From Paenibacillus sp. FSL A5-0031 (lineage in GTDB: Bacteria; Bacillota; Bacilli; Paenibacillales; Paenibacillaceae): a DNA stretch of 64,000 nt. Position numbers and translations under genes: made by a program. The notes below the pieces were generated by a model. It saw only the letters and a list, made by a program, of their open reading frames with translations, did not search any database and was not told where the DNA came from. The stretch covers positions 1 to 64,000 of the forward strand of contig NZ_MRTD01000003.1 of assembly GCF_001956295.1 (NCBI RefSeq). Reading direction: 5' to 3'. The first letter of the stretch is position 1, and the number at the start of each line of letters is the position of its first letter. This document shows positions 1-64,000 of this stretch, one piece after another.

Positions 1-75
1 GAGGTCCTTTTTCTCGATGAAAATAAGTTCTAAGTAGTGCTCAAAAAATCGCAAAATGACTTTTGAGACAGCCCC
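1..75 (-). mobile_element. probable insertion-sequence terminus (end only)
   Basis: Read on the minus strand, the segment begins at about position 75 with GGGGCTGTCTCAAAAGTC and continues AT-rich to the window edge. This resembles the terminal inverted repeats of IS1182/IS4-like elements in Bacillales. No transposase is visible because the element would lie outside the window. The end sits 17 bp beyond the stop codon of the DUF11 gene. The assignment rests on recognising the end sequence only. Confidence 0.4.
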
Positions 76-92
76 TTATTTGTTTCTTTGTT

Positions 93-1772
93 TCACTCGT
101 CATCCCCAAGTACAGCAACTGCTAATGAATTGGATAGAGCCTCGCCAGTGTAGCTTTGTCCGCTTACCTCATAGGAGAATTTCGCTTTGACATAACCTAC
201 GATTTCATCAGAAGCGATTGCGTCCGTAACGATAGCAGAATAAATGATTTCAAGTGTTGCTCCGGGTAGTATAATTCCAAGCTGCCAAGTTTGGTTGCCG
301 TCATAATCAATGGGGCTTAGTCGAGCTCCATCCACACGGAACGTTTTCGGCAATAAATCTACGCCATATGGAAACTCGCTTGTAAATGAAACGAAAGCTG
401 GCAAGTTCCCTTTATTTATAAGCGTTGAAACGATGGTTATTGTATCGCCATACTCCACAATAGGCGGAGTGATCTCTGCTGTAAGCTGAATAATAGGAGC
501 AGCCACTTCTGTTATTGCAGCATTTGAGATCGCGGAATTGCTAACTATTCTTCCGTCTGAGAGCCGAAAAGTGTAGACAACCGATGCAGTGTTCGTTAAT
601 GGTGCAACAGTGGCAAGTTGTAAAGGGATTTGGGCATCAAAGGTTATCCTGTTTTGTGATTGCCCGAGCAGCGTACCGAGATTAATGCCATCTTCAATAA
701 ACACGCCTGGCATCGAATGGTTATTTAACTTCAGGCTGTTTGGTACAAAGAATGTGCCAGCAGGCAAAGTGTCATCCATCACGGCATCAACGGCAACATT
801 ACTGGCATTATCAATGTAGATCGAGTAATGCAAGACATCACCTGGGACAGCGACAAGCGGATCTACTTGCTTATTAACGCTGATCTCAGGCTGGATAAGG
901 ATAACGGCGACCTCATTTGATTGTGTATAATCCGGCGTGCCGGAAATTTGATAACGAACGATCGCTTTGCTGATAGATATAGAGGCTGCATCCTCCGTCG
1001 TTTGCGCGCGATAGGTGATAACGATGGTTGATTGTGGTCTAATAGTGCCGAGCGGGATACCTGCATTCGGGTCAGCGCTTGGTGAAATAACAGCATTGAT
1101 TGTCACGCTGCCGGGTACAAAAAGGATACCGAGAGGCAGATCGAAGGAAGCGACTGCCTCTCGGAGACTAAGGTTGCCGTCATTAACAATTGTAAGTTCA
1201 TAGGTTACATGCTCTGAGACAAAGGTTTGTTCGGTGCTTGCGCTAAGTCGGGCAGATAGCGATACCTCATTAACTGGTGTAACGAGCGTGTTCGAGTGGG
1301 TAATACTCGTGATAATTCGTCCTTCTGCTGTTCGAAATTCGGCATCTGCCTGCGCTTGGTTAACTAGCTGAAGGCTGCTTGGAATGGAAACGACAATGAG
1401 TTGAAATATGATTTGTGCTTGCGCTTGCGGCATCATATTTCCAATTGCAATACCGTTGTTTGGGTTAGCGCCAGGCATGGGTGTTCCGTTCAATATTACG
1501 CTGTTCGCGACAAATGAAGTTCCTTCCGGCAGCTTGTCGGTAAGTATGACGCTGCCGGCAGTGTTTCCCGTGTTCGTTGCCGTGATATTGTAGGTTATCG
1601 TGCTGCCAAGAGTAACCTCGCTTTCATAGGCTTTTTTCTCGAGTACGATACGAGTCCCTATTAATGCGGTATTGACCGTGTTGGAGTAGGTCACCAGCTC
1701 TGCGCTTCCTGAGGCAAACTGAACAAGCGATTGATTTTGAACCATTGGATTACCGCCAGGAAGCGGGCTCAT
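93..1772 (-). CDS. DUF11 repeat protein, C-terminal part (broken from upstream ORF)
   Basis: 559 codons starting with an ATG that overlaps the stop of the preceding ORF as ATGA. It holds the tail of one DUF11-like beta-sandwich repeat and four more, with the usual signatures (GSTITYNITATNTGN, LPEGTSFVANSV). The first residues (SPLPGGNPMVQNQSLVQF) continue exactly where the upstream protein stops inside its 15th repeat, so the two ORFs are most simply one gene divided by a one-base frame change. The last four repeats are more diverged from each other than those upstream. The protein ends GDDE, with no LPXTG motif, SLH domain or membrane anchor. A genuine coupled second cistron is possible, because an AUGA overlap can reinitiate, but it would begin in mid-domain. 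Confidence 0.75.
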   Translation of the reverse strand: MSPLPGGNPMVQNQSLVQFASGSAELVTYSNTVNTALIGTRIVLEKKAYESEVTLGSTITYNITATNTGNTAGSVILTDKLPEGTSFVANSVILNGTPMPGANPNNGIAIGNMMPQAQAQIIFQLIVVSIPSSLQLVNQAQADAEFRTAEGRIITSITHSNTLVTPVNEVSLSARLSASTEQTFVSEHVTYELTIVNDGNLSLREAVASFDLPLGILFVPGSVTINAVISPSADPNAGIPLGTIRPQSTIVITYRAQTTEDAASISISKAIVRYQISGTPDYTQSNEVAVILIQPEISVNKQVDPLVAVPGDVLHYSIYIDNASNVAVDAVMDDTLPAGTFFVPNSLKLNNHSMPGVFIEDGINLGTLLGQSQNRITFDAQIPLQLATVAPLTNTASVVYTFRLSDGRIVSNSAISNAAITEVAAPIIQLTAEITPPIVEYGDTITIVSTLINKGNLPAFVSFTSEFPYGVDLLPKTFRVDGARLSPIDYDGNQTWQLGIILPGATLEIIYSAIVTDAIASDEIVGYVKAKFSYEVSGQSYTGEALSNSLAVAVLGDDE

Positions 1773-4700
1773 AGTGTAACAACCAGCACATTGAATGTAA
1801 CGGTTGAGCTGCCTCCAGCAGCAATGGTGCCAATGGTAATGCCATTATTGGGATTAGCTGTTGGCCGCGGTGAACCATCTACAGTGACACTGCCCGTCGT
1901 AAACGTTGTTCCTGCTGGGGTAGGGTCGATGAGTATGACGTTATTGACGGATTCAATGCCATTGTTGGACACCGTTATAGTATAGGTAATGGTATCGCCT
2001 ACAACAGCATCAATGGAAGATGCGCTCTTCACGACAGACACATTTGGAGAAGACACAGGAATAGACAATACATTCGATAAAATAGTTCCGGTCAGCACAC
2101 GGCCATCCGGCGGTACGTAGGAGAAGTTGGCTGTTGCTTGGTTTACGAGCAGCTGCGGCGAAGGTAGTGCATCTACCGTTACCTGCAGTGAAATCAGGAT
2201 GCTAACGGATGCGCCAGGCGAAACGGTGCCAACAGGAACACCAGTCGCCGGATTAGCGCCAGGCTGCGGTACGCCATTGATTAGCACACTGTTTGGCACA
2301 AAGGCGGCACCAGTTGGAATCGTATCAAATACGGATGCCTGCACGGCAATATTGCCCGTATTCGTGATGGTCAGTGAATAAGTTACTGTGTCTCCGACAG
2401 TCGCATTTGCGGTATCGGCAGATTTGCCAAGTGCAAGAATAGGCTGATAAATTGGTGTAACGATCGTGTTGGAAAACGTATTTCCTGAAAAAGCACCCGA
2501 CGTAAAGCTTACGGTAGCTCTATTGCTGAGCGTGCCGGAATCTGAAAGCGACGTTACTAGTACGCTGAAATCAACCAACACCGTAACGCTAGGCGCGATC
2601 AACCCGACTAAGATGCCAAGGGACGGGTTAGCTGCTGGTCTAGGAACACCATCAATTAAGACGCTTCCAGCCTGAAAGGATGATCCAGGGGACAAGGGAT
2701 CGACCACCAGCACATTATTAATATTCTCAATGCCGTTGTTCGTAACTGCAATTCGATAGGTTATCGTGTCACCTACGACCGCATCGGTAACAGTGGTGCT
2801 CTTCACAACGGCAACATTAGGTGCAGATACAGGAATGGACAAGGCGTTTGTACTAAATGAGCCGCCTAAGGTGCGGCCATCTGGCAGCAAGAAGCTGTAG
2901 GTAGCGGACGCTTGGTTCACAAGCTGCTGATTTTGCGGAAGCGCATTGATGACTACCGAAAAAGTGACGCTTGCCGTAGTTGTGACGCTGCCAAGCGATA
3001 TTCCTGCTGCCGGATCTGCACCTGGCACGAGCTGGCCATTTACGATGACACTGTTCTGGACAAGACTTGTGCCAGCTGGAATCGTATCCGTTAAGGTAAC
3101 GTTACCGGGATAATTGCCGGTATTTTGAATTGCAATCGTATAGACAACGGTGTCACCAATCGTCGCATTGCTTGTGTTTCCACTTTTGGTTCCTGTTAGT
3201 ATCGGCTGATAGACAGGAATGATCACTGTGTTCGAGAAAGTGACACCCGAGAATACACCTGATGTAAAGCTGACAGATGAACGATTGCTAAGCTGTCCAG
3301 AAGCGGGTAAAGAAATGACGGATACGTTGAAGGATACTACAACGGTAGTGCCTTGCACGATCGTCCCTATAGCTACGCCGGTTGCGGGGTTGGCCGTTGG
3401 TCTTGGCACTCCGTCTACCAATACGCTGCCTGGAACTAAAGCACTTCCGACCGGCAATGGGTCTGTAAAAATAATATTATTTACCGCTGCGATGCCGCTA
3501 TTGAGAATGTTTATAGAATAGGTGACGATATCGCCAATTGCTACGGCTGTTGAAGTTGTGCTTTTGACAACACTGACATTAGGTGCAGATACAGAAATTA
3601 CGACGGTGTTGGAGCTTGAGCTGCCGCTAAGCGGGCGGCCGCTTGGCAGAACAAATGCAAAGCTTGCAAGAGCTTGGTTTGAAAGCTGCTGCGGATTCGG
3701 CAGGGAATCGATGATGACCGAGAAGGTAACGGACACTGTTGCATTAGGAGCAACAGCACCAATGTTGATGCCTGTTACAGGGTCGGCACCTGGCTGAGGC
3801 TGCCCTCCCACTAGGACACTATTGGGCTCGAAGATTGCACCGAGCGGGATATTGTCAGTCAATGTTACATTCCCAGCATAATTTCCTGTATTGCTGACGT
3901 CGATTCGGTAGCTGACGGTGTCCCCAAGTGTGGCGTTAATAGAATTTGCACTTTTAACGAGTGAGATTACGGGCTGATAGACAGGGGTATTAACGACGTT
4001 GGACATCGTCATGCCCGAGAATACACCGGATGTAAAGGTAATATTTGCTTGGTTTCCGATTTGCCCGGAGACTGGAATAGAAGTAACGCTGAGCTTGAAC
4101 GACACGGTTACCGTATTGGATGAAGGGATTAATCCAAGGGCAATTCCCGATGCAGGCACACCAGGTGCGGGATTGCCGTTTATCGTCAAGCTGCCGGCAA
4201 CGTATGTTGCTCCGTCCGGTACAGGATCTGTAAGTACAACATTATTGATCGATTCAATGCCGCTGTTTGTTACGGCAACTGAATAAGTAATGATGTCTCC
4301 AAGTGCAGCATCGACCGTCGTTGTGCTTTTGACGACCGCAACGTTAGGTGCAGAAACAGGAACAGACAATACGTTTGATTGTGTGGAGCCATTCAGAAGC
4401 CTTCCATCTGGCGGTGTAAATGTATAAGCTCCTATGGCTTGATTCACAAGGACCTGCGGGTTTGGAAGTGTTGTAATTACAGTCGAATAGGTAACAGTTA
4501 TCGGCACACCAGGCAAAACGCTTCCCACACTAATGCCGGTTGCAGGCGATTCTCCAGGATGCGGAACGCCGCCAACGACGACGCTGTTTGGCGCAAACGT
4601 TGTTCCAGCCGGAAGTGCATCAGTCAACGTGAGTATTCCCTCAAGATTCCCAGTATTGCTTACAAGTACAGTATAAGTAACAGTGTCTCCAAGCGTAGCA

Positions 4701-7450
4701 TTGCTTGTATTTGCGCTTAATTGCAAAGAAATTTGCGGCTGAGTTACAGGAGTTGTTGTCGTATTAGACGAGGATGAAGCTGAGAATGCACCTGATGTAA
4801 AACTTACGGTTGATTGATTCGTTATTTGCGTTGGGACTGCCATCGTTACTCTCACCTCAAAAGTTACGGTAGCCGAACCGCCAGGGGCGAGGGTACCGAT
4901 TGGGATACCGGTGGATGGAGCTGAATCCGCCCGGGGAGTGCCGTTAATGAACACGCTATTGCTAATAAAGGCAATATTATCGGCCAAAGGATCGTTAACT
5001 ACGACATGGTTAACAGGAGCAATACCGTTGTTGGTTACAATGGAGGTATAGGTAAAGGTATCGCCTACAACGACGGAGGTTGGTGCTGCAGATTTCACTA
5101 AAGTTACGTTGGGCAGTGACAGAGGTATTGATACGGTATTAGAAGCCGATGCACCATTTAATTGACGACCGTCCGGCAGTGAGTAATTGTAGGGTGCACT
5201 TGCTTGGTTGACGAGAAATTGAGGTGAAGGCAGTGTTGCAACCGTCACGACAAAGCTGATTTCTGTCATGCTCCCTGGCAGTACATTCCCGATGGGAATC
5301 CCTGTTACAGGGTTTAATCCGGGAAAGGGTACTGAATTTATGAGCACGCTGTTTGTATCGAAAACAGCGCCGGCTGGGATATTATCCGTTACGTTTACTG
5401 TAGCGCCAATATTACCGCTGTTTTGAACTCTTAATGTATAAGTATAAGTGTCGCCTATCGTTGCATTTTGAGTGCTTGCAAGCTTAACAATAGATATGAT
5501 GGGCTGGTACACCGGAATTTGAATCGTTTCGGATAACGATGATCCTGTAAATGAACCTGATGTATAGCTGATGGCCGCACGATTAGATATGACAGCGGGA
5601 TCGGGCAGCGATGTTACTTGTGCCTGAAATACGATAGTTACGCTGGCAGATGGATTAATGGTGCCGATAGATATGCCGACATTCGGGTTTGCAGTTGTTG
5701 CTACCCCGTTAATTGTTGCGCTTCCTGCAATGAAAGCTGCGCTGTTGGTCAATGTGTCGGAGATGTTGACATTTGTAACGGGTACGACGCTGTTATTCAC
5801 AGCGACAATCGTAAACGTCAAAATGTCACCTATAGCAGCTGCGGTGGCGTTGACAGCTTTGGTAATTGTGACGTTTGGCGCTTGGGCAGTGAGCGTGATT
5901 GTATTGGAGCTGCTGCTCCCACTTAAGCTTCTGCCGCTAGGCAACTGATAGGTATATAAGCCTGAGGCTTGATTGACTAAAGATGGCGGCGACGGAAGCG
6001 AGTTTAACAAGATTTGAAATGAGACGCTTGATACGCCGGAAGGAGGCAAAGCGCCAAGTGAAATGCCTGTAACGGGACTGCTGCCGGGAAGTGCTGTTCC
6101 ATTAACGATGACACTGTTTGGCACAAAGGATGAGCCGGTTGGGATATTATCCGTTAAGGTCACTTGGGCAGCAATATTTCCACTGTTTTTTACGCTGAAT
6201 GAATAGGTTATTGTTCCTCCAACAGTAGCGTTCGTAGGCGTACCGTTTTTTGTAATGCTGATGATGGGTTGATATACAGGCGTTGTCACGCTGCCAGACA
6301 GTGAGAGACCTGTGAAAACGCCAGAGCTGTAGGATACCGAAGCCTGATTAACAAATGTACCTGAGCTAGGAATAGCAGTCGCGCGAATTGCAAAAGTAAC
6401 GGTGACAGAGCTGCTTGGCGCAATGGTTCCTAAACTGATGCCGCTCGCGGGATTTGCTGTTGGTTTGGATACGCCAGCTACAATTACGCTCCCAGAGGTG
6501 AATTCCGCTCCAACAGGAATGGTGTCACCCAATGTGACATTGGTGACGGATTCGATGCCGCTGTTCGTGACGACTAAGGAATAGGTTAATGTTTCACCTA
6601 CGGCGATGTCGGTTAAGCTAGCGCTCTTCGTGACAACAACATTTGGAAGTCTTACAGGAACTGTTACCGTATTTGAAGTTAATGAGCCGGAAAAGATTCT
6701 TCCATCAGGTATTTGATACGTATAGGTGGCTGATGCCTGATTCACAAGCTGAGGTGGAGATGGCAAAACATTTACTTGCACTTGAAACGTGATTGTTGAC
6801 GATCCCCCAGCTGCAATCGTTCCAATGGCTACTCCCGCAGAAGGATTCGCACCTGCTACAACGATTCCGTTGACACGGAAACTATTCGGTATAAATGAAG
6901 TTCCCGCAGGGATGTTGTCCGTCAGGTTGACAATGGCTGCTGAACTACCGGTATTCGCTACGAGCAGCGTATAGACGACTTGATTACCAACCGTTGCGTT
7001 CTGTGTGCTCGCACTTTTTACAATGGATAAATTAGGAGCGTAAACAGGGATAGTGACTGTATTGGATGGAATGACACCCGTAATAATGGAACCGCCGGCT
7101 ATACTTTGAAACGTAAAGGCCGCATTGGCTGTGCTTGAAAGCTGAGCTGTGCTTGGCAAGGAGGTTACAGTTGCTTGATAGGTAACGGTGATGGAGGTTG
7201 CCAGATTTAATGAGCCAAGCGGTGCTCCGGTTCTTATGTCGAACGTCGGTTTTGAGACGCCGCCTACAACGACGCTGCCTGGTACGAACGCAACGCCAGC
7301 AGGCAAAGTATCGGTTAAGACGATACTGGCTGCGTTTGCTGTCCCTGAGTTGCTGACCGTGACCGTAAAGGTGATGATGTCGCCGATGGTAGGCCCTGTT
7401 GCATTCTCGCTTAGCGTTACATTGATAACGGGCGCATTTATATTGACTTG
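93..7450 (-). repeat. about 19 tandem DUF11-type repeats, two alternating classes
   Basis: Protein-level tandem repeats of about 380 bp. Class A units contain NTGN and LVNQA motifs and open QPI or APN. Class B units contain NNGI or NSGI, FTSG.FSG and LSNR motifs. They alternate A-B-A-B through most of the array, giving a higher-order period of about 760 bp. Such an array is prone to recombination and to assembly collapse. Confidence 0.8.
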
Positions 7451-8485
7451 GATGGCATTTGCGTTTAATACATAAGCATCTCCGGAAGTTGTAAGCGACA
7501 AAACGGCTGAGCTCTGGTTGTTCGTCAGCCTAGCGGAAATATCAACATTCGTAATATCCCAGCCCTGCCGACCGCCAATGATGTTCGTGCCGGGTGTGCC
7601 ATTTGTTTGATTGCGGTCCCCGAAAGTTCCAGTTGTGTTTAATGCACCGGAATCATTGTTAATTTGTGAGGCGAAAAAATTGTTCGCGAAATTGTTTGTG
7701 CCAGATAGAGCTACTAAGCTAGCTGCCGTCGGGCCAAACAACGCCTGATCACCTGTTCGGTTTGCATCTCCTTCCTGAGCGCTAAACAACGCCCTGCCGC
7801 CTAAGGCTCCCGAGATCGGCGTGGCAAATCCGGTTATTGTCGTATTGACCGCTGCCGAAGTGCTTTGAACCAAAATAGCTCCAACTCGAAGCGACATGTT
7901 GCGAAACGGAAGTGAAGGATTCTGATAAATGACGGCGAGGGTCCAGCCAGCATGGTTAGCAGTTGAATCGCCGGGAATAACAATCGTTCCGACTACGCCG
8001 CCTGTTATATAGGTACCCGCGCCAGCCGCCAGCACAAGCGAGGTGACATTGGCTGAACGAGTATAGCCAAGTGCGCCTCCCCCCAAATCGAACGTATTGC
8101 TTGTTGCTGCATCAGGAGTGATGCTTGAGGTTCCCAGCGGTGTAATAAACGTAACGGGATTGTTAATGGCTGCGGTTAGATTAACGGTTCCATTGACATA
8201 AGTGCCGCCCCAAATAAGCTCTGCATAAAGTACAGTGCTTCCAGTGGGGAGAACGAGAACGGCGGCAGAACTATTTTCCAAATAGTTGCTCGTCGTTCCA
8301 AGCGGGTACGTGCCGTACCGAGCTGCTGTATTCGTAGTGCTGAAAGCGCCTATACTGTCTGAAGTACCTGGGGTTCCAGCAACATCTGAGCGGCTGAGAC
8401 CCAGCGTATTCCCGGTAAATGTAATGGCGCCGGTTGCGTTTAATGTTGATCGGACGACCAGAGGTATCGTATTCACCCCCTTCAA
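1769..8485 (-). CDS. giant DUF11 repeat protein, N-terminal part
   Basis: About 2,238 residues. The N-terminal ~330 residues form a non-repeated domain (contains GAITFTGNTLGLSRS and LIWGGTYVNG), as in large DUF11 proteins of Bacillales. About 15 tandem repeats of roughly 125-130 residues follow, opening alternately with QPIIS.. and APNV.. and ending SNTV. There is no signal peptide and no sorting signal, so it is not a classical secreted wall protein. Together with the sigma-K-like -10 box upstream this suggests a mother-cell protein placed on the spore surface (inference). The start is unclear: TTG at 8485 lacks a ribosome site, GTG at 8476 overlaps the AAGGGGG sequence, and a well-spaced codon after it would be ATA at 8469. 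It ends at TGA within repeat 15 and continues one frame back in the next ORF. Confidence 0.8.
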   Translation of the reverse strand: MKGVNTIPLVVRSTLNATGAITFTGNTLGLSRSDVAGTPGTSDSIGAFSTTNTAARYGTYPLGTTSNYLENSSAAVLVLPTGSTVLYAELIWGGTYVNGTVNLTAAINNPVTFITPLGTSSITPDAATSNTFDLGGGALGYTRSANVTSLVLAAGAGTYITGGVVGTIVIPGDSTANHAGWTLAVIYQNPSLPFRNMSLRVGAILVQSTSAAVNTTITGFATPISGALGGRALFSAQEGDANRTGDQALFGPTAASLVALSGTNNFANNFFASQINNDSGALNTTGTFGDRNQTNGTPGTNIIGGRQGWDITNVDISARLTNNQSSAVLSLTTSGDAYVLNANAIQVNINAPVINVTLSENATGPTIGDIITFTVTVSNSGTANAASIVLTDTLPAGVAFVPGSVVVGGVSKPTFDIRTGAPLGSLNLATSITVTYQATVTSLPSTAQLSSTANAAFTFQSIAGGSIITGVIPSNTVTIPVYAPNLSIVKSASTQNATVGNQVVYTLLVANTGSSAAIVNLTDNIPAGTSFIPNSFRVNGIVVAGANPSAGVAIGTIAAGGSSTITFQVQVNVLPSPPQLVNQASATYTYQIPDGRIFSGSLTSNTVTVPVRLPNVVVTKSASLTDIAVGETLTYSLVVTNSGIESVTNVTLGDTIPVGAEFTSGSVIVAGVSKPTANPASGISLGTIAPSSSVTVTFAIRATAIPSSGTFVNQASVSYSSGVFTGLSLSGSVTTPVYQPIISITKNGTPTNATVGGTITYSFSVKNSGNIAAQVTLTDNIPTGSSFVPNSVIVNGTALPGSSPVTGISLGALPPSGVSSVSFQILLNSLPSPPSLVNQASGLYTYQLPSGRSLSGSSSSNTITLTAQAPNVTITKAVNATAAAIGDILTFTIVAVNNSVVPVTNVNISDTLTNSAAFIAGSATINGVATTANPNVGISIGTINPSASVTIVFQAQVTSLPDPAVISNRAAISYTSGSFTGSSLSETIQIPVYQPIISIVKLASTQNATIGDTYTYTLRVQNSGNIGATVNVTDNIPAGAVFDTNSVLINSVPFPGLNPVTGIPIGNVLPGSMTEISFVVTVATLPSPQFLVNQASAPYNYSLPDGRQLNGASASNTVSIPLSLPNVTLVKSAAPTSVVVGDTFTYTSIVTNNGIAPVNHVVVNDPLADNIAFISNSVFINGTPRADSAPSTGIPIGTLAPGGSATVTFEVRVTMAVPTQITNQSTVSFTSGAFSASSSSNTTTTPVTQPQISLQLSANTSNATLGDTVTYTVLVSNTGNLEGILTLTDALPAGTTFAPNSVVVGGVPHPGESPATGISVGSVLPGVPITVTYSTVITTLPNPQVLVNQAIGAYTFTPPDGRLLNGSTQSNVLSVPVSAPNVAVVKSTTTVDAALGDIITYSVAVTNSGIESINNVVLTDPVPDGATYVAGSLTINGNPAPGVPASGIALGLIPSSNTVTVSFKLSVTSIPVSGQIGNQANITFTSGVFSGMTMSNVVNTPVYQPVISLVKSANSINATLGDTVSYRIDVSNTGNYAGNVTLTDNIPLGAIFEPNSVLVGGQPQPGADPVTGINIGAVAPNATVSVTFSVIIDSLPNPQQLSNQALASFAFVLPSGRPLSGSSSSNTVVISVSAPNVSVVKSTTSTAVAIGDIVTYSINILNSGIAAVNNIIFTDPLPVGSALVPGSVLVDGVPRPTANPATGVAIGTIVQGTTVVVSFNVSVISLPASGQLSNRSSVSFTSGVFSGVTFSNTVIIPVYQPILTGTKSGNTSNATIGDTVVYTIAIQNTGNYPGNVTLTDTIPAGTSLVQNSVIVNGQLVPGADPAAGISLGSVTTTASVTFSVVINALPQNQQLVNQASATYSFLLPDGRTLGGSFSTNALSIPVSAPNVAVVKSTTVTDAVVGDTITYRIAVTNNGIENINNVLVVDPLSPGSSFQAGSVLIDGVPRPAANPSLGILVGLIAPSVTVLVDFSVLVTSLSDSGTLSNRATVSFTSGAFSGNTFSNTIVTPIYQPILALGKSADTANATVGDTVTYSLTITNTGNIAVQASVFDTIPTGAAFVPNSVLINGVPQPGANPATGVPVGTVSPGASVSILISLQVTVDALPSPQLLVNQATANFSYVPPDGRVLTGTILSNVLSIPVSSPNVSVVKSASSIDAVVGDTITYTITVSNNGIESVNNVILIDPTPAGTTFTTGSVTVDGSPRPTANPNNGITIGTIAAGGSSTVTFNVLVVTL

Positions 8486-8519
8486 AAGCTAATTTTGTTG
8501 TAAAAATGAATGTATTGCT

Positions 8520-8528
8520 TAGTTTATG
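8520..8528 (-). promoter_or_regulatory. sigma-K-like -10 element for the DUF11 gene
   Basis: On the minus strand the sequence is CATAAACTA, a match to the sigma-K -10 consensus CATANNNTA, 35 bp before the earliest possible start codon. An AC dinucleotide lies about 19 bp upstream of it, slightly far for the -35 element. Mother-cell expression would suit a repeat protein without a secretion signal. This is suggestive only. Confidence 0.35.
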
Positions 8529-8599
8529 AGACTTTAGCCACTATTTTGTTTGTCTTCTTAAAATATAGTTTTTGCGCTCTGTTGCGTTGGTTTAATATC

Positions 8600-8672
8600 G
8601 TCCAAGAATAGAGTCTAATTTCGTCCAATTAAACGCTTTCATTTACAAGATATAATGATAAAAACGCTTTCA
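8600..8672 (+). promoter_or_regulatory. promoter with direct-repeat operator and two cre sites (GH30)
   Basis: A 59-bp block (8600-8658) matches 50 of 59 positions at 12962-13020. It has GTCCAA at 8600, GTCTAA at 8613 and GTCCAA at 8623; the last two start 10 bp apart, one helical turn, as expected for an AraC-type two-HTH protein. The -10 is TATAAT (8651-8656) with no good -35, fitting an activated promoter. CcpA cre-like sequences ATTAAACGCTTTCA (8628-8641) and TAAAAACGCTTTCA (8659-8672) flank the -10. The probable activator is the YesN-type regulator encoded at 11896-12957. Confidence 0.65.
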
Positions 8673-8691
8673 AAAAGTGAGGTTTGCGGTG

Positions 8692-10029
8692 ATGAGAGAG
8701 AAACAGATACAATGGTTTGCAAGCACGGAAACCAAGCGATGGTTCAATAAAACGATAGAGGAAGCCGGTAATGGACATCATAATCTGACATTCTCAGGTG
8801 AGAGCTTTCAGCGGCTAGAAGGGTTTGGAGGCTGCTTTAACGAGCTTGGTTTTGCTGCTCTGCAGCATCTGCCGGAGGAAGAACGCAGTCAAGTGATGCA
8901 TGCGCTCTTTCATCCCGAAGGCGAGCATAAATTCAGTATTTGCAGGCTTCCGATAGGCGCTAGCGATTATGCACTGGAATGGTATAGCTTAAACGAAACA
9001 GACGGAGACTTAAGTATGGAGCATTTCTCCATTGCCCGTGATCAACAACATTTGATTCCTTATATTAAGGAAGCGCTAAAACTCAATCCTGAATTGAAGC
9101 TGTTCGCCTCTCCGTGGAGCCCTCCGACCTGGATGAAATTTCCGAAGGCGTACAATTACGGCACGCTGCGCTGGGAGAAAGAAATTTTAGAAGCGTACGC
9201 GCTCTATTTCGTAAAGTTTGTTGAGGCATACAAGGCAGAAGGCATTACGATTCACCAGGTTCATGTTCAAAATGAGGTGGTTGCGGATCAAAAGTTTCCT
9301 TCCTGCGTATGGACGGGCGAGCAGCTTCGTGAATTTATACGTGAATATTTGGGACCTGCCTTCGAGAGCCATGGACTCGATACAGAAATATGGCTTGGCA
9401 CAATTAATGCGCCGGAGGCATGGGATGAATGGCTGAAGAAGAAGGCAACTGATTTTGATGCGTATGCCAATACGGTGCTAAGCGACCCTGAAGCTTATAA
9501 ATATGTGAAGGGCGTGGGCTATCAATGGGCGGGCAAGCATGCTTTGCAGCGCACCGTTCAAAGCTATCCTGAGCTTCGTTATATGCAAACGGAAAATGAA
9601 TGCGGTGACGGTGAAAACAGTTGGTTCTATGCAAGATATGTGTTTAATCTCTATCATCATTATTTTACGAACGGCGTGAACGCTTATATTTACTGGAACA
9701 TGGTGCTGGAGCCAAAGGGCCGCAGCACATGGGGCTGGGAGCAAAATGCAATGCTGACCGTAGACAAGGAAAAGCAGCTTGCCATCCGTAATCCGGAGTA
9801 TTATGTGATGAAGCACTTTGCCCATTTCACTTCGCCTGATGATCGAAGAATAGGGCTGAAGGGTCCATGGACAGGCAATGCAATTGCTTTCGAGAAGCCA
9901 GACGGCACACGCATCATCGTCTTAACGAATCCATTCAAGGAAAAAAGGGAGCTGCGTCTGTCCGTCGGCTCCAAACTCCAGCTGCTCGAGCTGGAACCGG
10001 AATCCTTTCATACGATCGTCATTCCATGA
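8692..10029 (+). CDS. GH30 family glycoside hydrolase, cytoplasmic
   Basis: 445 residues when started at ATG 8692, which has AAGTGAGG 9 bp upstream; GTG 8677 would sit within that ribosome site. The fold is a GH30 (beta/alpha)8 barrel with beta-sandwich, opening RLEGFGGCFNE. The predicted acid/base is Glu195 in HVQNEVVADQ and the nucleophile Glu301 in MQTENECGDG; SPWSPPTWMKF is a typical family block. There is no signal peptide, so it should act on imported oligosaccharides. GH30 includes beta-glucosidase, beta-xylosidase, beta-1,6-glucanase and beta-1,6-galactanase; the substrate cannot be fixed from sequence. Its promoter is shared in type with the downstream ABC transporter, so it belongs to the same sugar unit. 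Confidence 0.88.
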   Translation: MREKQIQWFASTETKRWFNKTIEEAGNGHHNLTFSGESFQRLEGFGGCFNELGFAALQHLPEEERSQVMHALFHPEGEHKFSICRLPIGASDYALEWYSLNETDGDLSMEHFSIARDQQHLIPYIKEALKLNPELKLFASPWSPPTWMKFPKAYNYGTLRWEKEILEAYALYFVKFVEAYKAEGITIHQVHVQNEVVADQKFPSCVWTGEQLREFIREYLGPAFESHGLDTEIWLGTINAPEAWDEWLKKKATDFDAYANTVLSDPEAYKYVKGVGYQWAGKHALQRTVQSYPELRYMQTENECGDGENSWFYARYVFNLYHHYFTNGVNAYIYWNMVLEPKGRSTWGWEQNAMLTVDKEKQLAIRNPEYYVMKHFAHFTSPDDRRIGLKGPWTGNAIAFEKPDGTRIIVLTNPFKEKRELRLSVGSKLQLLELEPESFHTIVIP

Positions 10030-10047
10030 GGATGATGAAAGCATATA

Positions 10048-10083
10048 AACTAACGCCAGCAATCGATGGGGCGTTAGTTTTTT
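10048..10083 (+). terminator. Rho-independent terminator after GH30
   Basis: Perfect 10-bp stem AACTAACGCC / GGCGTTAGTT with a 12-nt loop, followed by a T run. Confidence 0.85.
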
Positions 10084-10124
10084 GCACACAATAGCTAGAA
10101 GAGAAGCGGGAGGCGAGAGAGCAA

Positions 10125-11903
10125 ATGTTGGCCAAGCTAATCCGTATACTGACAGAGCCCTTCCGGCGCAGTATTCGGAATAAATTGATTTTTACGATGA
10201 TTTTTTTATCCGTTATTCCGATTATAGCGGTTACTGCCTTGGCCGCCGAAAACAACCGAAAGTCGATGGAAGCGGAAGTTATCGGAACGAATTTATCCAA
10301 TATGAAGTGGACTGGCGTCTACTTGGGCGAGCAGTTCTCGCAATTGAACAATCTCGTTTATTCCGTTCTCATCAGCCCTCATCTTAGTGATTATTTGGCA
10401 AGCACAGAGGGTTCGCTGCTCATTAACCAATTTGCCGCTCAAAAAAATATTATGGATACGCTGAGCAATTTGTTTTATTCCGCAGGAAATCATGTCATCG
10501 GCGTCGAGCTGTTTTTGAAAGAGCCGCGGAAACTGTTTACCATAAGCGGAAATCAATATGATTTGGAAACCTCGCCTACGATCCCTTCTCCTTATAAGCA
10601 GCTATTTGAGGAAAATAAAGATTTTCTTATTCAATCTAATAATGGGGATGAAGGTCACTTTCAATTGATTCGGAGCATTAACCGTTTTGAGAATCGGGAG
10701 AAGCTAGGCGGTATCTCGCTTAAAATTCGCTGGTCGATGCTTGATCAGACGCTCGATTTGATAGGTCGCGGCAAGGATCATCAGGTTCTGATCGCGAGCG
10801 AAGACGGAAATGTGCTTTATCAACGTTTCGGAGAGCGCCCCTCGGATAACATTATGCTGCGGATCAAGGAAACAACAGAGGATCAAGGTTATTTCCGCAT
10901 GTCGAAGGCGTACGTCTTCTATAACACGATTGATCCCGTCGGCTTGAAGCTGATTACGATTATTCCGACCAGCTTTATTAATAAGAGCGCGCAATCGACG
11001 ATGCGATTTGGCCTTATCGTAGGCGCAATTTCTATCGTGCTGTCGATTTTGATTGCTATTTTGTTAGCATGGCGGACGGCCACGCCAATTGTTACGCTCG
11101 CAAGATCGATGCAGGGCCTTGGCATCATCAAGGAAACAGAGCTGCCTCAAAGCAACCGCGTAGATGAAATCGGCTTGCTTGAAACGAAGCTTTACAACAT
11201 GTCATACCGCATTAGAGAGCATATTAAAACGGAATACAGCATCAATCTAGAGAAAAAAACCGCGGAGCTTAAAGCGCTCCAAGCGCAAATCAATCCGCAT
11301 TTTTTGCAAAATACACTTCAAATGATCGGCAGCATGCTCTTTACGAAAAAACCTGCGGAGAGCTACGAAATCATTCGATCGCTTAGCGATATGTTTCGAT
11401 ATGTCATTCGCGATCCGAACGATCTCGCCTCTTTAAAAGCAGAAATCGATCATTTAAACAATTATATGCTTATCCAGAAGCAGCGTTTTTACTCCAAGCT
11501 TACTTATCACACGGAAATGGACGAGTCCATGATGCTTTCTCCTATTCCGAAGCTGACGCTTCAGCCAATTGTTGAAAATGCTTTTTTCCATGGACTAGAA
11601 AATAAATCAGGTCATTGGGAGCTTAGCGTGAGCGTAGCGCGTGAGCATGATAAAGTTCGAATTCGAATCCGTGACAATGGCGTCGGCATACGCGAGGATA
11701 AGCTTGCCGACCTGCAAAAGCGGCTTCACCAACATAGCGGACAGGTTTGGACGCACGGCAATCGCATCGGCATTCAAAATGTTGCGTCCCGCATTCAAAT
11801 GCATTTTGGCCCAGACTATGGGATTACGATTGAAAGCGAGTTAGGAGCGGGAACGACGGTCACCGTCTCGATTCCAATAGCAGGGGGAGATCAGCATGCT
11901 TAA
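10125..11903 (+). CDS. YesM-type sensor histidine kinase
   Basis: 592 residues. A transmembrane helix at about 20-43 and another at about 288-310 flank an extracytoplasmic sensor region, followed by a HAMP linker. The kinase core of the LytS/YesM class begins at about 380 (ALQAQINPHFLQNTLQMIGS), with phospho-acceptor His392. The ATP-binding N box is LQPIVENAFFHG and the G box IRDNGVGI. The gene has a GGGAGG ribosome site and overlaps the response-regulator gene by 8 bp, so the two form one system. Such kinases typically sense an extracellular sugar, sometimes with the binding protein; the ligand here is unknown. Confidence 0.92.
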   Translation: MLAKLIRILTEPFRRSIRNKLIFTMIFLSVIPIIAVTALAAENNRKSMEAEVIGTNLSNMKWTGVYLGEQFSQLNNLVYSVLISPHLSDYLASTEGSLLINQFAAQKNIMDTLSNLFYSAGNHVIGVELFLKEPRKLFTISGNQYDLETSPTIPSPYKQLFEENKDFLIQSNNGDEGHFQLIRSINRFENREKLGGISLKIRWSMLDQTLDLIGRGKDHQVLIASEDGNVLYQRFGERPSDNIMLRIKETTEDQGYFRMSKAYVFYNTIDPVGLKLITIIPTSFINKSAQSTMRFGLIVGAISIVLSILIAILLAWRTATPIVTLARSMQGLGIIKETELPQSNRVDEIGLLETKLYNMSYRIREHIKTEYSINLEKKTAELKALQAQINPHFLQNTLQMIGSMLFTKKPAESYEIIRSLSDMFRYVIRDPNDLASLKAEIDHLNNYMLIQKQRFYSKLTYHTEMDESMMLSPIPKLTLQPIVENAFFHGLENKSGHWELSVSVAREHDKVRIRIRDNGVGIREDKLADLQKRLHQHSGQVWTHGNRIGIQNVASRIQMHFGPDYGITIESELGAGTTVTVSIPIAGGDQHA

Positions 11904-12957
11904 AGTATTCATTGTGGATGATGAGAGCTGGGCAAGAGACATCATCAAAGCGTTCGGAGAATGGGAAAGCCTCGGCATGGAAATTGTAGGAGAAGCAGAG
12001 GACGGTACAGAAGCGCTTCGAATGATGGAGGTTTTGCAGCCTCATATTGTCATTACGGATATGCGGATGCCCGGAACAGATGGCGCTGCGCTGCTGCAGC
12101 AGCTTAATGACCAGTTTCCAGCAATTAAGACGATCGTCGTCAGCGGGTATGATGATTTTCAATATGCCAAACATGCGCTTCGCTTCAAGGCGATGGATTA
12201 TCTGCTTAAACCAGTTGATCCGAAAGAACTAAATACGGCGCTGCAAAATTGCAAAAGCGGGCTTGAAGCTGTTCAAATGGAGCGTGGAACAATATCACTT
12301 GATCTTGATATTTCATATACATTGGCATCGTATAAGAAGCTTTTAAAGTTGCGTTTCAATGAGCTGAATACAGATGGCGTTAAGACAACGCTTGATCAAA
12401 TGATGAAGGAGCTTGAGCAGAGCGGAATTACAAAAGCGGTCATGCTGGAGCAGGTTGTACAAGAGCTGCTTCTGCTGCTTAAGGAATTAATGAATGCTAA
12501 TTCACAAGACAGCGACTCGCTGCATGCGCCGTATGGTCATGAAATCACCCAGTCAAGTGAGAATACAGCTGCTTTTCTTACCCATCATTATTTGACTACA
12601 CTAGGGCAGCTTATTCAGCAGCGCAAATTTAAAAACAAATTGAATTTGGATGAAGTTAGGCTGTATATGGAGAAACATTATACGGAGCCGGTTACGCTGG
12701 AGCAGCTCGCTAGAGCTTTTTTTGTGAGCAAGGAATATTTGAGTAAAGTGTTCAAGCAGGAATATGGACGCAATGTCACGGATTATATGCTGCACCTACG
12801 CATGGTGAAGGCAAAAGAGTGGCTGATGGATGAGAGCATTCCTATTAAAGCGATTGCGGAAATGGCGGGTTACGAGGATATCACCTATTTTTATCGTGTG
12901 TTCAAGAAACATTTTGGCATCGCGCCAGGTGAAATGAGGAAGAGCAGCGAGGTTTAA
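11896..12957 (+). CDS. YesN-type AraC-family response regulator
   Basis: 353 residues. Receiver domain at 1-120 with phospho-acceptor Asp55 (IVITDMRMPGTDG) and switch Lys in DYLLKPVDP. A helical linker follows, then an AraC-type double HTH at about 250-350 (LDEVRLYMEKHYTEPVTLEQ, ending with AEMAGYEDITYFYRVFKKHF). It is co-translated with the kinase. Likely targets are the two copies of the 59-bp element ahead of GH30 and of the binding-protein gene, whose 10-bp-spaced direct repeats suit this DNA-binding class. That assignment is inferred from position and motif. Confidence 0.92.
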   Translation: MLKVFIVDDESWARDIIKAFGEWESLGMEIVGEAEDGTEALRMMEVLQPHIVITDMRMPGTDGAALLQQLNDQFPAIKTIVVSGYDDFQYAKHALRFKAMDYLLKPVDPKELNTALQNCKSGLEAVQMERGTISLDLDISYTLASYKKLLKLRFNELNTDGVKTTLDQMMKELEQSGITKAVMLEQVVQELLLLLKELMNANSQDSDSLHAPYGHEITQSSENTAAFLTHHYLTTLGQLIQQRKFKNKLNLDEVRLYMEKHYTEPVTLEQLARAFFVSKEYLSKVFKQEYGRNVTDYMLHLRMVKAKEWLMDESIPIKAIAEMAGYEDITYFYRVFKKHFGIAPGEMRKSSEV

Positions 12958-12961
12958 AAAT

Positions 12962-13031
12962 GTCCAACGAAAGAGTCTAATTCTGTCCAATTAAACGCTT
13001 TCATTTTTTAGATACAATGAAAGCGTAAACA
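12962..13031 (+). promoter_or_regulatory. promoter with direct-repeat operator and two cre sites (binding-protein operon)
   Basis: Second copy of the element at 8600. GTCCAA, GTCTAA and GTCCAA repeats keep identical spacing (12962, 12975, 12985), the -10 is TACAAT (13013-13018), and no consensus -35 is present. Cre-like sites are ATTAAACGCTTTCA (12990-13003) and TGAAAGCGTAAACA (13018-13031), the latter covering the expected transcription start. The regulator gene ends 4 bp before the element, so transport genes can be expressed independently of the sensor pair. Confidence 0.65.
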
Positions 13032-13058
13032 AAACAAGCTTCTGGGAGGTCAAATGAG

Positions 13059-14354
13059 ATGAAAAAAATAGTTAAAGGCTTACTCGTTACGATGCTCGCG
13101 ACAACACTGTTAGCTGGCTGCGGCAGCAATACAAATAATGCTGGCAGCACAGATGGGGCAGCAAGCGGCGGCGGTGAAGTTAGGAGCGTAAAGCTGAAAA
13201 TGTTCATTGCTCAGCCTCGTTTTAAAGAGCATTACGATAAATATATTGCTGACTTCGTAGCCAAGGAAAAAGCTGAGAAAAACATCGACGTGTCGGTACA
13301 GCTCGAAATGCCGACAGCCGATAATGCGGCGCAAATTTTGAAGACGCGCCTTGCCTCCAATGATGCACCTGATATTTTCGCGCTTCATGCCATTAACGAA
13401 ATTCCTTCTTACTACAAAGCAGGTTACTTAGAGGATTTATCCGATCAGCCTTTTGTCGGCAAGCTGCTGGACAGCGTTAAACCTTCAGTTACAACGACAG
13501 ATGGTAAAGTCGTAGCCGTTCCTCTGGAAACCTTGTCTTGGGGCTACTTGTACAACAAAAAGATCTTTACGGATCTTGGCATTACACCTCCAAAAACGCT
13601 GACAGAAATGAAAGCGGTTGTCGAGAAGCTGAAAGCGAATAAGGTAACGCCTTTTGTGCTTTCATATAAGGAAGCTTGGATTCCACAGCTCGTGCTGCCG
13701 CTCGCAGCGGGCGCACTTATCAATACGGAGGATGCTGATTTCATCGAACGGATGAATAAGGATGAAGGCTCCTTTACAGAGCTAAAAGCAATGTTCGACA
13801 TCTTTGATCTTATCAATGCGAACGGAACGGAAAAAGCGACAGAAGTGGGCGGCGATGATGGCGCAGCAGCGTTTGCAGCAGGCAAAGGCGCAATGTGGCT
13901 GCAAGGGCCGTGGTACGCAGAAACAATTCTTAAATCCAATCCGGATCTTGATTTTGGTGTAGCACCTCTGCCAATCAATGACAATCCAGATGCGACTCTT
14001 ATTAACCTAAGTGCTTCGACTTCTCTTGCTGTTTCTAAGAGCACAAAAAACAAGGAAGTCGCGCTGGATTTCATCAACTACATTCTGGATGACACTGCTT
14101 CAAATGCTTTCTTCCAAGCGCTTAAATTCAACCCAATCTCCACCGTGCATACGTATGAGAGCTATCCATGGGTTAATGATGCAACAGCTTATGTGAAAGA
14201 AGGCAAGTCTTATCAAGACCCAGCTATTCCTCAATCCGTGAAGGATGAAGTGGGCAAAGGGCTGCAAGCGTATTATGCCGGTCAATTATCGCAAGATGAC
14301 GTACTCAAAGCACTTGATAAAGCTTGGAAATCGTACAACAAGGTAAATAAATAA
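13059..14354 (+). CDS. sugar ABC transporter solute-binding lipoprotein (family 1)
   Basis: 431 residues with a lipoprotein signal (LLAGC, Cys at about 21) and a Gly/Ser/Asn-rich linker. The mature part is a family-1 binding protein with the usual sugar-binding landmarks (SNDAPDIFALHAINEI, GYLYNKKIFTDLGI, AMWLQGPWYAE). It should deliver an oligosaccharide to the permeases encoded next. Its ribosome site is GGGAGG. It is the first gene of a four-gene unit ending with GH42. A hairpin between it and the permease genes probably sets binding-protein excess. Confidence 0.92.
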   Translation: MKKIVKGLLVTMLATTLLAGCGSNTNNAGSTDGAASGGGEVRSVKLKMFIAQPRFKEHYDKYIADFVAKEKAEKNIDVSVQLEMPTADNAAQILKTRLASNDAPDIFALHAINEIPSYYKAGYLEDLSDQPFVGKLLDSVKPSVTTTDGKVVAVPLETLSWGYLYNKKIFTDLGITPPKTLTEMKAVVEKLKANKVTPFVLSYKEAWIPQLVLPLAAGALINTEDADFIERMNKDEGSFTELKAMFDIFDLINANGTEKATEVGGDDGAAAFAAGKGAMWLQGPWYAETILKSNPDLDFGVAPLPINDNPDATLINLSASTSLAVSKSTKNKEVALDFINYILDDTASNAFFQALKFNPISTVHTYESYPWVNDATAYVKEGKSYQDPAIPQSVKDEVGKGLQAYYAGQLSQDDVLKALDKAWKSYNKVNK

Positions 14355-14365
14355 ACAGCACATGC

Positions 14366-14514
14366 TCGGGATGAAGGGGAGACAAGGAGATTCTGCATTC
14401 TGCTTCGCTTCATCCCGATTTTAAAAAATAAGAGAGTGTATCATTTTCTCATGCTTATCTTATATTTCACCGTCAAAGCTACTCAGCGTCTAAAGAACGC
14501 CGAAGACGCTTTTG
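14366..14514 (+). terminator. intercistronic hairpins between binding protein and permease genes
   Basis: First hairpin: 11-bp stem TCGGGATGAAG (14366-14376) with CTTCATCCCGA (14408-14418), followed by TTTTAAAAAA. Second: AGCGTCT (14485-14491) with AGACGCT (14504-14510), followed by TTTG. Neither has a long T run, so partial termination or 3'-end protection is more likely than a full stop. No gene is seen in this 194-bp gap. Confidence 0.6.
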
Positions 14515-14548
14515 CTCAGTAAAGACACATAGGAGAGGGGCGGATACT

Positions 14549-15433
14549 GTGCCGATCAAGAGCTACAAAAAATACATCTCGTTATTTACGTTTGTCGCGC
14601 CCGCTTTTATTTTGTACGCGATCTTCCTGCTGATTCCAACGCTCGGCGGAATGTTTTACAGCTTCACGGATTGGAATGGCTTGAATCGTGACTATGACTT
14701 TATTGGATTGGGCAACTTTATTGAAGCGCTTAGAGACGATCCCGATTTTGTCGGTTCGTTATTGTTCACCTTGAAGTATGTGCTGTTCATGGTTGTGCTG
14801 CAAAATGTTTTTGCGCTGCTGCTGGCTGTATTTATTGAATCACGCCGCAAAAGCAAAGGTTTCTTCCGTACCATTTTCTTCATGCCTAACATGATAAGCA
14901 CGATTATCAGCGCATTTATGTGGACATTTGTATTCGCGCAGGTGCTTCCTCAGCTGGCAGAAAAGACAGCGCTTACGTTTCTAGATCAAGCTTGGATCGG
15001 TGATCCAAAAGTAAGCTTCTTCTCGATTCTGACCGTTTCCCTCTGGAACGGCGTCGGCTATATGATGATCATTTATTTGGCAGGACTGCAAGGTGTGCCT
15101 CAAAGCTTGAAGGAAGCAGCTGTTATCGATGGCGCTACCGCTTTCCAAACGTTTCGCAATGTGACGCTGCCGATGATTTCACATGCGATTACGATCTGTT
15201 TCTTCCTTACGCTAAACGGCGCGTTTAAAGTGTTCGAGGTTGTATATGGCTTGACAGGCGGAGGACCAGGGCGAAGCACGCAGGTTATTACGATGAACAT
15301 TTATGAGGAAGCCTTCTCAAACAACTTCCGATATGGTTATGCCAGCGCAAAATCGGTCATTCTATTCGTGATTATTCTCATCTTCACATTTATCCAAATT
15401 CGTGTCATGAAGAAAAGAGAGGTGGAAGCATGA
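14549..15433 (+). CDS. sugar ABC transporter permease, MalF type
   Basis: 294 residues with about six transmembrane helices and the cytoplasmic EAA loop (LKEAAVIDGATAFQTFRNVTLP) that docks on the ATPase. It starts at GTG with AGGAGAGGGG upstream and overlaps the next permease gene by 4 bp (ATGA). No cognate ATPase is encoded in the operon; sugar importers of this type in Bacillales commonly use a shared MsmX-like ATPase encoded elsewhere. Confidence 0.93.
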   Translation: MPIKSYKKYISLFTFVAPAFILYAIFLLIPTLGGMFYSFTDWNGLNRDYDFIGLGNFIEALRDDPDFVGSLLFTLKYVLFMVVLQNVFALLLAVFIESRRKSKGFFRTIFFMPNMISTIISAFMWTFVFAQVLPQLAEKTALTFLDQAWIGDPKVSFFSILTVSLWNGVGYMMIIYLAGLQGVPQSLKEAAVIDGATAFQTFRNVTLPMISHAITICFFLTLNGAFKVFEVVYGLTGGGPGRSTQVITMNIYEEAFSNNFRYGYASAKSVILFVIILIFTFIQIRVMKKREVEA

Positions 15434-16257
15434 GACAGAATAAATCAACCTCCCTCCTTATTACCATTTTCCTGTCGATTGGGGCTGCGATCTCTTTTTT
15501 CCCGATTTACTTGGCGGTTATTAACTCGTTTAAGACACAAGGTGAGATGTTCAAATCGTTCGTCTCGCTGCCATCAAAGATTCAATTCGATAATTATGTA
15601 AATGCTTTTCATCAAATCAACTTGCTGGGCAGCACACTCAACTCGATCATTATTTCGGTGCTCGGCATCGGCGGTATCGTCTTTTGTGCATCGCTTGCTG
15701 GCTATAAGCTGTCACGTACGAGCGGAAAGATAAGCAATTTGATTTTTTTCCTGTTTATCGCTTCCATGCTTGTGCCGTTTCATTCGATTATGATTCCATT
15801 GACTAGAATGGCCAAAGCCTTGTCTGTTCAAGGCAGTACGTATGGGCTTGCAATCATATATATTGGACTCGGCGTCAATATGGCGATCTTTCTGTATCAT
15901 GGCTTCGTGAAGTCTATCCCTAAGGAGCTGGAGGAGGCGGCGCAAATTGATGGTTGCAATGAATATCAAACGTTCTTTAAAATTATTTTCCCGCTGCTTG
16001 TGCCGATTACGGTGACGATAGCGATTTTAGATTTCCTCTGGATCTGGAATGATTTCCTGCTGCCGCTGCTCATGCTGACGGACGTAAGCAATTACACGCT
16101 TATCTTATCGACAAACACGCTCTTCGGTGAGTATAACAAAGAATGGTCGCTTATTTTGGCGGCGCTCGTACTGACCGCGATTCCAGTCATTATTATTTAC
16201 TCGTTCTTCCAAAAGTTTATTATGCATGGGATTGCCGAGGGGGCTGTTAAAGGATGA
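15430..16257 (+). CDS. sugar ABC transporter permease, MalG type
   Basis: 275 residues with six predicted transmembrane helices, N-terminal SLLITIFLSIGAAISFFPIY and the EAA loop KELEEAAQIDGCNEYQTFFK. It pairs with the MalF-type permease. It is translationally coupled at both ends: ATGA overlaps with the gene before and with the GH42 gene after. Confidence 0.93.
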   Translation: MRQNKSTSLLITIFLSIGAAISFFPIYLAVINSFKTQGEMFKSFVSLPSKIQFDNYVNAFHQINLLGSTLNSIIISVLGIGGIVFCASLAGYKLSRTSGKISNLIFFLFIASMLVPFHSIMIPLTRMAKALSVQGSTYGLAIIYIGLGVNMAIFLYHGFVKSIPKELEEAAQIDGCNEYQTFFKIIFPLLVPITVTIAILDFLWIWNDFLLPLLMLTDVSNYTLILSTNTLFGEYNKEWSLILAALVLTAIPVIIIYSFFQKFIMHGIAEGAVKG

Positions 16258-18251
16258 ATAAGCTGTTATATGGCGTCGCTTATTATGACGAATATATGCC
16301 TTATGAGCGATTAGATGAGGATATTCGGATGATGAAGGAAGCAGGCATTAACGTGGTTCGAATCGCGGAATCGACATGGAGCACACATGAGCCGCAAAAC
16401 GGCGTATTCGACTTCTCATCCGTAGACAGAGTACTGGATGCGATGTACAAAGCCGGTATCGCCGTCATTGTTGGCACACCAACCTATGCCGTGCCTGCTT
16501 GGATGGTCAAGGAGCACCCAGATGTACTTGCCGTAACCCCTCGCGGACCAGGCAAATACGGCGCTCGCCAAATTATGGATATTACGAATGCTGCTTATCT
16601 TTTCTATTCAGAGCGAATCATCCGCAAGCTCATTAGCCGCGTAAGTACACATCCAGCCGTGATTGGCTATCAGACGGATAATGAAACGAAACATTATGAT
16701 ACGGCGGGACCAAATGTCCAGCTGCAGTTCGTCAAATATATGAGGGATACTTATGAAACGCTGGACGTCGTTAATCAGCTGTTTGGGCTTGATTATTGGA
16801 GCAATCGCATCAACAGCTGGGAGGAGTTCCCTTCCGTTATCGGCACAATCAATGGCAGCTTAGGCGCGGAGTTCGCGAAGTTCCAGCGGAAGCTGGTAAA
16901 TGAGTTTTTGGCATGGCAGGTCTCTATCGTGAACGAATATAAGCAGCCGGGACAATTTGTAACTCAAAACTTTGATTTTGAATGGCGAGGCTACTCATTT
17001 GGCGTTCAGCCTTCCGTTGATCACTTTGCTGCTTCAGAGCCCTTTGATATTGCGGGCGTCGATATTTATCATCCTTCGCAGAATGATTTAACCGGCATCG
17101 AAATCTCATTTGGCGGCGACATGACACGTTCGCTCAAAAACGATAATTACTTAGTGCTCGAAACGCAGGCACAGGCCTTTCCGCATTGGACGCCATATCC
17201 CGGGCAATTGCGCTTGCAGGCGTTCAGCCACCTTGCTTCCGGCGCCAATATGGTCGCGTATTGGCACTGGCATTCGATTCACAATTCGTTCGAAACGTAT
17301 TGGAAGGGGCTGCTCAGCCATGATTTTCAGCCTAATCCTGTTTATAACGAAGCCAAAACGATCGGTGCGGATTTTGCTAGGCTGAGCGAGGATCTTGCCA
17401 ACTTGCGCAAAAACAATCAAGTGGCTGTAATGGTCAGCAACGAGGCTTTATCCGCAATGGAATGGTTTAAGCTTCCCGATGGCAAAACCTACAATGATGT
17501 TGTTCGCGCACTCTATGACGAATTGTACAAGCTTAACGTCGAGGTCGATTTTATTCAGCCGACCTGCGCCCACTTGGATAAATACAAGATGATTGTCGTA
17601 CCAGCGCTTTATGCTGCCCCTTCAGAGAGTTTAGAGCGATTAAATGAATTCGTACGAAGCGGAGGACATGTCGTTTATACGTTCAAAAGCGGCTTCGCCG
17701 ACGAGGTCATTAAGGTACGTACTTCACAGCAGCCCGGTATCATACAAGCAGCTTGCGGCATATCCTATAGCATGTTCGTAACGCCAAATCATGTCGGTTT
17801 AAAAGGCCCGCTGATCGATCAGAGTAACGAGGCGAAAGAGGTTGAAGCGTGGATGGAGCTCATCACGCCAACAACCGCTGAAGTGCTGGCTTCTTATGAT
17901 CATGCGCAGTGGGGTGAATATGCGGCAATTACAAGAAATAACTATGGAAAAGGAACAGCTACCTATATAGGATGCTTGCCTGGTCCTGCTGTTGTAAGAC
18001 GTGTGCTATGCGGGGCTTTGCAGAATGCAGGTCTTTGGGGCGCAGAGCAAGAGCTTGTTTCTCCAATCATCGTAAAATCAGGCTTGAATAGTAGCGGAAA
18101 GAATATACGATATTATTTCAACTACTCAGATGATGCCGTTACATTTGACTATAAACATCAGGACGGTACTGAGCTGCTGAATGGTAGTAAAGTTACTAGT
18201 GGACAACAGCTGGAGCTCGCACCATGGGGCTTTCTCATCATATCAGCCTAA
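16254..18251 (+). CDS. GH42 family beta-galactosidase
   Basis: 665 residues, full length for GH42. Begins LYGVAYYDEYMPYERLDEDI. The catalytic acid/base lies in YQTDNETKHY (Glu at about 143) and the nucleophile in LVLETQAQAFPHW (Glu at about 303). A trimerisation domain (VAVMVSNEALSAMEWF) and a C-terminal beta domain follow. There is no signal peptide, so it cleaves imported beta-galactosides or possibly alpha-L-arabinopyranosides. It is the last gene of the transport operon and overlaps the permease gene by 4 bp. With the co-regulated GH30 this suggests an imported beta-linked galactose-containing oligosaccharide (inference). Confidence 0.92.
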   Translation: MNKLLYGVAYYDEYMPYERLDEDIRMMKEAGINVVRIAESTWSTHEPQNGVFDFSSVDRVLDAMYKAGIAVIVGTPTYAVPAWMVKEHPDVLAVTPRGPGKYGARQIMDITNAAYLFYSERIIRKLISRVSTHPAVIGYQTDNETKHYDTAGPNVQLQFVKYMRDTYETLDVVNQLFGLDYWSNRINSWEEFPSVIGTINGSLGAEFAKFQRKLVNEFLAWQVSIVNEYKQPGQFVTQNFDFEWRGYSFGVQPSVDHFAASEPFDIAGVDIYHPSQNDLTGIEISFGGDMTRSLKNDNYLVLETQAQAFPHWTPYPGQLRLQAFSHLASGANMVAYWHWHSIHNSFETYWKGLLSHDFQPNPVYNEAKTIGADFARLSEDLANLRKNNQVAVMVSNEALSAMEWFKLPDGKTYNDVVRALYDELYKLNVEVDFIQPTCAHLDKYKMIVVPALYAAPSESLERLNEFVRSGGHVVYTFKSGFADEVIKVRTSQQPGIIQAACGISYSMFVTPNHVGLKGPLIDQSNEAKEVEAWMELITPTTAEVLASYDHAQWGEYAAITRNNYGKGTATYIGCLPGPAVVRRVLCGALQNAGLWGAEQELVSPIIVKSGLNSSGKNIRYYFNYSDDAVTFDYKHQDGTELLNGSKVTSGQQLELAPWGFLIISA

Positions 18252-18257
18252 ATAGTA

Positions 18258-18300
18258 GGAACCTTCCGATCACTTTTACTGTGATTTTGAAGGTTCTTTT
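18258..18300 (+). terminator. terminator of the GH42 operon
   Basis: GGAACCTTC and inner ATCAC pair with GTGAT and GAAGGTTC; the stem is followed by TTTT. Confidence 0.75.
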
Positions 18301-18341
18301 GTACTTTGTAAGACATTTAGGCGGGCTTCATGCTCTTGATC

Positions 18342-18386
18342 TTGACGCAACTTAATAACTTATGTATCATTACTTACGTAAAGTAA
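18342..18386 (+). promoter_or_regulatory. sigma-A promoter with YodB/HxlR-type operator
   Basis: -35 TTGACG (18342-18347), exact 17-bp spacer, -10 TATCAT (18365-18370). Directly after it lies TACTTACGTAAAGTA (18371-18385), a TACT-N7-AGTA palindrome extended to TTACT/AGTAA. This is the operator form known for the redox-sensing MarR/DUF24 (HxlR) repressors YodB and CatR of B. subtilis. A second copy precedes the azoreductase gene at 33082. No such repressor gene lies in the window. Confidence 0.65.
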
Positions 18387-18441
18387 CTAGGTCGGCGAAC
18401 AAAATATATACTTTTGCCTTGGACATAAATATAGGAAAGCG

Positions 18442-19542
18442 GTGTTTGAAATCAACGAGAAAATACAACAAGTTGCTCAGCCTTCGAAGGAACGAGCAGA
18501 TGTGTTCGAATTTGGCATTTACACATTAGGCGATATAAGTACTGATCCTATCAGTAGAGTATCGCCAAATGCGAGAGAACGTTTGAAGGAAATCGTCGCA
18601 GCTGCCAAGCTTGCAGATGAGGCGGGCATTGATGTGTTTGGAGTGGGTGAGCATCATCGCTTGGACTTTGCTGTTACATCTCCACCTGTTCTGCTTGCTG
18701 CAATCGCACAAGCGACGAAGCGGATTCGGTTAACGAGCGCAACGACGGTGCTTGGAACCTCAGATCCAGTTCGAGTATTCGAGGATTTTGCTACACTTGA
18801 TTTGCTCTCGGATGGACGCGCGGAAATTATTGCGGGACGAGGAGCGTATATAGAGTCATTTCCATTGTTTGGGTATGAGCTTGAGAGCTATAAGGAGCTC
18901 TTTCAGGAGAAGCTTAATCTGCTGCTTGAGTTAAATGAAACCGAGCATATCACTTGGGATGGAAAATATAGAACGCCGCTGCTGAATGCTGAGATTGCAC
19001 CTCGTCCAGAGCAGGCGAAGCTGCCCGTATGGGTCGGTGTCGGAGGTACGCCTCAGAGCGCGGAACTCGCAGGAAGCCATGGTCTAGGAATGGCCCTTGC
19101 CATCCTTGGCGGAGATCCAGCTCGATTTAAACCGCTTGTAGACGTATATCGTGCTGCTGGTGTTCGCGCAGGCTATAAACAAGAAGATCTAAAAGTAGCG
19201 ATCACAAGCCATGGATATATTGCCAACTCGACTGAGCAAGCGAAGGATGAATATTATCCTTATTATGCTCATTATGTAAGCCAGTTTATGGGAGGCAAGC
19301 AGAGGGGCGAGTCGATGGCACGCGAGCAATTCGAACAATTGGCAAACCCAATCAATGCGCTGGCTGTTGGCAGCCCGGAAATGCTTGTTGAGAAAATATT
19401 GGCGCAGCATGAGCTATTCGGTCATCAGCGCTTCATGGCTCAGTTTGATATTGGCGGCATTCCGTTCTCAAAGGTAGCGGCTTCCATTGAGCTGCTGGCG
19501 ACGAAGGTTGCGCCGGTTGTACGCAGAGAACTGAACAAATAA
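18442..19542 (+). CDS. LLM-class flavin-dependent oxidoreductase
   Basis: 366 residues of the bacterial luciferase-like fold: FGVGEHHRLDFAVTSPPVLL, TTVLGTSDPVRVFEDFATLD and RAEIIAGRGAYIESFPLFG are typical substrate- and flavin-binding blocks. It starts at GTG 18442 with AGGAAAG upstream. It is a single-gene unit between terminators. The operator at its promoter indicates induction by quinones or electrophiles, so a detoxifying role is plausible; the real substrate is unknown. Confidence 0.85.
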   Translation: MFEINEKIQQVAQPSKERADVFEFGIYTLGDISTDPISRVSPNARERLKEIVAAAKLADEAGIDVFGVGEHHRLDFAVTSPPVLLAAIAQATKRIRLTSATTVLGTSDPVRVFEDFATLDLLSDGRAEIIAGRGAYIESFPLFGYELESYKELFQEKLNLLLELNETEHITWDGKYRTPLLNAEIAPRPEQAKLPVWVGVGGTPQSAELAGSHGLGMALAILGGDPARFKPLVDVYRAAGVRAGYKQEDLKVAITSHGYIANSTEQAKDEYYPYYAHYVSQFMGGKQRGESMAREQFEQLANPINALAVGSPEMLVEKILAQHELFGHQRFMAQFDIGGIPFSKVAASIELLATKVAPVVRRELNK

Positions 19543-19574
19543 AAGGCAGCTAAGCTAGATTAATCGTGAATATA

Positions 19575-19617
19575 AAGACTGTTCAATGCCATGATGTGGC
19601 GGCGGCAGTCTTTTTTT
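19575..19617 (+). terminator. terminator after the LLM oxidoreductase
   Basis: AAGACTG (19575-19581) pairs with CAGTCTT (19606-19612), with an inner GCCA/TGGC stem and a T7 tail. Confidence 0.8.
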
Positions 19618-19745
19618 ATGTTATTGGATGTCCCATTTGGTTCATTATTTATTCGTGATACGACTCATTTCGTTATTCAAATTGCTGGCAGCGAATACTA
19701 TACTCGGTTTTATAGAACGATGTTCAAATACGGGAGGCGCTCACG

Positions 19746-21362
19746 ATGGAGTTTTTAGATCTATTAACCAATCCGGACAATGTTGAAGTGGAGTGGGAAG
19801 AGGGATGGGTTCGCGCGTCATTCCGTTCACGAGAATGGTATGCAGGCGAAACCGTTATTTCATTTGAAACGATGGCTAATCGTATGGCCGTTCGATTAAG
19901 TGCAGGCCAGACGCCAGTTAGGCGGCTTCATCTGAGATGGCAGCGAGAACTGGTCAGCGGGGGCATGCGTGTTCTGGGTGATCAATGGGAACGAGGCTAC
20001 GGTGATTTGGAATGGCGGGGGTTAGTTGCTGAACGTGAAATGCCATGGTATTTCCTGTTGTCAGAAGGGGGACGCACGCATGGTTATGGCGTAGAGACCG
20101 GTACAAGCTCCTTTTGTTACTGGCAAGCGGATGCAGGCGGAATCAGCCTGACACTTGATGTTCGCTGCGGTGAAGCGGGAGTGCTGCTTGGTGATCGAAC
20201 GCTCGAGGCTGCGGTCATTGTAACGAGAGAAGGTGCGGAAGGCGAATCGGCATTTCGTGCAGCAACGGCGTTTTGCGAACAGATGTGCAAGCAGCCGATC
20301 CTGCCTTCACAACCTGTGTATGGGGGAAACAACTGGTATTATGCCTATGGGAATAGCTCGACAGCAGAGATAATCGCTGATTCGGAGCGCGTGTCAGATT
20401 GGTCTTCTTCGGTCGATAACCGTCCGTTTATGGTTATTGATGACGGTTGGCAGCTCTGCAGCGGCGGGGGCAGCTGCAATGGTGGGCCTTGGGAACCCAA
20501 TTATCAGTTTTCTGATATGCAGCAGCTGGCCAGCGATATGAAAGGAATCGGGGTTCGTCCTGGCATTTGGTGCAGACCGCTATTAGTCGCAAACAGTGTG
20601 CCAAATCATTGGAGAAGATATGGTGGCCACAATGCGGGCAGCATCTATTTGGACCCAAGCGTTCCTGATGTGCTTGACTATGTGGGCAATGAAATTCGCA
20701 AGCTGCACGATTGGGGTTATGAACTGATTAAGCATGATTTTTCCACTTTCGATATTTTTGCCAAATGGGGCTTTGAAATGGGCGCATCGATGAGTAATCA
20801 TGGTTTAGCTTTTGCTGATCGCACGAAGACGACGGCGGAAATTATTGTCGCTTTGTATAAGAAGATTGCAGAAGCTTCAGCGGACAGTTTAATTATTGGC
20901 TGTAATACAGTAGGGCACTTAGCAGCGGGCTTGGTTGAAATTCAGCGGACCGGTGACGATACGAGCGGTAAGGAATGGGAGCGTACACGTAAAATGGGTG
21001 TCAACACGCTTGCTTTCCGCATGCCGCAGCATGACACTTTTTTTGCGGCTGATGCGGATTGTGTTGGCTTGACCGACGATGTCCCTTGGCATTTGAACAA
21101 GCAGTGGCTGGAGCTATTGTCCGAAAGCGGCACACCGCTGTTCATTTCTGCAGATCCAAAGGCGGTTGGCGCGGAACAGGAAGCAGCGATTCGCAAAGCG
21201 TTCGAACGAGCGTCTAAACCGCTGCCGCCGGCTGAACCGCTGGACTGGCTTGATGATCGCTGCCCGTCCCGTTGGCAGATAGCCGGAGAGGAGCGGCATT
21301 TCAATTGGTATGCTGAACGCGGCGTACAATTGAATGAGCGTCCTGAAATTATTCTGAGGTAG
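19746..21362 (+). CDS. GH36-like (clan GH-D) glycosidase, probable alpha-galactosidase
   Basis: 538 residues. N-terminal beta domain to about 190, then a (beta/alpha)8 barrel starting GGNNWYYAYGNSS. MVIDDGWQ and RPGIWCRPL are clan GH-D signatures. The predicted nucleophile is Asp331 in LIKHDFSTFD; Asp404/Asp405 in RTGDDTSG supplies the acid/base. It is shorter than classical GH36 enzymes (about 700 residues). There is no signal peptide. The ribosome site is GGGAGG, and a TATACT -10 lies at 19699-19704. The gene overlaps the convergent AraC gene by 14 bp, and a GH4 gene lies just beyond. Beta-L-arabinopyranosidase activity, known in related clan members, is an alternative. Confidence 0.8.
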   Translation: MEFLDLLTNPDNVEVEWEEGWVRASFRSREWYAGETVISFETMANRMAVRLSAGQTPVRRLHLRWQRELVSGGMRVLGDQWERGYGDLEWRGLVAEREMPWYFLLSEGGRTHGYGVETGTSSFCYWQADAGGISLTLDVRCGEAGVLLGDRTLEAAVIVTREGAEGESAFRAATAFCEQMCKQPILPSQPVYGGNNWYYAYGNSSTAEIIADSERVSDWSSSVDNRPFMVIDDGWQLCSGGGSCNGGPWEPNYQFSDMQQLASDMKGIGVRPGIWCRPLLVANSVPNHWRRYGGHNAGSIYLDPSVPDVLDYVGNEIRKLHDWGYELIKHDFSTFDIFAKWGFEMGASMSNHGLAFADRTKTTAEIIVALYKKIAEASADSLIIGCNTVGHLAAGLVEIQRTGDDTSGKEWERTRKMGVNTLAFRMPQHDTFFAADADCVGLTDDVPWHLNKQWLELLSESGTPLFISADPKAVGAEQEAAIRKAFERASKPLPPAEPLDWLDDRCPSRWQIAGEERHFNWYAERGVQLNERPEIILR

Positions 21363-22299
21363 CAGAAGGAACGTGGTTGGATAAATGACCAGCATGAGGT
21401 TCCACCTCAAGCGGCGTCAAATAGCTTATCGTTGATTTATGCTGTCTCCGATAGGCGCCAGGCGTTAATCCAGTCCATTTGGCGAACTGCCTAATAAAGC
21501 TTTGCACATTCTCGAATCCGATTCGGAATGCGATCACTTCAAGCGGTATGTTTCGCATGACAAGCATATGCATGGCCTCCTGCTGTCTAATGATTGATAA
21601 ATATTGACGAGGCGACATGCCGTACGCTTGTTGAAACAAACGGCCGGCATGTCTGCGGCTAATGCCTGTTTTGGCTGCAATGGTTTCAAGCCAGTTGCTC
21701 GTTGAGGAATCTGTACCGAGTTCATTGAAGGTGCTGATGAGCGCCTCAATTTCCCTCGCGATCCGATCAGCAAGCGGCTGCTCATTTGGTTCATTGATGG
21801 AGAGCAAGGCTTCGCTCTGCACGAACTCCTCCAAATGCACCAGCATTTCATTACAAAGCATAAAGACGCGGTGAGCAGAAGGATTCTGCTGCAAGCATGA
21901 AATAAGTGCTTTTAGCAGCGGATTCAGGCGCTCATTGAGCGGATGATCTCTCGCAAATAAATACTCTCCGCAAGCTCGAAAGGCGTAGAGCAGCTTGCTG
22001 TCCACATTTTGCAAATGAATGACAAAACCGTGCATCGACTGCTGCTCGGGAACAATAAAGTCATGCAGCTTCATGGGGGGAATGAGAATAATATCACCTT
22101 CATGCTGTGTGAAACTTTCATTTCCAATACGAGCGATTTGATCGCCTGTTAGGACAATATTGATCTCCAGCATCCGATGATGCAGATGTAAATCGCATAC
22201 AGGACCTTGGCCGGCTTCGAACGTGCGCATGCCGTATAGGATAAGCTGTTCTTTATAATTAGGAAATGATTGGTTGAGGGCAGGACTCAGATTGCTCAT
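21349..22299 (-). CDS. AraC-family regulator with N-terminal cupin-like sensor
   Basis: 316 residues from ATG 22299, chosen because CAAAGGAG (22305-22312) is 5 bp upstream; the adjacent ATG 22302 or an unsupported upstream ATG are alternatives. The N-terminal part (CDLHLHHRMLEINIVLTG, HEGDIILIPPMKLHDF) is a cupin sugar-sensing domain. The C-terminal two-HTH domain contains KTGISRRHAGRLFQQAYGMS and IGFENVQSFIRQFAKWTG. It is divergent from GH4 across about 97 bp and convergent with GH36, so it probably controls one or both. Effector unknown. Confidence 0.9.
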   Translation of the reverse strand: MSNLSPALNQSFPNYKEQLILYGMRTFEAGQGPVCDLHLHHRMLEINIVLTGDQIARIGNESFTQHEGDIILIPPMKLHDFIVPEQQSMHGFVIHLQNVDSKLLYAFRACGEYLFARDHPLNERLNPLLKALISCLQQNPSAHRVFMLCNEMLVHLEEFVQSEALLSINEPNEQPLADRIAREIEALISTFNELGTDSSTSNWLETIAAKTGISRRHAGRLFQQAYGMSPRQYLSIIRQQEAMHMLVMRNIPLEVIAFRIGFENVQSFIRQFAKWTGLTPGAYRRQHKSTISYLTPLEVEPHAGHLSNHVPSATSE

Positions 22300-22396
22300 C
22301 ATAGCTCCTTTGTAAACGGAATTATTCATACCTTTATTATCTCTCTTACCGCTCAACAATAGCAATCCAAAGACAACCGAGAGGAATGAGACTATC

Positions 22397-23704
22397 GTGA
22401 AAATTGTATTGATAGGTGGAGGAAGCTTCGTATTTGCACCAACGGTACTCGAAGATATTATTGTAAAGGAGAGGCTTGCAGGCTGTGAGCTTGTCCTTGT
22501 TGATCCAAATCTGGATGCGGCTGAAGGGATGGCAGCAGCTGCAAGAGAAATAGCAAGGCAGTTAGAGGTAGATATGCTTGCGACTGCAACGGTAAACAGA
22601 AGAGAAGCGCTAATAGGTGCGGACTTTGTTATCGTATCCGCCTCGGTTCAAGGTGCACGCCGTTGGCAAATCGATTTTGATATATTACATGCATTGGGGA
22701 TGGCGGATCAAGCAAGGGAATGTGGAGGCATGGGGGGCTTAATGAATGCATTCCGGTCCATTACGCTGATTATGGATATTTGCCGTGATATGGAGGAGCT
22801 GTGCCCGCAGGCGTGGATTCTGGATGTAACGAATCCAATGCCTCGTGTCGTAACGGCAGCAGCACGTTATTCATCGATTCGCATAGCTGGATTTTGCAAT
22901 ATTGCGTATAGGGGTGCTGAGGGCTACACATTCCTGCCAAAGCTGCTTGGCAAATCGGCCTCTGAGCTATCTATCGTAACTGCTGGACTTAATCACTTTG
23001 CATGGGTGATGGAAATAAAAGATAGCCGCACGGGTGAGGATCTTCTGCCTAAGCTTATTCACTATATTGAAGAGGAGAACTGGTCTGATCAAGATGAAGA
23101 GACGCAGCGCGAGCTTCGCATCTCTAAGCGATGGCTGAGCGAGTATGGAGCAGTCGCGGCTGGACACGTTGACCATCATGCGGAATATCTTCCTTATCAA
23201 GAGGACATTCATTACACGACAGCGCCTCCATATCATGGATCATTCGAAGAACGCAGCAGACGCTTGGAAGAGCTGAAGCAGATTGGTGCAGGCAAAATGC
23301 ATTATGATCGTTTATTTGACCATGGCAGCTGGGAGCATCCAGTAGCGCTTGCTCAAGCGTTGTATACGGCCAGCGACCTTCAGATTGATATTTTGAACGT
23401 TAAGAATGATGGAGCAATACCGGGTCTGCCCTCAGAGCGAATCGTAGAAATACCTGTAACCGTATCAGGCGGCATGATTCATCCGGTAGAGGTTCCAGCT
23501 TTCCCAGAGCCGCTGCTTCAATTGTGCCGCGCGATTTCGGATGTTCATGAGCTTGTTGTTGAAGCAGCAGTGACGGGCAATGTCTCTATTGCGAAGAAAG
23601 CGATAGACGCCGATCCGGCTATTGAAAATAAAGAGGCTGCTTATCAAGCTTTGGAGCAGATGCTCGAAAGCCATGCTGATTTACTGCCACAGTTTCATTT
23701 GTAA
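22397..23704 (+). CDS. GH4 family alpha-glycosidase (NAD+/metal dependent)
   Basis: 435 residues. The N-terminal Rossmann motif KIVLIGGGSFVFAP binds NAD+. DVTNPMPRV, GFCNIAYRG (metal-ligand Cys) and AGLNHFAWV (metal-ligand His) are the core GH4 motifs, and HVDHHAEYLPY carries the region of the catalytic base. GH4 enzymes work by an oxidation-elimination mechanism. Members act on alpha-galactosides, alpha-glucosides or alpha-glucuronides, phosphorylated or not; the absence of a PTS nearby favours an unphosphorylated substrate. It starts at GTG with GAGAGGA upstream. Confidence 0.88.
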   Translation: MKIVLIGGGSFVFAPTVLEDIIVKERLAGCELVLVDPNLDAAEGMAAAAREIARQLEVDMLATATVNRREALIGADFVIVSASVQGARRWQIDFDILHALGMADQARECGGMGGLMNAFRSITLIMDICRDMEELCPQAWILDVTNPMPRVVTAAARYSSIRIAGFCNIAYRGAEGYTFLPKLLGKSASELSIVTAGLNHFAWVMEIKDSRTGEDLLPKLIHYIEEENWSDQDEETQRELRISKRWLSEYGAVAAGHVDHHAEYLPYQEDIHYTTAPPYHGSFEERSRRLEELKQIGAGKMHYDRLFDHGSWEHPVALAQALYTASDLQIDILNVKNDGAIPGLPSERIVEIPVTVSGGMIHPVEVPAFPEPLLQLCRAISDVHELVVEAAVTGNVSIAKKAIDADPAIENKEAAYQALEQMLESHADLLPQFHL

Positions 23705-23742
23705 TGTCTTCGCGAAATAGAACGATAGAAATGTTCACAGGG

Positions 23743-23778
23743 GAGCTGCTCTTTAGAAATTAGGCGGCTCTTCTTTTT
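23743..23778 (+). terminator. terminator after GH4
   Basis: GAGCTGCT pairs (one G-T) with GGCGGCTC around a 12-nt loop, followed by TTCTTTTT. Confidence 0.7.
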
Positions 23779-23875
23779 ATTGTTCTGGGGCTTACATCCG
23801 ATAAATGCGAATGCACATAGCCGCTGGGTGATGGAGATGGTACAATTATAGGAAAAATATTTAAGGGAGAGACGC

Positions 23876-24178
23876 ATGGAAGTTTCTAGACTAGATGAAT
23901 TAAGACAAGCGATCGATCAAATCGATCACGACATCATTTCCTTGCTTGCAAGGCGGTTTCAATTAACGGAAGAAGTGGGTATGTACAAAGCAGCAAATCA
24001 TCTCGCTGCACAAGACCTGAGCCGTGAAGCCAAACAATTTGATAAAATAAAGAAACTTGCGAGCAGCCATGATTTAAATCCAGAGACAGCAGCTTCGATT
24101 TATAGATGTTTAATGGACGTTGTTATTTCACGGCATAAGGAGATTGAGCAGGTTTACGCGCTGAACACTCGTGATTAG
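23876..24178 (+). CDS. AroQ-class chorismate mutase, monofunctional
   Basis: 100 residues, all helical. It carries the expected active-site pattern of AroQ mutases: Arg in DELRQAIDQID, Arg in LLARRFQLT, Lys in GMYKAAN and Arg-Glu in LSREAKQF. It converts chorismate to prephenate for Phe/Tyr synthesis. There is no fusion to prephenate dehydratase or DAHP synthase. AGGGAGAG precedes the ATG. No other aromatic pathway gene is nearby, so a paralogue with a special role is possible. Confidence 0.85.
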   Translation: MEVSRLDELRQAIDQIDHDIISLLARRFQLTEEVGMYKAANHLAAQDLSREAKQFDKIKKLASSHDLNPETAASIYRCLMDVVISRHKEIEQVYALNTRD

Positions 24179-24236
24179 CTGATATAGAAATACAATATCA
24201 ATCAATTACTGTGTGACGAAGAAAGGGATGGAAACG

Positions 24237-25001
24237 ATGATTTTATATGAGAAGGAAGACGCATTCATATTGATCGCACAACATGATCATGCGAGAATAT
24301 CCGGAGATCTTGTTTCTGCCTGGCAGAGCCAGTTATTTCATAGTGAGGAACGAAAAGATGAATTAGCTTACGCTGCATATGAGCATGACAGCAGCTGGAT
24401 TGATTTGGACCGTATCCCGCTTTGGAATGATGCAGCAAATATGCCGTTTTCGTTCCGCGATTTTCCAGGCAACATCCGCTTTTTCTTCTATTCTAAAGGT
24501 TTGGATCATGTTCAGAAAACGAGCGAATACGCCGCTTTGCTTGGCAGCATTTTGTATACGACGCTTGCTGAAAGATTCAGAAATGAGGATACGATTACGT
24601 TTGTAGAACGTGAATTTGCAAGACAAAGCGCGATCATCGAGCGACTGCAGCTGGATGTTAGCCTGCTTCAGCTTCATGCGAAAGCGCTGCTGCTTTGTGA
24701 TGAGCTGTCGCTGTTTGTATGTATGGAGCAGCCGGGAACGCCTCGAAATCAATATGAATGGTTTGCTGATGGGTTTCCCTATTGGTTCGACCGTACGGGG
24801 CAAACCTCATTAATAGCGGATTGGAAGGATGAAACGATCATCCAATTGCATCCATTCCCTTTCAAACATGAGGTGGAGACTTCATTATCTTATAAAGAAG
24901 TAAGCAAGGCGGACATAGCTGTTTATGGGATCGCAGAAGCTTATCAGCGTGCAGAGCTGCTTGAGCATAAGATTCGTTTTCAGCAAGAGCCATTGGAATA
25001 G
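24237..25001 (+). CDS. DUF3891 family protein
   Basis: 254 residues from ATG 24237, preceded by AAAGGGATGG; GTG 24213 has no ribosome site. The sequence matches the DUF3891 pattern: LIAQHDHARISGDLV near the start, AYAAYEHDSSWIDLD, and a conserved His/Asp-rich region (GLDHVQKTSEYAALL). Function is not known; the arrangement of His and Asp recalls metal-dependent HD-like proteins, but this is speculation. It is soluble, with no signal peptide, and lies 58 bp downstream of the chorismate mutase gene with no clear terminator between them. Confidence 0.75.
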   Translation: MILYEKEDAFILIAQHDHARISGDLVSAWQSQLFHSEERKDELAYAAYEHDSSWIDLDRIPLWNDAANMPFSFRDFPGNIRFFFYSKGLDHVQKTSEYAALLGSILYTTLAERFRNEDTITFVEREFARQSAIIERLQLDVSLLQLHAKALLLCDELSLFVCMEQPGTPRNQYEWFADGFPYWFDRTGQTSLIADWKDETIIQLHPFPFKHEVETSLSYKEVSKADIAVYGIAEAYQRAELLEHKIRFQQEPLE

Positions 25002-25011
25002 TCGTCGCTAG

Positions 25012-25052
25012 AAAGAAGGATACCGCATACTTGCCCGGTATCCTTCTTTTTT
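25012..25052. terminator. strong bidirectional terminator
   Basis: Perfect 14-bp stem AAAGAAGGATACCG / CGGTATCCTTCTTT with a 10-nt loop and T/A runs on both sides. It separates the DUF3891 gene from the convergent ger operon. Confidence 0.9.
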
Positions 25053-25065
25053 AATCCCTCGATAC

Positions 25066-26190
25066 TTACTTAACAGGCCCCATTGAAGTTATTTCTAAAT
25101 CTACCTTTACACGCACTTCAGCATTCGCAAATGTCTCACCCCAACGATCCTCTACCTTGCAAAATTTCTCGTATTCCTTTGCTCTTGCATACACCCCAAG
25201 CCCTATGGGATCGATTTTATGCTTTTGCAGTTTCTCGATAATGCTCGTAAATTGCTCCTGCATGAGAACAGCAACCTGTTTTTCCAGCTTTGTATCATCC
25301 TTCTCTACATTGAAAGGGAATAGATGCTCGGAGAGACCGACCCTTGTCTTCACGTGAATATCAAACTTGAATTTATTATTTTCATAGGTTGTTTTGATTT
25401 TTGTTTTTACTTTGGCGCCAGTCAGGCTCAAAATATTCGTTTCGAATGGTCCGTTTACGGGTTCGCCAGGGATGGGATAGGACAAGCTGAAGCCCGGTGC
25501 CGCTTGTTTCTGCAAAATACTTAGCAGGATCGTTTCTTGGGGACCCAAAGAAAGCTCATATTTGCCTTTCTGATTCAGCAATGCTGAGCCTTTCAGCCTA
25601 ACCTGGTTATTGACGATCTTCACCTCAGCAATGTAAGGCGTTAAGCCTTTATCATAAAACTGCCTGTGAAATTCTTGGGCGGTCGTCGCATACGTTTCCG
25701 ATTTTATCGATTTGGTATCCACCATGCCTCGGAGCAGAATAGGAAGCAGCGGCTGATCAGGAGGATTTAGTGAAAATACTTCCTCTAATGAGCCATCAAC
25801 AGCAATAACACGGTCGGTTACCGTGTTTCTTGCATCACGAAACAACACATCAAGCATCGGAAACCAGTCCTCGTAACTCAGAAAATGTCTGCCTAGGAGG
25901 ATCACTTGGTAATTTCGACCTTGGATGGAGCCGCTTGATTGCGAGTCTTGAATCGCTTTGGATTGCCGAAGCGAATTTGCGCTTCCTGAAGTTTCTTGAC
26001 TCTTTTTCTTTATGTTTTTGCTGAAAACAGGAGCGGAAGAATAAAAATGAAATTTCTCATTTTTATCCAAATCCATGCCAAGAGCAAGCGGTGTTGCCGC
26101 ATTTTCTAAATACAGCTGATCCCCGCAGGCGGATGCAGTAAGGCAAATCGTAATGTACAAGCAACATACAAAAAAGAGGCGCAGCTTCAT
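25066..26190 (-). CDS. gerC: Ger(x)C-family spore germination lipoprotein
   Basis: 374 residues with a lipoprotein signal (lipobox TASAC, Cys22). Ger(x)C features include PLALGMDLDKNE, the middle segment on remote expression of receptor levels, and a C-terminal region (FTSIIEKLQKHKIDPIGLGVYARAK) strongly conserved in GerAC/GerKC. It is the third subunit of a nutrient germinant receptor, anchored in the spore inner membrane. ATGA overlap with gerB, with GGAGGG as ribosome site. It is the last gene before the bidirectional terminator. Confidence 0.92.
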   Translation of the reverse strand: MKLRLFFVCCLYITICLTASACGDQLYLENAATPLALGMDLDKNEKFHFYSSAPVFSKNIKKKSQETSGSANSLRQSKAIQDSQSSGSIQGRNYQVILLGRHFLSYEDWFPMLDVLFRDARNTVTDRVIAVDGSLEEVFSLNPPDQPLLPILLRGMVDTKSIKSETYATTAQEFHRQFYDKGLTPYIAEVKIVNNQVRLKGSALLNQKGKYELSLGPQETILLSILQKQAAPGFSLSYPIPGEPVNGPFETNILSLTGAKVKTKIKTTYENNKFKFDIHVKTRVGLSEHLFPFNVEKDDTKLEKQVAVLMQEQFTSIIEKLQKHKIDPIGLGVYARAKEYEKFCKVEDRWGETFANAEVRVKVDLEITSMGPVK

Positions 26191-27287
26191 AGATCAGCCC
26201 TCCGGTGTACTCGTTTGTAAATGACCATATATAGCAGCAGTAGACTAGGTAGTATATATTCCATCCCAAAACCAAACCAAGTAAGCCATAATTCAATTTG
26301 ATCGCTTCGCTTGAATGAGGGGATGTGAATAAAAGTAGCTATCGCAAGAATAATGCACAAGATACGTAATGGGACACGATGGTTGCTTAGCCCGAAAACC
26401 TTGCTTATGCAGAAAGAGACGATATACATAGACGGAATCCAAACGAGTGAGAAGACGAACAAATAAAAAGCGATGAAAGGCACCTCAATCCGTTCAATAA
26501 AGCGAAATTCAATTGTTTTGAGAATACTGATGATTGGATCATTATAAAGTGTGATTTCATGGGGACTGAAGTAAATGAAGCATATGATTGTAATAAATAG
26601 ATGTACGGATAGGGTAATCGTATTGGATATAAACAGTGAAGAAGCAGCTTTATCCTTCTTAACTAAATAAGGATAAAATATAAAAACGGCAGCCAGGCCC
26701 AGGTTCGGATAGATCGTTGCTTTCACCGCCGAGAGGACGGGAAGCCAGCCTACTTTTAATATGGGCAGCAAGTTGAGCCAATGAGCATATTTAAGGGTAA
26801 ATAGATAAACAAAGGGCAACCAGCATGATATGACAGCTACTAGCTCGGCGTATCGTCCTAAGATGCGAGGACCGTTTATAGCGATTTTATAAGCGGGTAT
26901 TAACAGCAGAATCATGAGTATGTAGGACTGTGTGTTTGGCATCAGCCAAATTTTAATAATCAGGATGGTGCGCACAAGACCGTCATACATAAGAGAGAGG
27001 AAAAACAAGGCCAACAATAGGGTAAATCCTTTGGCAAGCCATTTCCCCATCATTGCAGGCAGCGCATCAATTAATGTTTTATCCGAACAATGTCTCATCA
27101 CCATAATAATGATATACCCGCATAAAAGACTGATGGCATAACCAATTAGAATGGAAATCCAGCCATCCGTTCCTGCTATTTCTGCTAACTTTCTCGGTAA
27201 GGAAAGGACGGCGACACTAATCTGAATACCGGAAATAATAAAAATAAATTGCATCGAAGTTATCGTATTACCTTCGGTGTTCGTCAA
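26187..27287 (-). CDS. gerB: GerB-type germinant receptor permease subunit
   Basis: 366 residues when started at TTG 27287, which overlaps the gerA stop as TTGA and has AAGGAGG (27298-27304) 10 bp upstream. A longer reading from ATG 27371 has no ribosome site and would overlap gerA by 88 bp. The protein belongs to the APC-superfamily GRKB class: ten or so transmembrane helices beginning TSMQFIFIISGIQISVAVLS, SLPRKLAEIAG. In GerA-type receptors this subunit helps define germinant specificity. The length equals that of known GerAB proteins. Confidence 0.9.
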   Translation of the reverse strand: MTNTEGNTITSMQFIFIISGIQISVAVLSLPRKLAEIAGTDGWISILIGYAISLLCGYIIIMVMRHCSDKTLIDALPAMMGKWLAKGFTLLLALFFLSLMYDGLVRTILIIKIWLMPNTQSYILMILLLIPAYKIAINGPRILGRYAELVAVISCWLPFVYLFTLKYAHWLNLLPILKVGWLPVLSAVKATIYPNLGLAAVFIFYPYLVKKDKAASSLFISNTITLSVHLFITIICFIYFSPHEITLYNDPIISILKTIEFRFIERIEVPFIAFYLFVFSLVWIPSMYIVSFCISKVFGLSNHRVPLRILCIILAIATFIHIPSFKRSDQIELWLTWFGFGMEYILPSLLLLYMVIYKRVHRRADL

Positions 27288-28762
27288 TGTGCTCCATCCT
27301 CCTTCCGAGTGTTTGTTTGACGTTTTTCTTGAAGCGGGAGTGCGTTTTTTGGTCTCTTTTCCATCAGCCATAATGGTGCTCTTATTAGGGTGTCCTTCAA
27401 ATCTGAGAAACGGAGCGGAGCCAGTGGGCTTCCATATGGCATGCCAAGCGATTTAAGCGTTAATAAATGAGCGATCATCGTCATCAAACCAACAATGATC
27501 CCAACAAACCCGAACAGTGAGGATAAAATCATGAGCATGAAACGAATTAAGCGAACGGCTGCAACCATATCGTAATTTGGCAAAATAAATGAAGAAATGG
27601 CCGTAAATGCTACAACGATAACCATAACGTTACTTATTAAGCCAGCTTGAACGACAGCTTGTCCAAGTACAATACCCCCAACGATGCCAACAGTCTGGCC
27701 AACGGGGGCGGGCAGCCGGACGCCAGCTTCACGGAGCATTTCCAAAGTGATTTCCATTATAATGGCCTCCACAAAAGGTGGAAACGGTACTTGTCCGCGT
27801 GATTCTCCCAGGGTGAGAAGCAGCTTCATTGGAATGATCTCAATATGGAAGGAAACAACTGCGATATAAAAGGCAGGCAAAAATGTAGCAGTAATAAATG
27901 CAAACATTCGCAGCAGCCTCAAAAAGGTTGCAATGGACCAACGAGTACTATAATCGTCGATGCTTTGGAAATAAGAGTAGAAGCTGACTGGAGCAACGAG
28001 TACGCTTGGCGAGCGGTCGACGATAACGACACATCTTCCTTGCAAAATTTGCGATGCTGCAGAATCTGGCCGCTCAGTAAGAACGAATTGCGGGAAGAGT
28101 GAGAAGGGATTATCCTCGATCAGCTCTGCCAGCTCACCCGTGTTTAAAATGACATCTACGTCAATCTTTTGAATTCGATCCTTAAGATCGTTTAACAATT
28201 GAGGATTCATTACATCCTCCAGGTAAATAATCGTTACGGAGGTCTGGCCGCGCCGACCGACAATCAGCCGTTTCATTTTTAATTCGCGATTCGGGATATA
28301 ACGTCTGATCATAGCGATATTTTGGCCGCTGGTTTCGACAAAGCCTTGATGGGCGCCTTTTAAGGAGGCTTCCATTTGTGGATCTTCGATTGCCCGCTGC
28401 GGCCAGCCGCTTGTGCCAAGCACATAGGCCGTCTCTCTGCCGCTCACGAATAATATGGATTTACCGTGCAGTATTGCTATCTCAATTTGGTACCAATCCG
28501 TTTCGGGTACGATTTGTCCAATGGTCATCATTAACTCATCACCAGGTTTTCCCTCGCTCGAATCTAGCTGCAAGGGACGAAGGACGTCACTATTAATTGC
28601 TGCTCCATCTGTCAGCCCATCGATGTAGATGAGTGCTGCTTGCTCAGTAGTTTGCTTGATCGTTAGATTCCTTATGACTAAATCGCTTGTATCCGAAAAA
28701 ATTTCTTTTATACGTTCTATGTTTACTTTCAGGTCTGAGCTGATAGGTTCTGTTTGATCCAT
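27284..28762 (-). CDS. gerA: GerA-type spore germination receptor subunit
   Basis: 492 residues from ATG 28762, which has GGGAGG about 10 bp upstream; an in-frame upstream extension has no ribosome site. A soluble N-terminal domain (DLVIRNLTIKQ, VILNTGELAELIEDNPFSLFPQ) is followed by four or five transmembrane helices and the conserved PAPVGQTVGIVGGIVLGQAVV block. The C-terminal cytoplasmic tail is Lys/Arg-rich. It forms the receptor with the B and C subunits encoded downstream in the same operon. Confidence 0.93.
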   Translation of the reverse strand: MDQTEPISSDLKVNIERIKEIFSDTSDLVIRNLTIKQTTEQAALIYIDGLTDGAAINSDVLRPLQLDSSEGKPGDELMMTIGQIVPETDWYQIEIAILHGKSILFVSGRETAYVLGTSGWPQRAIEDPQMEASLKGAHQGFVETSGQNIAMIRRYIPNRELKMKRLIVGRRGQTSVTIIYLEDVMNPQLLNDLKDRIQKIDVDVILNTGELAELIEDNPFSLFPQFVLTERPDSAASQILQGRCVVIVDRSPSVLVAPVSFYSYFQSIDDYSTRWSIATFLRLLRMFAFITATFLPAFYIAVVSFHIEIIPMKLLLTLGESRGQVPFPPFVEAIIMEITLEMLREAGVRLPAPVGQTVGIVGGIVLGQAVVQAGLISNVMVIVVAFTAISSFILPNYDMVAAVRLIRFMLMILSSLFGFVGIIVGLMTMIAHLLTLKSLGMPYGSPLAPLRFSDLKDTLIRAPLWLMEKRPKNALPLQEKRQTNTRKEDGAH

Positions 28763-28806
28763 TGCTTGCGTCCTCCCATCCTCGCTGCCGTCTTGATTGA
28801 TACACC

Positions 28807-28835
28807 TATTTTGCCACGGTTTACCATAGCTATAC
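28807..28835 (-). promoter_or_regulatory. putative sigma-G promoter of the ger operon
   Basis: On the minus strand GTATA (28831-28835) fits the sigma-G -35 form GHATR, and CAAAATA (28807-28813) fits 6 of 7 of the -10 form CATWNTA, with a 17-bp spacer. It lies 45 bp before the gerA start. Germinant receptor operons are known members of the forespore sigma-G regulon. Confidence 0.45.
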
Positions 28836-28848
28836 GCATGCAAAATAA

Positions 28849-28878
28849 ATACCCCCTTGCGAAAGAGCAAGGGGGTAT
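28849..28878 (-). terminator. terminator after prs
   Basis: Perfect 12-bp stem ATACCCCCTTGC / GCAAGGGGGTAT with a 6-nt loop. On the minus strand it is followed by TTATTTT. It lies 37 bp after the prs stop codon. Confidence 0.75.
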
Positions 28879-28914
28879 AATTGATGTTATATGTTATTTT
28901 GCTTTACTAACGGC

Positions 28915-29856
28915 CTATGAGCCTGATTTAAACAACGTTGCAATCGAGCCGCCTTCGGTAATGATTTTAATGGCGGTTGCAAGGAGCGGGGACATCGGCA
29001 GTACGACAAATTTACTCGAATGCTCTTGGCCGATACTGATCGTATCCGTAATAACGACTTCGCGGATGTTCGGATGATCCAGCTTCTCAAGCGCATTGGC
29101 TGAGAATAGGCCATGCGTTGCACATATGTAGGAATCATGCGCGCCTTTTTTCTTAAGCGCTTCTACGACATTTACTATTGTGCTGCCTGTATCAATTAAG
29201 TCTTCAATAATAATTGGTGTCATGTCTTCAACATCACCGATGATATGCGTGATTTCAGACTGATTATGAGCGGGACGATTTTTGATCATGATCGCAAACG
29301 GACAGTCAAGCAAGCCGGCAAGCTTCTCGGCAGTTGTAGCTCGGCCCGCATCTGGCGATACGACAACAGGGTTTTTGATGTTTTTGCTTCGCAAATAATC
29401 AATGATCAAATCAAGCGCCGTTAAATGATCGACTGGAATATCGAAGAAGCCTTGAATCGGATCTGCATGCAAATCGACGGTAATGATTCGGTTTGCTCCA
29501 ACGGTAGTCAATACATCGGCTACCATCTTAGCGGAGATTGGCTCTCGCGGTGCCGATTTTCTTTCCTGACGTGCATAACCATAGTATGGCATAACGATAT
29601 TAATGGTTTTCGCTGATGCTCGTTTGGCAGCGTCTATCATGACGAGAGTTTCGATTAAATGCTCATTTACGGGATGGGAAAGTGATTGGACGATGAATAC
29701 GTCACAAGTACGAATAGGTTCTCCGTATGAAACATGAATCTCACCGCTTTGATGCCTTGATATTGCGACATTGCCTAGCGGGAGCTCAAGTTCTTTACAT
29801 AACTCCTCAGCCAACTTCTGGTTCGAAGTGCCGGAGAAAATTTTAATCTTTTGCAT
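28915..29856 (-). CDS. prs: ribose-phosphate pyrophosphokinase (PRPP synthase), divergent paralogue
   Basis: 313 residues, normal class I length. It makes PRPP from ribose 5-phosphate and ATP. Recognisable blocks are IKIFSGTSNQKLAEELCKEL, YYGYARQERKSAPREPISAK, HADPIQGFFDIPVDHL, the flexible PRPP loop VVVSPDAGRATTAEKLAGLL and the pyrophosphate site LIDTGSTIVNV. Several normally invariant positions differ from housekeeping Prs as I know it (PDAGRATTAEK versus PDHGGVTRARK; DTGSTI versus DTAGTI). It also stands alone rather than beside glmU. A second, housekeeping prs elsewhere is therefore likely. AGGAGG ribosome site. Confidence 0.88.
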   Translation of the reverse strand: MQKIKIFSGTSNQKLAEELCKELELPLGNVAISRHQSGEIHVSYGEPIRTCDVFIVQSLSHPVNEHLIETLVMIDAAKRASAKTINIVMPYYGYARQERKSAPREPISAKMVADVLTTVGANRIITVDLHADPIQGFFDIPVDHLTALDLIIDYLRSKNIKNPVVVSPDAGRATTAEKLAGLLDCPFAIMIKNRPAHNQSEITHIIGDVEDMTPIIIEDLIDTGSTIVNVVEALKKKGAHDSYICATHGLFSANALEKLDHPNIREVVITDTISIGQEHSSKFVVLPMSPLLATAIKIITEGGSIATLFKSGS

Positions 29857-29984
29857 GTGATCCTCCTAAATGGTAGCTACAAGATGCTACGTTAAACGAC
29901 ATTATTAGCTCAATCATAACAAACAAAACAAAAGAGGACAAATATTTGATGAAACGACGTTTCTATTGGAACAAATAATGAAAG

Positions 29985-30535
29985 GTGATAAAGTGGATCA
30001 AGGAAAAAGTACCACAGAAGGAGATGCCCTACTTGCTTGCTCAGAAAAAAATCCAAACTCAACATCAATCCACTGGCATTAAACGGCTTTGGCTGATCCT
30101 CTTGCTTGGATCGCTCTCCGCGTTTGGGCCGTTGTCCCTTGACATGTATTTGCCGGCGCTGCCGCAGCTAACGGATGATTTCGTTACAAGCTCATTTCTT
30201 GTTCAGCATCAGCTGGCTTAATCTTGCTTATCATGATATTAATTGACGCGCCGCTCGCTGCGATTCTTGTGCCATTGTTTTTTGTTGTAGCAAGCGTTGG
30301 TATTATTTCGACGACTGGCTTCTCCTTAGCGATGCAAAAGCATGACTATGCTGCAGGCAGCGCATCTGCATTGCTCGGGTTATTATCCTTTACTTTTGGG
30401 GGCATTATTTCACCGCTCGTAGGTCTTGGCGGCAGCGCAAATGCGCTCCCTATGGGAATTTGGATAACGATTGCAGAGCTGGGTGCTGTAGCCTGTTATA
30501 TTCTTTTGATCAAAAAGCCGTTTCGAAAGCGCTAA
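29985..30535 (+). pseudogene. Bcr/CflA-family MFS transporter, internally deleted
   Basis: Two fragments of one transporter. The first reading (to 30221) has the N-terminal signature FGPLSLDMYLPALPQLTDDF of Bcr/CflA drug exporters, then stops after LVQHQLA. The second (30224-30535) resumes inside the C-terminal half, with helices LIMILIDAPLAAILVPLFFV and SASALLGLLSFTFGGIISPLVG and ends KKPFRKR. A functional relative has about 400 residues; about 170 are left, so some 230 residues of the middle are missing. The junction lies near 30205-30225. It cannot make a working 12-helix transporter. Confidence 0.85.
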
Positions 30536-30539
30536 TCCA

Positions 30540-30596
30540 AAGAGTCTGCCATCCAGCTTAAGCAGTGCAAGCTGCTTTGGATCGGCTCTTTTTTTT
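30540..30596 (+). terminator. terminator after the transporter pseudogene
   Basis: AAGAG (30540-30544) and ATCCAGC pair with GCTG..GGAT and CTCTT (30586-30590); an eight-T run follows. Confidence 0.7.
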
Positions 30597-30642
30597 GCGG
30601 TTCAGGTAGGTGTATAATGTGTGCTTAGAAGGAGGTGGAAGC

Positions 30643-32295
30643 ATGTCCAGAGAAAAAAGAGCTTATGAGCTGGTCGCATTGAAGGAGATAGCAGAGACAC
30701 TTAACAGCACAAACGACATGGATCAAATGCTGAACGATGTGCTTGCCAAGCTGCTTCAGGTTACAGGTTTTACTACGGGCTGGATATTTATGATTGACAA
30801 TAAAAGTGAAAACCTTTGCGCGGCTACATATAATTTGCCTCAAGGTTTAGCGGCAAACAATCAGGCGGTCATGTGCGGCGAGGTTTGTTGGTGCGTTGAA
30901 AGCTTTAAGCAAAACAAGCTGGATCAAGCAGTAAATATTATTGAATGCTCAAGAATTACATATGCCATCACGAACAAGCTTGGTGATAATGAGGGTGTTA
31001 CTCATCATGCGACGGTTCCGCTACGAGCAGGAACGGATCAATTCGGCTTGTTAAATGTTGCTGAAGCTGGCAAGGATCGTTTTAATGAGGAGGAGCTTGC
31101 TCTGCTGCAAGCCGTTGCTTATCAGATCGGGACGGCGATTAAGCGAATCCGCCTGTATCAGGTGCAGGAGCAGCATGCGATTCATTATGCGAAGCTTGGT
31201 GATGTTATTCAGAAAATAAACGCCATACAAGATATAAACCATCTGCCGCTGCAAGCGGTTAGCCATATAGGCGATACGTTCAACTGGCAGCATGTATCGT
31301 TATTTATGTATGAACAAGAGCAATTATCGCTTCGCGCACATTATACAGACAATCACGTCCGAAAAGAGTGGCTTTCGCTTGCCATCGATCAAGGCGGGAT
31401 GGTTAGCAAAGCGTTTCATGAGAATCGTCTTGTCAAACAGTCCGTATGCGACAGCAATTCCTGCTCGTCTTTATCATCCATAGGGATACCGCCATTCTCA
31501 TCAGCAGTCGCAATACCGCTTCGCATTCGCAGCCGCCCTATTGGCGTTCTGTTTGTAAGCAGTCAGTTAGGCAAGCAGTTTGATGATTACTTAGAGGACT
31601 TCATGTATTCGCTTGGGGATCATTTCACGTTAAGCGTAGAAAATTTGCGGGTATATGAGCAGCGGCGCGAGCTCGCACGCATGGAAGAGCGAAATCGAAT
31701 GGCTAGAGATTTGCATGATTCGGTTATTCAAAAGGTGTTCTCTTTATCCTTTCTAGCGAAGGGCGCCGAGACGGTGCTGGCAGGCAAAGAACCTGTCGTG
31801 GAACGATCGTTACAAGAAATAAGACAACTGTCACAGGAAGCGCTGAAGGAAATGAGAACGCTGATTTGGCAGCTGCGGCCGGCAGGTCTGGAGCATGGGT
31901 TGATTACTGCGCTTAAGCAATATGGCAAGAGCATGGACTTAACCGTGTATGAGAAGGTGGAGGGCGTTCGCGAGCTTCCGCGTGCGATTGAAGAAGCCCT
32001 TTGGAGAATCGGGCAAGAGGCGCTTAATAATGTAAGAAAACATGCAGATACGAATACCGTTTATGTGCGGCTCATCAAAACAGAGTCTCGCGCCTGCTTG
32101 GAAATTTTGGATCGAGGCCGCGGTTTTTCGCAAGAGAAGCGTAAAGGAAAACTGACCATGGGAATGCTGACGATGCGGGAACGTGCAGAAACGCTTGGCG
32201 GAGAGCTAACGATTACGGGCGGAAAAGGGCAGCCTACAATGGTGACAGCTGTTATACCGATTGCAACGGAAATGGAAATGTGGGAAGAGGAATGA
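30643..32295 (+). CDS. GAF-domain sensor histidine kinase, NarL class
   Basis: 550 residues from ATG 30643 with AAGGAGGTGG just upstream; a TATAAT box lies at 30613-30618. There is no transmembrane segment. Two GAF domains (about 10-170 and 190-345) come first; the first contains Cys residues (MCGEVCWCVESF) that could serve redox or cofactor sensing. The HisKA_3 dimerisation box is RNRMARDLHDSVIQKVFSLS with phospho-acceptor His358, followed by an HATPase with EALNNVRKHADT and GRGFS. It forms a pair with the regulator 9 bp downstream. The signal is probably intracellular; its identity is unknown. Confidence 0.9.
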   Translation: MSREKRAYELVALKEIAETLNSTNDMDQMLNDVLAKLLQVTGFTTGWIFMIDNKSENLCAATYNLPQGLAANNQAVMCGEVCWCVESFKQNKLDQAVNIIECSRITYAITNKLGDNEGVTHHATVPLRAGTDQFGLLNVAEAGKDRFNEEELALLQAVAYQIGTAIKRIRLYQVQEQHAIHYAKLGDVIQKINAIQDINHLPLQAVSHIGDTFNWQHVSLFMYEQEQLSLRAHYTDNHVRKEWLSLAIDQGGMVSKAFHENRLVKQSVCDSNSCSSLSSIGIPPFSSAVAIPLRIRSRPIGVLFVSSQLGKQFDDYLEDFMYSLGDHFTLSVENLRVYEQRRELARMEERNRMARDLHDSVIQKVFSLSFLAKGAETVLAGKEPVVERSLQEIRQLSQEALKEMRTLIWQLRPAGLEHGLITALKQYGKSMDLTVYEKVEGVRELPRAIEEALWRIGQEALNNVRKHADTNTVYVRLIKTESRACLEILDRGRGFSQEKRKGKLTMGMLTMRERAETLGGELTITGGKGQPTMVTAVIPIATEMEMWEEE

Positions 32296-32304
32296 GGAAC
32301 TGTT

Positions 32305-32964
32305 TTGACGATAAAAATATTGCTCGTTGATGATCATCAAATTGTGTTGAAGGGAATTTCTTTTTTTCTAAGCATGCAGCCTGATTTTGAGCTGGTGGGT
32401 GAAGCGAATAACGGCAAGGAAGCGGTGGAAAAAGCTGCTGAACTAAAGCCTGATATCATACTGATGGATCTGAACATGCCGGTTATGGATGGGATCGAGG
32501 CGAGCAATTTAATCGCTAGGCAAAATCCGGATATTAAAGTGCTTGTGCTCACCAGCTTCTCGGATCGCAGTCATATCGTGCCTGCTCTACAATCCGGAGC
32601 TGCTGGGTATATGCTGAAGGATGTAGAGCCTGATCAGCTTGCAGAAGCGATTCGCAGCGCCTATAAAGGAAATATTCAGCTGCATCCGGATATAGCGAGT
32701 GCGTTACTCGCTCAAGTATCGCCGCAGATTAGTTCGGTGAAAGGGCTGCCTATTCGTGAGTTAAGTGAAATATTGACTCCGAGAGAGCTAGAGGTGCTGC
32801 AATTGCTTACCAAAGGAATGAGCAACAAAGATATTGCTCACTCGCTCACTGTAGCGGAGAAAACAGTCAAAACGCATGTGAGCAGCATTTTAAGCAAATT
32901 GGATTTAACGGACCGAACGCAAGCTGCGTTATACGCGGTGCAGTTAATGCGAGAACCTGAATAA
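32305..32964 (+). CDS. NarL/LuxR-family response regulator
   Basis: 219 residues. Receiver domain with Asp55 (IILMDLNMPVMDG) and Lys in GYMLKDVEPDQL, then a LuxR-type HTH (LTPRELEVLQLLTKGMSNKD, VKTHVSSILSKLDL). Starts at TTG with GAGGAAC upstream, closely coupled to the kinase gene. Targets unknown. Confidence 0.92.
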   Translation: MTIKILLVDDHQIVLKGISFFLSMQPDFELVGEANNGKEAVEKAAELKPDIILMDLNMPVMDGIEASNLIARQNPDIKVLVLTSFSDRSHIVPALQSGAAGYMLKDVEPDQLAEAIRSAYKGNIQLHPDIASALLAQVSPQISSVKGLPIRELSEILTPRELEVLQLLTKGMSNKDIAHSLTVAEKTVKTHVSSILSKLDLTDRTQAALYAVQLMREPE

Positions 32965-33001
32965 CACGCTGACGTAAGACTATAGTCGTAAGACTAGCTC
33001 T

Positions 33002-33021
33002 CCGCCTTTGGCGGTTTTTTT
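33002..33021 (+). terminator. terminator after the NarL-type system
   Basis: Short CCGCC-TTT-GGCGG hairpin followed by seven T. Confidence 0.75.
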
Positions 33022-33070
33022 ATGTCGATTTTTCGGTCTATTTACCGATGATTGTTGCCCTAAAACTATA

Positions 33071-33096
33071 TACAATTAAGGTACTTACAAAAAGTA
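33071..33096 (+). promoter_or_regulatory. azoreductase promoter with YodB/HxlR-type operator
   Basis: -10 TACAAT (33071-33076); the -35 is weak. TACTTACAAAAAGTA (33082-33096) is a TACT-N7-AGTA palindrome at the expected transcription start, the same form as the operator at 18371. In B. subtilis the azoreductase gene azoR1 is repressed by YodB through such a site, which supports the assignment. Confidence 0.65.
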
Positions 33097-33123
33097 AACA
33101 AACATCTTGGAGGGAAATATACA

Positions 33124-33750
33124 ATGAGTACAGTATTATTTATTAAAGCAAACGATCGTGGAATCGAACAGGCAGTCAGCGTTAAGCTATATCAATCTTT
33201 TCTAGACAGCTTTAAAGCTAGCCATCCAGAAGACACAGTGGTTGAGCTTGATTTGTTCAATGAAAACTTGCCTTACATGAACGCTGATATGATTAACGGC
33301 AACTTCAAAGCAGCTCGCGGTTATGACCTTACACCTGAAGAGCAAGCAGCTGTAGCTGTTTCGGACAAATATATGAATCAATTTCTTGCGGCGGATAAAG
33401 TGGTATTTGCATTCCCGCTTTGGAACTTCACTGTTCCTGCAGTATTGCACACTTATATCGACTACCTTTCACAAGCTGGCAAAACGTTCAAATATACAGC
33501 TGAAGGCCCAGTTGGTCTGATCACTGATAAAAAAGTCGTATTGCTTACTGCTCGCGGCGGCATTTATTCCGAAGGCCCTGCAGCTTCGGTTGAAATGGCA
33601 CATAACTTTATCCGCACAGTAATGGGCTTCTACGGTGTGACTAACCTAGAGAGCATCATCATTGAAGGTCACAACCAACTTCCTGACCAAGCAGAAGCTA
33701 TTGTAGCAAAAGGTCTTGAGGAAGCAGCAGCTTCAGCTGCTCGTTTCTAA
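33124..33750 (+). CDS. azoR: FMN-dependent NADH-azoreductase
   Basis: 208 residues of the flavodoxin-like NAD(P)H quinone reductase fold. FPLWNFTVPAVLHTYIDYLSQAG is the classic FMN/substrate block, with TARGGIYSEGPA and FYGVTNLESIIIEGHNQ following. It reduces quinones and azo compounds by two electrons using NADH, protecting against thiol-reactive quinones. The ribosome site is GGAGGG. It is monocistronic between terminators. Confidence 0.92.
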   Translation: MSTVLFIKANDRGIEQAVSVKLYQSFLDSFKASHPEDTVVELDLFNENLPYMNADMINGNFKAARGYDLTPEEQAAVAVSDKYMNQFLAADKVVFAFPLWNFTVPAVLHTYIDYLSQAGKTFKYTAEGPVGLITDKKVVLLTARGGIYSEGPAASVEMAHNFIRTVMGFYGVTNLESIIIEGHNQLPDQAEAIVAKGLEEAAASAARF

Positions 33751-33768
33751 ATCAACCGTTTAAGTGCG

Positions 33769-33799
33769 AAGGCAGCCGGACAATTTCGGCTGCCTTTTT
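33769..33799 (+). terminator. terminator after azoR
   Basis: AAGGCAGCCG pairs with CGGCTGCCTT around an 8-nt loop; T run follows. Confidence 0.85.
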
Positions 33800-33917
33800 G
33801 TATGTGGATGAATTTAAAACTTAATAAAAATTTGAGTTGCGATACGTGATCGGGTACGATGGCGATATAAGAGCATGGACGAAAGGTTGATAAATCAGAG
33901 CTGATACAGGAAGAGGT

Positions 33918-34820
33918 ATGATGTCTATGGACTTGAAAAAGCTGCGTTATTTTATCGCAGTAGCAGAAGAGCTGCATTTTAACCGTGCTGCCCAAAAGCT
34001 GAATATGACTCAGCCTCCATTGAGCCAACAAATTCAAGTTCTTGAAGAAGAGCTTGGTGTGAAACTTTTGGAACGAACCAAGAGACAGGTTCGACTTACG
34101 ACTGCTGGTGCGATATTTTTGGAGGAATCGAGAAACATTGTTGCTCATTTGGAACGATCGATAAAGATGACACAACTTGCAAGTGAAGGTAAAATAGGCA
34201 ATTTATCCATCGGGTTTGTGGATTCAGCAGCAGGCGGTATGATGGTCAATGTTCTAAAGAAATATCGAGAACGGTTCCCAGATGTACAGCTTACACTTTC
34301 TGAAATGACATCTGCTGAGCAACTGAAAGCGCTGCATGATGGGGAAATAGATGTTGGATTCCATCGGTTGCTGGACCCTTCAAGACATATCACATCTAGA
34401 CTGTTCACGAACGAATCACTTGTTGCTGTATTGCCCAAAACACATCCGTTAGCCGATCAACCAACCGTTTCACTGCATTCTTTGAGGGAAGAACCTTTTA
34501 TCTTATCACCACATCATATGGGGGCTTCATTTCATGACCTAATTGTAGATTTTTGCAGGCAGCATGGATTTCAGCCTCGCATCGTGCAGGAAGCTGTTCA
34601 AATGTACACGATTGTAAATCTGGCAGCTGCAGGCATAGGCATCTCAATTGTTCCCTCTTCGGTTTCCGTATTTCAACGCAGTGATGTCGTATTTCGATCA
34701 TTTGATGAGGATACACCGCGTGTCCCTCTTTATGCAGCCTGGAAAACAGAGAAGAGTGAAACGGTTCTGACTCATTTTCTAAAAGCAGTGGAGGAAACAG
34801 CCGCTAGCCAGACTAGCTGA
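33918..34820 (+). CDS. LysR-family transcriptional regulator
   Basis: 300 residues. N-terminal winged HTH (LKKLRYFIAVAEELHFNRAA, MTQPPLSQQIQVLEEELGV) and a C-terminal substrate-binding-like effector domain (IDVGFHRLLDPSRHI, LAAAGIGISIVPSSVSVF), related to CatR/BenM/CynR-type regulators. Three in-frame ATG codons (33918, 33921, 33927) follow AGGAAGAGG; the last two are better spaced. It has no clear divergent partner: azoR upstream is codirectional and the aldo/keto reductase downstream is convergent. Target unknown. Confidence 0.9.
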   Translation: MMSMDLKKLRYFIAVAEELHFNRAAQKLNMTQPPLSQQIQVLEEELGVKLLERTKRQVRLTTAGAIFLEESRNIVAHLERSIKMTQLASEGKIGNLSIGFVDSAAGGMMVNVLKKYRERFPDVQLTLSEMTSAEQLKALHDGEIDVGFHRLLDPSRHITSRLFTNESLVAVLPKTHPLADQPTVSLHSLREEPFILSPHHMGASFHDLIVDFCRQHGFQPRIVQEAVQMYTIVNLAAAGIGISIVPSSVSVFQRSDVVFRSFDEDTPRVPLYAAWKTEKSETVLTHFLKAVEETAASQTS

Positions 34821-34834
34821 CTTGTGAGAACGCT

Positions 34835-35824
34835 CTAACCTGTTTTACTAGCATCAAACTGAGCAACGTCTTTTAATACGTTATTTATTTGCATTATAAT
34901 CTCAGCATCTAGACTAACTCCTGCCGCTTTTACGTTTTCCAATACCTGCTCCGGCTTCGAGGCGCCAATGATAACGGAGGACACCTGCGGATTTTGCAAA
35001 ACCCACGCTACCGCGAGCTGTGACAGCGTTAAGCTGCATTTTTGTGCAATCGGCCCTAGTTGTTCTATTGCCTGAAGGACTTCTTTATTCAACCATTGTC
35101 CTGCCAAACGTTTAAAAAACGGCGAACCAGCGGCCGTAGAAGCGCGCGAGCCTTCTGGTATAGGCTTGTCAGGAGCATACTTACCGGAAAGAATACCTTG
35201 CGCAAGTGGTGACCAGACAATCTGACCAATTCCTTCACGCTCGCAAGCGGGAATAACCTCGGCTTCAATAACCCGCCAAAGCATAGAATATTGGGGTTGA
35301 CTCGCAACAAAAGGAACTTTCAGCTCCCTTGCCAAAGCCGATCCTTGCGTTATCTGATCTGCTGTCCACTCACTTACGCCGATATACAAAACTTTTCCTT
35401 GTCGAACCAAATCGGAAAACGCCACAAATGTCTCTTCAAGCGATACGGTCGTATCAAATCGGTGAGCGTAATAAATATCAATATAGTCCGTCTGTAATCT
35501 GCGAAGTGAAGCATGGCAGGATTCCATAATATGCTTGCGTGATAACCCTCTATCGTTATGCCCATTCCCTGTTGGATGAAAAACCTTCGTGCACAATTCA
35601 ATACTTTCACGACGTATTCCCTTTAAACAATGACCTAAGACCGATTCCGCCCTCGTCTCCGAATAAGCATCAGCTGTATCGAAAGTTGAAATTCCAGCGT
35701 TTAGTGCAGCATTTACGCATGCTTGTGCGGTGTTGTCATCCACTTGTGCACCGTGGGTTATCCAGTTTCCGAGAGCCACTTCGCTTACTAATAAGCCGCT
35801 TTTACCAAGTTTCCTATAATTCAT
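34835..35824 (-). CDS. aldo/keto reductase (AKR6/14-like)
   Basis: 329 residues of a TIM-barrel NADPH oxidoreductase. The catalytic tetrad is visible: Asp and Tyr in FDTADAYSETRAE, Lys in LCTKVFHP and His in IYYAHRFD. Starts MNYRKLGKSGLLVSEVALGNW, as in the Kv-beta/YghZ group, and ends with an NADPH-phosphate site SSVIIGASKPEQVLENVKA. It probably reduces toxic aldehydes such as methylglyoxal, as YghZ does; substrate uncertain. AAAGGAGG ribosome site 9 bp before the ATG. Confidence 0.9.
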   Translation of the reverse strand: MNYRKLGKSGLLVSEVALGNWITHGAQVDDNTAQACVNAALNAGISTFDTADAYSETRAESVLGHCLKGIRRESIELCTKVFHPTGNGHNDRGLSRKHIMESCHASLRRLQTDYIDIYYAHRFDTTVSLEETFVAFSDLVRQGKVLYIGVSEWTADQITQGSALARELKVPFVASQPQYSMLWRVIEAEVIPACEREGIGQIVWSPLAQGILSGKYAPDKPIPEGSRASTAAGSPFFKRLAGQWLNKEVLQAIEQLGPIAQKCSLTLSQLAVAWVLQNPQVSSVIIGASKPEQVLENVKAAGVSLDAEIIMQINNVLKDVAQFDASKTG

Positions 35825-36002
35825 GTTTCATTCCTCCTTTCAATGTAAATCTGATTATAGCAACCTATATTTAATATTAAAAATATATAATAAACGCATT
35901 ATTAAGTTGATTTATGTATTAATAGAATCGAAGGACGAATGGTTCTATTGTTACTGGATATAAAAAAAGGTTGACGTGATAAGCGGATCAATGTTTTTAT
36001 TA

Positions 36003-36020
36003 TATAGACCGATCGTTATA
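36003..36020 (+). promoter_or_regulatory. candidate LmrA-type operator
   Basis: TATAGACCGATCGTTATA is an imperfect dyad 17 bp ahead of the TetR-type repressor gene. It contains the TAGACC half-site reported for LmrA/YxaF boxes of B. subtilis. TTGACG at 35971 could be the -35 of the same promoter; no well-spaced -10 is seen. Confidence 0.4.
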
Positions 36021-36036
36021 ATCGAGGAGTGAATCA

Positions 36037-36621
36037 ATGTCGGAAAAACATAATACAAGGCATGCCATACTTGATACGGCAGCTAGGCTTTTTTTTACGC
36101 AGGGCTATCATGCGACGGGATTAAGCCAAATTATTAAAGAAAGTGATTGTCCGAAGGGATCTCTTTATTATTATTTCCCAAACGGCAAAGAAGAGCTTGC
36201 GCTGGAATGCATTAACTGCACGAAGGAGCTTGTGATTGAGAAATGGAGAAAGAAATTTGCTAATTACGAGGACCCTGCTGAAGCCGTTCAGGCTTTTGTA
36301 TTTGATATGGCTGATGATGCAGAGAAGTTTGATTATAAGGGTTATATGCCGTTTAGCTTCTGGATGGCAGTCGAAACCTCATCGATTAGCGAAACGCTGA
36401 GAGCAGCTGGACAAGGTGTATTTGCAGCATGGCAGAACGTGATTTCCGATAGACTGGTTCAGCTTGGAATGGAAGACACTAGAGCAGTTGAGGTTGGCGT
36501 CGTCACCGTTTCCTTATTGGAAGGTGCGCTCATTCTAACGCTGACGAATCGGGACAAGCAGCCGTTGTTATCCGCAGCGAAATGTTTGCCGTATATCATT
36601 AATAAATGTCCTTCTCTATGA
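36037..36621 (+). CDS. TetR-family repressor, LmrA/YxaF type
   Basis: 194 residues. N-terminal HTH (ILDTAARLFFTQGYHATGLS, GSLYYYFPNGKEEL) and the C-terminal ligand domain of the LmrA/YxaF subfamily. The immediate downstream gene encodes an EmrB/QacA-class exporter, reproducing the lmrA-lmrB arrangement. It most likely represses its own operon until a drug or flavonoid-like ligand binds. Confidence 0.9.
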   Translation: MSEKHNTRHAILDTAARLFFTQGYHATGLSQIIKESDCPKGSLYYYFPNGKEELALECINCTKELVIEKWRKKFANYEDPAEAVQAFVFDMADDAEKFDYKGYMPFSFWMAVETSSISETLRAAGQGVFAAWQNVISDRLVQLGMEDTRAVEVGVVTVSLLEGALILTLTNRDKQPLLSAAKCLPYIINKCPSL

Positions 36622-36666
36622 GAAGTCATGAATAAATGCTAGATAGATAATAGGAGAGTGGAAGGC

Positions 36667-38121
36667 TTGCAAGCAACAATGACAGAATCGCAACAAAATA
36701 CGGGGCAAAAATATAAAGTAATCCCCATTATGATTTCATTATTATTAAGCGGCTTTATCGGAATGTTTAGTGAAACGGCATTAAATGTAGCACTAAGCGA
36801 TTTAATTCGCGTCTTTGATATTACGGCGCCAACGGTACAGTGGCTTACAACGGGATACTTGCTGACGCTGGGCATATTGGTTCCCGTATCGGGACTGCTG
36901 CTCCAATGGTTCTCGACAAGGCAGCTTTTCATAGCTGCACTCAGTTTCTCCGTACTAGGTACATTGGTAGCGGCGCTCGCACCAAGCTTTGAAGTTCTTA
37001 TGGCTGCGCGTGTTATCCAAGCAGTCGGAACGGCGCTTTTGCTGCCGCTTATGTTTAACACGATCCTCATTATTTTCCCGGCTGAGAAGCGGGGAGCGGC
37101 AATGGGTGTAATTGGGCTTGTTATTATGGTTGCGCCTGCTGTAGGCCCGACGATTGCAGGACTTTTGATTGAAAACTTAAGCTGGCACTGGATTTTCTGG
37201 TTGTCGCTTCCGTTCCTAGTCATTGCACTATTATTTGGGATTATGTATATGCAAAATGTTTCTACCATAACAAAACCGAAAATTGATATTTTTTCTCTCG
37301 TATTCTCAACGCTGGGTTTCGGCGGCATCGTGTTTGCCTTTAGCAGCGCGGGTGAAGGTGAAGGCGGCTGGGGCAGTACAAAAGTGATTGCGACCATGAT
37401 CGTTGGTATTTTGTCCCTTGCGATTTTCGCTGTTCGTCAATTGACGATGAAGCAGCCGATGATGAACTTACGGGCGTTTAAGCATCCGATGTTTGTTGTA
37501 GGAACATTAATGGTATTTATTTGTATGATGGTTATTTTATCTTCTATGCTCGTTCTGCCTATGTATTTGATCAGTGGACTTGGTCTTAGCGCACTGACAG
37601 CTGGCCTCATTATGCTGCCAGGCGGTCTAATTAACGGAATTATGTCTCCCATTATGGGCAGCCTGTTCGATAAGTTTGGTCCTAAGTGGCTCGTTATTCC
37701 AGGTCTTGTCATCGTTGCCGCTGCGCTATGGTTCTTCTCAGGCATAACGACAGCATCAACCATTACGTTAATTATTGTCCTTCATTCATGCTTGATGATC
37801 GGTATTTCGATGGTATGGATGCCTGCACAAACAAACGGGCTCAACCAGCTGCCACGCGAGTTGTACCCGGATGGTACGGCGATTATGAATACACTGCAGC
37901 AGGTCGCTGGCGCTATCGGTACCGCAGTTGCAGTAAGTATTATGACCGCAGGAATGACAGGCTTTATGAAGGATGTAGCAGATCCTACAGATCCGGCAAA
38001 TGCTCCGCTTGCTTTGACGGCGGGTATTCAGAACGCATTTATTTTCGCTATGATTGTTGCCATTATCGGTCTGATCGTTGCTTTCTTCATTAAACGGGTT
38101 CATGTGAGCAAACAGAAATAA
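36667..38121 (+). CDS. MFS drug exporter, DHA2 family (LmrB/EmrB-like)
   Basis: 484 residues with 14 predicted transmembrane helices. Motif C region VAPAVGPTIAGLL and motif A-like region (QWFSTRQLF) are visible, and it opens with IPIMISLLLSGFIGMFSETA. TTG 36667 is preferred because GGAGAG lies 8 bp upstream; GTG 36658 overlaps that site and ATG 36679 is farther away. It exports drugs by proton antiport; LmrB of B. subtilis confers lincomycin and puromycin resistance when derepressed. Operon with the TetR gene 45 bp upstream. Confidence 0.9.
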   Translation: MQATMTESQQNTGQKYKVIPIMISLLLSGFIGMFSETALNVALSDLIRVFDITAPTVQWLTTGYLLTLGILVPVSGLLLQWFSTRQLFIAALSFSVLGTLVAALAPSFEVLMAARVIQAVGTALLLPLMFNTILIIFPAEKRGAAMGVIGLVIMVAPAVGPTIAGLLIENLSWHWIFWLSLPFLVIALLFGIMYMQNVSTITKPKIDIFSLVFSTLGFGGIVFAFSSAGEGEGGWGSTKVIATMIVGILSLAIFAVRQLTMKQPMMNLRAFKHPMFVVGTLMVFICMMVILSSMLVLPMYLISGLGLSALTAGLIMLPGGLINGIMSPIMGSLFDKFGPKWLVIPGLVIVAAALWFFSGITTASTITLIIVLHSCLMIGISMVWMPAQTNGLNQLPRELYPDGTAIMNTLQQVAGAIGTAVAVSIMTAGMTGFMKDVADPTDPANAPLALTAGIQNAFIFAMIVAIIGLIVAFFIKRVHVSKQK

Positions 38122-38135
38122 TAGATTTGAATACT

Positions 38136-38172
38136 AGAGACAGTCTATGGGAACATGGGCTGTCTCTTTTTT
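38136..38172 (+). terminator. terminator after the exporter gene
   Basis: AGAGACAG (38136-38143) pairs with CTGTCTCT (38160-38167); T run follows. Confidence 0.8.
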
Positions 38173-38265
38173 AATAGAATGATTGACGGTGAGAACAATT
38201 ATCAATTACAATGATTGAAAATATGCTGCAGAGAAGCATTTGCATTACTAAAGGCGGGTCAATCC

Positions 38266-38943
38266 ATGAAAAAGATTTTACTTATTGAGGACGAAAGAAA
38301 TTTAGCGCGTTTTATTGAGCTTGAGCTGCGTCATGAATCGTTTGAGACAGTTGTTTCTTATGATGGCAATAGTGGATTGGAGCGCGCCTTGCGAGAAGAG
38401 TGGGATGTTATTTTATTGGATCTTATGCTGCCTGGTATGGACGGACTAGAGGTTTGCAGGCGTATTCGTGAATCAAAAGCAACACCTATTCTTATGCTGA
38501 CAGCGAGAGACAGCGTTACGGACCGAGTATCTGGCCTTGATAGCGGTGCGGACGATTATATCCCGAAACCGTTTGCGATTGAAGAGCTGCTTGCACGTCT
38601 ACGCGTTGTATTTAGGAGACAGGATATGCTTGCATCAGATCAGCGTTCCATTTTGTCTTCAGGTGAGTTAAGTGTTGATTTAGACGCTAGAATCGTTAGC
38701 AGAGGCGAACTAATCATAGAGTTGACTAAGCGGGAATATGGATTGCTGCTTGCTTTCATGCAAAATCCGAATCGTGTGTTCTCACGCGAAACGCTGCTTG
38801 ATACCGTATGGGGTTACGATGCGGCTGTCGATACGAATGTTGTTGATGTATATGTGAGATATTTGCGCAATAAGATTGATGTCCCTGGAGGAACGAGCTG
38901 CATTCAGACGCTGCGCGGTATTGGGTATGTGATGAAAAAATGA
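38266..38943 (+). CDS. OmpR-family response regulator
   Basis: 225 residues from ATG 38266; the in-frame extension upstream has no ribosome site. Receiver with Asp52 (VILLDLMLPGMDG) and Lys in YIPKPF, followed by the winged HTH (LTKREYGLLLAFMQNPNRVF, VDVYVRYLRNKID). Overlaps the kinase gene by 4 bp. Resembles ArlR/YkoG-type regulators. Confidence 0.92.
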   Translation: MKKILLIEDERNLARFIELELRHESFETVVSYDGNSGLERALREEWDVILLDLMLPGMDGLEVCRRIRESKATPILMLTARDSVTDRVSGLDSGADDYIPKPFAIEELLARLRVVFRRQDMLASDQRSILSSGELSVDLDARIVSRGELIIELTKREYGLLLAFMQNPNRVFSRETLLDTVWGYDAAVDTNVVDVYVRYLRNKIDVPGGTSCIQTLRGIGYVMKK

Positions 38944-40355
38944 ATAATTCGCGCGTAAGTTTCTCACGCATACCGATCAAGTGGAAGCTGACATTATGGT
39001 CGGCGCTGCTGCTATTTCTGCTATTTGCTGCTTATAACGCTGTTCAATATATGTTTGTAGAGAAGTGGATGAAGAAACAAGCAGAGACGACTACACAGGA
39101 AGATATGCGGGAAGTATTAAACTATTTGCTGGAAAAGGAGTTCACTTTCGACGAATCGGAACTGAGCTCGATCAGAGGTTTTCTTGAGAAAGTAAATGGT
39201 AAAAATCAGCTGATTCGCGTGCTTGATGAAGATGGAGCACCGATCATAATTGTCTCTGATAATCTAACAGAGCAGTGGTTAAATGCTTATCCTTCTTCGA
39301 GTTTAGCTGACAAAGGGTCGTGGTTTCTTGACCAAAACCTGCTGCTTATGCGCAGCCCTTTAACGATCTTCTCGTTTAACGGAACAATCGAAATTGTGAA
39401 AAACATTGAGGATTTTGAGAAGCTTAGTTCAGCTTTTTTTCGAATTATGTTAATTTGCTGTGTCGGTGCCATTGTTATTAGCGGCATCGGCGGAGGATTG
39501 CTGGCTCGTCAGCTGCTTAAGCCGCTTCAAGCGATGAATGTTGCCATGACCGGCGTAAAGCAGAAGGGCTTACAAGAAAGGGTTCAGCTAAACGAAAATA
39601 AAAATGATGAAATTGCAACGCTCATGAAGCTGTTTAATGAAATGATGGATCAGCTTGAGCGCTCGTTCGGGCAACAGAAACAATTTGTAGAGGATGCTTC
39701 TCATGAATTAAGAACGCCAATCGCCATTATTGAAGGTCATCTCGCACTGCTGCAGCGCTGGGGAAAGGATGACCCTGCAGTTCTGGAAGAGTCTTTGCAA
39801 GCTTCGTCGCAGGAAATTGCTCGACTGAAAGGACTTGTACAGGAGCTGCTCGCATTGTCACGTGCGGAGAAAGAGCCGACTTACGGAGATGAGATGAGCA
39901 GCCATTCGAAGCAGAAGATGGAACAGCTTATTAGAAATATAGAGGTGCTTCATCCGGAGTTCACTTTTCAAGCTGATTTGAGTCTTTTGTCAGACGTAGA
40001 TCTATTTGTGTCTGAGCAGCATCTGGAGCAAATTATGCTCATCTTACTCGATAATGCAGTCAACTATTCGGGAGAAAGCCGAAAAATAGAGTTATGCTGC
40101 TTGCTAGGGGAAACGGATGTTGTCATACAAGTCACGGATTTTGGCGTAGGCATATCCGATCAGGATTTACCGCTCGTTATGAATCGTTTTTACCGGGCAG
40201 ACCGTTCGAGGAGCGGCACAAGCGGCGGTCATGGACTCGGGCTGTCGATTGCGAACCGTTTGGTGCAACGATATGACGGTAGTTTGCTTATTGAAAGTAA
40301 ACTTCATCAAGGTACAACCGTTTCAGCTATTTTTAAACGAGCTGCCCGAAAATGA
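38940..40355 (+). CDS. sensor histidine kinase, ArlS/YkoH-like
   Basis: 471 residues. Two transmembrane helices (about 15-38 and 165-187) enclose an extracytoplasmic sensor domain; HAMP follows. HisKA box FVEDASHELRTPIAIIEGH with phospho-acceptor His255; ATPase N box LDNAVNYS, G1 DFGVGI and G2 GGHGLGLSI. Forms a two-component system with the regulator encoded immediately upstream. The next operon is iron transport with its own Fur box, so a link to iron is not shown. Confidence 0.92.
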   Translation: MNNSRVSFSRIPIKWKLTLWSALLLFLLFAAYNAVQYMFVEKWMKKQAETTTQEDMREVLNYLLEKEFTFDESELSSIRGFLEKVNGKNQLIRVLDEDGAPIIIVSDNLTEQWLNAYPSSSLADKGSWFLDQNLLLMRSPLTIFSFNGTIEIVKNIEDFEKLSSAFFRIMLICCVGAIVISGIGGGLLARQLLKPLQAMNVAMTGVKQKGLQERVQLNENKNDEIATLMKLFNEMMDQLERSFGQQKQFVEDASHELRTPIAIIEGHLALLQRWGKDDPAVLEESLQASSQEIARLKGLVQELLALSRAEKEPTYGDEMSSHSKQKMEQLIRNIEVLHPEFTFQADLSLLSDVDLFVSEQHLEQIMLILLDNAVNYSGESRKIELCCLLGETDVVIQVTDFGVGISDQDLPLVMNRFYRADRSRSGTSGGHGLGLSIANRLVQRYDGSLLIESKLHQGTTVSAIFKRAARK

Positions 40356-40376
40356 ATGTCGGGTAGCTTTTTTTTA
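40340..40376 (+). terminator. terminator overlapping the kinase stop codon
   Basis: AGCTGCCCGA (40340-40349) pairs with TCGGGTAGCT (40359-40368), followed by eight T. The left arm is inside the coding end of the kinase gene. Confidence 0.85.
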
Positions 40377-40430
40377 TTTTCACAGCATTTTCTCATTTTA
40401 GTCGGTTACAATAGGAACTGTTGAGTTGGT

Positions 40431-40449
40431 GGTAATGATTTTCATTATC
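40431..40449 (+). promoter_or_regulatory. Fur box
   Basis: GGTAATGATTTTCATTATC matches 17 of 19 positions of the Fur consensus GATAATGATWATCATTATC. It lies 34 bp before the start of the iron-binding protein gene and downstream of a TACAAT -10 (40407-40412). Repression under iron sufficiency is expected. Confidence 0.85.
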
Positions 40450-40482
40450 AAATTAAAAGAGAGAATGAGAGGTATGACCAAG

Positions 40483-41622
40483 ATGAAAAAGGATTATATC
40501 GTAAGTGTCGTATTGTTAACGATGCTGACAGTGCTCGTATTAGCAGGTTGTGGAGCGAATAATGCAGGAAACGATAAGACGAATGCTTCTTCGCCATCGC
40601 CAGAGGCGAGCCCAGCAACGACTGAAGCGGCTGGTGGAAGTAATGATACGAGTAAGAATAACGGCAAAGAGCAAGTCGTAAACGTGTTTACCGCAAGACA
40701 TTACGATGTTGACAGCCAGTTGTTTGATGCCTTTACGAAAGAAACAGGCATTAAAGTCAATGAAATTAAAGGTACGGCAGAAGAGCTCGTTGAACGTTTG
40801 AAGCGAGAAGGAGAAAGCTCAGAAGCAGATCTGTTCATTACAGTAGATGGCGGCGTTCTAAATTATGCGAAGCAAAATGATGTGCTTCAGCCGATTCAAT
40901 CCACAACGGTTGATAGCAATGTACCCGCAGAGCTGCGGGATAACGAGAACAATTGGGTTGGTATTGCAACCCGTGCACGAGTTATCGTTTATGCCAAAGA
41001 TCGTGTAAAGCCGGAGCAGCTATCCACCTATGAAGATCTTGCAAGTGCTGCATGGAAAGGGAAAGTATTGGCGCGCTCGTCTGCCAGCCTTTACAATCAG
41101 TCGCTGCTTGCTTCATTCATCGAACTAAATGGAGAGCAAAAAGCTGAAGAATGGGCGAAGGGGATTGTAGCAAACTTTGCTCGTGATCCTGAAGGCGGAG
41201 ATCGCGACCAAGCGAAAGCGGTCGTTGCTGGTCTAGGTGATGTTGCGATTATGAATACTTATTACGTTGGGCAAATGTTGAATTCGAAGGATGCGGAAGA
41301 GGTTAAGGTTGCTGAGAAAATTGGCGTATTCTTCCCGAACCAAGAAACGACAGGCACACATCTTAACATCAGCGGCGTAGGCCTTACTAAGCACGCTAAG
41401 AATAAAGATAACGCTGTTAAACTGATCGAATTCATGACAGGCAAGGATGGGCAAACGCTGTTAACGCAAGGAAGCTTCGAATTTCCTGTAAATGCTGCTG
41501 CAGAAAAGCCTGAGTTGTTAAAGGGCTGGGGTGACTTTAAAACACAGAAGCTGGATTTCTCCAAGCTGGGCGATCATAACAAAAAAGCAGTCGAGCTTCT
41601 GGCTAAGGTAGGCTGGAAATAA
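40483..41622 (+). CDS. Fe(III) ABC transporter substrate-binding lipoprotein
   Basis: 379 residues from ATG 40483, with GAGAGG 10 bp upstream. Lipobox LVLAGC (Cys23) and a Ser/Pro/Thr-rich linker precede a ferric-binding-protein domain of the FbpA/FutA type (VVNVFTARHYDVDSQLFDAF, LERLKREGESSEADLFITVDGG, NTYYVGQML with the metal-ligand Tyr pair). Fur box upstream and a permease and ATPase downstream complete the system. Confidence 0.92.
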   Translation: MKKDYIVSVVLLTMLTVLVLAGCGANNAGNDKTNASSPSPEASPATTEAAGGSNDTSKNNGKEQVVNVFTARHYDVDSQLFDAFTKETGIKVNEIKGTAEELVERLKREGESSEADLFITVDGGVLNYAKQNDVLQPIQSTTVDSNVPAELRDNENNWVGIATRARVIVYAKDRVKPEQLSTYEDLASAAWKGKVLARSSASLYNQSLLASFIELNGEQKAEEWAKGIVANFARDPEGGDRDQAKAVVAGLGDVAIMNTYYVGQMLNSKDAEEVKVAEKIGVFFPNQETTGTHLNISGVGLTKHAKNKDNAVKLIEFMTGKDGQTLLTQGSFEFPVNAAAEKPELLKGWGDFKTQKLDFSKLGDHNKKAVELLAKVGWK

Positions 41623-41624
41623 TA

Positions 41625-43280
41625 ATGATGGCTTCCATCTCTTTGCGAAATTTAAAGAGAATATTGAACGGCTGGGTTATATTGAGCGTAATAGGGGCCA
41701 TCATGGCCCTTATTCCGTCTCTTTATATTTTTTTCGGTTTGTTTGACAAACCGAATGAAAACTGGAAGCAAATCAAAGAGTATATGCTGTTTGATTCTGT
41801 CGTTCAATCTTTCTATCTTGTAGTAGGATCGGTGTTTTTCTCCGTCGTCATCGGCGTGTCGCTTGCATGGCTTGTTGCAGCCTATGATTTCCCGATGCGG
41901 AAGTTTTTTCACTTTGCATTTTTGCTGCCACTGGCTATTCCTCCATATATTGCAGCTTATACTTACGGTTCTATGCTGAGCTATACGGGCAGCATACAAG
42001 TTTTTATGCGAAATACGCTCGGCGTAACCCCTAACCAAGCTTATTTTGATATATTGTCCATGAAAGGCGCTATTTTCATATTTTCAATGTTTTTATTTCC
42101 TTACATTTATTTGATGACCAAAACCTTTATGGAGAAGCAAAGCGCAGCTTTCATAGAAAACGCAAGATTGCTCGGCAAAGGGCAGCTTCATATTTTTTTT
42201 CGAATCGTATTGCCTTTGTCGCAGGCTGCAATTATCGGCGGAGCCAGCCTCGTCGCATTTGAGGTACTGAATGATTTTGGAGTAACCAAACATTTTGGCA
42301 TTGCTTCGTTTACTGCAACAATTTTCAAAACATGGTTTGGTATGTATGACGTTGATTCTGCCCTGAGATTATCTGCACTCCTAATGAGCGCTATTATTGG
42401 TTTGTTTATTATGGAGAGACTGCTTCGCAGGCGAAAAATGTATCATTCCGCGACAAGCAAGCTCAATCCGCTTAAACGAAGGAAGTTATCCTATTTAGGA
42501 TCAGCTGCTGCTATTTTTGTGAGCACGGTTATATTTGCCCTTTCGTTCGCTATTCCAGTAATTCAGCTCCTCGTTTGGGCGACATGGACATATCAAGATG
42601 TTTTGAACAGCAAATTTACGCAGCTCGTCTCCAACACGCTTTTGGTTTCCATTGTTGCGATTACCGTGTTGATGGTGCTTGCTGTTATTGCCGCCAATGT
42701 AAGCCGCAGCCTGAATCGGTCGCTTTTGTCGCTTGCAGCAACGAAGCTAATTTTAATGGGCTACTCTATCCCGGGTGCTGTTTTGTCCATTGGCGTGCTT
42801 GCTTTGTTTATTTCCCTAGACCATCAATTAAGCGGCGTCTATTCATGGTTAGGCTTTGGATCGAGCAAGCTCGTGCTCAGCATGTCGCTCGTGATGCTTA
42901 TTTTCGCCTATGTAATCCGCTTCCTTGGTGTAGGATTTAATGCGGTGGAAGCGGGATTTGATAAAATAGGCAATCGTTATTCTGAAGCTTCCAGAACGCT
43001 CGGCAAAGGAATGACTGCGACTTTCTTCAAAGTGGATTTACCTTTAATAAAAGGCTCCATATTAGCAGGCTTCCTGCTTACCTTTATGGAAATGATGAAG
43101 GAGCTGCCGCTGACGCTGCTGCTGCGCCCGTTTAATTTTGAGACGCTAGCGACAAAAGCCTATCAATATGCAAGCGATGAGCAAATTCATCAAGCTTCGG
43201 TACCGTCTTTATTCATAATCACGGTGGGCATGGCAACTGTTTTTGTTTATCATTGGTTGGGAGAGAAGAAATCCAGATGA
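41625..43280 (+). CDS. Fe(III) ABC transporter permease, two fused permease domains
   Basis: 551 residues with about twelve transmembrane helices, that is two six-helix permease units in tandem as in FbpB. Two EAA-type loops are visible: FIENARLLGKGQLHIFFRIV and YSEASRTLGKGMTATFFKVD. Starts two bases after the binding-protein stop, so translation is coupled. Its stop overlaps the ATPase start as ATGA. Confidence 0.92.
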   Translation: MMASISLRNLKRILNGWVILSVIGAIMALIPSLYIFFGLFDKPNENWKQIKEYMLFDSVVQSFYLVVGSVFFSVVIGVSLAWLVAAYDFPMRKFFHFAFLLPLAIPPYIAAYTYGSMLSYTGSIQVFMRNTLGVTPNQAYFDILSMKGAIFIFSMFLFPYIYLMTKTFMEKQSAAFIENARLLGKGQLHIFFRIVLPLSQAAIIGGASLVAFEVLNDFGVTKHFGIASFTATIFKTWFGMYDVDSALRLSALLMSAIIGLFIMERLLRRRKMYHSATSKLNPLKRRKLSYLGSAAAIFVSTVIFALSFAIPVIQLLVWATWTYQDVLNSKFTQLVSNTLLVSIVAITVLMVLAVIAANVSRSLNRSLLSLAATKLILMGYSIPGAVLSIGVLALFISLDHQLSGVYSWLGFGSSKLVLSMSLVMLIFAYVIRFLGVGFNAVEAGFDKIGNRYSEASRTLGKGMTATFFKVDLPLIKGSILAGFLLTFMEMMKELPLTLLLRPFNFETLATKAYQYASDEQIHQASVPSLFIITVGMATVFVYHWLGEKKSR

Positions 43281-43942
43281 ACTTTTTTGAGCTGACTAAC
43301 GTTTCTTTTAGCTATGATAATGGGAAAAAGAGTGTATTAGAAAATTTTACGATGCAAATGCAGAAGGGTGAAGTGGTTGGAGTGCTTGGTCACAGCGGTT
43401 GCGGGAAAAGCACGCTGCTGCGGATTATAGCCGGGCTTGAGATTCCTGCCTCGGGACGTATTGCCGCTGGCGGCAGGGTTTTAGTGGATGATCAGCAGTT
43501 TATTCAGCCTGAGCAGCGCGGCATAGGCATGGTGTTTCAGGATTATGCGTTGTTTCCTCATCTGACTGTCGGTCAAAATATATTATTTGGTTTACATCGA
43601 TTATCGAGAAAAGATAGATTCATACGGCTGGATGAAATGCTGGAGCTGATACAGTTAAATGATTTCGTTAAGCGTTATCCGCATGAGCTTAGCGGCGGTC
43701 AGCAGCAGCGTGTTGCTTTTGCTCGTGCGCTTGCCCCGTCTCCCTTGATGCTGTTGATGGATGAGCCATTTAGCAGTTTGGATGCACACTTAAAGCAAAG
43801 CATTCGGGAGGAGCTGAAGCGATTGCTTCACAAAGCCCAAATTACTTGTATGTTCGTCACCCATGATCAAGAGGATGCAGCTGCTATTTGCGATCGAATC
43901 ATTCAAATCCCATATAGACAAACCCCAGCAATCCCGATATGA
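43277..43942 (+). CDS. Fe(III) ABC transporter ATPase, short form
   Basis: 221 residues from ATG 43277 (GGGAGAG upstream). Walker A GHSGCGKST, Q loop MVFQDYALFPH, signature LSGGQQQRVAFARAL, Walker B LMLLMDEPFSSLD and H-loop FVTHDQEDA are intact. It ends about 15 residues after the H loop and lacks the C-terminal TOBE/regulatory domain that FbpC and other CUT-type ATPases carry (about 340 residues). Catalytically it should work. Confidence 0.9.
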   Translation: MNFFELTNVSFSYDNGKKSVLENFTMQMQKGEVVGVLGHSGCGKSTLLRIIAGLEIPASGRIAAGGRVLVDDQQFIQPEQRGIGMVFQDYALFPHLTVGQNILFGLHRLSRKDRFIRLDEMLELIQLNDFVKRYPHELSGGQQQRVAFARALAPSPLMLLMDEPFSSLDAHLKQSIREELKRLLHKAQITCMFVTHDQEDAAAICDRIIQIPYRQTPAIPI

Positions 43943-43970
43943 TTGATTAAATAATCGCATAATTGAATAG

Positions 43971-44144
43971 AGAAGGTGCAAACAAAACCATGCTTTTGTT
44001 TGCTTAATAGGGAAGTCCGGTTCAATGCCGGCGCGGTCCCGCCACTGTATGTGAAGAGTGATTCTCTGCAAATGCCACTGTCCAATTCAAGGATGGGAAG
44101 GTGTGAGAATCGCGTTGACGCACGAGCCAGGAAACCTGCCTTTT
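43971..44144 (+). ncRNA. cobalamin (adenosylcobalamin-type) riboswitch
   Basis: Contains the conserved core AATAGGGAA (about 43995) and CGCGGTCCCGCCACTGT (44032-44048), the second core ATGCCACTG with GGGAAGG, and the B12 box GAGCCAGGAAACCTGCC (44124-44140). AGAAGG (43971-43976) can pair with CCTTTT (44139-44144) to close the outer P1 stem. It is followed by a terminator at 44255 and then by the DUF4430-ECF operon, so it should switch that operon off when cobalamin is bound. It begins only 28 bp after the iron ATPase gene. Confidence 0.93.
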
Positions 44145-44254
44145 TTATTTTGTTTCTCATTCTTCGGGGGTAAAGAATGTGGAGGCGTAATCGTTTTGCA
44201 GGACGCATCATATATTTTAGTTATATACGGTTGCTATTCTTACATTCGACATGC

Positions 44255-44286
44255 AGATCCCCTAATAGAAGGGGGTCTTTTTTTTA
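44255..44286 (+). terminator. riboswitch-controlled terminator
   Basis: Nine-base-pair stem AGATCCCCT / AGGGGGTCT (one G-T pair) with a 6-nt loop and an eight-T tail, in the leader between the cobalamin aptamer and the first gene. The position fits transcriptional attenuation; the antiterminator could not be worked out by eye. Confidence 0.8.
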
Positions 44287-44333
44287 TTGTTAAGGTTTGT
44301 GTGAATGAGACAAAAAGGAGTAGAAAAGAGACG

Positions 44334-45107
44334 ATGGCAAAGATCTGCAAGAAATGGTTACCAAGCTTAATGATCCTATGGCTGGTTATTGGTTTATTAG
44401 CTGGCTGTGCCAGTCCGGCACAGAGCGTTAATTCCAATACCAATCAAGTACAAACCAGCAACGAAGGACAAGTGGGGCAAGAAGCGGATAAAGCCGCTGA
44501 CGAGCAGCCAACGAGTACTTCAGCAGCAGAAACGGCAGAGGCAACGCAGATACCTAGCGAAGATAAAGATCAAGATAAAGCGAAGGCAACTGACAACGCT
44601 GGCGATAAGCAAGTTACGGCTTCCCCGAAGCCGAAGCAGACAAATGAGCCGAAATTGGATGATCCAAAAACGGAGCCTACAGCTTCTGCGAAACCAAACA
44701 AAACAGACAGTGTGGCTACTGCGAAGCCCGTCACGCCTGTTGCAACGCCGAATCCTGTGCAGACGGTTACGATTTCAATTGTCGCGGACAAAGATACGGG
44801 AACGGTGCTTGCACCAACAGCCGTAGAGTTCAAGAAGGATGATACCGTTCTAGATGTATTGAAGAAAATTACGAGAAAAAACAAAATACAAATGGAATAC
44901 AGAGGTGTTAAAGGCGGCGCTTATATCGAAGGCATCGATAATATCTACGAATTCGATTTGGGCGCGAAAAGCGGCTGGATGTACCGAGTAAACGGTGAGT
45001 TTCCTAACAAGGGCGCCGGGGTTTACAAGGTTAATGAAGGCGATGTTATTGAATGGTTGTATACGACTGATCTTGGCGAGGATATAGGAGCAAAATTCGA
45101 TGAATAG
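44334..45107 (+). CDS. DUF4430 lipoprotein, candidate cobalamin-binding surface protein
   Basis: 257 residues from ATG 44334; AAGGAG lies 13 bp upstream and AAAGAG nearer. Lipobox LLAGC (Cys at about 24). Residues about 30-145 are a low-complexity linker rich in Lys, Gln, Thr, Ala and Pro. The C-terminal ~110 residues are a DUF4430 domain (VLDVLKKITRKNKI, KSGWMYRVNGEFPNKGAGVY, DVIEWLYTTDLGEDIG), the fold shared with the C-terminal domain of transcobalamin/intrinsic factor. First gene after a cobalamin riboswitch and overlapping ecfT by 8 bp, so a role in capturing cobalamin outside the membrane is likely (inference). Confidence 0.87.
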   Translation: MAKICKKWLPSLMILWLVIGLLAGCASPAQSVNSNTNQVQTSNEGQVGQEADKAADEQPTSTSAAETAEATQIPSEDKDQDKAKATDNAGDKQVTASPKPKQTNEPKLDDPKTEPTASAKPNKTDSVATAKPVTPVATPNPVQTVTISIVADKDTGTVLAPTAVEFKKDDTVLDVLKKITRKNKIQMEYRGVKGGAYIEGIDNIYEFDLGAKSGWMYRVNGEFPNKGAGVYKVNEGDVIEWLYTTDLGEDIGAKFDE

Positions 45108-45969
45108 TGCGTTCGGTTCGGTACATCCGGTTACGAGCTTCAGTTATTATACAGGAGTCATTACATTCGGCATGCTCTTATTTCATCCTGTTTTTTTATT
45201 GACGTCACTTGCTGCGATTACGGTTATTATTGTCATTCATGGCGAAGGGAAGCGGCTGCTTAAGCTGCTTCCTTATTATGTTCTAATGGGCGGTTTGGTT
45301 GCTGTTCTTAACCCGCTGTTTTCTCATCGCGGGCGGCATATTTTATTTTATTTTATGGATCAGCCGATCACGTTGGAAGCTATTTTATATGGTGTGACGA
45401 TGATGCTCTCTTTATTGTGTATTTTACTTGCCTTTGTATCGTTTCAACAGATTGTTACGACGGAGAAATGGATGTATTTATTTTCACGAGTCGCTCCGCG
45501 AACTGCACTGCTAACCTCGATGTCGATTCGGTTCGTACCGCTTTTCTTGCGGAGACTGGATCAAATTACTACGGTTCAACGAATAAAAGGGGTTTCGATT
45601 CTCGAAGGCAGCTTAAAAAAACGGAGCAAGGACGGCATGCTGCTCGTTCGTGTGCTGTTGACCTGGTCCTTGGAGGAGGCGCTTCAGACCGCTGATTCTA
45701 TGAAAGCTAGAGGGTATGGCGCAGCTAAACGAAGCTCTTATGTCATCTATCGTATGGATCGTAGAGATTGGTATGTTCTTTTGTTTCTTGGAGCAATGGC
45801 ACTAGTATGCATTTGGGGCTGGATGCAAGGTTTTGGTGTGCTTACTATTTACCCGCGTCTGGAAACAATGCAGTTTCATAGGGGGGAAGGCATTGCATAC
45901 GCTTGCTATTGCGCCTTTCTTTTAACACCAGTCCTACTTGAAGAAATGGAGAGAAGGTCATGGAAGTAA
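45100..45969 (+). CDS. ecfT: ECF transporter transmembrane component (EcfT)
   Basis: 289 residues, five or so transmembrane helices and the long cytoplasmic coupling region. The coupling motif ending MKARGYGAAKRS contains the Ala-Arg-Gly signature that docks on the ATPases; RIKGVSILEG is the upstream helix. Overlaps the DUF4430 gene by 8 bp and the ATPase gene by 10 bp. Being encoded with its own S component implies a dedicated (group I-type) ECF system. Confidence 0.9.
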   Translation: MNSAFGSVHPVTSFSYYTGVITFGMLLFHPVFLLTSLAAITVIIVIHGEGKRLLKLLPYYVLMGGLVAVLNPLFSHRGRHILFYFMDQPITLEAILYGVTMMLSLLCILLAFVSFQQIVTTEKWMYLFSRVAPRTALLTSMSIRFVPLFLRRLDQITTVQRIKGVSILEGSLKKRSKDGMLLVRVLLTWSLEEALQTADSMKARGYGAAKRSSYVIYRMDRRDWYVLLFLGAMALVCIWGWMQGFGVLTIYPRLETMQFHRGEGIAYACYCAFLLTPVLLEEMERRSWK

Positions 45970-47609
45970 TTCAGGTTGATCAATTGACGTTCCATTATCC
46001 GGAATCAACGGTTGCAGCACTCGATAACATTACTTTAAATATCAAGCCAGGCGATTTTGTCGTTCTTTGCGGAGCATCCGGCTGCGGCAAAACGACGCTG
46101 CTTCGGCACTTGAAAAAAGAAACGCAGCCTACGGGGAAACGCTCAGGCACCATTAAGTATAATCGTGTATTGCTAGAGGAGCTGCCAGCGGTCGAAGCGG
46201 CAGAGCAGATCGGCATGGTATTTCAAAACCCTGAAAATCAAATTGTGATGGATCAGGTTTGGCATGAGCTGGCATTTTCCATGGAAAATGTCGGTTATGG
46301 GCAAGCGGTTATGCGTAAAAGACTAGCCGAAATGAGCCATTTCTTTGGGCTGGATGAGCTCATTAACAAATCCGTTCATGAAATATCGGGGGGACAGAAA
46401 CAGCTGATCAATCTTGCTTCAGTATTGCTGCTGCAGCCAAAGCTGCTTCTATTAGATGAGCCCACCTCGCAGCTTGATCCGGTAGCGGCGCGAGATTTTC
46501 TGCAGTTTATTTATCGACTAAATCAGGAAATGTCGATGACGGTTATTATAAGCGAGCATCGGCTGGAGGATGTTATTCCACTTGCAGATCGAATCATTAT
46601 GCTGGAGGAAGGCAAAGTGAAATACGACGCGCCGCCGAGGGAGCTATGCCGGCTCGTTGGTGCTGATGCAGCGCAAAAAGATATGCCATACCTGCCTTCC
46701 GTTACGAAGCTGTTTCTATCTACCCAGAAGGCTGGTGCCCTACCAGAAGCAAATCAAATTCCGCTAACCGTGCGTGAAGGGAAGAAGTGGCTCTCCAATG
46801 TTTTCGGCGTACATACAATAGGCGCAAATCATTCAGTAATCAACGAAAGCAGCGAGCTCGAAAAAAAGGAATGGCTGCTTGCTTGTGATGAAATAACGTT
46901 TAAATACGAAAAAGCGAGTACAGAGGTGTTGAAGAAGCTGTCGCTTAACGTTTACAAGCATGAGTTTTTGGCGGTGCTCGGCGGCAACGGGGCTGGAAAA
47001 ACTACGATGCTGCAAATGATGGCCGGATTATTAAAGCCGCAGCGAGGCAAGCTGAAGCGGGATAAATCGGTTAATGTCGGTTATTTGGCGCAAAATCCAC
47101 TGCTTTATTTTAGCTACGATACAGTTGAAGAAGAGCTTCAGCGGATGGCGGATTACGCCAAACTCGATGATCGGGATCGGAAAATAGCTCAGGTTGTCGA
47201 TTCCCTGCAAATTTCCTCTATTTTGCCGAAGCATCCTTATGATTTGAGCGGAGGAGAGCAGCAGAGAGCGGCGCTCGCGTTAGTGCTGCTTGGTGAGCCG
47301 GATGTTCTATGCTTGGATGAGCCGACAAAGGGGCTAGATCCCATAGCCAAGCAGCGAACAGCGGAGCTGCTGCAGCAGTTATGCCAAGCTGGCAAAACCA
47401 TTGTCATGGTCACGCATGATATTGAATTTGCTGCCGAGCATGCAACGCGCTGCGCGATGCTGTTTGATGGAGCAATATCTGCTGAGGCGGAGCCGGCACA
47501 ATTTTTTGGCACTAATTATTTTTACACAACAGCCATCAATCGAACGGTACGGGAATGGCTGCCAGAAGCGCTGACGACAGAGGATGTGATTGCAACGTGG
47601 GCAAAATAA
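45960..47609 (+). CDS. ECF transporter ATPase, two fused ABC domains (EcfA-EcfA')
   Basis: 549 residues. Domain 1: Walker A GASGCGKTT, signature EISGGQKQLI, Walker B LLLLDEPTSQLD. Domain 2: Walker A GGNGAGKTT, signature DLSGGEQQRA, Walker B VLCLDEPTKGLD. This joins the two ATPases of an ECF module in one chain. The stop lies inside the next gene, whose GTG start is 12 bp upstream of it. Confidence 0.92.
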   Translation: MEVIQVDQLTFHYPESTVAALDNITLNIKPGDFVVLCGASGCGKTTLLRHLKKETQPTGKRSGTIKYNRVLLEELPAVEAAEQIGMVFQNPENQIVMDQVWHELAFSMENVGYGQAVMRKRLAEMSHFFGLDELINKSVHEISGGQKQLINLASVLLLQPKLLLLDEPTSQLDPVAARDFLQFIYRLNQEMSMTVIISEHRLEDVIPLADRIIMLEEGKVKYDAPPRELCRLVGADAAQKDMPYLPSVTKLFLSTQKAGALPEANQIPLTVREGKKWLSNVFGVHTIGANHSVINESSELEKKEWLLACDEITFKYEKASTEVLKKLSLNVYKHEFLAVLGGNGAGKTTMLQMMAGLLKPQRGKLKRDKSVNVGYLAQNPLLYFSYDTVEEELQRMADYAKLDDRDRKIAQVVDSLQISSILPKHPYDLSGGEQQRAALALVLLGEPDVLCLDEPTKGLDPIAKQRTAELLQQLCQAGKTIVMVTHDIEFAAEHATRCAMLFDGAISAEAEPAQFFGTNYFYTTAINRTVREWLPEALTTEDVIATWAK

Positions 47610-48283
47610 AGCTCTGGTTCATAGCCAGCATTGGATTGTTCATCGCAGCTATGGCTTTATCCTCTGCCATTACCGATGATCATTACTTAATGCTAAGTAT
47701 CGTGTTGCTATTTGTCACGATGATTCCTTTTTTTGCAAGGTTTGAGAGACGGAAGATCGAAGCGCGCGAGATTGTTATCCTTGCTGTGCTGGCGGCCATT
47801 GCGGCCATCAGCCGCGTACCGTTTGCGCCGCTGCCGAGCGTTCAGCCCACATCCTTCGTCATCATTATTGCTGCGATTGTGTTTGGAGCTGAATCGGGCT
47901 TCATTATCGGCGCAATAGCTGCAGTCGTATCGAATATCTTTCTAGGTCAAGGCCCGTGGACACCGTGGCAAATGTTTTGCTGGGGGATGATCGGGGCTAG
48001 TGCTGGTTGGCTGCGGCATACTTGGCTCATTAAGACGAAGACCGGCTTGCTCATATTTGGTTTTGGATGGGGCTTCTTGTTTGGCTGGATTATGAATATT
48101 TGGTTTATCATCGGATTGCCGGACGCGCTGAGCTGGAATTTGATTTTTGTTGCCTACATTCAAAGCTTTTATTTTGATCTAGCGCATGCGCTGTCCAATG
48201 TTTTTTTCCTCGCCGTATTTGGGAGCAGCTGGATTGCCATTTTGCAGCGCTTCAAGAGGAAATACGGTTTATTGGAATCATAG
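47597..48283 (+). CDS. ECF transporter S component, probable cobalamin-specific
   Basis: 228 residues from GTG 47597, overlapping the ATPase gene. About six transmembrane helices with the S-component pattern VILAVLAAIAAISRVPF, FVIIIAAIVFGAESGF and LGQGPWTPWQMFCWGMIGAS. Proteins of this kind (CblT/CbrT-like) are associated with B12 riboswitches. It would bind the vitamin in the membrane; specificity is inferred from the riboswitch and DUF4430 partner, not from binding residues. Confidence 0.87.
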   Translation: MGKIKLWFIASIGLFIAAMALSSAITDDHYLMLSIVLLFVTMIPFFARFERRKIEAREIVILAVLAAIAAISRVPFAPLPSVQPTSFVIIIAAIVFGAESGFIIGAIAAVVSNIFLGQGPWTPWQMFCWGMIGASAGWLRHTWLIKTKTGLLIFGFGWGFLFGWIMNIWFIIGLPDALSWNLIFVAYIQSFYFDLAHALSNVFFLAVFGSSWIAILQRFKRKYGLLES

Positions 48284-48298
48284 TTTATACGCCATTTT

Positions 48299-48345
48299 CC
48301 CCTCGAGCTTATATTAATGCTACAATAGTATAAAAACACGAGGGG
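48299..48345. promoter_or_regulatory. inverted repeat around a -10 box ahead of the HNH gene
   Basis: CCCCTCG (48299-48305) and CGAGGGG (48339-48345) are perfect inverted arms 33 nt apart, enclosing TACAAT (48321-48326). There is no T run, so it is not a standard terminator. It could be an operator or a 5'-leader hairpin. Confidence 0.35.
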
Positions 48346-48385
48346 ACGAATTCGGCTGCATAGCTAATCATATGCTCCGGAAAAA

Positions 48386-49030
48386 ATGATGGATGATACA
48401 GAACCTCTTGCTGCCAAACCATGCGCCATTTGCAAGGAAACGAAACCGCTCTCTGAGTTTCTGCGGCGAACGGGCAAACGAGCCGGCGCTGGTGCAAGGC
48501 GCGGTGCATGCCGAGCTTGCAGGCAAGCGAAAGCGGCTTTAGCTCCATTGCCTGATGTTCAACTTAATGATTATAAAGCAATACGAAGAAAAGCTCATCC
48601 CAGCAAACCATTCCCGGTTCCACCGATGACATCCATAACGCTGCCGAATGATCCGGCAGCACTAAAGCCTACGCGTCAAGGTACGATTTGGATGAGAGGC
48701 AAGACGGATAAAGGACGGCGCTGGTATCAAGAAATTGAGCCAGAGCTTGCGATAACGCTGGTAAAGGAGCATGCTGCGGTTATCGTCAATCGCCATACGA
48801 TACGCCGATTGTTCAGCAATAAGGAATTCCGGCGCTACATCTTGGAGCGTGACCATCACATTTGTTATTTTTGCGGGGAGCAGGGGGATACGATCGATCA
48901 CATGCTGCCGCGCGCTAAAGGCGGGCATACAACGCCGGATAATTGCGTTTGTGCTTGCAATGCTTGCAACCAATCGAAGGCTGATCAAGACTTGCAAACG
49001 TTTATGAACGGTGATGAGCTTATTCCTTAG
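48386..49030 (+). CDS. HNH endonuclease domain protein with N-terminal Cys motif
   Basis: 214 residues. The N-terminal CAICKETKPLSEF...CRACRQAK is a four-Cys zinc-binding motif. A basic linker leads to an HNH nuclease: CYFCGEQGDTIDHMLPRAKG with CxxC, then the Asp-His and Asn-rich NCVCACNACNQSK. The final metal-binding Cys pair is complete, so the domain looks intact. No toxin, phage or restriction partner is adjacent. ATG 48386 has only a weak ribosome site; ATG 48389 is equally possible. Role unknown. Confidence 0.85.
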   Translation: MMDDTEPLAAKPCAICKETKPLSEFLRRTGKRAGAGARRGACRACRQAKAALAPLPDVQLNDYKAIRRKAHPSKPFPVPPMTSITLPNDPAALKPTRQGTIWMRGKTDKGRRWYQEIEPELAITLVKEHAAVIVNRHTIRRLFSNKEFRRYILERDHHICYFCGEQGDTIDHMLPRAKGGHTTPDNCVCACNACNQSKADQDLQTFMNGDELIP

Positions 49031-49098
49031 AAGCATTAATGAATGATTGAGTGATCCGTATGTTGTACTGCTTTCGTTACAACTGTCGTTTATACAAA

Positions 49099-49150
49099 AA
49101 AAGACTGCATAGTCCGCCTTGATGAAGGGCGACTACGCAGTCTTTCTTTT
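49099..49150. terminator. bidirectional terminator between HNH and serine hydrolase genes
   Basis: AAAGACTGC (49100-49108) pairs with GCAGTCTTT (49137-49145), with an inner ATAGTC/GACTAC and CCGCC/GGGCG stem; A run on the left and T-rich on the right. Confidence 0.85.
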
Positions 49151-49152
49151 TA

Positions 49153-51171
49153 TTAGATGCCTGCACTTGAAGCAAATAATTTAGCGAAACGGTTTAAAAT
49201 CGCAGCAGCTTCCTTATGGAGCAGCGGATCTCTCGAACGGAAATCTGTACCTTTATCTGTTGATTTTATTTCTGGTCCATATAAACGAGCTCCAACAATG
49301 AATTGAACCGCTTCTTCGGCCCAAGCTGAAGTCTTGCCGCTCAGCTTCGCTGGAATGGGAGGGAAACCAAGAAAACGTGATAATCGATAGATAATGACAG
49401 CAGCTTCTTCCCTTGTAATCGATCGGTCAGGTTCAAACCTCTGGGCTGAAGTACCGCTTAATACGTGAATCTCTAGCAATGTTTGAATTTCTGATTCATA
49501 TGGATGAGCCTTTAAATCCGTGAATTTAGAGGGTTGGTGTGATTTAGTAATACCTGCTAGTCGTACAATCTGAGCTGCGAATTGAGCACGAGTCGTTTTT
49601 CCTTCTGGTTCGAAAAGGGTAGATGTTGGATTCAAAACCCCGCCCAAATCACGTAAAGTATAAATGTCATCGGCATACGGATGATTGCGCGGTACATCTG
49701 AATAGGTAGGTGATGGGGTTATACGTTCACACCAAGCATCAATTAGCAAATAATAAAAGTATGAGATATTGCCAGCTTCATCTTTTTTAAATGCGCCAAG
49801 TTTTCCATCTTCATCTTGGAACAGCAGCTCGCCAACGGGTTTTAGTTTCCTGGTGCTATTGGGTCCGGCAACGGATAAATAACCATCTTCCGCCTTTACT
49901 TTGTAATAAACGAGCGGGGCGCGCAAATACTGGTAGCTGCCTTCAAAGCGTGCTAATTGTGCCTTGGTTAGTGCAATGGCAGGCCGCTCTTTCTCTGTTT
50001 GAGGGTAATAATGATCCATAAACGCGGCGAACAGCTGCTCACGTATATCGCTGGCATCGCTGTTCGTAACAACAAATCCGCCTACCTTTTGTTCCGGCAG
50101 CAGCCACATCCACGAATGATAGCCCTCCAAATCTCCGCCCTTTCCAATGACAGTCTCGCCATTAAAATGTTCTTGGAAAAACATCTCAAAACCTAAAGCC
50201 ATGTTCGGAATTTCTGAATGAATGCCAACCTGTACCCGCTGCATCTCCTTAACTGTATTTTCCTGCAAAATACGATTTTCACCAAGCTTGCCGCCGTTTA
50301 ACTGAGCGAGCATAAATTTGCTCATATCCGTGCCAGTTGCGAACATGCCCCCGTCTGGCGCTATTGTAGGCGTGAGCTGGTATTGCGGCCAAGGCTCCTT
50401 TAATTGGTTATAGCCGGTAGCAAGGTTTGCCAGCACTTTATCCGTCAACCGGAAATCACTGTTTGTCATTTGCAGCGGACGGAATATTTGATCATCAACG
50501 ACTTGTTCGAAAGGCTTGCCTGTCACATTTTGCACGATTAATCCTTGATAATTGAAAGCTAAATTATCATAGCGATAAGCCGCTCCCGGCTTACGCACGA
50601 TGGTAGGTAAATTCTCTTTAATATATTGTTCGAGAGGATAGTCTTTGCGGGTCGCATCTGGAGCAGTCAATACATCTGTTTTGTCGAAACCTGTTGTATG
50701 AGTCAATAAATGTCGCATCGTTAGTTTGCTGCCGGTCTCATTGGGAATCGTCACACCTTTCAAATAGGGGCTTACATCCTGATCCAAATCTATTTTGCCT
50801 TCTTCTACGAGCTGCATGACGGCTGTTGCTGTAAATACTTTGGATATGGAAGCTATTCTGAACATGGTTTTATCAGGATCAACAGGTTTCTTACTCTCCA
50901 CATCGGCATAACCATAACCTTTGTTCAGCAGTACTTTATCATTGCCCACCACTACCACTGCACTTCCAGCTAGCGAGCTCGCAACCTCAGGACGATTAAA
51001 GAACTCATCGACAAACGCCTCAACTTCCTTAGCATCCTTGGGGCCAGTTGCACCTGCTGCCTCAACGCTCCTTGCAGGAAATGAGATGGCCGAAAAGGCG
51101 ATCACTGCTGCGAGTAGGGCGGGAGCCCAAGCTTTCCTACTTTTCCTTCTTTGTTGAAACACCAACATCAT
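49153..51171 (-). CDS. surface-anchored serine hydrolase (beta-lactamase/class C fold) with SLH domains
   Basis: 672 residues from ATG 51171, which has AAGGATGG 6 bp upstream. Signal peptide ends near ARSVEAAG. Residues about 45-395 form a serine beta-lactamase-like domain: nucleophile motif ASISKVFTAT (Ser-x-x-Lys), YDNLAFNY as the Tyr-x-Asn equivalent, and GKGGDLEGYHSW. A linker of beta structure follows, then three SLH motifs (FTDLKAHPYESEIQTLLEI, FEPDRSITREEAAVIIYRLS) that bind secondary cell-wall polymer. Members act as D-Ala peptidases, esterases or beta-lactamases; which is undetermined. Confidence 0.9.
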   Translation of the reverse strand: MMLVFQQRRKSRKAWAPALLAAVIAFSAISFPARSVEAAGATGPKDAKEVEAFVDEFFNRPEVASSLAGSAVVVVGNDKVLLNKGYGYADVESKKPVDPDKTMFRIASISKVFTATAVMQLVEEGKIDLDQDVSPYLKGVTIPNETGSKLTMRHLLTHTTGFDKTDVLTAPDATRKDYPLEQYIKENLPTIVRKPGAAYRYDNLAFNYQGLIVQNVTGKPFEQVVDDQIFRPLQMTNSDFRLTDKVLANLATGYNQLKEPWPQYQLTPTIAPDGGMFATGTDMSKFMLAQLNGGKLGENRILQENTVKEMQRVQVGIHSEIPNMALGFEMFFQEHFNGETVIGKGGDLEGYHSWMWLLPEQKVGGFVVTNSDASDIREQLFAAFMDHYYPQTEKERPAIALTKAQLARFEGSYQYLRAPLVYYKVKAEDGYLSVAGPNSTRKLKPVGELLFQDEDGKLGAFKKDEAGNISYFYYLLIDAWCERITPSPTYSDVPRNHPYADDIYTLRDLGGVLNPTSTLFEPEGKTTRAQFAAQIVRLAGITKSHQPSKFTDLKAHPYESEIQTLLEIHVLSGTSAQRFEPDRSITREEAAVIIYRLSRFLGFPPIPAKLSGKTSAWAEEAVQFIVGARLYGPEIKSTDKGTDFRSRDPLLHKEAAAILNRFAKLFASSAGI

Positions 51172-51464
51172 TGATTTCCATCCTTTCAAGTAATATGTAA
51201 TTTATTTCCTCTTAACTTTAATGGAATCGCCATTTCATCAAATCAGTCATTGGTCTAATTGTTACCTAGACTTTAGTCGAAAGGGTAGGTTTTGTTTGCA
51301 AGGTTTATGAAAATTGTTATTCGTTTGAGCTAGCAAATGAGACAAAGTGCAGCATTTATACGGCCAAATTCGACAATAACAAAAGTGTTATTTGTTATTC
51401 TAAAGTTATTTATTATTTGTATTGCAAAAATAATGTTATTTATGTTATCTTCTCAATAACGAAA
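51172..51464 (+). promoter_or_regulatory. AT-rich control region and promoter of the mannanase gene
   Basis: No gene seen here. Best promoter: TTGCAA (51422-51427), 17-bp spacer, TTATCT (51445-51450). Two palindromes of the same core occur: AATAAC-N6-GTTATT (51375-51392) and GTTAT-N7-ATAAC (51444-51460), the latter spanning -10 and start point. ATAACGAA at 51456-51463 recurs before the binding-protein gene at 57994. These are candidate sites for the LacI-type regulator encoded at 56591-57595. Confidence 0.45.
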
Positions 51465-51540
51465 TGCAGCTTGTAAATTTACCCATGCAGCAAGATGCTC
51501 CTGTTCATGTAACTTAGCTACTTACGTCTACTAAACGTAG

Positions 51541-51621
51541 AAAGGAGGTGATGCATTTTTGAAAGCGTTTTCTGTCGGGACTGATTATACTATCGCAAGG
51601 CGGCACGTCCCAAAAGCATAG
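51541..51621 (+). CDS. possible 20-residue leader ORF with near-perfect Shine-Dalgarno and cre site
   Basis: AAAGGAGGTGAT (51541-51552) is almost fully complementary to the 16S rRNA 3' end. Ten bases after GGAGG, TTG 51559 opens a 20-codon frame ending TAG 51621. The peptide MKAFSVGTDYTIARRHVPKA has no known relatives to me. TGAAAGCGTTTTCT (51560-51573), a CcpA cre-like site, overlaps its beginning. Alternatively the sequence is a ribosome-binding mRNA stabiliser like the STAB-SD of cry3A and no peptide matters. Confidence 0.3.
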   Translation, partial: KGGDAFLKAFSVGTDYTIARRHVPKA

Positions 51622-51654
51622 CTTCATCATTATGAATTAGAGGTGACGAATGAA

Positions 51655-54600
51655 ATGGGTTTTAACTACCGATGGGGAACACGGAAGGTTTTGTTTTATG
51701 CTTTGATCCTAACGTTTGTTATGGGTGCCATTCCTCTCTACCCTTATGTAAACGCGACTGCATCTGCTTTTAAATATGAAGCAGCAAGTGCAGAAGTAGA
51801 GGGCGCAGCACAATTTTTAACTACAACTGCAGGAGGTGACATTGAATATATTGGAAACGGTTACATTTCATTTTTCACTGGTGATCCTGGAGCTGCAACC
51901 TTTCATGTTCAAGCAGCAGCAACTGGCTTATATAAGCTGAACATTGGTTATTACTCGCCTTATGGACGGAAGGTAACGTCGCTGCTCGTAAACGGTCAGA
52001 GCAACGGGGAGATTGAGCTGCCTGCGATTGCGGATGCTGGCTCTGTCTCGGCAGAAGCTTCCGCAGGGAAAGTTATGCTGAAGCAAGGCGACAATACGAT
52101 TCGTTTTGAAAGAGGCTGGGGTTATTATGGCATTGAATACATTACACTTGAATCCGCGGATACCGTTATTGTGCCAGATACCAGCCAATATGAAGCGGAA
52201 GCGGGGATTTTGGCGGGTGGAGCAGAAATACGCTCTACTGGAAACGGCTATTCCGGCGACGGTTATGTTTTTATTCCAGGAGGATCTGTTCAGTTAAATG
52301 TATCGGCTCCTGCTGAAGGTTTTTATACACTGGAATTTGGTTACAGAGCTTCTTACGGCTTCAAAAAAACGCTAATAACCGTTAATAAAAAAGAAGCCGG
52401 GGCTTCAGGATTTGAAGTTGATCTTAATGAATCAGCTGAATTTGTTGAAATATCGGCAGGTAAGGTTTTTTTGAATGCAGGAAACAACACGATAACCTTT
52501 GATGCCAATTGGAGTTGGTATGACATTGATTATATAAAGCTCACTCCAATGCCTATCGAGAATAAAGAGCATCAGGTTCCAAAGTCGTTAATCAACCCCA
52601 ATGCAACAAGGGAAGCGCGTGCGCTCATGAATTATTTAGTTGATAACTACGGCAAAAACATCATTTCCGGCCAGCAGGAATTATCTGATGCGGAGTGGAT
52701 TTATGAAAAAACCGGCAAGCTTCCTGCGATGGTTTCCTTCGACCTTATCGACTATTCTCCTACTCGGGTAGCTCATGGTACGAAGTCAGAGGAAACAGAA
52801 AAAATGATGGAGTGGGCGGAAAGAGGCGGGATCGTATCCCTTTGCTGGCATTGGAATTCGCCAAACGGTTTAATCGATGTGCCGGGCAAAGAATGGTGGA
52901 GAGCCTTCTACACCGACTCCACAACGTTTGATGTTGAGTATGCGCTTAGTCATCCGGATTCAGAGGAGTATAAGCTGCTGCTCGGTGACATCGATGTGAT
53001 TGCCATTCAGCTGAAGCGGCTTCAGGATGCTAATATTCCTGTTCTATGGAGACCGCTGCATGAGGCAGAGGGAGGCTGGTTCTGGTGGGGCGCCAAAGGA
53101 CCAGAGTCTGCCAAGCAGCTATATCGATTGATGTATGAGCGGTTAACAAACGAGCATCAATTGAACAATTTGATTTGGGTGTGGAACTCCGTGTCATCCG
53201 ACTGGTATCCAGGAGATGATGTGGTTGATATTATTAGCACCGACATTTACAACCAAGCAGGCGATTATAGCCCAAATATTAATAAATATGATCGTCTAGT
53301 AGAGGTCGTCAAGGATCGCAAGCTTGTGGCACTTCCGGAGACCGGAACGATTCCAGATCCTGATTTGCTGCCTTTATATGGTGCAGACTGGAGCTGGTTC
53401 AGCACATGGACGGGTGATTTTATAAGAAACGGTATTTATAATACGGCCGAGCATCTTACTCATGTCTTCAACCATGAGTATGTCATTACGCTCGATGAGC
53501 TGCCGAGCAACTTGTCAACCTATGGCTTGAAAGCGCCAGAGTGGATCAATGCTGAGTTACAAGCAGCAAATGTCAATCAAACGAACGCGACCTTGTCATG
53601 GAGCGGTGCATCAAGCGAGCAGGAAATCATAAATTATTTGATTTATAAAGACGGTATTCAACTGGCTGCGGTGAATGGCTCCAGCAGCAGCTATGAGGTT
53701 AGCGGACTAGCAGCGGGTACAAAATATACGTTTAAAGTAGAAGCGGCTACACGAGATGGAGTTTGGAGCGTTGGCGGTCCGCAGATTGAAGTAACCACTT
53801 TGTCTGAGCCCATCGTTACGCCGTCTAATCCAGACACAAGCCAGCCTCCTGCAGCGGGACCTGGCGGCAAACAAACGATTCAGCTTAATAGCGCAGAGTT
53901 TGAGGCAGCTGTCGCCAAAGCTCAAAAGGGTACAATCCTTGTTACCGGGACTCCAGCAGCAGGAGCTAAGGAGGTAAAGGTCAATATTCCAGCTGAGCAA
54001 ATAGCCAAGGCTATAGACAAAGGTCTTGAGCGGATAGAAGTGAATATCGGTTATGCTGCGATTACAATTTCACTTTCCGAATTATCAAGCCATTTAAGCG
54101 GAACATCTGCAACGATTACGTTCACATTCGCTATTGTCGATCCATCCCAAATGAGCGATCTTGCCCAAGCTAAGCTTGGTGGCGCGCAGGTTTATGATTT
54201 GAATCTTGACATTGACGGAAAGAAAATAACAACATTTCATGCAGCATCTTTAAAAGTTGTTTTGAATTATTCATTGGCTACGGACGCAAATTCAAACACG
54301 ATCGTGACATACCACATCAAAGAAAACGGCGAGCTTGAGGTTGTAAAAAACAGCTATTACGATGCAACAACAAAAAAAGTTATTTTTCATCCCACGCATT
54401 TCAGTCAATATGCAGCTGCGGCAGTAGATGTTTCATTCAAGGATAAAGGCTCATCCGCAGCAAGCCAGGACGCAATCGATTATTTGGCTGCAAGAGGAAT
54501 CATACAGGGAAAAGGCAATGGTTTATTTAAGCCTCTTGACCTTGTGACAAGAGCGGAGTTTGTTCAAATCATTATTCAAGCGTTTGATTTGAATGACGAT

Positions 54601-54879
54601 GCTGCCAGCAACACATTTAACGACGTTCCGAGTGATGGCTGGTATACCAAGGCTGTTTCAACAGCTCAAAAGCTCGGGCTTATTAAAGGAAAAGAAAACG
54701 GAAGTTTTGGTCCGCGCGAAGCCATGACTAAGCAGGATGCGGCAGCAGTGTTGGAACGCGTCGCCAAGCTTATTGGAAGTACAGCGGGGAAAAGTAATGA
54801 TTCCATTTTAGCAAAGTCAGTTGTGAACCGTGAGCAAGCGGCTGAAATGGTTTCTAATTTGATGCGGTTTCTCGATTAA
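51655..54879 (+). CDS. GH26 beta-mannanase, multidomain, SLH-anchored
   Basis: 1,074 residues from ATG 51655 (AGAGG 11 bp upstream). Signal peptide, then two CBM35-like beta-sandwich modules (about 35-170 and 175-300: GWGYYGIEYITLE, NWSWYDIDYIKLT). The GH26 barrel spans about 315-630 with acid/base Glu470 (RPLHEAEGGWFWWG) and nucleophile Glu562 (LPETGTIPD). A fibronectin type III module (about 640-720), a Pro/Gly linker, an unassigned beta-rich region and two SLH motifs (FKPLDLVTRAEFVQII, FGPREAMTKQDAAAVL) follow. It cleaves beta-1,4-mannan on the cell surface. A diverged third SLH may be present before the end. Confidence 0.92.
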   Translation: MGFNYRWGTRKVLFYALILTFVMGAIPLYPYVNATASAFKYEAASAEVEGAAQFLTTTAGGDIEYIGNGYISFFTGDPGAATFHVQAAATGLYKLNIGYYSPYGRKVTSLLVNGQSNGEIELPAIADAGSVSAEASAGKVMLKQGDNTIRFERGWGYYGIEYITLESADTVIVPDTSQYEAEAGILAGGAEIRSTGNGYSGDGYVFIPGGSVQLNVSAPAEGFYTLEFGYRASYGFKKTLITVNKKEAGASGFEVDLNESAEFVEISAGKVFLNAGNNTITFDANWSWYDIDYIKLTPMPIENKEHQVPKSLINPNATREARALMNYLVDNYGKNIISGQQELSDAEWIYEKTGKLPAMVSFDLIDYSPTRVAHGTKSEETEKMMEWAERGGIVSLCWHWNSPNGLIDVPGKEWWRAFYTDSTTFDVEYALSHPDSEEYKLLLGDIDVIAIQLKRLQDANIPVLWRPLHEAEGGWFWWGAKGPESAKQLYRLMYERLTNEHQLNNLIWVWNSVSSDWYPGDDVVDIISTDIYNQAGDYSPNINKYDRLVEVVKDRKLVALPETGTIPDPDLLPLYGADWSWFSTWTGDFIRNGIYNTAEHLTHVFNHEYVITLDELPSNLSTYGLKAPEWINAELQAANVNQTNATLSWSGASSEQEIINYLIYKDGIQLAAVNGSSSSYEVSGLAAGTKYTFKVEAATRDGVWSVGGPQIEVTTLSEPIVTPSNPDTSQPPAAGPGGKQTIQLNSAEFEAAVAKAQKGTILVTGTPAAGAKEVKVNIPAEQIAKAIDKGLERIEVNIGYAAITISLSELSSHLSGTSATITFTFAIVDPSQMSDLAQAKLGGAQVYDLNLDIDGKKITTFHAASLKVVLNYSLATDANSNTIVTYHIKENGELEVVKNSYYDATTKKVIFHPTHFSQYAAAAVDVSFKDKGSSAASQDAIDYLAARGIIQGKGNGLFKPLDLVTRAEFVQIIIQAFDLNDDAASNTFNDVPSDGWYTKAVSTAQKLGLIKGKENGSFGPREAMTKQDAAAVLERVAKLIGSTAGKSNDSILAKSVVNREQAAEMVSNLMRFLD

Positions 54880-55023
54880 GGAAAACGAAGAAAGCAGCAG
54901 GTGATGAAAGGGGTGGTAGGCTCTCATAAATATGTCAACGTCTTTAAAGTAACAGGCAACCAGATCAAACACTAAGAACCTAGGGCTGCAAAACAAAAAA
55001 ACAGTTGGAGGGATTTAGTTATT

Positions 55024-56478
55024 ATGATGATCAGGAGATTGAAAATGACGTTTATGCTTGTGCTTATGCTAGCTTTGGTTGTGCCTTTTATCGCAACTGA
55101 ACAAACCCATGCGGCTAACGGTTTTTATGTAAGCGGCAACAATTTGAAGGATGCAAACGGCAATAACTTTGTCATTCGAGGTGTCAATAATGCTCACGCA
55201 TGGTTTGATACACAAGCGTATGATGCGCTAAGCACGATTAGCTCGAAAAAAGCGAACGCTGTTAGAATCGTCTGGACGACAAGCGGTTCGGCATCGCGGT
55301 TGCAGCAAATTATCGATCGTTGCAAACAGCTCGGCATGGTTGCCATTGTTGAACTGCATGATGCAACAGGCTCTAACAGCGCAACTGCTTTAAATAATAT
55401 GGCTAGTTATTTTGCCAGCAGCGCGGTTAAAACGATTTTGACGAGCAATGAAAAGTATGTGCTCGTTAATATTGCTAATGAATGGGGCGATGGGAATCTT
55501 GCGGATACCGCTTGGCGCGATGCGTACAAGACGGCTATTTCAACCATTCGAAATGCTGGAATTCATAACACGATTATCGTTGATGCCTCAGGCTGGGGAC
55601 AAAATTCTTCACCAATCAAAGCATATGGCAACGCGCTCCTCACTCATGATCCGGATCATAATGTCATGTTCTCCATTCATATGTATGGCTCATGGAATGA
55701 TTCTTCTCGGATTGGCACGGAGCTGCAAGCGATTAAAAATTTAGGGTTGGCTGTTATGGTTGGAGAGTTTGGCTATAACTACAACAACGGCAATAACAAC
55801 TTGGGAAGTCAAGTTAATGCACAAGAGGTCATGAACCAAAGTCAGGCGAAAGGCATCGGTTATATGGCATGGTCGTGGACAGGAAATGATTCGGCCAATT
55901 CGTGGCTGGATATGACGACAAGTGATTGGCAGACGCTTACTACATGGGGCAATCTTGTCATTAACGGAACAAATGGCATTGGGGCTACTTCTACAAAAGC
56001 TTCCGTGTTTAACAGCAGCAGCAGCTCTACGTTGTACGATTTTGAAGGTGGAAATGCACAAGGCTGGACGGCATCAAACGTTGCTGGCGGGCCATGGTCT
56101 GTAACCGAATGGGCGGCAAGCGGCAGCAGCTCGCTCAAAGCAGACGTTACGTTAGGCGGCGGTCAATTTTATTTGCAATATGCGGGTGCTAATAATTTCA
56201 GCGGCAAATCTTCTGTTTCTGTTAAAGTGAAGCATGCGGCATGGGGAAGCTTTGGCAGTGGCCTGCAGGCGAAGCTGTTTATTAAGACGGGCTCCGCTTA
56301 CACTTGGTATGATTCAGGAACGGTAAACATCAATTCATCGGGGGCATCTACGATTTCACTGAGCTTATCTGGAGTAGCCAATTTGGGTGATGTGCGTGAA
56401 GTGGGCGTTCAGTTCATTTCACCTACTAACTCAAGCGGATCAACTTCGGTTTATGTAGACAGTGTTGTGCTGCAATAA
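55024..56478 (+). CDS. secreted GH5 beta-mannanase (GH5_8-like) with C-terminal CBM
   Basis: 484 residues. Signal peptide ends at EQTHAA. The GH5 barrel (about 33-325) starts GFYVSGNNLKDANGNNFVIRG; acid/base Glu153 (NIANEWGDG) and nucleophile Glu248 (MVGEFGYN), with IHMYGSW and MAWSWTGND as typical active-site strands. This matches alkaline Bacillus mannanases of subfamily 8. A Ser-rich linker precedes a beta-sandwich CBM (about 335-484, LYDFEGGNAQGWTASNVAGG). It lacks an SLH anchor and so should diffuse, unlike the GH26 enzyme encoded upstream. GGAGGG ribosome site. Confidence 0.9.
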   Translation: MMIRRLKMTFMLVLMLALVVPFIATEQTHAANGFYVSGNNLKDANGNNFVIRGVNNAHAWFDTQAYDALSTISSKKANAVRIVWTTSGSASRLQQIIDRCKQLGMVAIVELHDATGSNSATALNNMASYFASSAVKTILTSNEKYVLVNIANEWGDGNLADTAWRDAYKTAISTIRNAGIHNTIIVDASGWGQNSSPIKAYGNALLTHDPDHNVMFSIHMYGSWNDSSRIGTELQAIKNLGLAVMVGEFGYNYNNGNNNLGSQVNAQEVMNQSQAKGIGYMAWSWTGNDSANSWLDMTTSDWQTLTTWGNLVINGTNGIGATSTKASVFNSSSSSTLYDFEGGNAQGWTASNVAGGPWSVTEWAASGSSSLKADVTLGGGQFYLQYAGANNFSGKSSVSVKVKHAAWGSFGSGLQAKLFIKTGSAYTWYDSGTVNINSSGASTISLSLSGVANLGDVREVGVQFISPTNSSGSTSVYVDSVVLQ

Positions 56479-56553
56479 CGAAATGGATAGGTACTTATAG
56501 GATAGGGAGAGGAAGGAAGGCCTGCCGGATTTTTAGACGAAGCACTACTGCGA

Positions 56554-56586
56554 AAAGAGGATGACCGCGATGGTCATCCTCTTTTT
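56554..56586. terminator. bidirectional terminator between GH5 and LacI genes
   Basis: Perfect 13-bp stem AAAGAGGATGACC / GGTCATCCTCTTT with a 5-nt loop and T run. Confidence 0.9.
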
Positions 56587-56590
56587 ATGT

Positions 56591-57595
56591 TTAGTTTCTG
56601 AAAATAATCTCAGCTTGAATAAGGGTTCTCTCGTAGCTCGTTGTTGCGTTGAGTATTCTCCAAAGCATCTGATCAACAGCACGTTTGCCGAGCAGCTCCT
56701 TATCTACATTAACAGTTGCCAAAAAAGGAATCTGAGGATGGGTATTGTCGAAACCGGTGAAAACGAGCGTTTCTGGAATATACATGCCGATATGTTTCAA
56801 GGTATCTAACGCAAAAGAGGCAAATATATCATTGGCGCAAACAAATACTTCAGGTAAACCATGCTCCTCAATAGCAGCTTTGAATGTATCGTGAAAGTTC
56901 TCAATTTCCGGTCCCATTAGGGAAGGAATTTGCTTTAGTTCAATATCATTGTCTTCGAGAGCTGAACGGAAACCAAGGAATCGTTCATAGAAGCTTTGTG
57001 CATCTCTAATGTTTCCTAAAAATTGATAGTTTTTGTACCCTTTTGTAATGACGGCGTTCATTATTTCTCTCATGCTGGACAAGTTATCTGTAAAAATCGA
57101 GTCGCAGTGAAAGTTTGGATCGTAATGATCGACCATCACGACAGGAATGCCGAGCCGTTTAATATCAAGCAGCACAGAGGTTGAAATAGAGCCTACAGTA
57201 ATAATGCCCATAATTGCTTCAGGGTTTAAAAGTGAGAACATGGAGTCGTTAGTAGGCTCGGTTAATGTAAGGATGTTAATGCCCTTTTGGTTCAGCCTTG
57301 TAGATATGCCGTTAAATATTGGACCCCAATATAAGGAATCAGTATTTTGATAACGAACATTTGGGAAAAGCACTAGAATGGTTCCGGACCAGCTTCGTGA
57401 TTCTGTATCCATCAGTTCGCTTGAAACAGGAGGCGTCTGAGCGTCCTTAAAATAACCAAGCTGTCCTGCAGCTCTTAATATCACTTCTCTTGTTTGTGGA
57501 CTAACCCCCGATTTTCCGGCTAACCCTCGTGATACTGCGAATTTGGACAACCCTGTATAATCGGCAATTGATTGAATCGTTACCTTCCGGCGCAT
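56591..57595 (-). CDS. LacI-family transcriptional regulator
   Basis: 334 residues from ATG 57595, 9 bp after AAGGTAGG; the ATG at 57604 directly abuts that site. N-terminal LacI HTH (VTIQSIADYTGLSKFAVSRG) with hinge helix region (GVSPQTREVILRAAGQLGYF), then a periplasmic-binding-protein-like effector domain (GIPVVMVDHYDPNF, EVFVCANDIFASFALDTLKH). Divergent from the binding-protein operon and convergent with the mannanase genes. Expected to respond to a mannan-derived sugar; ligand inferred from neighbours. Confidence 0.9.
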   Translation of the reverse strand: MRRKVTIQSIADYTGLSKFAVSRGLAGKSGVSPQTREVILRAAGQLGYFKDAQTPPVSSELMDTESRSWSGTILVLFPNVRYQNTDSLYWGPIFNGISTRLNQKGINILTLTEPTNDSMFSLLNPEAIMGIITVGSISTSVLLDIKRLGIPVVMVDHYDPNFHCDSIFTDNLSSMREIMNAVITKGYKNYQFLGNIRDAQSFYERFLGFRSALEDNDIELKQIPSLMGPEIENFHDTFKAAIEEHGLPEVFVCANDIFASFALDTLKHIGMYIPETLVFTGFDNTHPQIPFLATVNVDKELLGKRAVDQMLWRILNATTSYERTLIQAEIIFRN

Positions 57596-58057
57596 AAATT
57601 TCATCCTACCTTAATTAGTTAGTTTGCCAAGCCATCTATATGTAAAGAAGTCCATTATTATATGTGAAGAAATGCTAGTCATTATTTTACCGTATTGTTA
57701 CTAACAATTAAACTTGTTTTTTAATTGCTAAAAAACATTAAACATCATTATTTTATTTAGAGTTTTATTTAGGAAGTTCATTCACCTCAATACTTTATTA
57801 TTGTCTTTTTGTTATTTTGTTATGTAGATAAATATAGCTGTTTTTTCAAGGGTATACAAGCGATAAAACGGGATTTTGTTTATTTTTTTAGAAATATTAG
57901 TGCGATTAGATAACAGATAAAAAACAATTGACCAGTTTTGTTTTTGGTGTTATATTCGTTATGCAAAACAAAATAACAAATTACGGAAATCAAATAACGA
58001 AAAGGCGGTGAGGTTAGCTGTTTGGTTTTTCAAAGTTTAGGAATGAAAGCGCTTTTA
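57596..58057 (+). promoter_or_regulatory. divergent control region: sigma-A promoter, inverted repeat and cre site
   Basis: About 460 AT-rich bases without a gene. Promoter for the downstream operon: TTGACC (57928-57933), 17-bp spacer, TATATT (57951-57956). TTCGTTAT (57955-57962) at the start point and ATAACGAA (57994-58001) form perfect inverted arms and share the core seen before the GH26 gene. TGAAAGCGCTTTTA (58044-58057) is a strong CcpA cre match. AAAGGCGGTGAG at 58001-58012 resembles the ribosome-like site at 51541 but less perfectly. Confidence 0.5.
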
Positions 58058-58112
58058 AATGGAGATTTTTACTTTATACCAACTGAAGAATGTAAAAATG
58101 GGAGGTTCGGTC

Positions 58113-59474
58113 ATGAGAAAAATACAAGGTTTGTCCATTTTGGTGTTATGTTTCATGCTCATACTTACAGCTTGCAGCGGCGGGAACGGTGGAAATAAAG
58201 GAACGAATAACGCTCCAAAAGAAAGCGCTGTCACTGATCCGACTGCAGCACCTGAGGAATCCACAGCAACACCAGAACCTGTCGATATGGGTGGACGCGT
58301 TATTAAAATAGCTGCATGGTGGGATTTGACACCAGCAGGAGCAACGGCTTCCGAGAAAGAGCGTCTCGCTAAAATTGAAGAAGTTGAAAAAAAATATAAT
58401 GTGAAAATCGAATTCATAAACGTTCCTTTTGAAGAATACATGCCGAAGTTTACGGCTACTGTCCTGACAGGTGAGCCTTTTGCAGACATCGTTCAAATGG
58501 AATACAAAGCAGCATTGCCGGCTGTATTGAAAGGCCAGCTGCTTCCGATCAGCGAGTTTACAACTTCAGCTAATAACATCAACAACGATGCAAACTTGAT
58601 GGCCAAAGCGCCTGCTATTGCTGGCGGCGAATATGCATTTGACAATCCAGGTTCAGGCGGTACAGCAATGCACTACAATCGCGATTTGTTTAAAAAACTT
58701 GGCCTTCCGGATCTTCAAGAGCTTTACACAGGCGGCCAATGGAACTGGGACAAGTTTTTGGAAATTGCAAAGCTAGCAACTAAGGATACAGACAATGACG
58801 GAAAAATTGACGTTTATGGCTTCTCAGGCTGGTCCATTGATATTTTCCGCAACTTTACTGCTGCAAACGGCGGCAAAATCGTTGACGAAGGAACAGGCGT
58901 TCAAGGCTTAACCGATCCAAAAACGATAGAAGCAGCAGAGTTTATGAACCGTTTATACAACGTTGAGAACGTTATGAAAATTAAAACCGGCGACAGAATG
59001 AATTATGAAGAGTTCAACACGTTCAAAGACGGCGATGTAGCGATGTTCCAAGCACCGGTATGGAACATTGGTGATTTAACGTTCGATATCGGCGTAGTGC
59101 CTATTCCGAACGGCCCTCAAGGAAGTCCTGAGGTTACTTATGCGAACCCAGCACAAGCGGCTAAATTTATTCCAAAAGGCGTAAAAGACGCGCAATTGGT
59201 TTACCAAATTTACGAAGAAACATTTGATATTACTCAAACGGAAGAGTTCCCTAGCCAAGAGTGGCTGGAAGGACTCTACAATCACGAGGAAGATGTAGCT
59301 ATGCAGCGTGATCATATTACGAACACAGGCCAAATCTTGCTGGATGATGCTTATCCTGAATTCCCGACTGGAAAGTTCGTTACAGATATTATCGTAAACA
59401 ATCAATCAGTGACTGCGACTGCAGAGAAGTATAAGCCGGAAGCAGAAGCGTCAATAGCCAAGCTTTCTAAGTAA
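58113..59474 (+). CDS. sugar ABC transporter solute-binding lipoprotein (family 1)
   Basis: 453 residues from ATG 58113 with GGGAGG 7 bp upstream. Lipobox ILTACSG (Cys at about 20), a Thr/Pro/Glu linker, then a family-1 binding fold (VIKIAAWWDLTPAGATASEK, GGTAMHYNRDLFKKLGLPDL, FKDGDVAMFQAPVWN). Contains an EF-hand-like DTDNDGKIDVYG, a probable Ca2+ site. Under LacI and CcpA control by position. Presumably binds mannooligosaccharides released by the exported mannanases. Confidence 0.9.
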   Translation: MRKIQGLSILVLCFMLILTACSGGNGGNKGTNNAPKESAVTDPTAAPEESTATPEPVDMGGRVIKIAAWWDLTPAGATASEKERLAKIEEVEKKYNVKIEFINVPFEEYMPKFTATVLTGEPFADIVQMEYKAALPAVLKGQLLPISEFTTSANNINNDANLMAKAPAIAGGEYAFDNPGSGGTAMHYNRDLFKKLGLPDLQELYTGGQWNWDKFLEIAKLATKDTDNDGKIDVYGFSGWSIDIFRNFTAANGGKIVDEGTGVQGLTDPKTIEAAEFMNRLYNVENVMKIKTGDRMNYEEFNTFKDGDVAMFQAPVWNIGDLTFDIGVVPIPNGPQGSPEVTYANPAQAAKFIPKGVKDAQLVYQIYEETFDITQTEEFPSQEWLEGLYNHEEDVAMQRDHITNTGQILLDDAYPEFPTGKFVTDIIVNNQSVTATAEKYKPEAEASIAKLSK

Positions 59475-59500
59475 TTGAAGGCAGCGGTTTAATGTACAGG

Positions 59501-59530
59501 TCGGGGGACGTCTTTCATGACTTCCCCCGA
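59501..59530 (+). terminator. intercistronic hairpin after the binding-protein gene
   Basis: TCGGGGGA (59501-59508) pairs with TCCCCCGA (59523-59530). No T run follows, so mRNA 3' protection or partial termination is likely. Same placement as the hairpin at 14366. Confidence 0.55.
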
Positions 59531-59649
59531 TTGTATGAGAACGAGGAAAATAAATGCTAGAAGATATATGGGCTTATATTTCACCATCAAACGTGAGCTT
59601 CCCCGCCTATGGACGGAGAAACCGTTTATGCATGTAAGGAGGACCTCTG

Positions 59650-62580
59650 GTGATAAGCAATTTGCGGCTAACCAATGTGGCAAAGAAGATAGTCCCTTTT
59701 GTTTTGGCAGTTTTAATGGTACTTCCGTCAGTGCCTAAGGTGCATGCAGTCGGCAGTTCGGATAATTCGCTGACGGAGGGGTCCGTTCAATCCGGATCGA
59801 CGAAGATCTCGGCTTATAATGAACAAAAATATCATGATTATGTCTCGCAATATGAGGCGGCTGCCCGTCCAGAGCGGGAAATCGTATTAGAAGCAATCAA
59901 TTACAGCCATGTAGAGGGTGCTGAGTTCGAGAAGCTTAACAACTACGAGGGCATGGACGGATCTTCCTTGTTAACAGGCGAATCGGGCAAAGTGGAATGG
60001 TCATTTGATGTGACTGATGCGGGTCTTTATAATCTTTCTTTGCTCTATTATCCCATTGAAGGAAAAAGCTCAGCGATTGAACGGGATTTATTCATTGACG
60101 GAAAACGTCCGTTCAGAGAAGCTGCTTTCCTGCAGTTTGACCGTGTTTGGGATAATCAAGCAGCTCAAGTTGTTCAGGACAATCAAGGCAATGATCTCAG
60201 ACCAAAGCAAGTGGAGAAGCCGAGATGGAGCGAGAAAACATTTCAAGATTCCGATGGTTACGAGAATGAACCTTTCTTATTTTATTTTTCGCAGGGCAAA
60301 CATACGATTACGCTTGAATCTACACGGGAACCGATGGTCGTTAAACAATTGAAACTATTTCAACAGCCTGCTCCACTAACCTATGAACAGTTGCTAAAGC
60401 AGTATGAAGCAGATGGTCTGAAGGCGACGAGCGGCCAATTGATTACGATTGAAGGCGAGGCTTCCACAGCAAAGTCTTCACCTACCTTGTATCCGCTCAG
60501 CGAGCGTTCAAGTGCTGCAGTATATCCTTACAGCTCTTCAAAAATAAAAATCAATACGATTGGCGGCTTGAACTTTCGTCTTCCTGGTCAATGGATGGAA
60601 TGGGAAGTTGATGTCCCTGAAACGGGGCTTTACCAAATTGCCTTTAAAACGCAGCAAAACTTCGTTAGAGGCATTTATTCAACTCGTACATTAACCATTG
60701 ACGGCGAAATTCCTTTTAAGGAAATGGAAAAGGTTGCGTTTCGTTATAAGAGCTCCTATCGGCTTGATGTGATGGGTGGAAAGTCTCCTTATTTATACCG
60801 TCTGGAAAAAGGAAAGCATACACTCAGGCTTGAGGTAAGCCTAGGCGAGTTTGCCCCGCTCATTCGAGAGGTTGAAAGCAGTCTTTATAATTTGAATGAA
60901 ATGTATCGCAAAATATTGATGATTACGGGAACAAAGCCCGATGAATACCGTGATTATCAGATTGAGAAAAAAGTACCCAACATACTTAACGTTTTTGAAG
61001 AAGAAAGTGAACGTCTGAAAACCATTGCCGCGCAGCTCGTCAAATTATCAGGACAATCCAGTGACCAAGAGGCTCTACTAAAGACGATGTCACTGCAATT
61101 GGATGAGATGGTTGAGAAGCCGGATACCATTCCGAGAAGGCTTGGGGCCTACAAGACAAACACGGGCGGACTAGGAACTTGGGTTCAGCAAGCAAGGCAG
61201 CAGCCGCTTGAGATTGATGCGCTGTATGTCGCTTCACCAGATAAGAAATTCCCTAAAAAAGGGATGGGCTTCGCTGCGAATCTTAAGCATCAATCTGCAA
61301 CTTTTATTTCTTCTTTCTTTACGGATTACAATCAGATCGGAAATATTTCTGAGGACGCCGACCAAAGGTCGATTACCGTATGGATCGGAAGCGGTCGGGA
61401 TCAAGCCAACACGATGAAGGCGATGATTGACGAAACCTTTACATCCGTTACCGGCATTAATGTCAACTTGAAGCTGGTAAACATGGGAACACTGCTGCCT
61501 GCAACGCTGGCTGGCCAAGGTCCCGACATCGCCATGCAGATTGAAAATGATTTGCCTGTTAACTTTGCGATGCGCAACGCTTCAACTGATTTGACACAGT
61601 TTGCTGATTTCGAAGAGGTGAGGGAACGTTTCCGTCCAAGCGCAGTTGTTCCATACAGCTATGATGGTGGGGTTTATGCGTTGCCGGAAACGCAAACGTT
61701 CAACATGCTCTTTTACCGTAAGGATGTGCTTGATCAGCTGGGGCTGGAAATTCCGCAAACTTGGGATGAAGTTTCTAATTTACTAGCCGTTCTAAGCAAA
61801 AATCATATGCAATTCGGTTTGCCAGTTGTAGCACAAGCTGCTGTTCAAGGGCAAAACATACCGCCAAACTCGATGTATGCGGCACTATTATTTCAGAATG
61901 GCGGACAGCTATACCGCAATGATGGCAAAGAATCCGATCTGGATTCACGCATCGGCATCGAAACATTTAAGCAATGGACGGAGTTTTATACCGACTATAA
62001 ATTAGAACGGGAATATGATTTCTCCAATCGCTTCCGTACAGGGCAGATGCCAATCGGCATTGCAGATTATACAACCTATAACCAGCTTTCTGTATTTGCG
62101 CCAGAAATTCGCGGCATGTGGGGCTTCGCTCCTGTTCCGGGAACCATCCAGAAGGATGGCTCCATTAATCGTGAGGTGCCAAGCGGAGGCAGCGCTGTCG
62201 TAATGATGAAGAAGGCGAAGGACAAGGAAGCATCATGGGAGTTCATGAAATGGTGGACCAGCGAAGCGACACAAACGGTGTTTGGTCGTGAAATGGAAGG
62301 TTTGATGGGCGCAGCAGCCCGTTATCCGACTGCCAATATCAAGGCACTCGACAGCTTGCCATGGCCGGTTGCCGATTACGAAAACTTGAAGGCGCAATTT
62401 GAATGGGTACAAGGGGTGCCGGAAGTGCCAGGCGGATATTTCACAGGCCGACATTTGTTTAATGCTTTCTATAAGACGGTTGTTGGTCAAGTGCAGGCGC
62501 GAGAATCGATTATGGACTATGTCCAATATATGCAGGATGAAATTACGACGAAACGAAAAGAGTTCGGGTTGCCGCAATAA
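59650..62580 (+). CDS. solute-binding protein fused to two carbohydrate-binding-like domains
   Basis: 976 residues, GTG start with AAGGAGGACC upstream. The N-terminal signal (PFVLAVLMVLPSVPKVHAVG) has an AxA-like site but no lipobox Cys. Two jelly-roll, CBM-like domains follow (about 75-240, LEAINYSHVEGAEFEKLNNY; about 262-410, ITIEGEASTAKSSPTLYPLS). A helical segment (about 415-560) leads to a family-1 binding domain (about 571-960, SITVWIGSGRDQANTMKAMI, YALPETQTFNMLFYRKDVLD, REVPSGGSAVVMMKKAKDKE). It sits between a normal binding lipoprotein gene and two permease genes. How it stays at the cell is unclear; an uncleaved signal is possible. Confidence 0.85.
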   Translation: MISNLRLTNVAKKIVPFVLAVLMVLPSVPKVHAVGSSDNSLTEGSVQSGSTKISAYNEQKYHDYVSQYEAAARPEREIVLEAINYSHVEGAEFEKLNNYEGMDGSSLLTGESGKVEWSFDVTDAGLYNLSLLYYPIEGKSSAIERDLFIDGKRPFREAAFLQFDRVWDNQAAQVVQDNQGNDLRPKQVEKPRWSEKTFQDSDGYENEPFLFYFSQGKHTITLESTREPMVVKQLKLFQQPAPLTYEQLLKQYEADGLKATSGQLITIEGEASTAKSSPTLYPLSERSSAAVYPYSSSKIKINTIGGLNFRLPGQWMEWEVDVPETGLYQIAFKTQQNFVRGIYSTRTLTIDGEIPFKEMEKVAFRYKSSYRLDVMGGKSPYLYRLEKGKHTLRLEVSLGEFAPLIREVESSLYNLNEMYRKILMITGTKPDEYRDYQIEKKVPNILNVFEEESERLKTIAAQLVKLSGQSSDQEALLKTMSLQLDEMVEKPDTIPRRLGAYKTNTGGLGTWVQQARQQPLEIDALYVASPDKKFPKKGMGFAANLKHQSATFISSFFTDYNQIGNISEDADQRSITVWIGSGRDQANTMKAMIDETFTSVTGINVNLKLVNMGTLLPATLAGQGPDIAMQIENDLPVNFAMRNASTDLTQFADFEEVRERFRPSAVVPYSYDGGVYALPETQTFNMLFYRKDVLDQLGLEIPQTWDEVSNLLAVLSKNHMQFGLPVVAQAAVQGQNIPPNSMYAALLFQNGGQLYRNDGKESDLDSRIGIETFKQWTEFYTDYKLEREYDFSNRFRTGQMPIGIADYTTYNQLSVFAPEIRGMWGFAPVPGTIQKDGSINREVPSGGSAVVMMKKAKDKEASWEFMKWWTSEATQTVFGREMEGLMGAAARYPTANIKALDSLPWPVADYENLKAQFEWVQGVPEVPGGYFTGRHLFNAFYKTVVGQVQARESIMDYVQYMQDEITTKRKEFGLPQ

Positions 62581-62597
62581 TGGAGGGAGGGTCAAGC

Positions 62598-63503
62598 GTG
62601 CAAAATTGGTGGAACCTGAAGCTGCGGGAAGTGAAAGCAAACAAACACTCCTACATATTGCTGGCGCCTTACATGGTTTTGTTCGCCGTGTTTACAGTAC
62701 TGCCGGTTTTGGTGTCGGTGGTGCTTAGCTTTACGTACTTCAATATGCTGGAGTTTCCAAAGTTTGTCGGCTGGCAGAACTATACGCGCTTATTTCTAGA
62801 TGATGATGTTTTCCTCATTGCCGTAAAGAACACGCTGTTGTTCGCTGTAATAACGGGACCGATTAGTTATATCGCGTGTTTTGTTTTTGCATGGATTATT
62901 AATGAGCTGTCTCCAAAGCTAAGAGCGATAATGACACTCGTATTTTATGCGCCATCCATATCCGGAAACGTGTATTTTATATGGCTGATGATTTTCTCCG
63001 GCGATCGTTATGGTATTGCCAACGGTTTTTTATTGAAACTGGGCATCATCTTGGAGCCGCTTCAATGGTTGAAAAAAGAGGAATACATTTTGCCGATCAT
63101 CATTCTTGTTCAGCTTTGGCTTAGTCTTGGAACGGGTTTTCTTGCATTTATTGCAGGTTTGCAAACCGTTGACCGGACATTATATGAGGCTGGCGCAGTC
63201 GATGGCGTGAAGAATCGCTGGCAGGAGCTTTGGTACATTACATTGCCTTCGATGCGGCCGCAGCTGATGTTCGGGGCAGTCATTCAGATTACGACGGCAT
63301 TTGCAGTGGCTGATGTTTCGATCGCTCTCGCAGGGTTCCCAAGCGTCAACTATGCAGCTGAGACGATAGTTACTCACTTAATCGATTTCGGTACTACCCG
63401 TTTTGAGATGGGTTACGCTTCTGCCATTGCTTCTGTGTTATTCATGATTATGGTGGGATCGAATCTCATCGTTCAAAAACTTCTTCGCAGGGTAGGTGAA
63501 TAA
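62598..63503 (+). CDS. sugar ABC transporter permease, MalF/UgpA type
   Basis: 301 residues from GTG 62598, with GGAGGGAGGG 6-7 bp upstream. Six predicted transmembrane helices starting SYILLAPYMVLFAVFTVLPV; EAA loop LYEAGAVDGVKNRWQELWYI. Follows the fused binding protein gene by 17 bp. No ATPase gene is visible in this operon. Confidence 0.92.
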   Translation: MQNWWNLKLREVKANKHSYILLAPYMVLFAVFTVLPVLVSVVLSFTYFNMLEFPKFVGWQNYTRLFLDDDVFLIAVKNTLLFAVITGPISYIACFVFAWIINELSPKLRAIMTLVFYAPSISGNVYFIWLMIFSGDRYGIANGFLLKLGIILEPLQWLKKEEYILPIIILVQLWLSLGTGFLAFIAGLQTVDRTLYEAGAVDGVKNRWQELWYITLPSMRPQLMFGAVIQITTAFAVADVSIALAGFPSVNYAAETIVTHLIDFGTTRFEMGYASAIASVLFMIMVGSNLIVQKLLRRVGE

Positions 63504-63507
63504 GTTC

Positions 63508-64000
63508 ATGAACTTCTCCTTTCGAATCCCGAGGAAACGGGTAAATCGATCGTTCTGGGGCAGCTTCTCGCTTTTTGTTTTGCTTACGGCGTTTGGTGCG
63601 TTCATGATCGTGCCGCTAATCTATGCGATTAATAATGCCTTTAAACCGTTGGATGAAATATTTATGTTTCCTCCGACATTATTTGTTCGAAACCCGACCA
63701 TGAACAACTTTATCGATTTATTCGCATTGTTAGGCAATTCATGGGTTCCTTTTTCTAGATATATTTTCAACACGGTTTTCATTACCGGCATGGGAATCAT
63801 TGGACATGTACTGTTAGCGTCGGCAGCTGCTTATCCGCTAGCCAAGCATAAGTTTCCAGGTAAAAGCTTCATGTTCAGCATTGTCGTTTTATCCTTGATG
63901 TTTACGCCAGCCGTAACAGCTATTCCAAACTATATGATCATGTCATGGTTAGGCTTGATCGACACGTATTGGGCAGTCATCATTCCGGCTTTTGCTTATT
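63508..64000 (+). CDS. sugar ABC transporter permease, MalG type (partial, runs off window)
   Basis: ATG 63508, 4 bp after the previous stop; GGTAGGTGAA lies about 8 bp upstream. The 164 residues present include the first helix (GSFSLFVLLTAFGAFMIVPL), the SFK-type loop AINNAFKPLDEIFMFPP and three more helices, as expected for the partner of the preceding permease. The C-terminal half with the EAA loop lies beyond the window. Confidence 0.9.
   Translation, partial: MNFSFRIPRKRVNRSFWGSFSLFVLLTAFGAFMIVPLIYAINNAFKPLDEIFMFPPTLFVRNPTMNNFIDLFALLGNSWVPFSRYIFNTVFITGMGIIGHVLLASAAAYPLAKHKFPGKSFMFSIVVLSLMFTPAVTAIPNYMIMSWLGLIDTYWAVIIPAFAY

Follow-up and report, generated by a model that had tools for sequence, protein, structure and literature searches.

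Does an ECF transporter for vitamin B12 work together with an extracytoplasmic protein that captures the vitamin? The S component of an ECF transporter binds the vitamin itself, with high affinity, and the usual description of these systems is therefore that they need no separate binding protein. The question is raised by an operon in a 64,000-nucleotide stretch of DNA from Paenibacillus sp. FSL A5-0031 (the window), where a gene for a predicted lipoprotein with a DUF4430 domain precedes those of a complete ECF transporter (Table 1). This operon very probably imports B12, aided by a membrane-anchored protein that resembles part of the human B12 carriers.

Table 1. Features of the operon and of the second B12 locus
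Feature	Coordinates	Strand	Evidence
Promoter-like hexamers TAGACA-17-TATGAT	43915-43943	+	Weak; consensus scan only
Cobalamin riboswitch aptamer, RF00174	43957-44157	+	Rfam covariance model, 112.4 bits (curated cut-off 31.5), E 2.4e-27
Intrinsic terminator hairpin and T tail	44255-44278	+	9-pair stem; putative riboswitch expression platform
Membrane-anchored lipoprotein, 257 aa	44334-45107	+	ATG start; lipobox LAGC, linker, C-terminal DUF4430
DUF4430 domain of the lipoprotein	ca. 44838-45065	+	Pfam, 81 bits (gathering score 23.8)
EcfT, transmembrane coupling component	45100-45969	+	PF02361 CbiQ, 37 bits
EcfA-EcfA' fused ATPase, two nucleotide-binding domains	45960-47609	+	PF00005 twice; TIGR04520
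CbrT-family S component, 228 aa	47597-48283	+	PDB 6fnp match; GTG start inferred
Toroid-DUF4430-SLH protein (C3), elsewhere in the genome	L005:2352-6095		Toroid, residues 46-316 (own profile, not Pfam), then DUF4430, 358-433

The aptamer covers model positions 1-189, the full length of RF00174, and is the sole Rfam match at gathering score within the 64 kb; the genome holds three RF00174 riboswitches in total, this one included. A preliminary description had recognized the riboswitch, with a start (43971) that lies 14 bases inside the aptamer, and had placed a terminator behind it. Indeed, a hairpin followed by a T run separates the aptamer from the first gene: for 44175-44300 the folding energy is -32.3 kcal/mol, better than for its own shuffles (z -2.5), terminator-type patterns as such being not above chance (6 in a 5-kb scan, 5.4 in shuffles). 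Promoter-like hexamers were located just upstream of the aptamer, in a region where such sites are not above chance (4, compared to 7.7 in shuffles). Judging from these elements, the riboswitch would be an OFF switch acting through the terminator, and the sequence data support assignment of the operon to the B12 regulon.

The genes for EcfT, for both ATPase domains and for the S component lie together, in an order identical in relatives, where the position of EcfT is kept, and form a dedicated module. The two ABC domains are fused in one protein scoring 336.9 bits with TIGR04520 (cut-off 315). Both EcfT and the fused EcfA-A' had been named as such from the start, as had the overlap of all four genes, which holds by ORF coordinates. 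The S component most likely starts at GTG 47597, according to the sequence and its relatives, and not at ATG 47555 as in the mechanical ORF list. It had been called CblT/CbrT-like, of which only the second half was retained. Residues 52-224 match PDB 6fnp, the CbrT of Lactobacillus delbrueckii, with E 3.4e-15; up to E 1, a single further match follows, at E 0.019. This sequence match was decisive; the CblT identity was dropped, there being no CblT model (none was sought by name) among the matches. Nineteen positions are invariant across 23 aligned relatives. In Pfam the protein also scores above threshold for two general S-component families, PF12822 and the riboflavin-type PF07155 (40.2 bits, cut-off 26.7). 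Since two CbrT fusions pass the PF07155 cut-off too, we take this match to be one to S components in general; the NCBIfam models for riboflavin (22 bits, cut-off 99) and folate (20 bits, cut-off 60) remain far below threshold, and an S component for another vitamin was rejected. Membership in the CbrT family is supported, and cobalamin transport is predicted from it.

The riboswitch might also serve B12 synthesis, by controlling ECF-type uptake of cobalt or of a non-corrinoid precursor (e.g. dimethylbenzimidazole). EcfT does fall into the CbiQ (cobalt) Pfam family, and CobS was found in this genome, so that the last stages of B12 assembly may be present. However, the S component matches CbrT and no cobalt component, and a search of the genome gave no CbiC, leaving imported cobalt without a corrin ring to enter; the cobalt/nickel reading was discarded on these two grounds. 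Moreover, CobS and CbiC matches are both missing in 13 of the 48 cassette genomes, where importing only precursors would bring little benefit. We regard such a system as highly improbable.

The lipoprotein carries its lipobox, with Cys25, in a signal peptide read from the sequence, and its lipidation is predicted. The DUF4430 domain follows after a linker of some 135 residues in which A, T, P, K and D are frequent, in agreement with the initial view of a DUF4430 lipoprotein with a long linker. An N-terminal hydrophobic segment is present in 45/47 family members and in 74/76 wider ones, and a Cys in or just after this segment in 16/47 family members as opposed to 67/76 wider ones: the lipid anchor is not what is conserved.

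By fold comparison, DUF4430 adopts a beta-grasp fold, far closer to the transcobalamin type than to other beta-grasp domains, with haptocorrin as best match. The domain, already described as transcobalamin-like, indeed has the fold of the transcobalamin beta domain. A link to the animal carriers through sequence alone had failed: with 47 aligned DUF4430 sequences searched against solved structures, no transcobalamin appeared among the matches up to E 10, and fold comparison was used instead. One paralogous DUF4430 domain reaches haptocorrin by sequence at E 0.11. B12 binding is reported for the isolated beta domain of human transcobalamin (PMC5599065).

We consider it likely that the locus encodes a cobalamin-repressed corrinoid importer, whose anchored DUF4430 protein most likely binds cobalamin and hands it to CbrT. 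This explanation builds on the observed genes and their order, the riboswitch, the fold and the gene co-occurrence, and takes from the literature the transport by a CbrT relative and the binding by an isolated transcobalamin beta domain.

Within such a corrinoid importer, the DUF4430 protein could, instead of being a ligand-binding subunit, act structurally or as a cell-wall tether to hold the toroid protein or the transporter in position. Its long linker and anchor would suit this role; ComEA and polysaccharide export proteins of the same superfamily are described as thought to touch polysaccharides (PMC1796856), and the purified L. delbrueckii ECF-CbrT complex is reported to work in liposomes, with no extra protein needed in vitro (PMC5997447). 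By analogy, a binding protein for ECF-CbrT need not be obligatory. Against a tether stand the much better fold match to the transcobalamin type than to other beta-grasp domains, and the residues G34, Y40, E49, G53, S56-G57-W58, W84 and Y86, invariant in all 47 sequences. In lactobacilli, furthermore, the DUF4430 gene adjoins CbrT, while our toroid model found no toroid in the 12 loci read. We hold the tether to be unlikely.

The survey of DUF4430-ECF co-occurrence proposed at the outset covered Bacillales, Clostridia and lactobacilli, and in these the DUF4430 gene is seldom separated from CbrT. Weak CbrT matches in lactobacilli (E 1e-3 to 1e-6, in 20 of the 35 genomes with matches) were not counted, the cut at E 1e-9 being set after the list was seen. 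At one locus (L101) DUF4430 is shown by our own profile and model, and Pfam does not report it. Riboswitches, called by Rfam searches, were assigned to loci by coordinate and strand, not by contig number; they accompany 39 of 40 loci, or 31 in another count, in which one site (L140) is excluded as downstream. Inspection of the DNA revealed the core riboswitch motifs at 71 of 73 Rfam places, the two without them both belonging to L118.

Cobinamide, or other incomplete or analogue corrinoids, could be preferred over cobalamin as substrate. CbrT is reported to bind cobinamide at 36 nM and cobalamin at 9 nM (PMC5997447), the best fold match, haptocorrin, is described as the animal carrier of broader specificity (PMC5599065), and this genome has CobS. 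Yet the same affinity order means that the characterized CbrT relative prefers cobalamin, and completion of cobinamide is hardly possible in cassette genomes lacking CobS. A preference for cobinamide or such other corrinoids seems very doubtful to us.

Elsewhere in the genome, beyond the reach of the preliminary description, a protein with toroid, DUF4430 and SLH (C3) stands under another B12 riboswitch and is probably the other half of the uptake system. It has the full transcobalamin architecture, an alpha/alpha toroid followed by the beta domain, while the window lipoprotein lacks the toroid. The toroid-DUF4430 S-layer-type protein occupies a separate locus here and lies in the same operon in most relatives. 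The toroid was not taken as proof of B12 binding, because terpene cyclases score higher for this part.

In the preferred reading, scarcity of B12 would let the riboswitch allow transcription past the terminator. The operon would then yield a membrane-anchored lone transcobalamin-type beta domain, its flexible linker crossing the cell wall, and an ECF transporter of its own whose S component is of the CbrT type. Near the membrane the beta domain most likely binds cobalamin (perhaps cobinamide), which would raise its local concentration and deliver it to CbrT; this would move it inward, powered by ATP hydrolysis on EcfA-A'. Further out, the S-layer-type toroid-DUF4430 protein probably captures B12 first. 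By analogy, and tentatively, B12 might pass from this protein to the anchored beta domain and on to CbrT through transient alpha-B12-beta sandwiches, as a transcobalamin split into parts. Separate domains of human transcobalamin assemble only with B12 present. If such a relay exists, the intrinsic factor and transcobalamin of animals would be what is left, in fused and secreted form, of a bacterial chain of capture proteins, and ECF transport would after all involve an extracytoplasmic binding protein. That DUF4430 rarely parts from CbrT suggests B12 as an exception among ECF substrates.

The idea behind the design, first described as distinct, had already been put forward. According to Burroughs et al. 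2007, extracellular transcobalamin-like domains encoded in CbiO/CbiQ operons may be B12 scavengers, and animal transcobalamin may have been acquired from Gram-positive bacteria (PMC1796856). The scavenging idea thus dates from 2007, and the comparative data presented here fit it well; for the proposed origin of intrinsic factor and transcobalamin there is now a concrete system that can be tested and whose partners are known by name (a beta domain on its own, toroid proteins, and a transporter with a structurally solved relative). A protein in a 2023 paper is labelled 'Additional lipoprotein component of putative cobalamin ECF transporter' (PMC9963975) and is likely DUF4430. The literature searched, which included neither subscription papers nor bioRxiv, yielded no report of a bacterial DUF4430 protein tested by experiment.

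Several known systems can be compared. The SLBB proteins of Burroughs et al. resemble the present system in an extracellular domain of DUF4430 type whose gene accompanies EcfA- and EcfT-like genes, in partners with an alpha/alpha toroid and in a proposed role as B12 scavengers. They differ in that a Gram-positive wall anchor is named for several members; the text of that account lacks the words riboswitch, S component, lipoprotein, S-layer and SLH, and these features are added by the present analysis (PMC1796856). ECF-CbrT of L. delbrueckii (6fnp) likewise combines a CbrT-family S component with EcfT and EcfA/A', but CbrT uses a shared general ECF module there, in contrast to the dedicated in-operon module with fused ATPases described here. 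Its gene lies in a cluster nrdJ-cbrS-cbrT-pduO. As related lactobacilli have a DUF4430 gene between reductase and cbrT, cbrS is probably DUF4430 by analogy; the 2018 study, in the portion of its text available, apparently leaves this neighbour aside (PMC5997447). BtuG of Bacteroides is also presented as a surface lipoprotein capturing B12 for a membrane transporter, but is an unrelated beta-propeller partnering the outer-membrane BtuB (PMC6143338). In BtuFCD, too, an extracytoplasmic binding protein supplies an ATP-driven B12 importer, built from other protein families. Finally, transcobalamin, intrinsic factor and haptocorrin share with the bacterial proteins the beta-domain fold of DUF4430 and, in C3 and many relatives, the order toroid then DUF4430. 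The animal carriers are soluble and imported by receptors, whereas in the bacterium a beta domain on its own is anchored next to a membrane transporter, and bacterial toroids and beta domains either share a protein or are carried by different ones.

The window holds a single clean operon in which a riboswitch and a terminator hairpin precede four overlapping genes. All the elements named in the preliminary description, namely the riboswitch, the terminator, the DUF4430 lipoprotein, EcfT, the fused EcfA-A′, the S component and the gene overlap, were seen again.

Features of the window operon, of EcfA-A′-CbrT fusions at three loci of family genomes (L numbers), and of the 1247-aa protein on contig C3 of the same genome
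Feature	Position	Strand	Remarks
Cobalamin riboswitch	43957-44157	+	RF00174, 112.4 bits
Terminator hairpin 3′ of riboswitch	44255-44278	+	local fold z -2.5
Lipoprotein, 257 aa	ATG 44334	+	lipobox LAGC; DUF4430 is the last third (81 bits)
EcfT	second operon gene	+	CbiQ family
Fused EcfA-A′ ATPase	third operon gene	+	protein family models
S component	GTG 47597 (probable start)	+	fourth operon gene
EcfA-A′-CbrT fusion	L057:7137-9824		Pfam check made
EcfA-A′-CbrT fusion	L079:7115-9634	-	Pfam check made
EcfA-A′-CbrT fusion	L080:6746-9232
1247-aa protein, toroid	residues 46-316		own profile; not called by Pfam
1247-aa protein, three DUF4430 domains	residues 358-433, 560-635, 961-1036
1247-aa protein, S-layer homology (SLH) domains

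Directly 5′ of the riboswitch (38940-43942) lies a putative sensor kinase gene, named from its open reading frame, then genes for a solute-binding protein, a permease and an ATPase of an ABC importer, of the iron/2-aminoethylphosphonate type by family models. These ABC genes (40474-43942) resemble another transporter, and no sign was found that the importer at 38940-43942 belongs to the B12 operon. Just 3′ of CbrT is a small HNH endonuclease-like gene (48386-49030, PF01844, 34 bits); further on are a gene for a beta-lactamase family PF00144 protein with SLH domains (49153-51189, minus strand) and one for a GH26-CBM35-fn3-SLH surface enzyme (51643-54879, plus strand).

Compared with all PDB sequences, the S component had its best match (E 3.4e-15) in 6fnp, the Lactobacillus delbrueckii CbrT, and the second and last match up to E 1 stood at E 0.019. 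An alignment of 23 relatives has 19 invariant positions; they include most of the stretch SN...G.GPWT.WQ and, towards the end of the protein, F..D..HA apart from its D, which is nearly invariant. In the alignment 6fnp shares most letters of these conserved stretches. Judged by sequence, the S component is CbrT-like, which upholds the CbrT part of its earlier assignment as CblT/CbrT-like. Import of cobalamin and cobinamide has been demonstrated for ECF-CbrT of L. delbrueckii, according to the accessible part of that report (PMC5997447). Three family genomes carry CbrT as a C-terminal extension of EcfA-A′, in a single open frame of 828-895 aa; an S component tethered like this could not dissociate from the ECF module, a point relevant to the release/toppling debate. 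At two relatives' loci (L104, L154) EcfA appears as two separate open frames, whereas it is fused in most relatives.

A survey of CbrT and DUF4430 took in 98 genomes of the same family, a subset of a larger group. CbrT turned up in 49 genomes, DUF4430 in 50 (49 of them scoring above the cut-off) and both in 48 (hypergeometric P 2e-24, kinship uncorrected). With two pieces in genome G011 taken as one, there are 51 CbrT loci; at 50 of them DUF4430 lies 0.9-3.1 kb upstream in the same orientation, and the remaining one is a CbrT fragment in G073. Upstream of 48 of these 50 loci there is a B12-class riboswitch; of the other two, L040 starts at the edge of a contig, and the stretch searched at L074 contains none. 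A survey of DUF4430-ECF co-occurrence beside B12 riboswitches had been suggested in the preliminary description. Proteins with an alpha/alpha toroid are encoded on the same strand at 43 of the 50 loci. The family has 17 other DUF4430 loci, 12 with a B12-class riboswitch upstream and five with none listed or found, two of the latter being below the Pfam cut-off. In one genus (L082, L083, L084), an AdoCbl riboswitch is followed by a toroid-DUF4430-SLH protein and then CbrT, without adjoining EcfT; EcfA was also not seen at L082 and L083, and L084 carries an ABC ATPase fragment about 2 kb from CbrT.

The strongest test of the pairing comes from lactobacilli. Among 81 Lactobacillaceae genomes, strong CbrT matches (E < 1e-9) and DUF4430 occur in the identical set of 15. 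By open reading frame list, DUF4430 adjoins a CbrT in eight, overlapping it or at most about 10 bases away, and EcfA was not found in the fetched flanks of these pairs. In five others the arrangement of the window recurs, with DUF4430 2.6-3.7 kb upstream of CbrT and in the same orientation; it is divergent from CbrT in G177 and 18 kb away in G217. At the loci to which family models were applied, DUF4430 and then CbrT stand between an adenosylcobalamin-dependent ribonucleotide reductase and a cobalamin adenosyltransferase, completely so at L179 and in part at L174, L178 and L180. This equals the L. delbrueckii order nrdJ-cbrS-cbrT-pduO (PMC5997447, accessible part), so that cbrS is probably a DUF4430 gene. 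No RF00174 riboswitch was found in the one lactobacillus genome searched, and the B12 link there therefore comes from gene order alone.

The wider scan took the best 80 of 586 confirmed places in named genomes, among the matches listed, and is for that reason biased to near relatives; it includes Paenibacillus, Cohnella, Bacillus-like genera, Sporosarcina, Desulfosporosinus, Clostridium and one lactobacillus, among others. Within these 80, DUF4430 belongs to the operon at 77 loci, the other three being truncated by contig ends, and a toroid is encoded on the same strand at 71. Leaving out L100, L107 and L116 as contig ends, riboswitches were searched for in 77 genomes in two batches and found upstream in 39/40 and 31/37. 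A contig or locus edge truncates four of the seven loci without one (L118, L140, L163, L167); RF00174 was matched nowhere in the genomes of L151 and L156, and only on the opposite strand in that of L165. Three Desulfosporosinus genomes carry 18 (L139, G141), 20 (L160, G162) and 13 (L144, G146) cobalamin riboswitches, against 0-9 in the others of the same search.

Counted on mechanical open reading frames with L082-L084 left out, single-DUF4430 proteins have an N-terminal hydrophobic segment before the linker in 45/47 family and 74/76 wider cases, and a Cys within that segment or directly behind it in 16 and 67, respectively. Membrane anchoring is thus predicted to be conserved and lipidation not; in many DUF4430 proteins of the same family the N-terminus resembles an uncleaved helix. 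The linker spans 89 to 341 residues, perhaps enough for movement within the wall.

Other parts of the B12 system are encoded elsewhere in the genome, which has three RF00174 riboswitches. Besides that of the window, one (G000:C66:229164-229357) precedes a gene that we take from its sequence to be metE-like (L004:7345-9657, minus strand), the usual B12-sparing arrangement. The third (C3:94903-95104) precedes the 1247-aa protein and then a 514-aa toroid-SLH protein, whose toroid is recognised by Pfam. The 1247-aa protein has the domain order of transcobalamin, toroid then DUF4430. When a structure model of a relative's toroid-DUF4430 protein (L101, pLDDT 89.7) was compared by Foldseek, the top fifteen matches were all to transcobalamin, haptocorrin or intrinsic factor (E 1e-9 to 2e-8); the rmsd to the animal carriers is about 20 A, as the domains agree and their relative placement differs. 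The toroid taken alone is closer to terpene cyclases than to these carriers. An unusually long DUF4430 array is found in a 2063-aa protein (L129:414-6605), with nine such domains, then toroid, DUF4430, toroid and SLH by our own profiles.

Paenibacillus sp. FSL A5-0031 probably salvages corrinoids, because its genome has no CbiC match and has one each for CobS and the methionine synthase activation domain. The latter (L173, G000:C11:514191-514946) contains one TAG, which may be only the alignment overrunning the true stop. In 13/48 cassette genomes of the family a CobS match is missing as well as one for CbiC, and these would need complete corrinoids. Genomes with the cassette have CbiC less often than the other family genomes (6/48 versus 14/50), but P is just 0.08.

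In the relay that we propose, B12 scarcity would open the riboswitch, corrinoids would be gathered in and under the wall by toroid-DUF4430 proteins of the surface and by the anchored DUF4430 protein, and the window DUF4430 domain would bind B12 and hand it to CbrT, for import powered by the ECF module. Of this picture the analysis shows the anatomy, the regulatory element, the fold and the gene linkage, whereas B12 binding by this domain, the sequence of the relay and the transfer to CbrT are inferred. Given that ECF-CbrT functions on its own when purified, the DUF4430 protein is less likely to be an indispensable subunit than a helper that improves affinity or delivery when B12 is scarce. The freely available literature searched, bioRxiv excepted, yielded no experimental test of a bacterial DUF4430 protein.

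In the accessible text of their paper, Burroughs et al. (2007, PMC1796856) named the DUF4430 clade and noted that it occurs fused to toroids and in operons with CbiO and CbiQ; they suggested that it scavenges B12 and traced animal transcobalamin back to Gram-positive bacteria. An annotation label in use, at least in the part available of PMC9963975, is lipoprotein component of a cobalamin ECF transporter. The window system is therefore of a kind predicted earlier. The present analysis adds the identification of the S component as CbrT, the evidence on the regulon, the close association of DUF4430 with CbrT, in lactobacilli too, an anchor that can be replaced, and the distribution of toroid and beta modules over separate proteins. 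BtuG, as described in the accessible part of PMC6143338, is a functional parallel in an unrelated protein.
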